A DNA stretch of 36,427 nucleotides from Nitrospirales bacterium (GTDB lineage Bacteria > Nitrospirota > Nitrospiria > Nitrospirales > UBA8639): positions 1 through 36,427 of the forward strand of contig JAJDBS010000170.1 in assembly GCA_029261235.1 (NCBI GenBank), given 5' to 3'. The translations under genes were made by a program, and so were the position numbers. Of this stretch, positions 1 to 36,427 are shown one piece after another (the stretch's first letter is position 1; every line of letters begins with the position of its first letter). The notes under the pieces were generated by a model. It was not told the DNA's origin, made no database searches, and saw only the letters and a list, made by a program, of their open reading frames with translations.

Positions 1-84
1 CCTCATGGATTCGCCACGCTGCCAGCGATCCCAAATGTCTGCCCGCTGTGCCGCGCTAAAGTAGATGCGGGTTCGGTGTTTCAT
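1..84 (-). CDS. IS30-family transposase, N-terminal fragment (cut by window edge)
   Basis: The minus strand encodes 28 residues starting MKHRTRIYFSAAQRADIWDR and ending GESMR at the window edge. This resembles the N-terminal helix-turn-helix of IS30-family transposases, which opens with a basic stretch, then an aromatic pair and the W-x-R-W-x-x-GES region. The catalytic DDE domain would lie outside the window, so it cannot be said whether the element is intact. The ATG is preceded on the minus strand by a short leader and a likely terminal inverted repeat. It is recognised by pattern, not by a search. Confidence 0.75.
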   Translation of the reverse strand, partial: MKHRTRIYFSAAQRADIWDRWQRGESMR

Positions 85-140
85 CGTCACACTCCATTGC
101 TAGTCGGTAGAATAAAGTGTTGCGTTGATCAATTGAACTC
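1..140 (-). mobile_element. Right end of an IS30-family insertion sequence
   Basis: The fragment of transposase at 1-84 sits about 55 bases from what looks like the outer end of the element. The stretch 117-140 (GTGTTGCGTTGATCAATTGA and following bases) has the look of an IS30-type terminal repeat, with short self-complementary pieces around TTGATCAA. The exact boundary and any target-site duplication cannot be set because the other end is missing. Confidence 0.45.
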
Positions 141-174
141 AAAACATGAAGCAGACTTTTAGCTAAATAAACTT

Positions 175-191
175 TTGGCATTGTTCTTGCT
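175..191 (+). promoter_or_regulatory. Sigma-54 (RpoN) type -24/-12 promoter candidate
   Basis: The sequence TTGGCATTGTTCTTGCT has the invariant GG (177-178) and GC (189-190) separated by exactly ten bases, with the TTGGCA and TTGCT boxes intact. Transcription would start near 202 and run rightward through the 244-265 palindrome. No clear gene follows, so the transcript could be a small RNA, a lost gene, or the match could be chance. No activator site is recognised upstream, where the IS30 end begins within 40 bases. Confidence 0.4.
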
Positions 192-243
192 TTTTCATAT
201 ATTAACTGCATTTCAACAAAATAATGCACATTTAGTAGACAAT

Positions 244-265
244 TTCCCACATCGTGATGTGGGAA
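244..265. repeat. Inverted repeat, 10-base arms with 2-base centre
   Basis: TTCCCACATC and GATGTGGGAA are perfect complements separated by GT. It could be an operator for a dimeric regulator or an RNA hairpin with a CGTG loop. It lies about 40 bases downstream of the predicted start point of the sigma-54-like promoter. No T tract follows, so it is not a standard terminator. Confidence 0.5.
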
Positions 266-990
266 TGGAACACTTTCTTGAAAAGAGGTTTTCCGAACAA
301 TGGTTGAACAACCCACTAAACCCTCACCGACGAGCCTTCCCACTTGGTGGCACCGTGGCCCATCTGGGCTAGTAGAAGAATGGGAAACCAGGGTCTCGGA
401 GGAGGAAATCAACCGCAGACAAAATCGCTGGCGTTCCACATCATCCATAAACGCTAAATCCAGCAACAACTCCAAACCTCGGTCCTGACTTTCACTTTTT
501 CAGCTCTCTGAGTTCTCCTCATACAATTCTTGTATTCTCGCTCGCCTGTGGAAAGCTTCGTCTTTGCTCAACCAACTCTCTCAAGCGAATCGAAAATAGG
601 AAAAGCTGGCTCAAGTCAGAGGCAAAAAAAATTCTCCAAAAAATTGCGGTTAACCTCCTCACCATTCAAAGTTCCTGATTGAAATAAAGGGAAATACCTT
701 AGAACTTTCGTCGATGATTTTCCTCTTTGATACAGTCTATACCGCTTGCCATACACCATTGCCTTACAACACTAATGGCTTGCCAGCAACAAGATCTACT
801 CGCTTTAGTCATTATTTCCTTTTAAAATCAATTAGTTAAATGACCTCACACTGACTGACAACCAACAAAATTTTTATGGCATCAAGGTTGCTCATAATTA
901 AAAACAGAAACTAGTCACCAACGACAAATCTAGCTGTTACGACATCCCTATTATTGTCTGGGAGAATGTGATGAAAGAAGGGAAAAGACA

Positions 991-1206
991 ATGAACGACA
1001 CTATGGCTATACGCCGATCGTGTGAAGCAGGAAAGTATCTCTTACGAGAAGGTAATTGTGTCTGGCGAATGGATGAGGACGGGAAAGTTGACTGCACTGC
1101 CAGTGGGCCAACCTCAATGTTTAAACTTCTGAACTTCCTACAAACCTGGAAAACCCCACCCCTCCGACTCTTTCAAGAATACCCACTACCGGACGGATCT
1201 AACTGA
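991..1206 (+). CDS. Hypothetical small protein, possibly broken by an in-frame TGA
   Basis: A 71-residue ORF opens MNDTMAIRRSCEAGKYLLRE with a purine-rich GAAGGGAAAAGA before the ATG. It has no signal peptide and no domain I recognise. After the TGA at 1204-1206 the same frame stays open for 26 more codons to a TAG at 1285-1287, and this tail ends AAERCDGCHQER, containing a CxxCH haem-c or metal motif. The reading could be a 98-residue gene with a nonsense change, or the tail could be coincidental. Without a Sec-export signal a real haem-c site is unlikely. Confidence that it is expressed is low. Confidence 0.35.
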   Translation: MNDTMAIRRSCEAGKYLLREGNCVWRMDEDGKVDCTASGPTSMFKLLNFLQTWKTPPLRLFQEYPLPDGSN

Positions 1207-1292
1207 GGCCTCCCACGACTCCTTGACAAGACCTATCCAAATCTTACAGCTGCGGAACGCTGCGACGGGTGCCATCAAGAGCGTTAGATATT

Positions 1293-3944
1293 TTAATTTA
1301 CAGAAGAAGAAACCGTGCCATTGAACGTCGCGTCACGGCTTATGATTTCTGAGGAGTATGAGGCGGGCATATTCTTACTTGATAATTGAAGGCCTGATGT
1401 CGTTGGGACAAAGATGAAATCCCCGAGACTTTCATGCCCTGCCATAGAGACTGGAGCATAAGTAGGAATTTGTTCAGTATTGAGTCTTTGGGCTGCTCTC
1501 ATCACACGATTTCGAATCGCTAAAAAAATCCGTTCAGTTTCTAAAATTTCAGTATTCTCCTCCAAAACATCCAAGAAGGCTTTGGTAAATATCGAGTGTC
1601 CTCCTCCCCCTGAATCTAAAACTGGACTAAGGCCACCGGATGTCATGGCAGTCCGAACACGCTTTTCAGCTAATGTTTTCAAAAGATCCATGCGAGCTTC
1701 GCCAGTGAGCCCTGGCCGTAGTTGAGCTAACCCAGATCGTGTAAGTTTTCCTGCAAAGCAGGAATCCGCGACAACTAAAATATGTTTAGCCGACATGAGC
1801 TGCAGAAGATCAGTCACGGTTGGGAGTAAAATCCAATTAGAATTATCTTCAAGATCTGCCTCTACAGGAATCCAATACCCGCGGTTAATATTCTTTTCCC
1901 AAAATCCATGGCCAGCATAGTAAATCAAGAGATTGTCCCGCTCGGTTAACAGCTTTCGGTAATCATTGAGAGTCTTGAGAATATCTGTTCGTGAAGCATT
2001 CTTGAGAAATTTCACGTTGAATCCATACTGAGTCCCTAATAATTGACCGACTGCCTCTGCATCGGCAATTGCATTCTGAAGAGGCTCCCATTGTTGATAA
2101 TTGTTATTTCCTATGACCAAGGCATAGTATTGACCAAAAGGCTTCTTAGCCGATGAAGCAAGAGAGCCTTGCGATGTCATGAGGGTTTTGTCTGACAAAA
2201 TGCTCAGACTACTAATCGTGCGTTTGTTTTGGATATCTACGGCCATGATATCAACAGAAATGGAACGTTCTTGTGTTCGAAGCTTCGGCAATTCATAGGT
2301 AAAGACCCCTTCCTTATTTAGGCTAGTCACTAACCCATTCACCCGCAATTCCCACAATCCAGCTGGCGCTATGACTCTCCCCGTTATCGATCTACTGGAA
2401 TCCGGTGGTAGGTAGACCTCCCGTCGCCCTGAAGCCACCTTCACGCCACGAGTGGTTATCATAGGAGGATCAATAATTTGAATACTTGGGCCATTCAAAC
2501 CCAAATCCTCTCCGGGCGGGAGGTTGGCGTTTAGACTCGCCGACGATTCCAGGGTTTCTATTTGCTGAGTCAACTCGGCCATTTCTGTTTCCTGTTGTAC
2601 CAATTGCTGTCGGCTGGAATCTAACTGTTCTTTGACCTGTTTGAATTCTTCTTCTCGTTGTTGTTTGAGGGAAAGCTCCTGTGCATTGACCCCTTCAAGC
2701 TCCGTCAATTTTCCCTGGAGAACTCGATAGTTAGCTTCTAAAGATTTCGCTTTTTCCTCTTCCTGCCGCTTCTGGTTTAACTCTTTCTCTAACCCTTGGA
2801 GTTCTCCTTGGTATTGTTGAATTTCCCTTTGCTGTTCAGGATTTTTCTTTTCCGCTATGCGAAGATCAGCTTCCAGCTGCTGGTATTGTTTTTCAAGAAG
2901 AACCAAATACTCTCGATCGGACTTAGCATTTTCACCTTCCTGCCGCCTCTGAGCTAACTCTTTCTCTAATGCTTCGAGTTCTCCTAGGTATTGTTGAATT
3001 TGACGTTCTCGTTCAGGGATTTGTTTATTGGCTTTCTTAAGACCGACCTCCAGCTGCTGGTATTGTTTCTCGAGGAGGGCCATGCGATCTCGCTCAGCTT
3101 GAGCCTCAGATTGCTCCTTTTCCAAAGATTTTTGGAGTTGGGTTTTTTCCTCTTGGGTTTGAGTCAAGGAACTTTGCAAGACATCAATTTCCTGCTCTCT
3201 GACCTTTACGGTATTTTTCAGTGACTGTAGTTGCTGTACCACAGAACGATTCAAGAGATTGGTTAAACTCGGTCGCTTTAAGCCAGAGGCTTTGGTCATC
3301 CAGGTAAAGGCCAATTGGGGGTCCTGAGGAACGCCTAGCCCCTGGTCATAGAGACTGCCTAAATTCATCGCCGCCTGTCGGTGGCCCTGTTCTGCAGCTT
3401 TTTCATACCATTGTGCTGCTAAGGCATAATCAGGATTGCCCGCGTTCCCTTGTTCGTATAATACGGCAACATAGTATTGAGCCTCAACATTCCCTATATC
3501 CGCAGCTTTTTTCCATATGTCTAGAGAGGTGTTATAGTCGGCCCGATCATACGAGACATATTCCCCGCCGCGAATGACACAATCTTCAACCGTCGCCCGA
3601 ACTGGTCGACGAGGAGTCATATAAATCATTTGACGACCTAAACGACGAACTTGGCCAGGGATTAAACAATCGACTACGTCGAACGCATTGCCGCTATCTG
3701 AAGAAAGACCCTGAGAGCTGGATGGTTGAGAGGATTGCGTTTGCTTGATTGAAGCCTGTGGTGAATTTTCTAACTCTGGCGAAGCACATCCCCATGTGAG
3801 AAAAAAGGCTGAAAGAAGAAAAAGCAATATGCCATTACTCAAAAGATTACGGATACTCAAGCTGCCTCTAAAAGGCATTTGAGAGACATGGCAAGAGCAC
3901 CTATAGACCATTCTTGATTGATATTTCATTTTTTCAATCATCAT
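1293..3944 (-). CDS. Caspase-like (peptidase C14) lipoprotein with Sel1 repeats and long coiled coil
   Basis: The start is placed at the ATG at 3944, because AGGAGAAGGT lies just before it; an upstream ATG at 3989 would add 15 residues and has no such site. In the 883-residue form there is a hydrophobic segment (about 38-52) ending TWGC, a probable lipobox, then two Sel1 repeats (about 135-220), a coiled coil (235-470), a beta-rich segment (485-585) and a caspase-like p20 domain (600-845). The dyad is visible: His679 in YYAGHG and Cys729 in DSCFAG. Members of this clan cleave after basic or acidic residues; the substrate here is unknown. The lipobox implies anchoring in the cell envelope. The coiled coil contains a 59-residue tandem duplication. 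It is divergent from the autotransporter gene, with 316 bases between starts. Confidence 0.85.
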   Translation of the reverse strand: MMIEKMKYQSRMVYRCSCHVSQMPFRGSLSIRNLLSNGILLFLLSAFFLTWGCASPELENSPQASIKQTQSSQPSSSQGLSSDSGNAFDVVDCLIPGQVRRLGRQMIYMTPRRPVRATVEDCVIRGGEYVSYDRADYNTSLDIWKKAADIGNVEAQYYVAVLYEQGNAGNPDYALAAQWYEKAAEQGHRQAAMNLGSLYDQGLGVPQDPQLAFTWMTKASGLKRPSLTNLLNRSVVQQLQSLKNTVKVREQEIDVLQSSLTQTQEEKTQLQKSLEKEQSEAQAERDRMALLEKQYQQLEVGLKKANKQIPERERQIQQYLGELEALEKELAQRRQEGENAKSDREYLVLLEKQYQQLEADLRIAEKKNPEQQREIQQYQGELQGLEKELNQKRQEEEKAKSLEANYRVLQGKLTELEGVNAQELSLKQQREEEFKQVKEQLDSSRQQLVQQETEMAELTQQIETLESSASLNANLPPGEDLGLNGPSIQIIDPPMITTRGVKVASGRREVYLPPDSSRSITGRVIAPAGLWELRVNGLVTSLNKEGVFTYELPKLRTQERSISVDIMAVDIQNKRTISSLSILSDKTLMTSQGSLASSAKKPFGQYYALVIGNNNYQQWEPLQNAIADAEAVGQLLGTQYGFNVKFLKNASRTDILKTLNDYRKLLTERDNLLIYYAGHGFWEKNINRGYWIPVEADLEDNSNWILLPTVTDLLQLMSAKHILVVADSCFAGKLTRSGLAQLRPGLTGEARMDLLKTLAEKRVRTAMTSGGLSPVLDSGGGGHSIFTKAFLDVLEENTEILETERIFLAIRNRVMRAAQRLNTEQIPTYAPVSMAGHESLGDFIFVPTTSGLQLSSKNMPASYSSEIISRDATFNGTVSSSVN
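2724..3077 (-). repeat. Tandem duplication of about 177 bases inside the caspase-protein coiled coil
   Basis: Two adjacent copies (about 2901-3077 and 2724-2900) encode the same 59-residue block: LLEKQYQQLE at the start, a QIQQY/EIQQY-GEL core, and a KEL-x-Q-(R/K)RQE end. The period is a whole number of codons, and the copies have diverged at several positions, so the duplication is not very recent. Its effect is to lengthen the coiled coil. Confidence 0.7.
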
Positions 3945-4168
3945 ACCTTCTCCTGCTGTGACAGATTTATCAATTGCTGGAAAAAACAATCCAGTACAGG
4001 AAAAAAGATCGTAGATTCAATCGATGAGTAACCTTTCATTTAGAGCAAAGCAAAGTGTATGCCATCCATTATGAACCTTGCCTAAATAAAAATCAAAGAA
4101 AAACTTAGGCCAGAATCATGCCTGGGAAAGCACCATTTCTCTATTATTAGAGGTCATTTTTGGCTAAA

Positions 4169-4201
4169 TTTCTTGACAAGAAATTAGGTGTAAGGTATTT
4201 C
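4169..4201 (+). promoter_or_regulatory. Promoter of the autotransporter gene with palindrome over the -35 box
   Basis: TTGACA (4173-4178) is a consensus -35 box, followed after 17 bases by TATTTC (4196-4201), a weak -10 box. The -35 is embedded in the palindrome TTTCTTGACAAGAAA (4169-4183, 7-base arms), a plausible repressor or activator site. Just downstream the 10-base direct repeat TATAAATATT occurs twice (4209-4228), making the leader very AT-rich. The caspase gene is transcribed away from the same intergenic region, so a shared regulator is possible. Confidence 0.4.
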
Positions 4202-4260
4202 AGACTTCTATAAATATTTATAAATATTCACAATACTTCAAATACCCCCAGGAGGTTTTT

Positions 4261-5766
4261 ATGGACGAGTATGTATCTAACCAATCTACCAATACCAATT
4301 GTTCTCAGTTTCCAAAATATTCATTGTTTCAATATTCAATATTTGTAACCATCGTGGGTGTCAGTTTGATGCTCGGAGAATCGATGTTTGCACCAGGCCA
4401 TGCCCAAACAACGCTTGGACAGCGCACTGGTCAATCAGCCCTTCAATCTGCTACTGGCAACGCAATTTTTAGCCCCACCTCTACAGGCGTTTGCCCTGGC
4501 CTAGTAGGATTAGGGACAGGCGTTTCTGCTGCAGAAGCCGATTTGCGTACTCAATGTGGAGCATTAGTGCACACCGGCAATGCGTTAAATGGCACTGGAG
4601 TCACAACTTTAAGCTTGGGCCTTGGTAATGAAGAACTGAATGCTGCCCTTCAACAGATGGCATCAGAAGAACTCCTTGCCCCTAGGACTCAGGCCACAAA
4701 AACGTTTAACGGACAACAAAGAAATCTAAGTGGTCGCCTCGCAGCTCTACGGGGAGGAAGTACTGGATTGTCTATCGCAAGCTTAAACCTGAATGGGGTA
4801 AACCCTCTCGCCGGCTTGAGTCCACAGGCCTTGGGATTTTCAGGGGTTCCTCAACGCGGAGGGGGGGCTTCTGGAGATTTGGGAAGCGGGGGATTTAGCC
4901 GGTTAGGTGCCTTCGTCAGTGGTTCAATAGGGACAGGGAAAAAAGACGAAAGCTCGAAAGAAGATGGATTCGACTTTGATACCGCGGGTATTACTGTCGG
5001 CGTTGATTACCGATTACTTGATGAACTTGTTCTTGGAACAGCCTTTAGTTATTCCCATTTTGATTCCGACTTTGATACGTCATCAGTCAATGCCGGAGGA
5101 GGGAATGATTCGGACGGCTATACGTTTTCGATTTATAGCACCTATTACATTGAAGATTTCTATCTTGAGGCCATTGGCTCCGCAGGATGGAGTGACCACG
5201 ATTCGAAGCGAAAGATCTTTGTTTCCTCAAACACAGCCGTCGCTGGGATAGATAGAACAGCTAAAGGGGAGACTGATAGCACCCAATACTCATTTAGTGT
5301 TGGGACAGGTTATAACGCCCAAATAGGAAGTGTTGATTTTGGGCCTTTTGCAAGACTGACCTATTTAAAACTCGACATTGATGGATTTAAAGAATCTGGG
5401 GCCTCTGGGTTAAACCTGGAAGTTGAAGACCAAGACATCACCTCTCTTATTTCAGCCGTAGGATTGCAAGCATCAAAAAAATTCAGTTGGCAGTGGGGAG
5501 TGTGGTTTCCACAAATACGTGGGGAATGGGACCATGAGTTTGAAAATGATGCAAAAACGACGACAACTAAATATGTCAATGATCCGTTTAACACGCCACT
5601 ATTTGTCAGAAGCGAAAACCCAGATCGGAATTTCTACCGAGTTGGAGCAACCCTTGCAAATGTCTCTGCTGGGGGAACGCAAGTCTTCTTTGACTATGAA
5701 ACATTCTTAGGGCTACAAGATATTTCCAATCATATCTTTACCATCGGAGCTCGCCTAGAATTTTAG
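4261..5766 (+). CDS. Autotransporter beta-domain outer-membrane protein
   Basis: The 501-residue protein starts after a strong site (AGGAGG, 5 bases before the ATG). A hydrophobic segment at about 27-46 ends in a signal-peptidase-like site near GHAQT. A short passenger region rich in Gly, Ser, Leu and Asn (about 50-215) is followed by an autotransporter-type beta-barrel (about 225-501), with alternating aromatic strands such as GITVGVDYRL-like and FGPFARLTYLKLD blocks, and it ends in Phe (GARLEF), the usual outer-membrane assembly signal. The passenger is short for an autotransporter, so the protein may be mainly a barrel with a plug or surface tail. Substrate and role are not evident. It is transcribed alone and ends at a hairpin. 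Confidence 0.8.
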   Translation: MDEYVSNQSTNTNCSQFPKYSLFQYSIFVTIVGVSLMLGESMFAPGHAQTTLGQRTGQSALQSATGNAIFSPTSTGVCPGLVGLGTGVSAAEADLRTQCGALVHTGNALNGTGVTTLSLGLGNEELNAALQQMASEELLAPRTQATKTFNGQQRNLSGRLAALRGGSTGLSIASLNLNGVNPLAGLSPQALGFSGVPQRGGGASGDLGSGGFSRLGAFVSGSIGTGKKDESSKEDGFDFDTAGITVGVDYRLLDELVLGTAFSYSHFDSDFDTSSVNAGGGNDSDGYTFSIYSTYYIEDFYLEAIGSAGWSDHDSKRKIFVSSNTAVAGIDRTAKGETDSTQYSFSVGTGYNAQIGSVDFGPFARLTYLKLDIDGFKESGASGLNLEVEDQDITSLISAVGLQASKKFSWQWGVWFPQIRGEWDHEFENDAKTTTTKYVNDPFNTPLFVRSENPDRNFYRVGATLANVSAGGTQVFFDYETFLGLQDISNHIFTIGARLEF

Positions 5767-5782
5767 CCTTTATGGCTCTCAT

Positions 5783-5813
5783 CGCCTAGGGGCTCCCTCT
5801 GAGTCCCTAGGCG
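5783..5813. terminator. Hairpin between two convergent genes
   Basis: CGCCTAGGGGCTC (5783-5795) pairs with GAGTCCCTAGGCG (5801-5813) across a 5-base loop, a 13-base stem with one G-U pair. It lies 16 bases after the autotransporter stop. The downstream T content is poor (TTCTACC), so it is a weak intrinsic terminator or a transcript-end stabiliser that could serve both convergent genes. Confidence 0.55.
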
Positions 5814-5872
5814 TTCTACCTATACAGATACTCTGATCAAAGCCTTTGTGGGCAGAATAGTGCGAGAAACAC

Positions 5873-6712
5873 TTATGGCGTTCTCCTGGCCAGGCGTCCA
5901 TTCACTTCACGTAATATTTCAGGCCACTTTACCTCCCAACAGCATTGATGATCTAGCTCCTGAATGAGAACTCGTGTCTCTTCTCCCTGTCGTAATATTG
6001 TCTTCTCAACCAAATGCGGTGGCACCACTTTATCCTGACCTCCCAGAAAATGCATTTGGACGATATGGTTTCCTAGATGAGGTAAAAAAGCCGGATTGAT
6101 TGACCCCGTTAAAGCGCTAAAAGAATGGTAGTCAGTCCAAGCCTCAATATCTAAATTCCCCGCTATCGTCACAACTCCTTTGACCCATGGCACGCGTTCC
6201 GCCAATAACATGGCCAATGTTCCTCCACCGCTATATCCAAAGAGAACAACTCCTCTCATTTCTTGTTCTTTTGAAAGTTGTGTCAGCACCGAACGAAGAC
6301 TTTCAACAATAGTCTCGGAGTATCGAGCAGAAGTCCACCATTTTGCATAGCACCCTGGGGATTGGGACAATCCATGATAGCAAGGCCTCCCCACGTACAT
6401 GCTCGCTGTTGAATCCAGCGCCATCATCCGCAACATGATGGGATTGCGCGGAGTAGGATCAGCTGCTATGCGATCGACCTCTTTCCATGGAGTACCATCC
6501 CCTCCCAGATAAATATGTAAATACTCGTTAAGGGGCTTTTGATTTGAATAGACCTGATGAACAAAACCTGACCCTTGGTAGGCCTGGGAATGAAACCCGA
6601 AATTCGTGGCTTGTTGATGAAAGGAAGACGAAGGGGTTGTGCAACCCATGAAGAAGAGATTCAAAAGCATTGCCACGAGGCCGGCTAAAACCCTAATTCG
6701 AACAGAGACCAT
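5873..6712 (-). CDS. Alpha/beta-hydrolase-fold lipoprotein
   Basis: The protein (about 279 residues) has a lipoprotein signal peptide ending FMGC, with Cys near residue 24. The nucleophile elbow GYSGGG (Ser about 161), an acidic residue in GGQDKVV (Asp about 227) and a histidine in LDHQCCW (about 255) form a standard serine-hydrolase triad in the right order. An early GGDG motif and several Cys residues suggest an envelope protein with disulfides. The substrate is unknown; esterase or lipase-like activity is likely. A GTG three bases upstream (6715) is an alternative start. It stands alone between convergent and divergent neighbours. Confidence 0.75.
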   Translation of the reverse strand: MVSVRIRVLAGLVAMLLNLFFMGCTTPSSSFHQQATNFGFHSQAYQGSGFVHQVYSNQKPLNEYLHIYLGGDGTPWKEVDRIAADPTPRNPIMLRMMALDSTASMYVGRPCYHGLSQSPGCYAKWWTSARYSETIVESLRSVLTQLSKEQEMRGVVLFGYSGGGTLAMLLAERVPWVKGVVTIAGNLDIEAWTDYHSFSALTGSINPAFLPHLGNHIVQMHFLGGQDKVVPPHLVEKTILRQGEETRVLIQELDHQCCWEVKWPEILREVNGRLARRTP

Positions 6713-6793
6713 CACCTTAACCCTGATGTCATAGAAAACTTGGCCTGTACAAGCCCGCCCTTCCGCAAAAACCGAAACAGATTGTTCCTTGGA

Positions 6794-7594
6794 TTAGAAT
6801 GTGCGCTCTAAACGTTCTTCTAAGCGTTTGAGGGCTTGTTGGGTATCTCGCAAGTCTTTGAGTATTTCTTTTTGTGTCACGGGACCTTGAAGTTCTGCCA
6901 GCCGTTCGGCTTTTGCTTCATCCAAATTATTGATCACGACCGCAATGAATAAATTGACGACCACAAATGTGCCTAAGATAACAAAGCTCACAAAATAGAT
7001 CCAAGACAAATAATGAAACTCCATCGCGGTATACATCACATCCGTCCAATCTTCCAGTGTCACGACACGAAAGAGAGTCAGCAGTGATATGCCTAATGAT
7101 CGCCAATGCGTCGGATCATGTTCATGGAACAATTGGTATCCTGTGATGGCATAGATATAAAAAATCATGCCCATCAAGGTCATCACATGCAACATACTGG
7201 GAATGGATCGCACCAAGGTCGAGACAATCAAACGAAGCTCTGGAATCGTGGAGACCAGCCTGACCACTCGCAGTAATCTCGCTAAGCGCGCGATCATGGC
7301 AAACTCGCCTGTGGCAGGGATTAACGAAAACACGATCACAGAGAAGTCAAACACATTCCAGCCATCTCGGAAATACCGCCCCACCTGAGGAGCCACAGCA
7401 ATCATCTTGAGTACGGCTTCAAGAATAAAAATCCCAAGAATCAGGTGATTCCCCAAATGCATGAGAGTCCCGTACTCTGCCACCAGAGACGGGGACGTTT
7501 CCATGCCCAAAATGACTCCATTGACCAAAATGAACGCGATGATCACGCGCTCAAACCAAATGGCACTCACAATCTGACTTACTCGATCTTTCAT
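6794..7594 (-). CDS. BacNaV-type voltage-gated ion channel, one-domain
   Basis: The product (266 residues from the ATG at 7594) has the six-helix voltage-gated channel plan. The start MKDRVSQIVSAIWFERVI lines up with the short N-termini of BacNaV channels; a TTG at 7663 would add 23 residues without a ribosome site. The S4 helix has Arg at 103, 106, 109 and 112, each three residues apart. The pore carries TLEDWTD (179-185) as selectivity filter. An S6 helix (about 205-222) leads into a C-terminal coiled coil (about 245-264), as needed for a homotetramer. The filter has more acid residues than the Na+-selective TLESWS type, so permeability may differ. It is followed by a CBS-pair gene upstream on the same strand. 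Confidence 0.85.
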   Translation of the reverse strand: MKDRVSQIVSAIWFERVIIAFILVNGVILGMETSPSLVAEYGTLMHLGNHLILGIFILEAVLKMIAVAPQVGRYFRDGWNVFDFSVIVFSLIPATGEFAMIARLARLLRVVRLVSTIPELRLIVSTLVRSIPSMLHVMTLMGMIFYIYAITGYQLFHEHDPTHWRSLGISLLTLFRVVTLEDWTDVMYTAMEFHYLSWIYFVSFVILGTFVVVNLFIAVVINNLDEAKAERLAELQGPVTQKEILKDLRDTQQALKRLEERLERTF

Positions 7595-7725
7595 CGTGGA
7601 AAACTCGCAGACTTGTGACACGCTCTCATCTTCGAAGGAAAGTGAGAGCGAGCCCCGATTCAATTATGTGATAGAAGAAGAACAAATAGGCGAGGGAAAG
7701 CAGTAGCACAACTCCTCAGGGAGCT

Positions 7726-8163
7726 TCAACTCCCTGATGCTTGAAGATAGCCCCGGAGGAGATCTCGGCGAGCCACAATGCCAATAAGACTGCCCTTATT
7801 GTCCAAAACCGGCACGCGTATCAGATGATTGTTTTGCAACACATCAACCAACGTCATCACATCCGTATCTTTGGTGACCGAAATAGGATTGGCTGTCAGA
7901 ATCTCACCCGCCGTGACCTCTTCCAATTTCTTGCCTTTTCGAAGTGCTCCGAGCAAGTCAAATTCAGAGACAATACCGACAAGTTTGTTCTGATCATCTA
8001 CGATTGGCACCGACCCAAATCCGTCCATCATATATGAGGCCAATAGTTCAGCCCCAGTGTCTTTCCTGGCACTTTGTACCTGCATTTCCATAATCGCGCC
8101 GACCGTTAAATGTCCAAATTTACTCTCTCGTAATGCAGTTCTTCCTTCAGCGACAGCATTCAT
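7726..8163 (-). CDS. CBS-domain pair protein
   Basis: A 145-residue soluble protein consisting of two CBS domains, roughly 15-75 and 85-142. Each has the pattern of a DA-type strand followed by VGIVSEFDLL (first) and IGIVARRDLL (second), the usual nucleotide-binding half. Such pairs bind AMP, ATP or S-adenosylmethionine and act as small regulatory modules. The ATG follows a strong site (AGGAGG, 6 bases away). It lies directly upstream of the channel gene on the same strand with a 131-base gap, so the two may be co-transcribed, but a direct link is only an inference. Confidence 0.85.
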   Translation of the reverse strand: MNAVAEGRTALRESKFGHLTVGAIMEMQVQSARKDTGAELLASYMMDGFGSVPIVDDQNKLVGIVSEFDLLGALRKGKKLEEVTAGEILTANPISVTKDTDVMTLVDVLQNNHLIRVPVLDNKGSLIGIVARRDLLRGYLQASGS

Positions 8164-8241
8164 TCCAAACCTCCTGACTAGTCGATAAAATCATCCTCAC
8201 GAATCATACAAGGGATTGGCGATCAATTGGATCTCCGAACC

Positions 8242-9153
8242 TCAAGACACAGAAGATTGCTTGAGGCGAGATTCTATAATTGGATCGGACTGAATCGACC
8301 GCAACTTGAGATCCTGCCACAACGGCTCATCCCACGCGGCACGAGGGATTAACCCCACAATCTCGCTTTCCAAGATTTCTACATCAAACCGCCGTGCCTC
8401 TCGATTCACCGCTTCATAGGCGAGACGCATAGACGTTTCTCGATAATCCGTTAGGTTCATGGACACTTGCACCAGCTGTCGAGAAATCAGAGAAACGCCT
8501 ATGGCCTTCACCGCCGATAACCCACCACTAGAAGTCCTGATCGTTTTGGCAATATTATTGGCCAGCACGAGATCATCACTCTGGAGCACAATATTGAATG
8601 CAATCAGAAAAAACCTGGATCCCACAGCAATAGCCCCGGCAGTTGGATGAATTGTTGGTGGGCCATAATCTGGCTTCCATTCATGTTCTGTCTTCATGCG
8701 CCCGTCCAAAGCAGCCAAGCCGCCCCGCCGGATCATCTCTAGTTTTTCCCGTGAGCGCACCTTTCCAGCCTCTTCATAGAGAAAGACCGGAATCTCAAGC
8801 TCTTGGCCAATTCGAGCACCGAGTTGATTGGCATATCTGACGCAATCGTCCATGGTTACCCCTTGAAGAGGAATCCATGGCACCACATCGACCGCCCCAA
8901 TTCGTGGATGTTCCCCATGATGCTGACTGATATTAATAAGCTGCTGGGCCTGTTGAACCAAACCAAAAAGTGCCATCCCCATGGCTTCTGGCTCGCCAAC
9001 TATGGTGAACACCGAACGGTGATGATCTGGATCAACATGAACATCTAGCACGGCCACCTTTGGAATACGTTCAAGGCTGGCCAGCAACTCGGATATCACA
9101 GCCTGATCTCGCCCCTCACTAATATTAGGCACACTTTCAATCAATTGCCGCAT
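8242..9153 (-). CDS. ftcD: Glutamate formimidoyltransferase (FtcD N-terminal type), stand-alone
   Basis: The protein (303 residues from the third ATG of ATGATGATG, which has the best distance to AAAGGA) matches the formiminotransferase domain from end to end: VPNISEGRD at the N-terminus and HGEHPRIGAVDVVPW with the catalytic His at residue 82, the same number as in the mammalian enzyme. It transfers a formimino group between formiminoglutamate and tetrahydrofolate. The cyclodeaminase half is absent. No histidine-utilisation genes are in the window, so a histidine-degradation role is doubtful; stand-alone FtcD has been reported to replace 5-formyltetrahydrofolate cycloligase. Confidence 0.88.
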   Translation of the reverse strand: MRQLIESVPNISEGRDQAVISELLASLERIPKVAVLDVHVDPDHHRSVFTIVGEPEAMGMALFGLVQQAQQLINISQHHGEHPRIGAVDVVPWIPLQGVTMDDCVRYANQLGARIGQELEIPVFLYEEAGKVRSREKLEMIRRGGLAALDGRMKTEHEWKPDYGPPTIHPTAGAIAVGSRFFLIAFNIVLQSDDLVLANNIAKTIRTSSGGLSAVKAIGVSLISRQLVQVSMNLTDYRETSMRLAYEAVNREARRFDVEILESEIVGLIPRAAWDEPLWQDLKLRSIQSDPIIESRLKQSSVS

Positions 9154-9297
9154 CATCATTTCCTTTACGGTTCGGGGGCCTCTTGACCCATGAATTCCTT
9201 GACACCCCTAAAAATCGCATATTATAGTCGAACTAGCTGATTTCAAAGGGTTTCCTAGACGATCTCATTAAAACATCATAAATAGGAACGGTGAACC

Positions 9298-9306
9298 TGC
9301 TATAAT
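9298..9306 (+). promoter_or_regulatory. Extended -10 promoter of the DsrE/TusA unit
   Basis: TGCTATAAT combines a perfect TATAAT (9301-9306) with the TGn extension. No good -35 lies 17 bases upstream, which fits an extended -10 promoter. A second candidate, TTGACA at 9199-9204, lies farther upstream. The start point would be near 9313, leaving a leader of about 70 bases before the ATG at 9382. Confidence 0.5.
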
Positions 9307-9381
9307 TCTGTCACATATTCAGTGGAATAGAGACTCTATCTAAGGATATAAACCATTCTCTCCCAGACAAAGGGGACTCCC

Positions 9382-9912
9382 ATGAATGCCACACAAGTTG
9401 AGCCCACAGCAGCACTCGCAGAGTTAAAAGAAAAAAAACCAGATAGTGTCACGATCGTCTGCCTCAGCGGCGACATGGATAAAGCCATGGCGGCCTTCAT
9501 TATTGCCACAGGCGCAGCCGCCATGGGCATGAAAGTCACGATGTTTTTCACATTTTGGGGATTAAACATCATCAGGAAACCCGAATCGACCAGCTCCGCT
9601 AAAGACTGGATGCGCCGCGCCTTTGGGTGGATTAACAAGGGTGGGGCGGAGAACCTTCCTCTATCCAGGTTCCATTTCGGAGGACTCGGTTCCTCCATGA
9701 TGAAAACGGTCATGAGCAATAACCGGATGCCAGGTATAGCCGAACTTCTAGAAACCGCTCAAGACCTGGATGTGAAACTGATTGCTTGCACCACCACCTT
9801 AGGCATGTTGGGCATACCAAAAGATTCACTGATTGACGGTGTCGACGAACTGGCCGGCGTCAGCACCTATCTGGCTGAAGCCCGCCATGGATCAGTCAAC
9901 TTATTTATATAA
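9382..9912 (+). CDS. DsrE/DsrF-like (DsrE2-type) sulfur-relay protein
   Basis: A 176-residue protein of the DsrE/F superfamily. An N-terminal strand VTIVCLSGDMDKAMAAF and the FTFWGLNIIRK stretch (about 53-63) are characteristic of the DsrE2 group, which often has a membrane-associated hydrophobic patch. A Cys in LIACTTTLGMLGI (about 134) is at the position that carries persulfide in the family, and another Cys is at residue 28. It should pass sulfur to or from the TusA-like protein encoded 34 bases downstream. No dsrAB or hdr-like genes are visible. A GGGG just before the ATG serves as the ribosome site. Confidence 0.8.
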   Translation: MNATQVEPTAALAELKEKKPDSVTIVCLSGDMDKAMAAFIIATGAAAMGMKVTMFFTFWGLNIIRKPESTSSAKDWMRRAFGWINKGGAENLPLSRFHFGGLGSSMMKTVMSNNRMPGIAELLETAQDLDVKLIACTTTLGMLGIPKDSLIDGVDELAGVSTYLAEARHGSVNLFI

Positions 9913-9946
9913 TCGAAACCTAGACTAGATTAGAGAAGGAAGTACC

Positions 9947-10195
9947 ATGATACCAGCTGATGTCAAACTCGATACACTCGGTTATTTCTGCCCCATGCCC
10001 ATTATCTTGACCTCCAAGAAAATCAAGGAACTGGTGCCCGGTCAAGTACTTGAGGTCGCCTCAGACGATGAAGGAATCAAAAAAGATATGCCTGCCTGGT
10101 GTGAGACCACCGGCCATGAATGGGTTGGCCTGGAAGAAGAACCGGGCGGAGACAAAACCATCTACAAAACTTACATCAAAAAAGCTGGCAGCTAA
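9947..10195 (+). CDS. TusA/SirA-like sulfur carrier
   Basis: An 82-residue protein with the TusA signature: LDTLGYFCPMPII near the N-terminus (Cys15 in CPMP), a helix with SKKIKELVPGQVLEV, and the later ETTGHEW. The Cys is the persulfide carrier of the family, delivering sulfur to tRNA thiolation, molybdenum cofactor or dissimilatory sulfur enzymes. GAAGGAA precedes the ATG. It follows the DsrE-like gene closely and the unit ends with a strong terminator, which makes a two-gene transcript likely. The gene symbol tusA is not assigned because the family includes several different roles. Confidence 0.85.
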   Translation: MIPADVKLDTLGYFCPMPIILTSKKIKELVPGQVLEVASDDEGIKKDMPAWCETTGHEWVGLEEEPGGDKTIYKTYIKKAGS

Positions 10196-10218
10196 ACTTT
10201 CCTTTTCACTTATGGAAT

Positions 10219-10257
10219 AAAGGCCGTTAGTGCGTACGCACTAATGGCCTTTTCTTT
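10219..10257 (+). terminator. Strong Rho-independent terminator after the TusA-like gene
   Basis: AAAGGCCGTTAGTGC pairs with GCACTAATGGCCTTT (one G-U) around a GTAC loop, 15 base pairs in all, then TTCTTT. The 3' arm contains the ATG at 10244-10246, which opens the longest form of the next ORF, so that form would begin inside the hairpin. Confidence 0.85.
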
Positions 10258-10264
10258 GACCACA

Positions 10265-10921
10265 ATGAATAATTACACATTGGCCGACATTTCTGTAGAG
10301 ACCTGGGTCCAAGGTGGACCACTTACCCTGAAGAACCTTGTCGGCTCTGTTGTTTTAGTAGAAGTCTTTCAGGTGAATTGCCCTGGGTGTTTTATGTATG
10401 CCTTGCCGAAGGCGATTCAATTGCATGAAACTTATCACGAGAAAGGCCTGACAATCATTGGCCTCGCAACAGCCTTTGAGGAGTATGACAAAAACACCTT
10501 GGCAAATTTAGAACGATTGGTCGAATCTGGCGAAGTCATAGGAGAAACACTCAAGGCATTAACTCATCAAGGGATGCTGACTGATGGCAAACTTGAGTGG
10601 CGGCTGCCATTCCCAGTCGGCATGGACCGTGTCCAACCGAACGCTGAACCACTGACACAAGAGAGAATTCTTAGCTATACCCGCAACTGCCTACCAGGAT
10701 TTGACGGACTATCTGAGGAGAGGAAGCAAGAGGCACTCAATCAAATCAGAAATTACTTACAACAGAAAACCATGAAGGCCGAAACCTTTGAACGCTTCGC
10801 ACTTCAAGGCACCCCCTCCTCAATCCTCTTCGACCGAAAAGGCCATCTACAAAATGTGTCGTTTGGTCAAATTGAAAACAAAGAATCTTTAATTAAACAA
10901 TATTTAAACATAGCCAATTAA
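10265..10921 (+). CDS. Thioredoxin-fold redox protein (AhpC/TSA or TlpA-like)
   Basis: About 218 residues from the ATG at 10265 (MNNYTLADISVETWVQGGPL). The motif FQVNCPGCFMYALP has a CPGC redox site (Cys39, Cys42) after the usual thioredoxin strand; the end has a cis-Pro strand TPSSILFDRKG and a further glycine-rich segment. About 100 residues between the site and the cis-Pro form an insertion longer than in simple thioredoxins. No signal peptide is present, so it probably acts in the cytoplasm. It is chosen over the ATG at 10244 because that lies in the preceding terminator; neither has a strong ribosome site. A role in reducing DsrE/TusA persulfides is only inferred from position. Confidence 0.7.
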   Translation: MNNYTLADISVETWVQGGPLTLKNLVGSVVLVEVFQVNCPGCFMYALPKAIQLHETYHEKGLTIIGLATAFEEYDKNTLANLERLVESGEVIGETLKALTHQGMLTDGKLEWRLPFPVGMDRVQPNAEPLTQERILSYTRNCLPGFDGLSEERKQEALNQIRNYLQQKTMKAETFERFALQGTPSSILFDRKGHLQNVSFGQIENKESLIKQYLNIAN

Positions 10922-10952
10922 CGCTATCCTTGCCCACAACTTACTACCTAGC

Positions 10953-12188
10953 CTAAAACTTATCGCTAACCTTTCTACTCAGAAGATAAACAAATACGCC
11001 TAGTGTCACATACCCAAAGACGACCTCCACTATAACTAATAACTGTGCCCATCCTCCCTGGGGAGTAATATCTCCATATCCCAATGTTGTAAAGGTCACA
11101 ACGCTGTAGTAAAAGGCCGAGAAATAGTTTTCATTGAGCCCATCAAAATTGGAATGATTGAAATAAAATATTAATGCGAATAACAGGTTAATTATCAATC
11201 CTGTTACCGCAAGGGACACATAGGATGACCAAGCCTTTGTTGTGACTATGGCAAGTGAAAAGAATATTTTTTCTTTGATGGATTGGCTCCGAAGAGAAGC
11301 AAGGTTTGAAAATACGTATTGAAACCAGTCAATGTATCGACGCAACACCTTGCTGTCAGGAGCAGTCATGGCTGAAACATCGTTGGCTAGAAATTTAGTA
11401 TGCTTACCAGTATTACGAAGATGTCTACTGCCTTTCCCAGCTTTATCAAGAAAATAAGGCTCCCGCCCTGCGAAAAGCACCGCAAACAAAGCGCCTATTA
11501 AATAAAACGCAGAGACAGGTTCATATTTAAATGAAAATGCCACACTGGCATTATTCACACCTCGCAAAATATTTATAAAAGCGCCCCTTAAATCAGCATT
11601 GCGCATACCAGACTTGTCATCAAAGGCAAGATTAAAAACAAAAGAGTTGCGCATATCCGTTGAAACAAAATTGACATTGCGGAGCGTGAGTTGAGACAGA
11701 TGGGACTTATTGAAATTCCCATAGGCAAAATTCACATTACTTATTACAGAGTTGCTTAGAGATATTTTCTCCAAGTTTATTCCCCTCAAATCAGCCATAC
11801 CACCAACTTTCGACGTTGGGAACTGGTTAACATAGTCAACCAAGCTCACAGACTCATTGTCGTACTGAAAATCGAATTGAGAAAAATCAATTTCGGCCAA
11901 TGAAAAATAAATCCCCTTATTAACTCTGGCTTGATGTCCTATATTATGTTGCTTCTGTTTTTCATGTAAATACTGCCTGACTGCCTCATTGCAGGCTAAC
12001 CCCATAGGTGATTTCCAACGAACCTCTAGCCCAAACCCATCCATGTGTTGCTTCATTGGCTGATCGATTTTATTACTGACAGCATCTATATTTTTAAACC
12101 AAAAATCACAGATATTCCCTTCTTCATTGTAACCAAGGGATTCGAGGATCTTCTCAAAGTATTGGCTTGAGTACGTAGATAGAATCAT
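10953..12188 (-). CDS. Pentapeptide-repeat protein fused to a two-helix K+ channel
   Basis: The 411-residue protein has no recognised domain in its first 110 residues, then a pentapeptide-like right-handed helix (about 120-205, runs such as ADLRGINLEKISLSNSVI), a membrane segment at about 215-235, and a C-terminal potassium-channel module: an outer helix (about 320-345), the K+ filter TTLGYGD (367-373) and the inner helix to about 405. The filter is canonical for K+ selectivity. There is no obvious ligand domain, so the pentapeptide part may gate or anchor the channel. The ribosome site is weak (AGGG). Neighbouring genes are on the opposite strand, so it is monocistronic. Confidence 0.75.
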   Translation of the reverse strand: MILSTYSSQYFEKILESLGYNEEGNICDFWFKNIDAVSNKIDQPMKQHMDGFGLEVRWKSPMGLACNEAVRQYLHEKQKQHNIGHQARVNKGIYFSLAEIDFSQFDFQYDNESVSLVDYVNQFPTSKVGGMADLRGINLEKISLSNSVISNVNFAYGNFNKSHLSQLTLRNVNFVSTDMRNSFVFNLAFDDKSGMRNADLRGAFINILRGVNNASVAFSFKYEPVSAFYLIGALFAVLFAGREPYFLDKAGKGSRHLRNTGKHTKFLANDVSAMTAPDSKVLRRYIDWFQYVFSNLASLRSQSIKEKIFFSLAIVTTKAWSSYVSLAVTGLIINLLFALIFYFNHSNFDGLNENYFSAFYYSVVTFTTLGYGDITPQGGWAQLLVIVEVVFGYVTLGVFVYLLSRKVSDKF

Positions 12189-13006
12189 TTATTAAAAACC
12201 CTGTCGCCTAGAAAATTTGCCTTTACTTGTAACAAGAGCCCCTGCCTAAGAAAAATTAAATCGATCAGGATGAGATGGGAAGTTCTGATTTTTCGTTCAT
12301 ACAGGGCACAGCCATATTTCTTGCCGGCAGTCTGCTGTGAACTCAGCAATAAATAAATGCTCACAGCATTATACTAATTCCAAATTATTCCTAAAGCACC
12401 TTTCTATGTGGGAAACCTGACCTAGTATTTGACTAAAAAAAGAACGTCTATAAAGCAACACACCGCAGTAGATTTCCCAAAGTACCTCATAGCCCGATGC
12501 CTGCCGTCTGGCCCTACAGATGGACGCCCTCATATATTGGTTAGCCTTGTCTGAGCGCAGCGAGTTGGCTCACCCCTCCCCCTGCGTCCGTCTGTTCCGA
12601 TGACACCAGGCGGGGCATCAGTGGTTTTGGGTCCTTTTGCCGAAACAAAAGAACCTCGGCTGCCGGGCCGAAACCCAGCATTTATCATTAAAATAAATAA
12701 TTCCAGTTAGTACGTGGAAATCACAAAGTAACCATATCTTCCCCCCCAACCCCATCATAAGACACACCTAAGTACGACAAGTCTGCCTTTGCCTTCTAAT
12801 GAAACCTTACTCCGTTCCATTTCATTCATCTCACAATCCAAGAACTTTCCATCAATATATGCTAGCATTTAATCAGCACCTCGTTTCCTCAAGGCAATGT
12901 TGTTTCAGAACCAACTAGCTTTCATTCCCTCGGCTTAAAAACCGATACGATAATAAACAGCACAGAATCACACACAATACGTACATCACAAAGGAGTATC
13001 CCCACC
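12189..13006. other. Long intergenic region with folded repeats
   Basis: No gene is visible in 818 bases. The left part (12189-12490) is AT-rich and contains an inverted repeat TGCTGTGA (12333-12340)/TCACAGCA (12361-12368). From about 12495 to 12680 the sequence is GC-richer than its surroundings and contains the paired hairpins listed separately, as well as CCGTCTG/CAGATGG around 12513-12532, suggesting an inserted repetitive element. The rest (12690-12980) leads to the nfeD-like gene, with AAGGAG at 12991-12996 as its ribosome site. Confidence 0.5.
12630..12680. repeat. REP-like element: two hairpins with identical CCGAAA loops
   Basis: First hairpin: GGTCCTTTTG (12630-12639), loop CCGAAA, CAAAAGAACC (12646-12655), one mismatch. 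Second: TGCCGGG (12661-12667), loop CCGAAA, CCCAGCA (12674-12680), one mismatch. The first resembles dispersed intergenic sequences with the core TTTTGCCGAAACAAAA that occur in many bacterial genomes. The two stems are 5 bases apart, which suggests a structured repeat copied into the gap. Confidence 0.5.
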
Positions 13007-13468
13007 ATGCTCTGGTGGCATTGGGCAATTTTAGGGCTCAGTCTTATAGGAATTGAAGTCCTGACCTTAGGTGGGCTAGGAAATTTCTATTTCCTTTTCT
13101 TTGGGATGGCCGCATTGATGGTTACCGGACTGACCTGGTCGGGACTTGTTGAAGCCGCCTGGCTTCAATGGTTTTTGTTCGCCATTCTAGGCATCATTTC
13201 TCTCCTTGTGATGAAAAAGACATTGCAGGGCCAAAAAACCGTAGATGAAAAAGATGAGCCCGACGTTGATTCAATGTTGGGGGAAATTGCGAAAGTACTG
13301 GAACCACTTGAACCCCAGGCTATGGGAAAAGTGGAACTGCGTGGGTCTACTTGGAACGCCCGCAATGCCGGGGATAGCCTCCTTGCTACGAATTCCATCG
13401 CCACGATTGTGCGCGTGGATGGTCTGACACTTTGGATTCAAGCCGAATCCATCACACAGGAGAAATAA
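13007..13468 (+). CDS. NfeD-like membrane protein
   Basis: A 153-residue protein with three hydrophobic segments (about 3-22, 27-45, 52-68), then a charged linker and an OB-fold-like domain at about 90-150 (GKVELRGSTWNARN). This is the short NfeD form. The family pairs with SPFH proteins and takes part in membrane microdomain or protein quality control. The ATG lies 10 bases after AAGGAG. The next gene starts one base after the stop, so they form a two-gene operon. The function is inferred from the family; the true activity of NfeD proteins in most bacteria is not settled. Confidence 0.85.
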   Translation: MLWWHWAILGLSLIGIEVLTLGGLGNFYFLFFGMAALMVTGLTWSGLVEAAWLQWFLFAILGIISLLVMKKTLQGQKTVDEKDEPDVDSMLGEIAKVLEPLEPQAMGKVELRGSTWNARNAGDSLLATNSIATIVRVDGLTLWIQAESITQEK

Positions 13469-13469
13469 T

Positions 13470-14408
13470 ATGTCAGGTGAATTATTAGCCACACTCGTTT
13501 TTGCTGGTTTGGCCTTACTCATTTTGAAGAAAACGGCCGTCGTCGTCCCACAGCAAAGTGCGTATGTGGTCGAACGCTTGGGAAAATATTCATCCACGCT
13601 CAATGCCGGTCTCCATATCTTAGTCCCCTTCATCGATGTTATTCGGTACCGCCATTCTTTAAAAGAACTCGCCGTTGATGTGGCTGAGCAAATTTGTATC
13701 ACGCGAGACAATGTGCAAGTCGGTGTTGATGGCGTGCTCTACATCAAAGTCTTGGATGCTGAACGTGCGTCCTATGGCATCACTGATTTTCGATTTGCGA
13801 TTTCTCAACTCGCCCAAACCACGCTCAGAAGCGAAATTGGAAAAATTGATCTTGACCGAACCTTCGAAGAACGGGGAACGATTAATATTTCCGTGGTCAA
13901 CGAACTAGACAAAGCTTCAGCACCTTGGGGAGTCAAGGTGATGCGTTATGAAATTAAAAATATTAACCCCCCCGTGGATGTGGTCAACGCCATGGAAAAA
14001 CAGATGCGGGCGGAACGGGAAAAGAGAGCGGTCGTGTTGACGTCGGAAGGTCAGCGGGACGCGGCGATTAACGAAGCCGAGGGGGAGAAGCAACAGGTCA
14101 TTAAAGCCTCAGAAGCCAAACGGCAACAACAAATCAATGAGGCTGAGGGAGAAGCCCAAGCAATTTTAGCCATCGCCACTGCTACTTCAGAAGGCCTTCG
14201 GAAAGTCGCCGAAGCCATGCAAGATCCAGGCGGCTACGAAGCCGTCCAACTCCGTGTGGCCGAACAATATATTGGGGAATTTGGAGAATTGGCCAAAGCC
14301 AGCAATACCATGATTCTCCCGGCATCCGTCGCGGATGTGGGTTCCATGATTGCCTTGGCCATGAATGTAATTAATAAAAGCCCAGGAAAAACTCCAACGA
14401 TTTCGTAA
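13470..14408 (+). CDS. SPFH / stomatin-like protein (QmcA/paraslipin type)
   Basis: The protein (312 residues) begins with a membrane segment (about 5-22) and continues with an SPFH/band-7 domain: VPQQSAYVVERLGKYSSTLN (about 28-47), PFIDVIRYRHSLKE, then ISVVNELDKASAPWGVKV. A heptad-like coiled coil rich in EAEGEKQQ repeats (about 185-240) follows, and a hydrophobic tail. Members form ring-like membrane scaffolds and control proteases in microdomains. It is translated right after the NfeD-like gene, with GGAG overlapping its stop region, which supports a stomatin/NfeD complex. Confidence 0.88.
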   Translation: MSGELLATLVFAGLALLILKKTAVVVPQQSAYVVERLGKYSSTLNAGLHILVPFIDVIRYRHSLKELAVDVAEQICITRDNVQVGVDGVLYIKVLDAERASYGITDFRFAISQLAQTTLRSEIGKIDLDRTFEERGTINISVVNELDKASAPWGVKVMRYEIKNINPPVDVVNAMEKQMRAEREKRAVVLTSEGQRDAAINEAEGEKQQVIKASEAKRQQQINEAEGEAQAILAIATATSEGLRKVAEAMQDPGGYEAVQLRVAEQYIGEFGELAKASNTMILPASVADVGSMIALAMNVINKSPGKTPTIS

Positions 14409-14508
14409 TATGCAATAGGCCCTTTCCCTGTTGACTGCTCGGCAAACTTTCGCGATGATACTTTTTCAACGTGAATAATCTCTCAAGCAATACTCAAGGA
14501 TTTTTTTC

Positions 14509-15051
14509 ATGAAGAAATATTGGCTAGTGCCTTTACTATGTCTTCTCCTATTCCCAAGCCTGGCGTACGCCAGTCCCTATGCTCCTCTCGCCAATTTTGC
14601 GGCGGTACGACAGAATGCACAATGCCAACTGACAACTTTACACGAATCGCTTCTCAAAAATTGGACACCTCCAGCAGACTTTTTTTTGGTTCCAGCCTAT
14701 CCTCAAGCAAAGCTGGCCAGCGCATTCACGAGCGGCATGGCGAACATCAAAGGGAAAGACTATAAAACGTTTCCATCGGCGATGCTGCTCAGCACAGATT
14801 CCCCTGAAGCAATCATGACATTTTATAAGAATACGTTAGGACGAGGTTGGCACCAAACTGAGGATCATGGGATCACGTTTATCTATCGCATGCCTCGTCC
14901 GGTCAGTTCAGGTGAAGCACTCACGCAACAGCTCATGAGCCGACCAGGGTATACCCCCCACATTGCCATTGATACGGATCTGAAGCCTTGTGACCAACAT
15001 CTTGTTGCAGGCGCCACAACCCGGATCACTGTCGTGGCGGCTCCACGATAG
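14509..15051 (+). CDS. Hypothetical exported protein
   Basis: The 180-residue protein has a clear signal peptide (KKYWLVPLLCLLLFPSLAYA, cleavage near residue 22). The mature part is about 158 residues with a YPQAKLASAF stretch and two Cys residues (about 39 and 163) that could form a disulfide. The domain is not recognised. A segment with 'DSPEAIMTFYKNTLGRGWHQ' resembles the phrase seen in small periplasmic proteins that bind or present a substrate, but this is weak. It lies about 100 bases after the stomatin-like gene and may be co-transcribed or separate. Confidence 0.65.
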   Translation: MKKYWLVPLLCLLLFPSLAYASPYAPLANFAAVRQNAQCQLTTLHESLLKNWTPPADFFLVPAYPQAKLASAFTSGMANIKGKDYKTFPSAMLLSTDSPEAIMTFYKNTLGRGWHQTEDHGITFIYRMPRPVSSGEALTQQLMSRPGYTPHIAIDTDLKPCDQHLVAGATTRITVVAAPR

Positions 15052-15092
15052 CGCTTCCCTTTCAAACAAACCTGCATGCTCGACTTCTTTCT

Positions 15093-15848
15093 TTAAGCCA
15101 ATCGTATTTCTCGAAAGGCTAACGGCATCCCATAAATGGGGTCGGTCCGATGTCGCACCACTTCGACCTGCTGCCCTCCTCCTTCAAAGAAGATACGCTC
15201 TCCGACTTTTGGATTTTTTCCTTGAACCATCAATTGATGCGCAACCTCATACAGCATAGGTTCTATCGTTCGTTCTGATAGCCCGATGGGCTGAAAAGTT
15301 TCAAGCTCATCCAATCCAAATTTTGTGAGCCCTCTGGTGTGAAACCACGTTCGCATCTGTTGCACCTGTTCATGTTGTTCCACCTGAACATGATCGTCTA
15401 CCTGAAACACCATCAAATCCCGATCTTTCCAATCCGAAGGATTGTGATAGCCTCCCGTTGCAACATCATACGTCGTCCCTTCCAAGAGCAAGGTCAGCCC
15501 TCTGGCGATTCGCGCCATATGCAGAACCTCATCATCTCGCTCTGCATGCATCTTAGGTGGAGCCAACAGTTGCAGCAAATGACGATGTTCCCATTGCAAA
15601 CGACCGTGCCACTGCTCGGCCACCTCTGCTGATGGTGCTAATTGCACCTGAGCTTTCCAGTTTGTATGCACGGCCTCAAAATGTTGATGGCCGCTCGTCG
15701 ACAAGAAACGAATCTGCAAGGGGCCGCCATAATTTTGATCAAACCACGCCGCAAGATACCCAGGAGGCGGCACTTCCCCATGTGTCCAGCCAATGAGAAA
15801 CGCGGGCAATGCCTGAGGATTCGATTTCTTCTTTTTGATTTTTTTCAT
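15093..15848 (-). CDS. Hypothetical soluble protein
   Basis: I do not recognise the family. From the ATG at 15848 the protein is 251 residues and starts MKKIKKKKSNPQALPAF; the ATG at 15920 would add 24 residues without a better site. It is soluble, rich in His, Gln and aromatic residues, with a lysine-rich start that may bind nucleic acid or membrane. A WTHGEVPPPGYLAAWFDQN motif (about 21-39) and a HWxR-like central part are its distinctive points. It is 100 bases downstream of the zinc-ribbon/pgl pair on the same strand, so it may belong to that transcription unit. Confidence 0.55.
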   Translation of the reverse strand: MKKIKKKKSNPQALPAFLIGWTHGEVPPPGYLAAWFDQNYGGPLQIRFLSTSGHQHFEAVHTNWKAQVQLAPSAEVAEQWHGRLQWEHRHLLQLLAPPKMHAERDDEVLHMARIARGLTLLLEGTTYDVATGGYHNPSDWKDRDLMVFQVDDHVQVEQHEQVQQMRTWFHTRGLTKFGLDELETFQPIGLSERTIEPMLYEVAHQLMVQGKNPKVGERIFFEGGGQQVEVVRHRTDPIYGMPLAFREIRLA

Positions 15849-15948
15849 GCTGTGGCTATCCGGATAATTGTATGGGGCAAAGATGGATGATGGGCAGAAA
15901 GTCACTCGAGGAATTCGCACAGGGGGATATACACGAATACATCAAACG

Positions 15949-16344
15949 TTATCGCTTGGCCTCTTCCGGTGGCCAATCCAATTCTTCTTGACGACCACAA
16001 TACCAACACGTGATTCGATATCGAGCTCGACGGCGTGGATTGGGCAAGGAGTGAAATTGTATTGGCGCTTGGTCATACGGGCAGACAGGTTCCAGGTGCA
16101 ACAAATGCTCTTCCGTGATCTCCATTAACGAGCCCTCATCCCACGGTGGCTCCAACTGAAGACAACCTGAGATCGTCTGTTCCCAATGGCAAGAACCACA
16201 CTGCAATCGAAAACTTTTCACGCGATCGGTTTGCTGGGAAATATCCGTGACTTCCACAGCAGAGGAACAATCTCGACCTTCACAGATCACAGATTGTTTG
16301 TGGAGGGCTTGAACAAATGCCATAGGAGCTTTCGACTCGGTCAT
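15949..16344 (-). CDS. Small zinc-ribbon protein
   Basis: A 131-residue soluble protein with several Cys pairs: CEGRDC near the start, CGSCH in the middle, then CPYD and CWYCG near the end. This suggests two zinc-ribbon units. No further domain is recognised. The ATG at 16344 overlaps the stop of pgl by one base (TGATG), so translation is coupled. A GTG at 16347 is an alternative start. Its place behind pgl suggests a linked expression, but no functional link to sugar metabolism is known. Confidence 0.65.
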   Translation of the reverse strand: MTESKAPMAFVQALHKQSVICEGRDCSSAVEVTDISQQTDRVKSFRLQCGSCHWEQTISGCLQLEPPWDEGSLMEITEEHLLHLEPVCPYDQAPIQFHSLPNPRRRARYRITCWYCGRQEELDWPPEEAKR

Positions 16345-17129
16345 CACAACGTCTTCTCGCTATCATTGATCCATTGCGTATACGAACCTTGTTTCAATCG
16401 ACTCGCGGTCTCCCGATCCAACAGCCAGACCACATCTCCTTGAACAGGATTCACAATTTGAGCGGGATAGCGATTGGGCTGAAATGGACCTTCTAACACT
16501 GCTTCTATCGCTTCTTCCTTGTCCGACCCTCCCACGACAAACAACACACGATGGGCTGCATTGATGACTGGCGGAGTGAGCGTAATACGATGCGTCTGAA
16601 ATTTTTCCACCCACGGTGCCGCAACCCATTGCTCTTTTTCAGAAAGAACTGACGTCTCCGGGAATAAAGAAGCCGTATGACCATCAGGCCCCATACCCAG
16701 TAGAATTAAGTCAAAGCAAGGGAAACGCCCTGCCTTCTCCACAGAGAACGCACGTTGTAACGCAGATTCATATCGCGCAGCCGCTTCTTGTGCTGGTCGC
16801 TCTCCTTCCATCCGAAATACGTGATGAGGCAAAATAGGTACGCAATCTAATAAATTCTCTTTCGCCATGCGAAAGTTACTGTCTGCATGATCCGGGGGAA
16901 CCTCACGTTCATCGCCCCAGAAAACCCGAATAGACGACCAATCAACTTGTGATCGATAAGGCTCAGCGGCCAATCGTGAAAACAATCGCTGAGGAGTCGA
17001 ACCGCCCGAAAGGGCAATTGATTGAATTTTCCCACTATCAGGCTTGGAAGCTAACGTCTGAACGACGAATTGAGTGGCGGCTTCAAAGAGGTTTTCTGGC
17101 GTCTGGCAGACGAGTATGCGACGTGGCAC
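16344..17129 (-). CDS. pgl: 6-Phosphogluconolactonase
   Basis: The enzyme hydrolyses 6-phosphogluconolactone in the oxidative pentose phosphate pathway. The GTG at 17129 is chosen as start because AAGGAAG lies six bases upstream; a TTG at 17150 lacks a site. The 261-residue product has the family's conserved blocks: LSGGSTPQRLF (phosphate binding), RVFWGDEREVPPDHADSNF and LILLGMGPDGHTASLFP with the catalytic His. Length fits the DevB/SOL type. The zinc-ribbon gene follows at one-base overlap. The transaldolase gene of the same pathway is about 650 bases away on the other strand. Confidence 0.92.
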   Translation of the reverse strand: MPRRILVCQTPENLFEAATQFVVQTLASKPDSGKIQSIALSGGSTPQRLFSRLAAEPYRSQVDWSSIRVFWGDEREVPPDHADSNFRMAKENLLDCVPILPHHVFRMEGERPAQEAAARYESALQRAFSVEKAGRFPCFDLILLGMGPDGHTASLFPETSVLSEKEQWVAAPWVEKFQTHRITLTPPVINAAHRVLFVVGGSDKEEAIEAVLEGPFQPNRYPAQIVNPVQGDVVWLLDRETASRLKQGSYTQWINDSEKTL

Positions 17130-17249
17130 AATATCTTCCTTGTTAGACAAATATGAACCTGATTGAACAGCATCGTTTCATCGCAGAGCGATAAAACCTC
17201 TGAATAGTCTCATCGTCAACACCTTGCGTATGACGCACATGTTTATGGA

Positions 17250-17564
17250 CTAACAATCCGCATATTCATAGTCGTCAAGCTTTTGGTCTTTATCAAATTC
17301 CAATGTAATTTTGCATTGATTCGGGGTGAAATTGAAAAACAGGAAATGCGTTCCCCCTCCAGCAATGCGGGAATAGATCCAAGTTTCTCCTCCACCAAAT
17401 CGTGAAGACTTGGCACTGGGTTTTCCCATATTTTCTTCAAACCAGGCCTGGTCTTTCCCTTCAAATTTCGCAGGTTCAAGGGACGCATCCAAATATGGAT
17501 TTCCCCCACCACAACCGGCAAAGAACAATCCTAGTACACCAATGATGACATAGAGCCGAATCAC
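17250..17564 (-). CDS. Small BamE/SmpA-like lipoprotein
   Basis: The GTG at 17564 is favoured as start, since AAGGAGG lies five bases before it; a TTG at 17582 would add six residues. The 104-residue product has a lipoprotein signal ending FAGC followed by GGG. The mature part contains WFEENMGKPSAKSS and ETWIYSR, then a Cys pair (NQCK and the final DC) and LEFDKDQKLDDYEY. The pattern resembles the SmpA/OmlA fold of outer-membrane assembly lipoproteins such as BamE, in which a helix-helix-sheet unit contains a conserved W-x-Y. Identity is not sure. It stands alone. Confidence 0.65.
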   Translation of the reverse strand: MIRLYVIIGVLGLFFAGCGGGNPYLDASLEPAKFEGKDQAWFEENMGKPSAKSSRFGGGETWIYSRIAGGGTHFLFFNFTPNQCKITLEFDKDQKLDDYEYADC

Positions 17565-17684
17565 ATCAGCCTCCTTTTTCAAGAACTACTCGCCATGACC
17601 CACTTCGGGGTCTTTTAAAAATTCTAGCCCTCGTGTCTCGATCAGTCAAACACGAAGAGCAATTCTCGAGAACATTATCCCCAT

Positions 17685-17713
17685 TTGTCCATAAGGACGC
17701 CGTCGATTACAAT
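17685..17713 (+). promoter_or_regulatory. Promoter of the transaldolase gene
   Basis: TTGTCC (17685-17690) and TACAAT (17708-17713) are separated by 17 bases and lie 50 bases before the GTG start of the transaldolase gene. The -10 box has one mismatch; the -35 box has two. Confidence 0.4.
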
Positions 17714-17763
17714 ACGTCTCGATTGAGCTGCGCCTCTATATTTCTACACAAAAGGAGATCACC

Positions 17764-18417
17764 GTGAAACTGTACTTAGATACTGGCAATGTTGACGAAA
17801 TTCGTAAAGCGGCAAGCTATGGAATGATCGATGGAATCACGACCAACCCTTCCCTCGTCTCGAAAGAAGGCCGGGAGTTCAAAGATCTCCTCTTGGAAAT
17901 CTGCCAAATCATTGATGGCCCGATTAGTGCCGAGGTCGTGAGTGTTGAAGCTGAGGCTATGGTGAAAGAAGGTCGCGAGCTCGCCAAGATTCATAAAAAT
18001 ATCGTCGTGAAAGTTCCACTCATCCCTGAAGGCCTCAAAGCCACTAAGCAAATGGCCAGTGACGGAATCCGCGTCAATGTGACCCTCTGCTTCTCCGCCA
18101 CGCAAGCGCTCATGGCCGCTAAAGCTGGAGCCTGGTGCGTTTCACCGTTTATCGGCCGCTTGGATGACATTAGCTCAGACGGTATGGATCTCATCGAACA
18201 AATCTTGACCATCTATGAAAATTATGATTTCCCCACACAAGTGCTTGTGGCCAGCGTTCGCCATATTCAGCATGTGACCGATGCCGCACTACTCGGTGGG
18301 CATATCTGCACGATGCCCTATACTGTGTTTCAACAACTCGTGAAACATCCCCTCACCGACAGCGGACTCAGCAAGTTCCTGGCTGATTGGGAAGCAAGAA
18401 AGGATTCCAAGAAATAG
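17764..18417 (+). CDS. tal: Transaldolase (small, fructose-6-phosphate aldolase-like type)
   Basis: The 217-residue length and sequence fit the short transaldolase/FSA family: [16 protein letters not shown] at the start, TTNPSL (26-31), and the Schiff-base lysine at 83 in VVKVPL. The enzyme exchanges a dihydroxyacetone unit between sedoheptulose 7-phosphate and glyceraldehyde 3-phosphate in the non-oxidative pentose phosphate pathway. AAGGAG precedes the GTG start. It is monocistronic, with a promoter-like pair just upstream. The substitution of Gln or Tyr that separates true transaldolases from FSA cannot be judged with certainty by eye. Confidence 0.92.
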
Positions 18418-18445
18418 TCTATTTGGAAATCCTCAGCACGTCAGG

Positions 18446-19121
18446 CTAGAACTTTTCGACGAGATTTCTTGCTCGACTCAAAACTTGATGGAACATGGGG
18501 CGCGTCAACTTTCCAGTGAACGTATGTTCCTGACTCGGTTGATACCATCCCAAAAGCGTAACGTTCCACGGCGAGAGATATTCTGGCCCTTGTTAGAATC
18601 TTGGACGCTGAGTAGAGATTGCCTGCCCTTCCATCTTGGAGGCTCGAAGATATTCATCAAACGCAATCTTCCCAAGCATTACAACCACTTGTTGATTCTG
18701 TAACAACTGCAGTTCTTCTTGAACAAATGGACAACACGTTTCAAATTCGTCTTTTGTTGGTTTATTGGCAGATGGCGCGCACCGAACAGCCGCCACCACA
18801 TAACAGTTCTGGAGGGTCAGCCCATCCTCTCAGGCTGATTCGCAAAACACAATAGGCATGTACGGCTTCATACAACCAATCACCGCTCCGATCTCCCGTA
18901 AGTACGCGTCGAGTGCGGTTGCCTCCATGCGCCGTAGGAGCTAAGCCAAAGACATATAAGCGAGATTGAGGATCACCAAATCCGTGGATCGGACGGCCCC
19001 AATACTCCCAATCTTTAAACCGCTTGACATTTTCCGTCGCGACCTCCAGAGGATAGATTGTTAGTCGAGGGCAACACGTGCACTCTGCAATGGTGCCCTG
19101 CAACAACATCAATTTCCTCAT
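18446..19121 (-). pseudogene. Decayed type-5 (UdgB-like) uracil-DNA glycosylase
   Basis: Three frame pieces of one protein are visible. The N-terminal part has CTCCPRL (iron-sulfur Cys), GRPIHGFGDP, GLAPTAHGGNRT and TGDRSGDWLYEAVHAY (motif A and flanks). The next family segment, FANQPE, appears in another frame, and the segment from EDGL through QNCYVVAAVRCAPSANKPT in a third, so two indels have occurred. The third piece then meets an in-frame TAA (18593-18595) after RPRF and continues QGPEYLSPWNVTLLGWYQPS to TAG at 18446. Motif B reads YQPS where the family has HPS. Together these are strong signs of inactivation. The start is at ATG 19121 or GTG 19133. Confidence 0.85.
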
Positions 19122-19356
19122 GAACACCACCACCCCATCATGAAACTTTCATTCCTCACGAGTAGAGAGGGTCTTGGCCTTTCATCTATATACGTCTTCC
19201 CTTGATCAATAAGAATCACCCTTCTGGCTACCACATTGACAATAATCATCAAAATCGGCAGGCTACAGACTGACAACGGGGCTGGCGATTTTCATATCGT
19301 TTTTTATACTTCCTGGCATCATTCGGAAGTCATTTTACTCACCGCCATTGCCCTAC

Positions 19357-21795
19357 ATGTCACAGGCGCTAGCCTACCAACGTTCTCAATCTTCCCACTC
19401 TTATGACTCCAGAAGTGTGTCTTCTCTTCGTTCGGGCAAATATCTTTATAATCAACAGATAAACCAACTTTACTCGCTTGCGCCTTATGGCATTGTAGCG
19501 TCTGTCATTAATGCCAGCATCCTCTGCGCCATTCTGTGGCAGGCAGTCCCGCAAGGCCCTATCATATCGTGGTTAGCGAGCATTTTTATCATCAATATCC
19601 TATGGGGTCTCTTACTCTATTGGTATCACCAACGAAGGATCAGTTACGACAGCTCGTTAAATATAAGAGAAAAGTGGTTCATCGGTGGCAACATCGCATC
19701 AGGCTGTATGTGGGGAATGGGCGGAATTTTACTCTACCCAGAGACCTCCATTGGCCATGAAATATTGCTGGCTTTTGTCTTTGGCGGCATGGTTGCGGGA
19801 GCCACAGCCCTGTATGCTTCCCATTTCCCCGCTTTTCTCGCCTTCAGTCTTCCTGCTACCACGCCGCTAACCCTCCAATTTTTCTCAAGAGGAGACCCGC
19901 TGCATATTGGTATGGGGATGATGGGATGCCTGTTCATCGCCGTCATGGTCATGACGGCAAAACGCAACAATAGCATGCTCCTGAAATCCCTGACCTTGGA
20001 CCAAGAGAATTCAACCTTGATCAGGAATTTAACCCACTCTCGTGATCTTGCGGAGAACTTGAACGATTCACTTAGTAAAGAGGTCGCCAATCGAGCCGCG
20101 GTTGAAGAGGAATTACGGAAGCACCAGGAGCAACTTGAAACACTCGTTGAAGCACGAACGGCCGCCTTGCAAGCATCTGAATCCCGTTATCGTTTTGTGA
20201 CTGAAAATATCTCGGATGTCATTTGGATGATGGAACCCAATGGCCATCGACTTTCCTACGTGAGTCCCTCGGTTCAAGAATTACGAGGATATTCAGCCGA
20301 GGAGGTGGTGGCCATGTCTTTAGACGAATGTTTAACACCAGCATCTTTAGAAAAAGCACAATCGGCGATTCAACAGGAGCTGGAACGCCTCGCAGATCAA
20401 CCCCACCAACAAAGCCCGCCTCTTTTATTGGAGCTCGAGCATCTCCGAAAAGATGGAAGCACAGTCTGGGCTGAGGTACGAGCCAGCCTGTTATTAGACG
20501 AAGAAGGACATCCACTCGGATTTGCGGGAGTGACTCGTGATTTAACTGAACGCCGAAAAATTGACCATGAAAAGCATCAACTCGAAACTCAACTGTTACG
20601 ATCACAAAAAATGGATGCGATAGGGACCCTCGCAGGAGGGATTGCTCACGACTTTAATAATTTACTCACAAGCATCTTAGGAAACATTACGTTGACTCAA
20701 CATATGATGAAGTTACCCCCTCTTGGAGAAACGTATCTTCAACGAGCCGAACAAGCGACAGAGCGAGCGAAAGACTTAACTCAGCAATTGTTGGCATTCT
20801 CAAAAGGTGGAGATCCCATCAAACATCTGATTTCGCTCAAGAACATCATCATCGAATCATCAAGCTTTGCGCTTTCTGGGTCATCGGTCTTACGCGAACT
20901 TGGTTTGGCAGTCAATCTGTGGCCGATTGAGGCAGATCCCGGACAAGTCAGTCAAATCATCCATAACATTGGCATCAACGCCGTGCAAGCAATGCCCAGC
21001 GGAGGCAAGCTTTCCATCGATGCTACCAACATGTGGATCGACCAATCTTCTCAAACATCCCCCATCCCGCTACCTCCTGGGCCTTATGTCCACGTGACCC
21101 TCTCCGATGACGGGACGGGCATACCAAAAGAACAACTCGATAAAATTTTCGAACCATATTTTTCCACCAAACCAGAAGGCCAAGGGCTCGGCTTGGCAAC
21201 GACTTATGCCATTATGCAAAAACATAGTGGACATATTACCGTGGAATCACAATTTGAAGTGGGCACGACATTTTCGTTGTACTTCCCTGCCTGCGCGAGC
21301 GGAGCCCAACCTCTCAAACTCGAGGCGCTGCCTCTTCATCACGGCAGTGGGAAGATCTTGGTCATGGATGATGAAGAGTCTATTCGCCTCTTAGCAAAGG
21401 AAATGTTGGCTCACTGTGGCTATCAAAGTGTCTTCGCCAAAGATGGCTATGAAACCCTCACTCTTTATCAACAAGCACTGGATATGCACACCCCTTTTTC
21501 AGCCGTCATTCTAGACTTGACGATTCCCGGAAGCCTGGGCGGGAAAGAAACGATTCGACGCTTACGAGAAATCAACCCTCATGTCATGGCGTTCGTCTCA
21601 AGTGGTTTTTCGAACGACCCAATCATGGCTAATTATCAAACCTATGGGTTTCATGGTGTCATCGCCAAGCCCTATTCGTTGATTGGGCTTAGCACCATCT
21701 TGCATCAGCATCTCGGCATGTTTTCTCCTCAGTCAGTTCAAGAGTCACTCGTTAAGGTTGAACATTCTCTCCGTGCTGATTCCGACCAAAACTAA
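19357..21795 (+). CDS. Membrane-bound hybrid histidine kinase (PAS-HisKA-HATPase-REC)
   Basis: The protein (812 residues from the ATG at 19357; a TTG at 19348 adds three) has about six membrane segments (about 40-200), a coiled-coil linker, a PAS domain (about 272-402), a HisKA domain with phospho-acceptor His431 in GGIAHDFNNLL, an ATPase with N-box GINAVQA and G-boxes DDGTGIP and GQGLGLA, and a C-terminal receiver with DDEE, phospho-Asp720 in VILDLT and Lys771 in AKPYS. It belongs to the class that uses internal phosphotransfer, and no separate regulator or DNA-binding gene is adjacent. No strong ribosome site is seen. The glycerate kinase gene starts 41 bases after its stop. Confidence 0.85.
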   Translation: MSQALAYQRSQSSHSYDSRSVSSLRSGKYLYNQQINQLYSLAPYGIVASVINASILCAILWQAVPQGPIISWLASIFIINILWGLLLYWYHQRRISYDSSLNIREKWFIGGNIASGCMWGMGGILLYPETSIGHEILLAFVFGGMVAGATALYASHFPAFLAFSLPATTPLTLQFFSRGDPLHIGMGMMGCLFIAVMVMTAKRNNSMLLKSLTLDQENSTLIRNLTHSRDLAENLNDSLSKEVANRAAVEEELRKHQEQLETLVEARTAALQASESRYRFVTENISDVIWMMEPNGHRLSYVSPSVQELRGYSAEEVVAMSLDECLTPASLEKAQSAIQQELERLADQPHQQSPPLLLELEHLRKDGSTVWAEVRASLLLDEEGHPLGFAGVTRDLTERRKIDHEKHQLETQLLRSQKMDAIGTLAGGIAHDFNNLLTSILGNITLTQHMMKLPPLGETYLQRAEQATERAKDLTQQLLAFSKGGDPIKHLISLKNIIIESSSFALSGSSVLRELGLAVNLWPIEADPGQVSQIIHNIGINAVQAMPSGGKLSIDATNMWIDQSSQTSPIPLPPGPYVHVTLSDDGTGIPKEQLDKIFEPYFSTKPEGQGLGLATTYAIMQKHSGHITVESQFEVGTTFSLYFPACASGAQPLKLEALPLHHGSGKILVMDDEESIRLLAKEMLAHCGYQSVFAKDGYETLTLYQQALDMHTPFSAVILDLTIPGSLGGKETIRRLREINPHVMAFVSSGFSNDPIMANYQTYGFHGVIAKPYSLIGLSTILHQHLGMFSPQSVQESLVKVEHSLRADSDQN

Positions 21796-21836
21796 ACCAG
21801 CCGTTCGCCATCATGGAGAGTCGTGAAATCTGACGA

Positions 21837-23192
21837 ATGAAAGAACATCCAATGAATATTCAAACCTCGAATCGGCCTATCAAAGGAATCCTGAAGATGC
21901 TCATTCAGAGTAGCCTCGAGGCTGCTGACCCTGGCAACGCGATGAAACGCACAATCATCAGGAAATCAAACGAGCTATGTATCAAGAAGGTTCGATATGA
22001 CCTCGCCACATACCAAAGAATTGTGTGCGTTGGAGCAGGAAAATCATCTGCACATATGGCACGAACGCTCGAAGAGATATTGGGACAATACTTAGGGAGT
22101 GGAATGGTCATCGTCAAAGATGGATATGGGATACCCACTCAAAAAATTCGTGTTGTCGAAGCCAATCACCCGATACCTGATTCTCGCGGCAGCCGCGCCA
22201 CCAAACAGATTCTCAAAATTGTGAAAGGGCTCACACAAAAGGATCTACTGATCGTCTTGCTTTCGGGCGGAGCTTCCAGCCTTCTCTGCGCCCCAGCTCC
22301 TGGCCTAACCCTACAGGACAAACGCCGCACGACCAACCTGCTCTTGCGATGTGGGGCGACTATTCATGAACTCAACACGGTACGCAAGCATCTGTCTTTA
22401 GTGAAAGGCGGGCTGCTCGCCCAATCGACCTCTGCTAAAATTTTGACGCTGATCATGTCCGATGTCTTAGAAGATGTCCTGCCCACCATCGGTTCCGGCC
22501 CTACAGTGCCAGACCCCACCACTTTTACAGAGGCGAAAGAAATTCTAGAAAACTATCAGATTTGGGAAAAAATTCCCACACGAGTTCGAAATCATTTGGA
22601 ACAGGGTATCTGTGGTTCTATTCCCGAAACATGGAAAAGCAAAACACGACCTCCTTCACGATCTCACTCGATCGTCTTAGCCAACAATCAAACAGCCATT
22701 GACGGCATGGCCAAAGAAGCCAAGCGATTGGGCCTCAGGCCCTGTATCCTAGAAACTCCATTGCAGGGTGAAGCCAAAGACCTTGGAGCGATTCTTGGCG
22801 CGATGGCCAAAGATATCCGTGAATTCGGCAATCCAGTTCGCTCACCGGCCTGTCTGATTGTCGGCGGAGAACCTACCGTGACCGTCACTGGCACAGGAAA
22901 AGGCGGCAGAGCGCAGGAATGCGTGCTAGCAGCTGCGCAAGAGCTGGCTGGACTCACTAACGTCATTGTGGCAGGATTCGGAACCGACGGCACAGATGGC
23001 CCTACAGAAGTTGCTGGGGCCTTGGTAGATGAAAAAACTGTTCAACGTGCTAAGAAAAAAGGTCTTTCAATTGAGAACTCCTTGGAGAAACATGATAGCT
23101 ATACATTGTTCAAAAAAATTGGTGGCCATATCACCACCGGTCCAACAAAAACCAACGTCAACGACATCTATATAATCCTAGCATTATCCTAG
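21837..23192 (+). CDS. Glycerate 2-kinase (class II, MOFRL family)
   Basis: The 451-residue protein spans the two expected domains. The N-terminal DUF4147-type part (about 10-240) has VCVGAGKSSAHMA, EANHPIPDS and the LLSGGASSLL loop; the C-terminal MOFRL part (about 320-440) has GGEPTVTVTGTGKGGRAQE and the FGTDGTDGPTEVAGA motif that binds nucleotide. It phosphorylates glycerate to 2-phosphoglycerate, joining glycerate or hydroxypyruvate metabolism to glycolysis. The start could be either the ATG at 21837 or the ATG at 21852; neither has a clear ribosome site. The 41-base gap suggests expression with the kinase gene upstream. Confidence 0.88.
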   Translation: MKEHPMNIQTSNRPIKGILKMLIQSSLEAADPGNAMKRTIIRKSNELCIKKVRYDLATYQRIVCVGAGKSSAHMARTLEEILGQYLGSGMVIVKDGYGIPTQKIRVVEANHPIPDSRGSRATKQILKIVKGLTQKDLLIVLLSGGASSLLCAPAPGLTLQDKRRTTNLLLRCGATIHELNTVRKHLSLVKGGLLAQSTSAKILTLIMSDVLEDVLPTIGSGPTVPDPTTFTEAKEILENYQIWEKIPTRVRNHLEQGICGSIPETWKSKTRPPSRSHSIVLANNQTAIDGMAKEAKRLGLRPCILETPLQGEAKDLGAILGAMAKDIREFGNPVRSPACLIVGGEPTVTVTGTGKGGRAQECVLAAAQELAGLTNVIVAGFGTDGTDGPTEVAGALVDEKTVQRAKKKGLSIENSLEKHDSYTLFKKIGGHITTGPTKTNVNDIYIILALS

Positions 23193-23265
23193 AAACAGCA
23201 GTTTGTTCTTTCCTAAATCTATACTTATGGAAATTCATAAACGCTTCAGCTAAAAGAGGTACTCT

Positions 23266-23643
23266 TTGAACGACGCACAGAAGATGGTCAAAGAATTTCA
23301 CGAACAATTTGACATTCATGTCGCCCTAACACCCTCCGCACCTGATGTGGCCACGCAAATACTAAGGAGTCGTCTTATCCAGGAAGAGTTCGAAGAATTC
23401 CAAGAAGCTATGCAGAGCAAAGACTTACCAAACATGGCCAAGGAATTAGCGGATTTACTGTACGTCGTCTATGGCAGCGCGGTTTCACTAGGAATTGATA
23501 TGGAGCCCGTGTTCAAAGAAGTCCATCGTTCCAACATGAGCAAAGTCGGCGGCCACAAACGCGAAGACGGCAAATGGGTCAAACCCGCAACCTACTCCCC
23601 AGCGATTATCCGACCGATCCTCGAAGGTCAAGCTAGAAGCTGA
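23266..23643 (+). CDS. MazG-like nucleotide pyrophosphohydrolase
   Basis: The 125-residue protein starts with TTG at 23266, with AGAGGT just upstream. The pattern LIQEEFEEFQEAM followed by ELADLLYVVYG (about 39-76) is the EExxE...ExxD metal site of the all-alpha NTP pyrophosphatase fold (MazG / PRA-PH). The size is that of the small MazG-like members, which hydrolyse nucleoside triphosphates or modified nucleotides. The C-terminal HKREDGKWVKP stretch is typical of one subgroup. It might clean damaged nucleotides; the substrate cannot be told from sequence. It stands alone 73 bases after the glycerate kinase gene. Confidence 0.8.
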   Translation: MNDAQKMVKEFHEQFDIHVALTPSAPDVATQILRSRLIQEEFEEFQEAMQSKDLPNMAKELADLLYVVYGSAVSLGIDMEPVFKEVHRSNMSKVGGHKREDGKWVKPATYSPAIIRPILEGQARS

Positions 23644-23775
23644 ATTGATTCATTTGATGCACTGTGTGAGGAGATTTACTTTTTCCTCTGCTTCAGCCTT
23701 CAACTTACCGTTTGAAAAAATCGAGAAAGTCACTCACTTGATAGCTTGCGTTGCTCTTTTTTGCTAGCGTGCCCA

Positions 23776-23791
23776 CTGTGAGGTCTCACAG
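23776..23791. repeat. Inverted repeat CTGTGAG-GT-CTCACAG
   Basis: Perfect 7-base arms with a 2-base centre in the 240-base gap between the MazG-like gene and the end of panC. It could be a regulatory site or the base of a hairpin. The rest of the gap shows nothing I can support. Confidence 0.4.
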
Positions 23792-23883
23792 ATCAAGTCA
23801 TTCAACTCGAGCGTCGCTATCTAAATGGGATAACATGGCTATGATGATTCAAGAGATCTAGCCCTTCTCCAATTTCCTTAATT

Positions 23884-24735
23884 TCAGAATTTCTTTGGGG
23901 CTTTGACGAGCATATTGTCGATTAAACGGATATCACCGAGTCTCGCCGCTCCTAATAGAACCATGTTTCCCTTCGCCAAGGTCAATGGATCCAGATTATT
24001 CGCATCACAGATCGCAAGGTACTCAATGTCTATCCCCGCCAATTTTGTTGCGATTTCCTTCATTTCCCTTTGAATAATCCGAGCATGTTGCTTCCCTGAT
24101 TTTATCGATTGCACCCCGTGGCGTAACGCCGCTGAGAGACTTGTGGCTAGTCGTCGCTGACTTTCTGAAAGATAGCGATTTCGGGAACTGAGGGCGAGGC
24201 CATCTGACTCTCGTATTGTGGAGCAACGCACAATTCTTGTATCAATATTCAGATCTTCAACGAATTTCTTGATGACCAACAATTGTTGATAGTCTTTCTG
24301 TCCAAAATAGGCTTGGTTCGGACGAACCAGATTTAATAATTTCGTGACAACCGTCGTGACTCCATCAAAATGCGTTGGACGTGCCACGCCTTCCCAGCGC
24401 AGGCTCAATCCGCTTACCGAGACAGAAGTCTGAAAGTCTTGAGGATAGAACTCTTCACTTGAAGGACAAAAAAGAAGATCAACACCCGCCTCCCGACACA
24501 ATTGCTGGTCGCTTTTGACTGGCCTGGGATACTTACTGAAATCTTCGGCAGGGCCGAATTGCAGAGGATTCACAAAAATACTGACAACGACGGTAGAGCA
24601 ATGTTTGCGCGCCTGACGGATTAAGGAGAGATGCCCTTCATGCAGCGCACCCATCGTGGGCACAAAACCAATTGCTTGATTTTCATGTTTGCGTCGCCAT
24701 ACCTGTAGGCCTCGTATCGACCGAATAATACGCAT
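23884..24735 (-). CDS. panC: Pantothenate synthetase
   Basis: The enzyme joins pantoate and beta-alanine with ATP in pantothenate (CoA) synthesis. From the ATG at 24735 the product has 283 residues and begins MRIIRSIRGLQVWRR; the TTG at 24765 would add ten and overlap folK. Nucleotide-binding HIGH-like block PTMGALHEGH (25-34), VVVSIFVNPLQFGPAEDFSKYP, and RESDGLALSSRNRYL with a KMSK-like turn are all intact. Its ATG lies five bases after the folK stop, so the two are co-transcribed. No panB or panD is seen here. Confidence 0.93.
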   Translation of the reverse strand: MRIIRSIRGLQVWRRKHENQAIGFVPTMGALHEGHLSLIRQARKHCSTVVVSIFVNPLQFGPAEDFSKYPRPVKSDQQLCREAGVDLLFCPSSEEFYPQDFQTSVSVSGLSLRWEGVARPTHFDGVTTVVTKLLNLVRPNQAYFGQKDYQQLLVIKKFVEDLNIDTRIVRCSTIRESDGLALSSRNRYLSESQRRLATSLSAALRHGVQSIKSGKQHARIIQREMKEIATKLAGIDIEYLAICDANNLDPLTLAKGNMVLLGAARLGDIRLIDNMLVKAPKKF

Positions 24736-24740
24736 AATTT

Positions 24741-25298
24741 CTAGGATGAGGGGGGAGTTGAACAAGCAGGGCGCGGAGAATATTTTGACCCAGGCTTAAA
24801 GGAAAGTTTCGTAACGCAACTGGTGTCATCAAGAGCCTCTAGCAAATCATTCATCGAACAGTGCAACGTCGGATGAATGTAGGCGGGATCTAATTCCGCT
24901 AATGGTTCCAAAACAAACCTGCGCAAATGAAGACGGGGATGAGGAACCGTTAACCCTTCTTGAGCAATGTGGTGTTGGCCGAACAAAAGAATATCGAAAT
25001 CCATAGGACGAGGACCGCTCCGATGAGTATCATCTCTGCCTAAACCTCGCTCCGTTTCTTGCAAGATTTCCAAAAGACATTCAGGCGTCAGCGACGTTTC
25101 CAATCGCACCACGCCATTGTAAAACCAATTTTCCCCCTGTCTCCCCTCTGGATCAACCGGTTCGGTTTCATAATAAGACGACACTCCAGTGACTTGAGAA
25201 AGAGGGAGTAAATTCATGAGCGTGATGGCCCGGTCGCAAAAATCTTGCCGGTCCCCTACATTCGACCCGATTCCTATGAAAACGATTTCTTGGGGCAT
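24741..25298 (-). CDS. folK: 2-Amino-4-hydroxy-6-hydroxymethyldihydropteridine pyrophosphokinase
   Basis: The start is the ATG at 25298, with AGGAGAG four bases upstream; the ATG at 25337 adds 13 Cys-rich residues and is unlikely. The 185-residue product has the HPPK pattern: IGIGSNVGDR at the N-terminus, the SSYYETEPVDPEG loop, GRDDTHRSGPRPMDFDILLFG with the two magnesium Asp residues, and VPHPRLHLRRFVLEPLAEL. It makes the pyrophosphate ester in folate synthesis. It forms an operon with panC. Confidence 0.93.
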   Translation of the reverse strand: MPQEIVFIGIGSNVGDRQDFCDRAITLMNLLPLSQVTGVSSYYETEPVDPEGRQGENWFYNGVVRLETSLTPECLLEILQETERGLGRDDTHRSGPRPMDFDILLFGQHHIAQEGLTVPHPRLHLRRFVLEPLAELDPAYIHPTLHCSMNDLLEALDDTSCVTKLSFKPGSKYSPRPACSTPPSS

Positions 25299-25469
25299 AT
25301 GACTCTCCTGAGAATTACATCTACAGCAAGTCTGCAATCTGGGAAATTTTTAAAGTTCTCACAGATTTCAGAAACAGAGAGGACTTCGCTTCTCATGAAG
25401 TTACTAAAAAAGTTATAGAGAATTGTAATCAAGGAAGATCAGACTGTCGAGAGATGGAGTGGAATAGCT

Positions 25470-25501
25470 GTGGGGACCTCCTGAGATCGGAGTGTCCCCA
25501 C
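25470..25501. terminator. Strong hairpin behind the 82-residue gene
   Basis: GTGGGGACCTCC pairs with GGAGTGTCCCCAC (one bulged T), giving 12 base pairs around a 7-base loop. It lies 18 bases past the stop of the minus-strand gene at 25520. A T tract is lacking, so it is terminator-like or a transcript-end stabiliser. Confidence 0.5.
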
Positions 25502-25519
25502 GAAGAGATGAGACAACGC

Positions 25520-25768
25520 CTACCACAAGATCGATTTTATTCGTGACCTCTGCTTGGATTCTGGCACAGCTCGTTTTGCCTTTGTCGTCGTCTGCGAAGG
25601 AGGAATATCTTGAAAGGCCTCATTCCGTTTGTCAGCCATTGCCGACGATAGGCCTAAATAAACTTTTCGTGCGGCTTCGGACCACTTCGGATCGAATGGC
25701 GCCCCTTTGAACGCTGCTTCTGCTGCCTTCTGTTCATCATGTGTGAGTGGTCGAGTGTCTTGCTGCAT
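25520..25768 (-). CDS. Small hypothetical protein (82 residues)
   Basis: The protein starts MQQDTRPLTHDEQKAAEAAF and is charged and soluble, with Lys/Arg clusters at the end. A GGAGGAG site lies four bases upstream of its ATG, and the ATG overlaps the stop of the zinc-ribbon gene (TGATG), so the two are translated in a coupled way. A GTG at 25771 is an alternative start. I do not recognise a domain, but the helical stretch FKGAPFDPKWSEAARKVYLG suggests a real, folded protein. A strong hairpin follows its stop. Confidence 0.6.
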   Translation of the reverse strand: MQQDTRPLTHDEQKAAEAAFKGAPFDPKWSEAARKVYLGLSSAMADKRNEAFQDIPPSQTTTKAKRAVPESKQRSRIKSILW

Positions 25769-25953
25769 CACGCTCCTCCATTTGTTCTTAACGGTGTATC
25801 AGTAATTGAATGGACTAAAGGTCGTGGTTCTTTTTCTGCTTGTTGACGTTTCCCGCAATTAAGACAAGCAAAATACAATATACTTAACCCGACTTCTAAG
25901 TCTACGGCCCTTTCCATGACCATCGAACCCTGGCACTTTTCACAAATTTTCAT
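25768..25953 (-). CDS. Tiny zinc-ribbon protein (61 residues)
   Basis: From the ATG at 25953, which follows AGAAGGGA, the protein is MKICEKCQGSMVMERAVDLE and continues with LYFACLNCGKRQQ. Cys4, Cys7, Cys30 and Cys33 form a classic four-Cys zinc ribbon; the rest is a short polar tail. The longer ORF reaching back to 26076 has no good start. It and the next gene form an overlapping pair. Its role is unknown; such small ribbons may bind RNA or DNA or act in redox sensing. Confidence 0.65.
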   Translation of the reverse strand: MKICEKCQGSMVMERAVDLEVGLSILYFACLNCGKRQQAEKEPRPLVHSITDTPLRTNGGA

Positions 25954-26076
25954 GGTGTCCCTTCTGTGAATGTTGCTCCTCACATTTACTTTGAGCAAAC
26001 ACTGTGCCCAGAAATCTGGATCAAACAACACGCACAGATCATAGTTAACACTTGGCAACGAGACAAAATGAAGCAA

Positions 26077-26450
26077 TCAGATCGTGTCCAAAAAAACAGC
26101 AGCAAAGATTGATCTGAACTTTCTGTTAAGATCATCGACAGCTCAGAACAATGGTATTAGGCGATCAGTGGTAGATGATGAAGTTTGATGAAAGGTAGGC
26201 CAGCATTGCTGATAAAAAGTGGTTAACAATCCTGACGATTTACTCATCGTGCAGACCACCTGGAATAGCTAGGGAGGAGGCTCAGAACCGATGTGAACAG
26301 AAGGAAGTGAGAAATGACCGAAAGAAAAGTGAGCCCATCCAGAGTCGGACCTATTGATCATTATCACGAGAAAATAGAGACCACTTCATCTCTATGAATG
26401 CTTCCGCTTTCGGGAACACATAAGAATATAGCGGAATTAGCCGCGACTTA
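26077..26450. other. Intergenic region with a terminator-like hairpin
   Basis: No gene is seen. A hairpin (ATAGAGA 26374-26380 and TCTCTAT 26389-26395) lies past the end of the bactofilin gene and is followed on the minus strand by TTTTC, so it may end that transcript. The rest (26077-26365) shows no promoter, RNA or repeat that I can support. Confidence 0.4.
26370..26395 (-). terminator. Weak terminator of the bactofilin gene
   Basis: A 7-base stem with an 8-base loop on the minus strand is followed by four Ts. It lies about 55 bases past the stop codon at 26451. The stem is AT-rich, so efficiency would be modest. Confidence 0.35.
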
Positions 26451-26894
26451 TTATCGATGGGTCGTCGCTGCCCCCCCCATACTCACTCGCCCATTAAAGA
26501 CACCTCCGTTTTCTACGGATAACCTAGGGGCGCTCATCGTCCCATCAATCATCCCAGGAGAAAGTAACTTGATTGATTCTTGAGCAACGACATCTCCTTG
26601 AATTTTCCCTTTACAGATAACTGTTCCCGCCTCAATCTTTGCCTTCACAACCGCTCGATCGCCAATGACCAAGGTCCCTTTGGTATGAATAGCTCCTTCT
26701 AGCCGACCATCAATTTGCACATTGCCCTCGTACCAAATTTCCCCGATACATTCAACGCCAACACCAAAAAACGCCACCACGTCCTTCTTTGTTTGCATAA
26801 CAGGCGTTGGAACTTGAAACAATTTTAGTGATCCGAGAGAAGTATTCAGTTCCTGCGTGGAAGGCGCTATACCGAGTTCACTGACAAGTGTCAT
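26451..26894 (-). CDS. Bactofilin
   Basis: The 147-residue protein has the bactofilin domain (about 40-130): a short N-terminal tail then beta-helix rungs with repeated glycine steps, for example VECIGEIWYEGNVQIDGRL, KGTLVIGDRAVVKAKI, GKIQGDVVAQESIKLL and MIDGTMSAPRLSVENG. Bactofilins polymerise without nucleotide and form cytoskeletal patches for cell shape, stalks or chromosome positioning. The ATG has GGGAGG a few bases upstream. No M23 peptidase or parAB gene, common bactofilin neighbours, is adjacent. The N-terminal tail (about 1-35) has no clear membrane-binding pattern. Confidence 0.88.
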   Translation of the reverse strand: MTLVSELGIAPSTQELNTSLGSLKLFQVPTPVMQTKKDVVAFFGVGVECIGEIWYEGNVQIDGRLEGAIHTKGTLVIGDRAVVKAKIEAGTVICKGKIQGDVVAQESIKLLSPGMIDGTMSAPRLSVENGGVFNGRVSMGGAATTHR

Positions 26895-27167
26895 AAAGTA
26901 TTCCTCCCTTTAGACTGATTACCCACCATTGCTCTTACTCCCTATGTTTTATCTACCGGCATGCTCCTCGTAGACTAGCTGACTCCTATCCTAAATCAAC
27001 TATATATGTTCATGGCTCACGCTAGTTGGGAGATTGAAAAGCATCTCTCTCATGAGTACGATTGTTGGTTTCAGTATGAATCCATAGCTTTATCATTTTT
27101 TCACAAACATCTATTAGACAATAATTTTGGATGCTATGAGGCGTGCAATCTGGTACGAGAAATTCAC

Positions 27168-27289
27168 ACCAGCAAGTAGAATTGAACCACTGCCCCATGG
27201 CTGACAAAACCGTCCTGGACTAGAAGAGAAAGTTCCATCAACACATTCTTTGATTTAGTAGTAATTTCGAGGAGTTATCAGATGCTGGC
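27168..27289 (-). pseudogene. Degenerate tRNA-Thr-like sequence with a disrupted D-arm region
   Basis: Read on the minus strand, the 3' half has normal tRNA spacing: anticodon arm ACGGT-TTTGTCA-GCCAT (anticodon TGT, threonine), a 5-base variable loop GGGGC, T-arm AGTGG-TTCAATT-CTACT and acceptor TGCTGGT. A possible 5' acceptor GCCAGCA at 27283-27289 pairs with it over seven positions (one G-U). Between them are 68 bases instead of about 19, and no D-arm is recognisable. Over its last 47 bases it resembles the intact tRNA-Thr at 28304, with most 3'-end differences being C to T. One anticodon-stem pair is mismatched, position 37 is C, and no CCA is encoded. It is most likely a dead tRNA gene or att-site remnant. 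Confidence 0.5.
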
Positions 27290-27491
27290 TGCATGAATGT
27301 CTACACTGCATAATCCAACGACACCATACGATAGCCACAACCACAGATAGTATTATCCGGAAGACGAGACTAGCCTGGCAGGAAGATAGAGAACGACGGC
27401 ATGATTGCCGACAGGGATTTATCTGAGATGGCACAAACGGTTGAAGGTCATTTGTGGGTATTATCTCCGTTGTCGGAGTGATTTCATACGA

Positions 27492-27749
27492 TCAAGCAGG
27501 GCTCCCTCCCTGCAACCATGCAGGTCCAGCAAAAGACAGCTCATCACGAGAGCCACAGACATAACCAGACCCATTCAAGAACAACCACGCGATCATTGAT
27601 TCCAATAACCACGAAACAGCCGTAGCTAGAATAGTCCACCACGTCCCCAGGATGAGCACAGATGTGAGACCAAACCACAATCCTAGGTGACTCGAGAGCT
27701 TACCTTCTACACTTTGATAGTCAAATATTTCATCCATGTCGTTTCTCAT
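27492..27749 (-). CDS. Possible small membrane protein
   Basis: An 85-residue ORF starts MRNDMDEIFDYQSVEGKLSS and has one long hydrophobic stretch at about 22-60 (WFGLTSVLILGTWWTIL and further), which could form one or two helices, then a Gly/Ser-rich tail. The ribosome site is weak (AAGAA) and no family is recognised. An overlapping plus-strand ORF (27687-27926) competes with it. Treat it as a doubtful gene. Confidence 0.3.
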   Translation of the reverse strand: MRNDMDEIFDYQSVEGKLSSHLGLWFGLTSVLILGTWWTILATAVSWLLESMIAWLFLNGSGYVCGSRDELSFAGPAWLQGGSPA

Positions 27750-27929
27750 TTCTTGGTTGATTCACGCTACTTGAGTAATAGCGCCGCGGACCAATACTCA
27801 AAGGAACAAGTTCGTACCCACACGATGCATGCTAGTTTCTCAGCAGCGAGGGCAACGCTCATAAATCTAGCGCAAGAAGAAGAAGATCAAATCTATGAAA
27901 TGAGAGATAGGAACGCAGCAAGATAGGGA

Positions 27930-27962
27930 AAAAAGAAAAAGGCCAGGATTTCTCCCAGCCTT
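27930..27962 (-). terminator. Rho-independent terminator on the minus strand
   Basis: On the minus strand AAGGC-TGG-GAG and its partner CTGGCCTT form an interrupted stem around AGAAAT, followed by TTTTTCTTTTTT. The T tract makes it convincing as a terminator. It lies about 340 bases downstream of tRNA-Thr on the same strand and would end a transcript from there or from an unlisted small RNA. Confidence 0.65.
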
Positions 27963-28303
27963 CTCCAGAACGATCGTTATTTGCGGGGTTGCTTAAGTCC
28001 CGCCCATGGAATGCATATTCTGATGTAATCAGACGCTAGAACTTGGGGCTATACCTCAGAAGTGGCAGGCTCCATTTCATTGCCCAATAACACCATCCTT
28101 ATAAAAAAATAATGCTCCCGTTCATAGTCACCAGCCTGATCCTGATAGTACGAACCCTCTGATATTTTTCAGAAACAGCATAAGGGCGCTACAACTCCTG
28201 AGAACTAACGTCCATAGGTGTCGTGGCGGGCTTAGAGGTAAAGCCCCCTATAGCAGATGGAATGATAGTGAAACAGAAACCTTTGAAAATTTTGAAGAAA
28301 ATA

Positions 28304-28378
28304 TGGAGCCGGCGAGTGGGATTGAACCACCGACCAACGATTTACGAAACCGTTGCTCTACCACTGAGCTACGCCGGC
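28304..28378 (-). tRNA. tRNA-Thr (anticodon CGT)
   Basis: On the minus strand the gene folds as a complete cloverleaf: acceptor GCCGGCG/CGCCGGC, D-arm GCTC-AGTGGTA-GAGC, anticodon arm ACGGT-TTCGTAA-ATCGT with anticodon CGT (reads ACG), a 5-base variable loop and T-arm GGTGG-TTCAATC-CCACT. The discriminator base is U, followed by an encoded CCA (28304-28306). Length is 72 bases without CCA. The anticodon and GCCGG start are typical of bacterial threonine tRNA; the U discriminator is less usual than A. Confidence 0.93.
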
Positions 28379-28615
28379 TAAAGGCAGGAAATGAGAAGCA
28401 CAAAAATTTCAAGCAATCGATATACAATGCGAAAAGCACTGCTACTGTGGTCATTTATACCTTTCGTCACTTAGTATCGTCAACTAAAATGGCGTCGGCT
28501 TGAAAGCTATCTGACGCCCTCGTCTTTCAGCCTCATTCCTTCTCCTTCCATTGACTTGGCTAGAAAGATCGCCTAATTTCTTAGCAGACTCGTTGACTAG
28601 AGAGTTGCCCTAATT

Positions 28616-29095
28616 ATGAAAAACATGACGATTCCTATTATTTCCTTGGCCTCAATATCTCTAGGGCTGATGATGTTCATATCCCCCCTCCAGGCTGCGT
28701 CAGATTTTCGGGTAGAAAAAGTCGTTATTGCCAAGCATGTTGCGAACCGAAATCCAGCAGGTATATTTGCCCCTTCTGCCTATTGCGAAAAAGACAAAAA
28801 TGGTCAGGCTGCTATCCCCGTTGTGAAGAGCTCACAAACCTCAAAAGTATTCTTTTGGACGAAAGTGATCGCGGTAACAAAGGGAACGTTACGACATAGC
28901 TGGCATCATCAAATTGAAGGCACCTGGACAAAAGTCTCGGAAGTGAATCTCTCCATACGTCCCTCATCAGGCTATAGAATGTGGAGCTTGAAATCCCTAA
29001 AACCTGAAATACACACAGGAGAATGGATGATTGTGGTCGCTCCCTCACACACACCAGAAGAAATTCTTTGCATCACACGATTCCGTGTAGAATAA
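28616..29095 (+). CDS. Exported DUF2914-like protein
   Basis: The 159-residue protein has an N-terminal signal peptide of about 28 residues ending LQAAS. The mature part has the DUF2914 pattern: a strand KVFFWTKVIAV, RHSWHHQIEGTWTKVSEVNL, then RMWSLKSLKPEIHTGEWMIVV and a closing strand ITRFRVE. The domain is common in periplasmic or extracellular proteins of delta-proteobacteria and Nitrospirota, but its role is not known. The ribosome site is poor. A UbiA gene follows 100 bases later on the same strand. Confidence 0.7.
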   Translation: MKNMTIPIISLASISLGLMMFISPLQAASDFRVEKVVIAKHVANRNPAGIFAPSAYCEKDKNGQAAIPVVKSSQTSKVFFWTKVIAVTKGTLRHSWHHQIEGTWTKVSEVNLSIRPSSGYRMWSLKSLKPEIHTGEWMIVVAPSHTPEEILCITRFRVE

Positions 29096-29197
29096 CGGAG
29101 TCGACAATAATTCAGAGATTCGGCCTCCTTGCTCCTCGATAAATACTGAATTATTATTTCCCTTCGATTATCAAGGATAATATTCTCCAATATCTAG

Positions 29198-30109
29198 ATG
29201 TCAGCCTCTAAGCCTTCTGATTCCACTGGCCCGATCCTCCCGCTTCGACTACAAGCCTTTACTAATCTGATCCGGTTGCCCAACCAAACAGGCACATTGC
29301 TTTTGCTTTTTCCGACCTTATGGTCCCTCGCCCTTGCTTCTCAGGGGTGGCCATCTACTAAGTTAATCCTAATTTTTGTCGTGGGATCTTTTATGATGCG
29401 TAGTGCCGGCGTCATCATGAACGATCTTGCCGATCGTTCATTTGATGGTCAGGTGGAGCGCACACGTCACCGCCCACTCGTATCCGGGCAGTTACGTCCC
29501 AAGCATGCCCTGGTATTGTTACTTACGTTACTCCTTGGTGCCGGCGCGCTTTTATCATTGCTAAATCCTCTCACTTGGCTACTTAGCCCAGTCGCTGTGT
29601 TACTTGCTGGAATATATCCCTTCTGTAAACGCTTTCTTCATATACCACAACTTATGCTCGGTGTTGCCTTTGGTTGGGGAGGAGTCATGGCTTGGGCCGC
29701 TGTTCGCGATCAATTCGAGATAACCACCTGGCTGCTCTTTGCCGCTACCGTGTGTTGGGCCATTGTATACGATACTATTTACGCCATTCAGGACAGGAAT
29801 GATGATATGAGAATCGGTGTCAAGTCATCGGCTATCTTGTTTGGTTCCTATACCTGGCTTTGCGTAGGATTAACAGCAACGTTCATGCTGTTTTTTTTGT
29901 CGTTAGCTGGCGAGATCAATCAGTTGGGGGCAGGTTATTTTGCTGGGCTGGCATTGGTTAGCATTCTCATGGGTTATCAGGTCGTTCTCCTTCGCTCAGA
30001 TGTATCAGCTGAGTTAGCCTTCAAACTGTTCAGACAACATTGCTGGATTGGACTGATTGTCCTGATAGGTATTTTGTTAGGCACCTTTAATCGCACATAC
30101 GTTTCATAG
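29198..30109 (+). CDS. ubiA: 4-Hydroxybenzoate polyprenyltransferase (UbiA family)
   Basis: The 303-residue membrane protein has the two Asp-rich prenyl-diphosphate motifs: NDLADRSFDGQVERT (about 70-84) and YDTIYAIQDRNDDMRIG (about 191-207). HRPLVSG, IYPFCKRFLHIPQ and GVAFGWG blocks closely match proteobacterial UbiA enzymes. About eight membrane helices are expected. The enzyme attaches the isoprenoid tail to 4-hydroxybenzoate in ubiquinone synthesis. MqnP, the menaquinone counterpart in the futalosine pathway, is the main alternative, but its motifs are different. The ATG at 29198 has no strong ribosome site. Confidence 0.85.
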   Translation: MSASKPSDSTGPILPLRLQAFTNLIRLPNQTGTLLLLFPTLWSLALASQGWPSTKLILIFVVGSFMMRSAGVIMNDLADRSFDGQVERTRHRPLVSGQLRPKHALVLLLTLLLGAGALLSLLNPLTWLLSPVAVLLAGIYPFCKRFLHIPQLMLGVAFGWGGVMAWAAVRDQFEITTWLLFAATVCWAIVYDTIYAIQDRNDDMRIGVKSSAILFGSYTWLCVGLTATFMLFFLSLAGEINQLGAGYFAGLALVSILMGYQVVLLRSDVSAELAFKLFRQHCWIGLIVLIGILLGTFNRTYVS

Positions 30110-30204
30110 AACAGTGCGGCTGCTAAGGAACCCTTAAAATCAAGGCAGAATACTGAAAACAATCAGAGTTTTCGTTTCTCAAGTATTAGAACAAAAAATT
30201 TGTA

Positions 30205-31239
30205 TTACTCTGGCTCGGCGATAGAAGCCGCTGGTATTGGTGCTCGTAAAGTTCCTAAATAATACGTTAAAGCCCTGGCATCTGCATCAGAAGCACCTAA
30301 GTTAGGCATACGCGTACGTTTTTTCATAGCCTGAGGATTCTTTATCCATCTATACACCCAAGTTGGATTCAACCGAAATCCTGCACGGTCTAATGTCGGT
30401 CCGACTAACCCACCAACATCATTGATACTATGGCAGCCATTGCAGCCATAAGTACCAGTGTATAGTTTTTTCCCAAGCTCAACCTGCTGAGCTAATTCAG
30501 CTTCGGAAATAGTGAGATCAGGACGTTTAATCCGTGTCTTTTTGGGACGCTTGGAAAAGTACTCAAACGCATCTTTTGATGTGTTGTATTTTTCGTTAGC
30601 AGTGAGAAATGCTGCCTCTTCTGGAATAGTGACTTCTTTGTACTCATAATCCTCAAGTTGCTCATCGGTCAACGTTTCTTCATAAGCTTCTTGAGCCGCT
30701 TCGACTTTTTCAACAGCTGCCTCATAAGCAGCTTCGGCCGCTTCTTTTTCTGGCTTTGCTGCTTGATACGCTTCTTCTAATTCTTTTTTGCGGGCAACTA
30801 GATCGAAAGTCAACGACATACCATGAAGAGTTCGTACATGGGCCACAATGCCCCAGATTTCTTCCTCGGAAAGAGTATATTTAAACGATGGCATTGTGGG
30901 GACGGCAAAATAGTTCTCGTCATCCAATACTTTTGGATCTTCCCAATCACGCATGTCCCGATAGACCGTATCGAATATTTCTTTGTCACTGAACGTTGAC
31001 ATCTCTGCGTTTGATGCTAAATTTTTTGGCCGTGGGTCTGGCATACGGTCCCAATTAAAACCTTCACCTTGCTGCCCAGAATCTCCATGGCAGTGGCTAC
31101 AATAATGGTGATAGAGCTTTTTGCCTTTTGCCGTTCTTTCATCACCCGCACAGCCGTACATAAGCAATCCAGCCATAAGCCCAAGCGTCAAAAACTTTAG
31201 CAAGGCTCCTGTGATATTTCCTTTGGCCACCGGTTTCAT
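30205..31239 (-). CDS. Dihaem cytochrome c lipoprotein with a long helical insert
   Basis: A 344-residue lipoprotein with signal ending LLMYGC (Cys30). The first cytochrome c domain (about 35-142) has CSHCH (47-51) and a likely Met ligand near 115; a charged helical insert of about 90 residues (about 148-235) rich in Glu, Ala and Lys follows; the second domain (about 245-335) has CNGCH (266-270) and Met311 in RMPNLG. It should carry electrons on the outer face of the inner membrane or on the outer membrane. It is the last gene of the oxidase cluster, and its ATG overlaps the previous stop (ATGA). AAAGGG serves as the ribosome site. Confidence 0.88.
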   Translation of the reverse strand: MKPVAKGNITGALLKFLTLGLMAGLLMYGCAGDERTAKGKKLYHHYCSHCHGDSGQQGEGFNWDRMPDPRPKNLASNAEMSTFSDKEIFDTVYRDMRDWEDPKVLDDENYFAVPTMPSFKYTLSEEEIWGIVAHVRTLHGMSLTFDLVARKKELEEAYQAAKPEKEAAEAAYEAAVEKVEAAQEAYEETLTDEQLEDYEYKEVTIPEEAAFLTANEKYNTSKDAFEYFSKRPKKTRIKRPDLTISEAELAQQVELGKKLYTGTYGCNGCHSINDVGGLVGPTLDRAGFRLNPTWVYRWIKNPQAMKKRTRMPNLGASDADARALTYYLGTLRAPIPAASIAEPE

Positions 31240-32075
31240 GCTGATTGGCCCTTTCTCAATTTCCTTACCACCACCAATTCAAACGCGGCAGCCAGTGCTA
31301 ATCCAAAAATCACCCATCCATAAATGGAGTTGTCAGCGCTAGGTTCGGCCCGAATAGACCACCAAGATGACACCGCTTTTTGACTGCCCTTTTCCTTCGG
31401 AACTCCGCTAACCAGGGCCCCATCCCAAAAAGCAAAAGCGACACTTCGCCAGTCACCTGGTTCAATTTGGACGTCTTCCTCATCCTCGGTCTTAAGTGCC
31501 CGTGTAAAAACGACTTTCCAAGAACCATCAGCCCAAGCGCCTGTTGCACTGACATCTTGCTTTTCTTGAGTGCTCAATGTCTTAAAGCCCTTAGCACTCA
31601 TATCCAGTGCCTTACCGTTTTCTTTTTTCCAAAACCAAATATTGACTGGACCACCTTCCACCTGAAGCATTGGCTGCCCATGCGCAAAGTGAGCCTTTTT
31701 GTCACCCACCATAAATTCTATTGCGGCAGCATCTTTAACGTCATCGGTGGGATCTTCATATTCAAGCAAAATTGCAAGATTTTGCCCATCATGCAAACCT
31801 TTGACTTTCACTGTTTTAACGGTTACTTCCTGAATGCGCTCAGGCCAATGTACTTGTGGAGCTAAGTTAAATTCTGATTCTGGAACCGAGGCCCATTGGG
31901 GAGAGTTTGGATCATCAGCAGGAAGAATGCCCTCTACTTGATACATTCTGATTGACACACTTGCACCAACTTCGTCCGCAGGTGGAGGATCACTGGCAAA
32001 CCCCACAGTTGAACCGAGTATTCCAGATATTCCTACAAGGATAATGGTTGAAAGGAATCTCAGTTTGTTCAGCAT
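31236..32075 (-). CDS. Membrane-anchored haem b-binding protein, ethylbenzene dehydrogenase gamma / NxrC type
   Basis: The 279-residue protein has a signal peptide (about 1-27, cleaved near GFASD), a domain of the ethylbenzene dehydrogenase gamma type (about 40-240), and a C-terminal membrane helix (about 250-268) followed by KLRKGQ. The strands with QVHWPERIQEVTVKTVKV, LAILLEYEDPTDD, and the final WWSIRAEP match the pattern of gamma subunits in the DMSO-reductase family, which carry one haem b. In Nitrospira, proteins of this type are proposed as the gamma subunit of nitrite oxidoreductase, but no alpha or beta subunit is present here. The gene has GGAG in the leader and is between two cytochrome c genes. 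Confidence 0.8.
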   Translation of the reverse strand: MLNKLRFLSTIILVGISGILGSTVGFASDPPPADEVGASVSIRMYQVEGILPADDPNSPQWASVPESEFNLAPQVHWPERIQEVTVKTVKVKGLHDGQNLAILLEYEDPTDDVKDAAAIEFMVGDKKAHFAHGQPMLQVEGGPVNIWFWKKENGKALDMSAKGFKTLSTQEKQDVSATGAWADGSWKVVFTRALKTEDEEDVQIEPGDWRSVAFAFWDGALVSGVPKEKGSQKAVSSWWSIRAEPSADNSIYGWVIFGLALAAAFELVVVRKLRKGQSA

Positions 32076-32122
32076 GTCATATTCTCCACAAAGACACCGT
32101 TCTCAAGTAATGAATGAGGCCC

Positions 32123-32848
32123 TTAATCGTCTTCTTCCCAAGTCCGAGGAGATTGATGGGCACCATCATACTCCCCCATAATAATTTTCCAGATAAACTC
32201 ATCTGGTAATTCTACTTCCCAGCGAGGCATAGCTGACTTCCACGGCATAGCTTCTACTGGTAAACCTACCCCGCCTTTTTTAATCCTCCAGAAAAGATAT
32301 GATTCTTGTAGTTGGGCGATAGTGCCAGGATCAGCAAAGTTCGCAGGTGGAGGATTGAAACCTTTAGCTGCTGGGCCTTTCCCATCATAGTTCGCACCAT
32401 GACACGGGGAGCAGTATGCCGCATACAGTCCTTTCCCCATATTAATATTGGCCTCGTTATTTTGATACGGATTGGCCAACCCTACAAACTCACCAGGTGG
32501 AGCAGGGTGGATCGTCCGATTTTCTCCAGGAGGTAGATCGCTAGGAGCTAAACTCGTATAGGTTTGCCACCCGACTAATAAGGGAAATAATACCAAGACC
32601 GCGAGCCGTGCCATTTTTCCGGTCCCTGACTGGCCCTCACCCGATAAGAATCGAAAAACTGGGCCCATAAGAGACTCCAGCGAGGACGCACTCATGGTTC
32701 CATAAAGCATGATCCCGCTAAAGGCTAAGGTCATATAGAGATATATTAAACTTGCTGGAAGAGGAGCCGTAACTAATGGAAGAAGATACTTTATAAATAC
32801 AAACACTCCTACAAGTAGGATTGCCCCGCTTGCTATTGGACCTTTCAT
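32123..32848 (-). CDS. Membrane-anchored monohaem cytochrome c
   Basis: The 241-residue protein has three hydrophobic segments (about 7-25, 34-52, 82-98), then a periplasmic cytochrome c domain (about 128-240) with CSPCH (146-150) and a Met in the MPWKSAMPRWEVE stretch as likely sixth ligand. The usual helix MGKGLYAAYC leads into the haem site. It probably takes electrons from periplasmic donors and passes them to the oxidase core. AGGAGG precedes its ATG, and the gene is part of the minus-strand cluster. Confidence 0.88.
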   Translation of the reverse strand: MKGPIASGAILLVGVFVFIKYLLPLVTAPLPASLIYLYMTLAFSGIMLYGTMSASSLESLMGPVFRFLSGEGQSGTGKMARLAVLVLFPLLVGWQTYTSLAPSDLPPGENRTIHPAPPGEFVGLANPYQNNEANINMGKGLYAAYCSPCHGANYDGKGPAAKGFNPPPANFADPGTIAQLQESYLFWRIKKGGVGLPVEAMPWKSAMPRWEVELPDEFIWKIIMGEYDGAHQSPRTWEEDD

Positions 32849-32878
32849 ATCGTTCCTCCTGTATTCCGATACCCCATC

Positions 32879-33526
32879 TTACGGAGCCACATCACTTTCT
32901 GGTAACACAGAACTTGCAGAAACAGAATCGGCATTAAAAGCAACTTCTACCGTTTCAGACTTCTCGTCCTGCGATTCCATCACATCTTCAACCTTTATGC
33001 TAATAGGCTCTCCACTCATCTTTTGAAGAAAGGCTATCACGGAAAAAATTTCTGGCTTCGTAAGTCCAATGGGATCTTTATCTATATGGGGCATACGCGC
33101 AGGATATTCCTCCGGTTTGCTAGCATGACGAAAATCTAGATAAATATACGCTTGCGGCTGCGTGAGACTTTCAAAAAGAAATTCTGGAGCCAACTTTGCG
33201 CCAATTCCGTTCAAATCTGGGCATCGAGCCGAGTGACTCGGTCCGATCGAGTGACACAATGCACATTGGCCTTTGCTGAAAAATATTTTTTGCCCGATGG
33301 CCGCTAAATCATCCGGACTTTTCACGCTCGCGATATCAAATTTTTCAATAGCTGGAGGTAAGGACGCCACTTGCGGCACCCCCAAAGCTATCAAACTAAA
33401 CGCTCCCAATACCATGGCCACAAAACCGACGACCCTTAGAAACATCCCCTTGATAAACAAGAGAATGAGAAGCCCCGTTCCGATAACGCACAGGCCAATT
33501 ATTTGGAGTAACGCAACTTCACTCAT
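32879..33526 (-). CDS. Membrane-anchored monohaem cytochrome c
   Basis: The 215-residue protein has two N-terminal membrane helices (about 5-25 and 29-50), a linker, and a cytochrome c domain with CALCH (88-92); Met144 in ARMPH is a likely sixth ligand. A C-terminal acidic tail (about 180-215) is predicted disordered. Its ATG follows the oxidase stop by six bases with GAGG as ribosome site, so it is likely the immediate electron entry subunit of the bd-like oxidase. Confidence 0.88.
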   Translation of the reverse strand: MSEVALLQIIGLCVIGTGLLILLFIKGMFLRVVGFVAMVLGAFSLIALGVPQVASLPPAIEKFDIASVKSPDDLAAIGQKIFFSKGQCALCHSIGPSHSARCPDLNGIGAKLAPEFLFESLTQPQAYIYLDFRHASKPEEYPARMPHIDKDPIGLTKPEIFSVIAFLQKMSGEPISIKVEDVMESQDEKSETVEVAFNADSVSASSVLPESDVAP

Positions 33527-33532
33527 GATGCC

Positions 33533-35413
33533 TCACTTGTGGTTTTCGAGGATCCCTGATTCAAATTTTTCACCAGAACTTGGGGCCCCGCCAGCCATGG
33601 CCGGAGGACCACCAGGAATGTCAGACATTTCAGCCTTAGCCTGTTGAGCTTTGGCTTTATCTCCCAACGTCGCAACCCAAAAGATAAACGACACTAACAA
33701 ACAATACACAAAAGTATTCAACGACATAAACGCAGCCGCATAGCCAAGCGCAGGGGAAAATGCGTATTCCGACGTATCTCTCATCACTCCATAAATATGC
33801 CAATGGACTCGTGATGAAGATCTTGCATAACCCATGAGAGACATAAGCAGAATCACCATCACGGCATTCAGCACCAAACAATACCCGGCTCGTATGGGCA
33901 TTTGCCCCCATACCATTTCCGTTGTCGTCTTAGCACTTTTCAACAACAAGGCGGTCAAAGGCGTAAAGGTCACCATGATAAAACCTACAATAAGGACTTG
34001 GGCCACAGAAAAATAATTAATCCGAATAATGGCCGGAACAAAATAACCCCATACGCCTAAAACAATCACAGCAATAGCCGCAATAGCCAACAATCCATTC
34101 ATGATGGCTTTTGCCGCTTTTGCCCACCCAGCAGTTTCTTGTTTCCCCGCACGCCAATACATAATAAAACTCATAAATGTTACGAGGATCATAATATTAG
34201 CCACAGTCATTTTGGCTGACATGACGCCGAACACTCCAAGCAATGGATGATGCGTTCCTCCCATTTTTTGGGCTTCCGCCAAGCTCGCCACCAATGTATG
34301 AGGAGTCATCCACACGCCTAGGCATAATAATAAGACAATAAGCATGGCCATTATCGGCTTCTTGTACGAATTTTCAGACCCAGGTATCCTATACGTAATA
34401 CCCATCCAGAAATAATAGTTGGCTCCTAAAAAGAGCACACCTATCAGCATAGCCTGGAGAATAAACAACCAGGCAAGGAATCCACCCATAAGGGTGATCC
34501 CCATCTGCTGGTTGTACTGATAGACTTCCCGCATCAACCAATAACCCGCGAATGGGAGAGGTAACATACCGAATACGCCGATAAAATTCCCGACATATCC
34601 CATCCAATCATAATGCTCTCGCTCTTCACGGGATACGGCCAAAAGATATCTGATGCCGGCATAAGCGCCGACAATAAACCCACCCAATACCACATTGGCG
34701 ATGAGTCGATGAATATTGACTGGCCACCACGTCGGGTTCTGCATCGCCATCCAAGCTCTCGTCCATGCATCACCGTCACCCACGACCACAGGACTCGCCT
34801 GGAATGTGGCCCATGAGTTGGGAACGATCATAATACCGATGGCAAACAAATTCAGGAGAAACCCTAGAAAGATATGAAAGGCTTTTTTATTCCCCTGCAT
34901 GTAGTCCCATCCATACCAATACATATACAAGGTCGCAGTTTCAGCTAAAAACAAAAGACAATAGACAAGGAAGGACGGGAAAAACATTTCGGTCAGGTAT
35001 GCCATTAACTTTGGATACAAACCAATAAGCAAGAAGAGAAGTATGCCACCAAACAATGCTGTGGTGGCATAGGCCGAAGTCAACAACTTCGTAAACTCTT
35101 TGGCTAATTTGTCATATCGAGCTTCCTTGGTCCTCCAGCCGACAATCTCACACACCCACCCAAAGATCGGCACACCTAAAACAAATCCAGCCAATAAGAG
35201 ATGTTGCTGGGCGACAATCCAGACTAAGTTTCGGCTACCAATTCCAGGAACATCACGATACTCGACGGACATCGCCTTCGTTTCCGCACCAGCCGCCATA
35301 GCAATGACCGGAAGCAGCAGAACGGAGAAGAAACTTACCCACTTGAAGATGGTTGGCATCTTTTCCAGAAAATTTCTCACGTTTGATTGCCGTATATGGT
35401 TGGCCGATTTCAT
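33533..35413 (-). CDS. Cytochrome bd-like oxidase subunit I (Nitrospira-type, extended)
   Basis: The 626-residue protein is a CydA-like integral membrane protein with about 14 helices, much longer than the usual 450-530. It keeps His71 in AQQHLLLAGF (high-spin haem ligand), Glu158 in AETATLYMYWYGWDYM, which matches the CydA segment with a conserved Glu and YxxGWDR, and His235 in NIHRLIANVVLGGF (low-spin haem ligand). The quinol-binding GRQPW motif is not visible, which fits an enzyme fed by cytochrome c and not quinol. The last part (about 440-580) adds helices absent in E. coli CydA. GGGGG lies before the ATG. No CydB is seen. The C-terminal tail is Gly/Pro/Ala-rich. Confidence 0.82.
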   Translation of the reverse strand: MKSANHIRQSNVRNFLEKMPTIFKWVSFFSVLLLPVIAMAAGAETKAMSVEYRDVPGIGSRNLVWIVAQQHLLLAGFVLGVPIFGWVCEIVGWRTKEARYDKLAKEFTKLLTSAYATTALFGGILLFLLIGLYPKLMAYLTEMFFPSFLVYCLLFLAETATLYMYWYGWDYMQGNKKAFHIFLGFLLNLFAIGIMIVPNSWATFQASPVVVGDGDAWTRAWMAMQNPTWWPVNIHRLIANVVLGGFIVGAYAGIRYLLAVSREEREHYDWMGYVGNFIGVFGMLPLPFAGYWLMREVYQYNQQMGITLMGGFLAWLFILQAMLIGVLFLGANYYFWMGITYRIPGSENSYKKPIMAMLIVLLLCLGVWMTPHTLVASLAEAQKMGGTHHPLLGVFGVMSAKMTVANIMILVTFMSFIMYWRAGKQETAGWAKAAKAIMNGLLAIAAIAVIVLGVWGYFVPAIIRINYFSVAQVLIVGFIMVTFTPLTALLLKSAKTTTEMVWGQMPIRAGYCLVLNAVMVILLMSLMGYARSSSRVHWHIYGVMRDTSEYAFSPALGYAAAFMSLNTFVYCLLVSFIFWVATLGDKAKAQQAKAEMSDIPGGPPAMAGGAPSSGEKFESGILENHK

Positions 35414-35523
35414 AACTTGGCCCCCTTCACTCGTATATTTTTAAGCACGGGAAAGATTTCGCATACTTATAACGCATGCCGTATTCGTCTTGCTAGCAAA
35501 AAGAGAAATAAGTTTCTAGCACT

Positions 35524-36399
35524 CTATTTCTTTTTATCCGATTGCGATTCTTTAGCTACTGGCTCTTTAGCCTTTGTATCATCTGAACCATTAGATTCAG
35601 CACTTTTTTCTTCTTTGAGTTTTTTCACTACCAACTCGGCTTTTGTTACGACCTTTTCTGCTTCTTTTAAGACTTTTTTGGGTTCAACCTTAACCTCTTT
35701 TTGGCCACTGGAGATAAACTCATAGTCTTCATGCGGATGAGGCGTCGTTGAAGGCAACAAAGCCCAGAAGACAAAGACCAGAACCACGCCAGCGCCAGTA
35801 AAAGCCGTTAATAACAACGGCTGATCGGCTGGAACACGCAGACCATCCCAAAAATTCGCTCTATCCTCTTCAGTTCCATCGAGAGGTTTCGCATTTTTGA
35901 CAAATGGTTGAGTCAGCCAACCTAGTCCATACAACCAGCCAACGATACAGAGGATAAGAACCACCGATGCCACACTCCCCCACATCACCAGCTCAATGCT
36001 AATTTGCTCTGCTACTGGAATTTCATAGATAGATTCTTCAATTGAGTGAACAATACTAGATGTCACTGATTTTGCGATTCCGGTTGCCCCTGAAACAATA
36101 AATTTCATCAATGGCAGGGCAATTGCTGAAAATACCGCCCACCGAATCCAAAGGTTTTTCCCAAAACCAGGTTGAGGATCGACTTTCAGTCGATCGATGA
36201 ATACTGTTCTTGCGCAAAGGCCTAAAGCCCAAATATCAATTGGGATGGAGACAAACAACAGCAAGAAAAAACCTTCACCACCCCACGGATGCATGTGACC
36301 TGCCAACAATAGTAAGCAGAACACCATTTTTATGGGAAAGCCAGTCCAGAAGGTTGGCCAAAAAACAAGGAGACCTAATTTAAGATTCGACATGGGCAT
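35524..36399 (-). CDS. Hypothetical membrane protein with lysine-rich cytoplasmic tail
   Basis: The 291-residue protein starts MPMSNLKLGLLVFWPTFW and has about five hydrophobic segments (about 18-35, 42-62, 88-107, 133-157, 195-217). After about 230 it becomes a Lys/Glu-rich helical tail ending KESQSDKKK, likely a charged coiled coil. No domain is recognised. It is the first gene of the oxidase cluster in transcription order, separated by a 110-base gap from the bd-like gene. It may be an assembly or anchoring subunit. The upstream end may lie near the window edge; a start at the second ATG (36393) is also possible. Confidence 0.7.
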   Translation of the reverse strand: MPMSNLKLGLLVFWPTFWTGFPIKMVFCLLLLAGHMHPWGGEGFFLLLFVSIPIDIWALGLCARTVFIDRLKVDPQPGFGKNLWIRWAVFSAIALPLMKFIVSGATGIAKSVTSSIVHSIEESIYEIPVAEQISIELVMWGSVASVVLILCIVGWLYGLGWLTQPFVKNAKPLDGTEEDRANFWDGLRVPADQPLLLTAFTGAGVVLVFVFWALLPSTTPHPHEDYEFISSGQKEVKVEPKKVLKEAEKVVTKAELVVKKLKEEKSAESNGSDDTKAKEPVAKESQSDKKK

Positions 36400-36427
36400 G
36401 GGAGTTCTAATGCAAGAATTCTCTATT

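Follow-up and report, generated by a model that had tools for sequence, protein, structure and literature searches.

The six genes at the end of the window, the 36,427-nucleotide stretch of Nitrospirales DNA analysed here, form the 3′ portion of a Nitrospirales operon of eleven genes (a-b-c-d-e-f-g-h-i-j-k) that is cut by the contig end. With a probability of roughly 70%, the operon is taken to encode the main terminal oxidase, which would be of the OR-N type and fed by cytochrome c, together with a bc-type complex. It probably encodes the O2-reducing enzyme of nitrite-oxidising Nitrospira, as has already been proposed in print. New here are the fusions of cytochrome h with the CydA-like core in class-level relatives, the 13 of 40 genomes with this core and neither a haem-copper oxidase match nor CydB, the lack of g, i and j in the operon of genus g8 (three of four genomes seen), and the likeness of the C-terminus of protein f to a one-helix protein.

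Gene content and conservation of the operon

Six minus-strand open reading frames (ORFs) were found (Table 1), and their domains and haem motifs agree with the products assigned by the initial annotation. Intergenic distances calculated from the ORF coordinates are, in order from f to k, 110, 6, 30, 47 and −4 bases, which makes the previously given range of −4 to 47 for the last five genes exact. The earlier wording of an oxidase "fused into" the cluster does not hold, as nothing is fused in the window. The contig stops 28 bases upstream of f, the first gene, and the six-gene set is therefore incomplete. The last 126 bases of the window are identical to the 126 bases at the start of C74, another contig of this genome, which carries the genes for cytochrome b, a Rieske protein, a cytochrome c, bd-like_1 (a second CydA-like protein) and a cytochrome c lipoprotein. 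In operon order, a to e encode the cytochrome c lipoprotein, bd-like_1, a membrane cytochrome c, the Rieske protein and cytochrome b, and f to k encode the 291-aa protein, the bd-like_2 core, two membrane cytochromes c, the NxrC-like haem b protein and the dihaem lipoprotein. Two CydA-like partners are thus encoded together, g in the window and bd-like_1 on the overlapping contig.

Table 1. Features at the end of the window and the evidence for each
Feature	Position	Strand	Evidence or remark
Gene f, 291 aa membrane protein	35524..36399	-	ORF
Gene g, 626 aa CydA-like core	33533..35413	-	ORF, PF01654
Gene h, 215 aa membrane-anchored monohaem cytochrome c	32879..33526	-	Cytochrome c domain, CXXCH at 88
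Gene i, 241 aa membrane-anchored monohaem cytochrome c	32123..32848	-	Cytochrome c domain, CXXCH at 146
Gene j, 279 aa ethylbenzene-dehydrogenase-gamma-type haem b protein (alt_NxrC_1 type)	31236..32075	-	EB_dh
Gene k, 344 aa dihaem cytochrome c, probable lipoprotein	30205..31239	-	Cytochrome c domains, CXXCH at 47 and 266
126-base exact overlap with left end of contig C74, own genome	36302..36427	.	Operon goes on as e, d, c, b, a

Conservation was assessed in named loci that had been picked by having the core gene, and among those with room each of the other ten operon genes was present in 59–73 of 60–74 loci (b in 59 of 60). This is more than chance would give. The neighbours lie next to the oxidase gene in nearly all of these loci, and the synteny check suggested by the initial annotation thus did not refute its reading; in genus g8, however, eight of the eleven genes occur without the core. 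The loci of N. moscoviensis and N. defluvii have the same gene order, and the eleven-gene order of locus L074 is that of the window plus C74. L056 departs from this order, b lying about 1.1 Mb away. As separate observations, f and h are missing as whole ORFs in L071, a second g match is present in L067, and no close core was found in a genome of 73% completeness (G012).

The eleven-gene arrangement matches a region of N. moscoviensis described in 2019 (PMC6606698, available text) as comprising CIII_1, bd-like_1, bd-like_2, two cytochromes c and alt_nxrC_1, for which a III/IV supercomplex was proposed and whose genes, of the kinds seen here, were reported to be highly transcribed. Shared are the Rieske protein, cytochrome b, two CydA-like genes and a pair of cytochromes c that separates bd-like_2 from alt_nxrC_1; gene order, domains and chromosomal position are the basis of the match. 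Of the earlier suggestion of a complete supercomplex of unestablished composition, the completeness fails, since the window holds six of the eleven operon genes, and the composition had in part been described, in the form of the bc genes and the second CydA-like protein of this region; assembly into one complex is still a prediction.

The CydA-like core and the genomes with and without it

PF01654 was the only family found in core g by domain search (1.2e-17). With the structure model of the core, which is weak (mean pLDDT 60.7) and contains neither haems nor copper, all 10 Foldseek matches at E ≤ 0.001 were cytochrome bd oxidase chains. The haem-associated residues of canonical CydA are taken here to be H19, H186, M393, E99, E107 and E445 in E. 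coli numbering. H71, E158 and H235 of the window core occupy the positions of H19, E107 and H186, so that three bd-type haem residues are kept; M393, E99 and E445 are not kept at the aligned positions, the alignment past the Q-loop being uncertain. The check for oxidase-type haem ligands suggested by the initial annotation accordingly did not refute its reading, although the ligands were recovered only in part. Residue M402 lies near the expected M393 helix and is a candidate sixth ligand of haem b558; in paralogues its column is filled by Asn or Leu, and several class-level homologues have Leu there. Met was found in the aligned M393 column in 2 of 33 g-like sequences, the window core not being one of them.

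In the alignment, the E. coli quinol residues K252 and E257 are replaced by M304 and M309, and Met at 309 is present in 32/33 g-like and 20/20 b-like sequences. No PF02322 (CydB) match was found in the own genome, which is 83% complete. Both results bear out the initial annotation, which had seen neither cydB nor a quinol motif, and both set the core apart from the canonical quinol oxidase cytochrome bd, which has CydB as well as the quinol residues. PF00115 (COX1 domain) was found neither in the core nor in the own genome.

Five histidines of the core, H372, H388, H389, H537 and H539, are invariant (81/81 alignment rows), and among the aligned CydA-like proteins of the own genome the window core alone carries this set. 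In haem-copper oxidases three His bind CuB and a further His the high-spin haem, and the five histidines of the core are candidates for comparable roles. H388 and H537 would correspond to the "copper-site" variant published in PMC8026999 (available text). Replacements named in the same text are fitted by Gln388 and Phe537 of the own-genome bd-like_3, a match made without the residue numbering of that paper. Gln occupies position 388 in all six bd-like_3-type proteins aligned, three of which have Phe and three His at 537. Tyr replaces H537 in two class-level homologues (L188 and L189). Judged from locus and ligand pattern, g is the orthologue of N. moscoviensis bd-like_2 and of the N. defluvii NIDE0901-type (OR-N2) subunit, the N. 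moscoviensis core being 81% identical over core residues 47–611.

A survey of oxidases covering the families PF00115 and PF02322 showed that in 13 of 40 genomes, one of them the own genome, a complete or partial core is present and neither family is matched; among them are G007 (100% complete), G022 (99%) and G020 (97%). If these organisms respire O2, a CydA-like protein is therefore the likely enzyme. For the own genome the absence of other oxidases is weak evidence because of its 83% completeness. The same survey bears on the alternative that the complex is an NXR-fed cytochrome c:quinone device for reverse electron transport, similar to alternative complex III, with O2 being reduced elsewhere. 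The bc-complex genes within the operon and the several canonical CydA positions missing in the core are in line with such a device, and a role of this kind has been suggested for bd-like oxidases (PMC3578206, available text) and for the bd-like_3 cluster (PMC6606698). It is nevertheless considered quite unlikely in view of the 13 genomes with the core and neither a haem-copper oxidase match nor CydB, three of them 97–100% complete, and of the histidine set that the window core alone carries among the aligned own-genome CydA-like proteins.

In three of the four genomes seen of genus g8 (G026, G029 and G032), a–f, h and k are kept in an operon that lacks g, i and j, and g is therefore not needed for the rest of the operon; in G035 of the same genus only a fragment of b was seen. 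This pattern, together with the lack of PF00115 and PF02322 matches in G026, G029 and G032, could mean that bd-like_1 (b), together with the bc genes, forms the main oxidase, g-h-i-j being an add-on electron-entry arm gained or lost as a block. Such an arrangement is judged very unlikely, since bd-like_1 of the own genome carries Glu388, Leu389 and Tyr537, since the pairing of OR-N1 with OR-N2 has already been proposed in print (PMC10839748, available text), and since G026, G032 and G035 have a CydA-like protein of the bd-like_3 type, with His at 537, that could substitute for the core (none for G029 among the matches listed). Absence of NXR as the cause of the missing g, i and j was also considered and carries little weight: no strong TIGR03479 match was present in genus g8 among the matches listed, and this proves little because strong matches are also missing in G025, G028, G039 and the own genome.

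Cytochromes h, i and k, haem b protein j and protein f

Domain search placed cytochrome c domains in h, i and k. By a simple hydropathy scan, h and i have two hydrophobic stretches each; M145 and M170 are conserved in h and M207 in i. Protein k has a single N-terminal hydrophobic stretch followed by C30, which is kept in 65/65 alignment rows. In 6 of the 11 class-level homologues fetched, the core and h are joined in one reading frame, with 171–190 bits for the h profile in each. These fusions support feeding of the oxidase by cytochrome c and suggest that h is the docked donor of the core. Together with the synteny and the loss of the quinol residues, they agree with the proposal of the initial annotation, a cytochrome c-fed bd-like oxidase whose haem b subunit is NxrC-like. 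A comparable fusion of j with k in relatives was ruled out, as the k profile gives no more than 18.4 bits for the cytochrome domains ahead of the EbdC domain in L226, L196, L194, L191 and L232.

Protein j matches PF09459 (EB_dh, 1.7e-22), contains no CXXCH motif and has one hydrophobic stretch at each end, a signal-like N-terminus and a C-terminal helix. M122 and K233 are invariant in 68/68 alignment rows; the axial ligands of the EB_dh haem b domain are presumably Met and Lys. K233 is aligned with an NxrC Lys, and the Met alignment is off by two residues. The protein is a homologue of NxrC (7b04_C, 9.1e-14), scoring 107.1 bits against TIGR03477, below the curated cut-off of 169.85. No alpha or beta genes of the ethylbenzene dehydrogenase or NXR type are present among a–k. 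Its NxrC homology and C-terminal helix would also suit a docking anchor for soluble NXR as the main role of j, the operon then encoding an NXR–oxidase respirasome with no free carrier, and an interaction of alt_NxrC_1 with NXR has been speculated upon (PMC6606698). This role is unlikely, given that the same text reports, for N. moscoviensis, a transcript level of alt_nxrC_1 about 25-fold lower than that of the main nxrC, and that a j homologue occurs in the same operon order in L187–L189, whose clusters resemble, by cluster only, TO_1 of Ca. Manganitrophaceae, a family without the nitrification genes of Nitrospira according to the available text of PMC9040806.

Protein f has four to five helices and a conserved C-terminal stretch (RxPxDQ...TTPHPHE), and no Pfam or NCBIfam family was matched. 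Its model (mean pLDDT 78) gave no PDB match at E ≤ 0.001. The gene adjoins the cytochrome b gene e, which sits across the contig end, and the C-terminus of f resembles a short protein with a single helix that lies next to cytochrome b in class-level relatives. The f proteins of N. moscoviensis and N. defluvii have an insertion of about 33 residues that is missing in the window f. The possibility that cytochrome b is split and that f represents its C-terminal half was rejected, because both cytochrome b halves are already matched by e (370 aa in L114) and because the short f of the class-level relatives is a one-helix protein.

Related systems and the proposed electron route

The OR-N class labels, including OR-N1 and OR-N2, derive from PMC12342949 and PMC10839748 (available text of both). 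With the OR-N type CydAA′ (NIDE0901-like OR-N2 with OR-N1), which has been ascribed to cytochrome c, the window operon shares the CydA fold, the lack of a quinol site and two CydA-like partners per operon; L076 is putatively NIDE0901 itself. Experimental confirmation of cytochrome c oxidase activity is lacking for this type according to the available text of PMC10839748, and no report of the purification of the Nitrospira O2-reducing enzyme was found in the literature. Among class-level loci, L187–L189 carry a–k in the same order and are likened to TO_1, and L190 and L194–L197, with the core and MrpD-like neighbours, to TO_2 of Ca. Manganitrophaceae (PMC9040806), both by gene cluster only. These loci differ from the window in that f is the short one-helix protein, h of L187–L189 has two haem motifs and h of the MrpD-linked loci is fused to the core. 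The bd-like_3/alt_NxrC_2 cluster of Nitrospira, relatives of which are reported in Nitrospina and anammox bacteria, shares the module order CydA-like protein, cytochrome c, i-type cytochrome c and EbdC-type protein (L226 and L232), and differs in that two cytochrome c domains are fused in front of the EbdC-type protein.

In the oxidase reading preferred here, electrons from nitrite would pass via NXR and a periplasmic carrier into k, j and i, the subunits with haems b and c, and on to h, which would donate them to core g for the reduction of O2 with protons drawn from inside. The bc genes and bd-like_1 would tie this chain to quinone as well, with electrons flowing either way, and the complex might also pump protons. 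Nitrite oxidation by the window organism is deduced from its kin, because the only NXR-alpha-type match in the own genome is a piece of 80 residues (TIGR03479, contig C72, 2.9e-9). Most likely, h is the cytochrome docking on the core, and i and j are the genes that go with it.

More tentatively, and as a reading less likely than not, the CydA-like core with h, i and EbdC-type j may constitute a portable four-gene respiratory module, found in OR-N2, bd-like_3 and Mrp-linked TO_2-like clusters, in which the CydA fold of OR-N2 would have evolved an O2 site of its own that resembles the haem-copper type, made up of H372/H388/H389 and H537/H539, and h would be the docked donor. If true, a cytochrome c oxidase would have arisen within the bd superfamily by convergent evolution. 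Across many environments it is Nitrospira that drive the oxidation of nitrite, and since the fusions and the pattern of co-absence name h, i and j, reconstitution of their O2-reducing enzyme can start from a defined subunit set.

Gene content of the operon across two contigs

An ORF scan of the window revealed six ORFs on the minus strand at 30205-36399, with gaps of 110, 6, 30, 47 and -4 bases between them; ORF coordinates, Pfam domains and CXXCH positions bear out the initial annotation of six genes of these sizes on one strand. The description of the oxidase as fused was not upheld, since no gene within the window is a fusion. The window, contig C79 of the source genome (264 contigs, 83% complete), cuts an operon: the first 126 bases of contig C74 equal the last 126 bases of the window, and the minus strand of C74 carries genes e, d, c, b and a, followed by three more genes common to relatives. 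In the close relative G007 all eleven genes are found uninterrupted on a single contig.

Genes a to k in operon order, with location and matches
Gene	Location, strand	Positions	Length (aa)	Product or match
a	C74, minus			cytochrome c lipoprotein
b	C74, minus			CydA-like, bd-like_1
c	C74, minus			membrane cytochrome c
d	C74, minus			Rieske; PRC-barrel match under the Pfam cut-off
e	C74, minus			cytochrome b
f	window, minus	35524-36399	291	no Pfam or NCBIfam match
g (core)	window, minus		626	CydA (Pfam PF01654, 1.2e-17)
h	window, minus		215	cytochrome c (Pfam); CXXCH at residue 88
i	window, minus		241	cytochrome c (Pfam); CXXCH at residue 146
j	window, minus		279	EB_dh (Pfam, 1.7e-22)
k	window, minus		344	cytochrome c (Pfam); CXXCH at residues 47 and 266

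Convergent with the operon end lies a UbiA prenyltransferase gene (29198-30109; PF01040, 3e-60). Elsewhere in the window, an 898-aa protein at 1293-3989 combines Sel1 repeats with a peptidase domain of the caspase type (PF00656, 5.1e-24), and two ion-channel proteins are encoded at 6794-7663 (PF00520, 1.1e-50) and 10953-12188 (PF07885 plus pentapeptide repeats).

Conservation among relatives

Synteny was assessed in the best 80 of 166 loci from a scan of named genomes, every one located via the core gene. Their labels were mostly Nitrospira, Nitrospirales or Nitrospirota/Nitrospirae, with two Nitrospinota and one Nitrosospira, and N. moscoviensis (L074) and Ca. N. defluvii (L076) were included. 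Among these core-selected loci, g (73/73), i (70/70), j (67/67) and k (64/64) were found wherever there was room for them; the remaining genes fell short by one or two loci, with a and b at 59/60 each, c and d at 61/62 each, e at 65/66, h at 73/74 and f at 68/70. The missing genes were a to f in L056 and f and h in L071. Locus L056 (CP070743.1) holds g-h-i-j-k without a-e alongside, and its k has only 169 aa and a single haem motif; because a remnant of f adjoins g and b lies about 1.1 Mb off, this is an operon broken by rearrangement or a misassembly.

The core, whole or partial at at least 74% identity, was present in 33 of 40 genomes including the source genome; the other seven were G003 and G019, in both of which a contig ends inside the operon, G012, and four genomes of genus g8. 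Three of these four g8 genomes (L216, L217, L225) carry a-b-c-d-e-short f-h-k, an arrangement which shows, at the level of gene content, that the rest of the operon can exist without g. Since g, i and j are absent together from the operon there, they behave as a single unit in this genus.

Among relatives of the same class, L187-L189 carry a to k in the order of the window operon, and L190 (genome G292, 3848-18000) starts with a-f, continues with g and h as a fusion and a pair of MrpD-like ion-pump proteins, and ends with i, j and k. L196 has such a pair too, with 46-56% identity between the two pairs, and PF00361 matches one member of the L196 pair. The L187-L190 clusters resemble the published terminal oxidase complexes TO_1 and TO_2 of Ca. 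Manganitrophaceae (PMC9040806), and the L190 hybrid links TO_1-like and TO_2-like layouts in one locus.

Gene f was present in 97 of the 98 Nitrospirales genomes sampled, the single miss (G229) being a contig break. H223, in its HPH end, was kept in 73/73 rows, and a metal site is possible there. Outside the order, 4 of 15 genomes from the same class have just the C-terminal part of f, as a short ORF adjoining cytochrome b, and none of these four short forms has the TTPHPHE end; within the order, a short f is also found in g8. From this distribution we infer that f is probably a small subunit by the bc complex that gained membrane helices.

Residues of the core

The core was placed in an alignment of 59 sequences that included CydA from E. 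coli and five canonical CydA proteins of Nitrospirales, the E. coli sites being H19, E99, E107, H186, K252, E257, M393 and E445. H71, E158 and H235 of the core correspond to H19, E107 and H186, positions kept in 32, 31 and 33 of 33 g-like sequences, respectively, and each in 20 of 20 b-like sequences. In this alignment, which is uncertain past the Q-loop, E99, E445 and the quinol residues E257 and K252 were retained in none of the 33 g-like or 20 b-like sequences, and the M393 column contained Met in 2/33 g-like sequences and a gap in b-like ones. By these aligned positions, the core has lost the quinol site. A weak model of the core (pLDDT 60.7, pTM 0.62) gave ten PDB matches at E<=0.001, all cytochrome bd oxidase chains.

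Five candidate copper/haem ligands, H372, H388, H389, H537 and H539, were unchanged in 81/81 window-type rows, and among the aligned CydA-like proteins of the source genome the window core alone has all five. The replacements are Glu388, Leu389 and Tyr537 in bd-like_1, Gln388 and Phe537 in bd-like_3, and Gln388 and Tyr537 in the C98 protein; bd-like_4 is interrupted by a contig end, and its stand-in from G009 has Gln388/Gly537. PMC8026999 describes a Nitrospira variant with every haem and copper residue of haem-copper oxidases, and a second conserved variant in which Gln replaces one copper His and Phe the high-spin haem His. Since the replacements in the paralogues match this account, the window core can be identified, from its residues, as the full-set variant. 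Tyr537 in L188 and L189 counts against an essential role. A FastTree phylogeny put the proteins of the window, bd-like_3/4 and b types into separate groups. His537 also occurs in bd-like_3-type CydA-like proteins of G026, G032 and G035 (L232-L234), and Phe in three other aligned proteins of that type.

Proposed electron donor, possible oxidase role and published accounts

In 6 of 11 class-level core homologues (L190, L193-L197) h forms the C-terminal domain of the core, with h profile scores of 171-190 bits; both CydA and cytochrome domains were found in 4/4 fusions submitted to Pfam, the CydA match of L190 lying just below the cut-off. This fusion is the best sequence evidence in this analysis that h may be the direct donor to the core. 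Alongside what is observed, namely the gene set, its order, the candidate ligands, the quinol-site loss and the fusion, a route is proposed in which k, j and i would receive electrons from nitrite oxidoreductase (NXR) or a carrier, h would pass electrons to g, g would reduce O2, and b-e would connect to quinone. Neither PF00115 nor PF02322 was matched in 18 of 40 genomes, 13 of which possess the core, three of these being 97-100% complete; judged against these two families alone, the core is possibly the sole oxidase. Of NXR-alpha-type sequence the source genome shows no more than a short fragment where a contig ends, and therefore we infer nitrite oxidation by this organism from its relatives.

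For N. moscoviensis, PMC6606698 reports a strongly transcribed region with CIII_1, bd-like_1, bd-like_2 (termed complex IV) and alt_nxrC_1, with two cytochromes c between the latter two, and speculates on a III/IV supercomplex, maybe touching NXR. NIDE0901-like proteins are classed as OR-N2, partner of OR-N1 as CydAA', in PMC12342949 and PMC10839748, the latter stating that experimental confirmation was still to come; PMC8115632, PMC10579370 and PMC3578206 agree with the cited accounts. No purification of this oxidase was recognised in a literature search beyond whose reach most subscription papers lay. The operon is real, conserved and important, and its kind is already known and was proposed before as a Nitrospira oxidase supercomplex; to this the present analysis adds a sharper subunit list and testable predictions.
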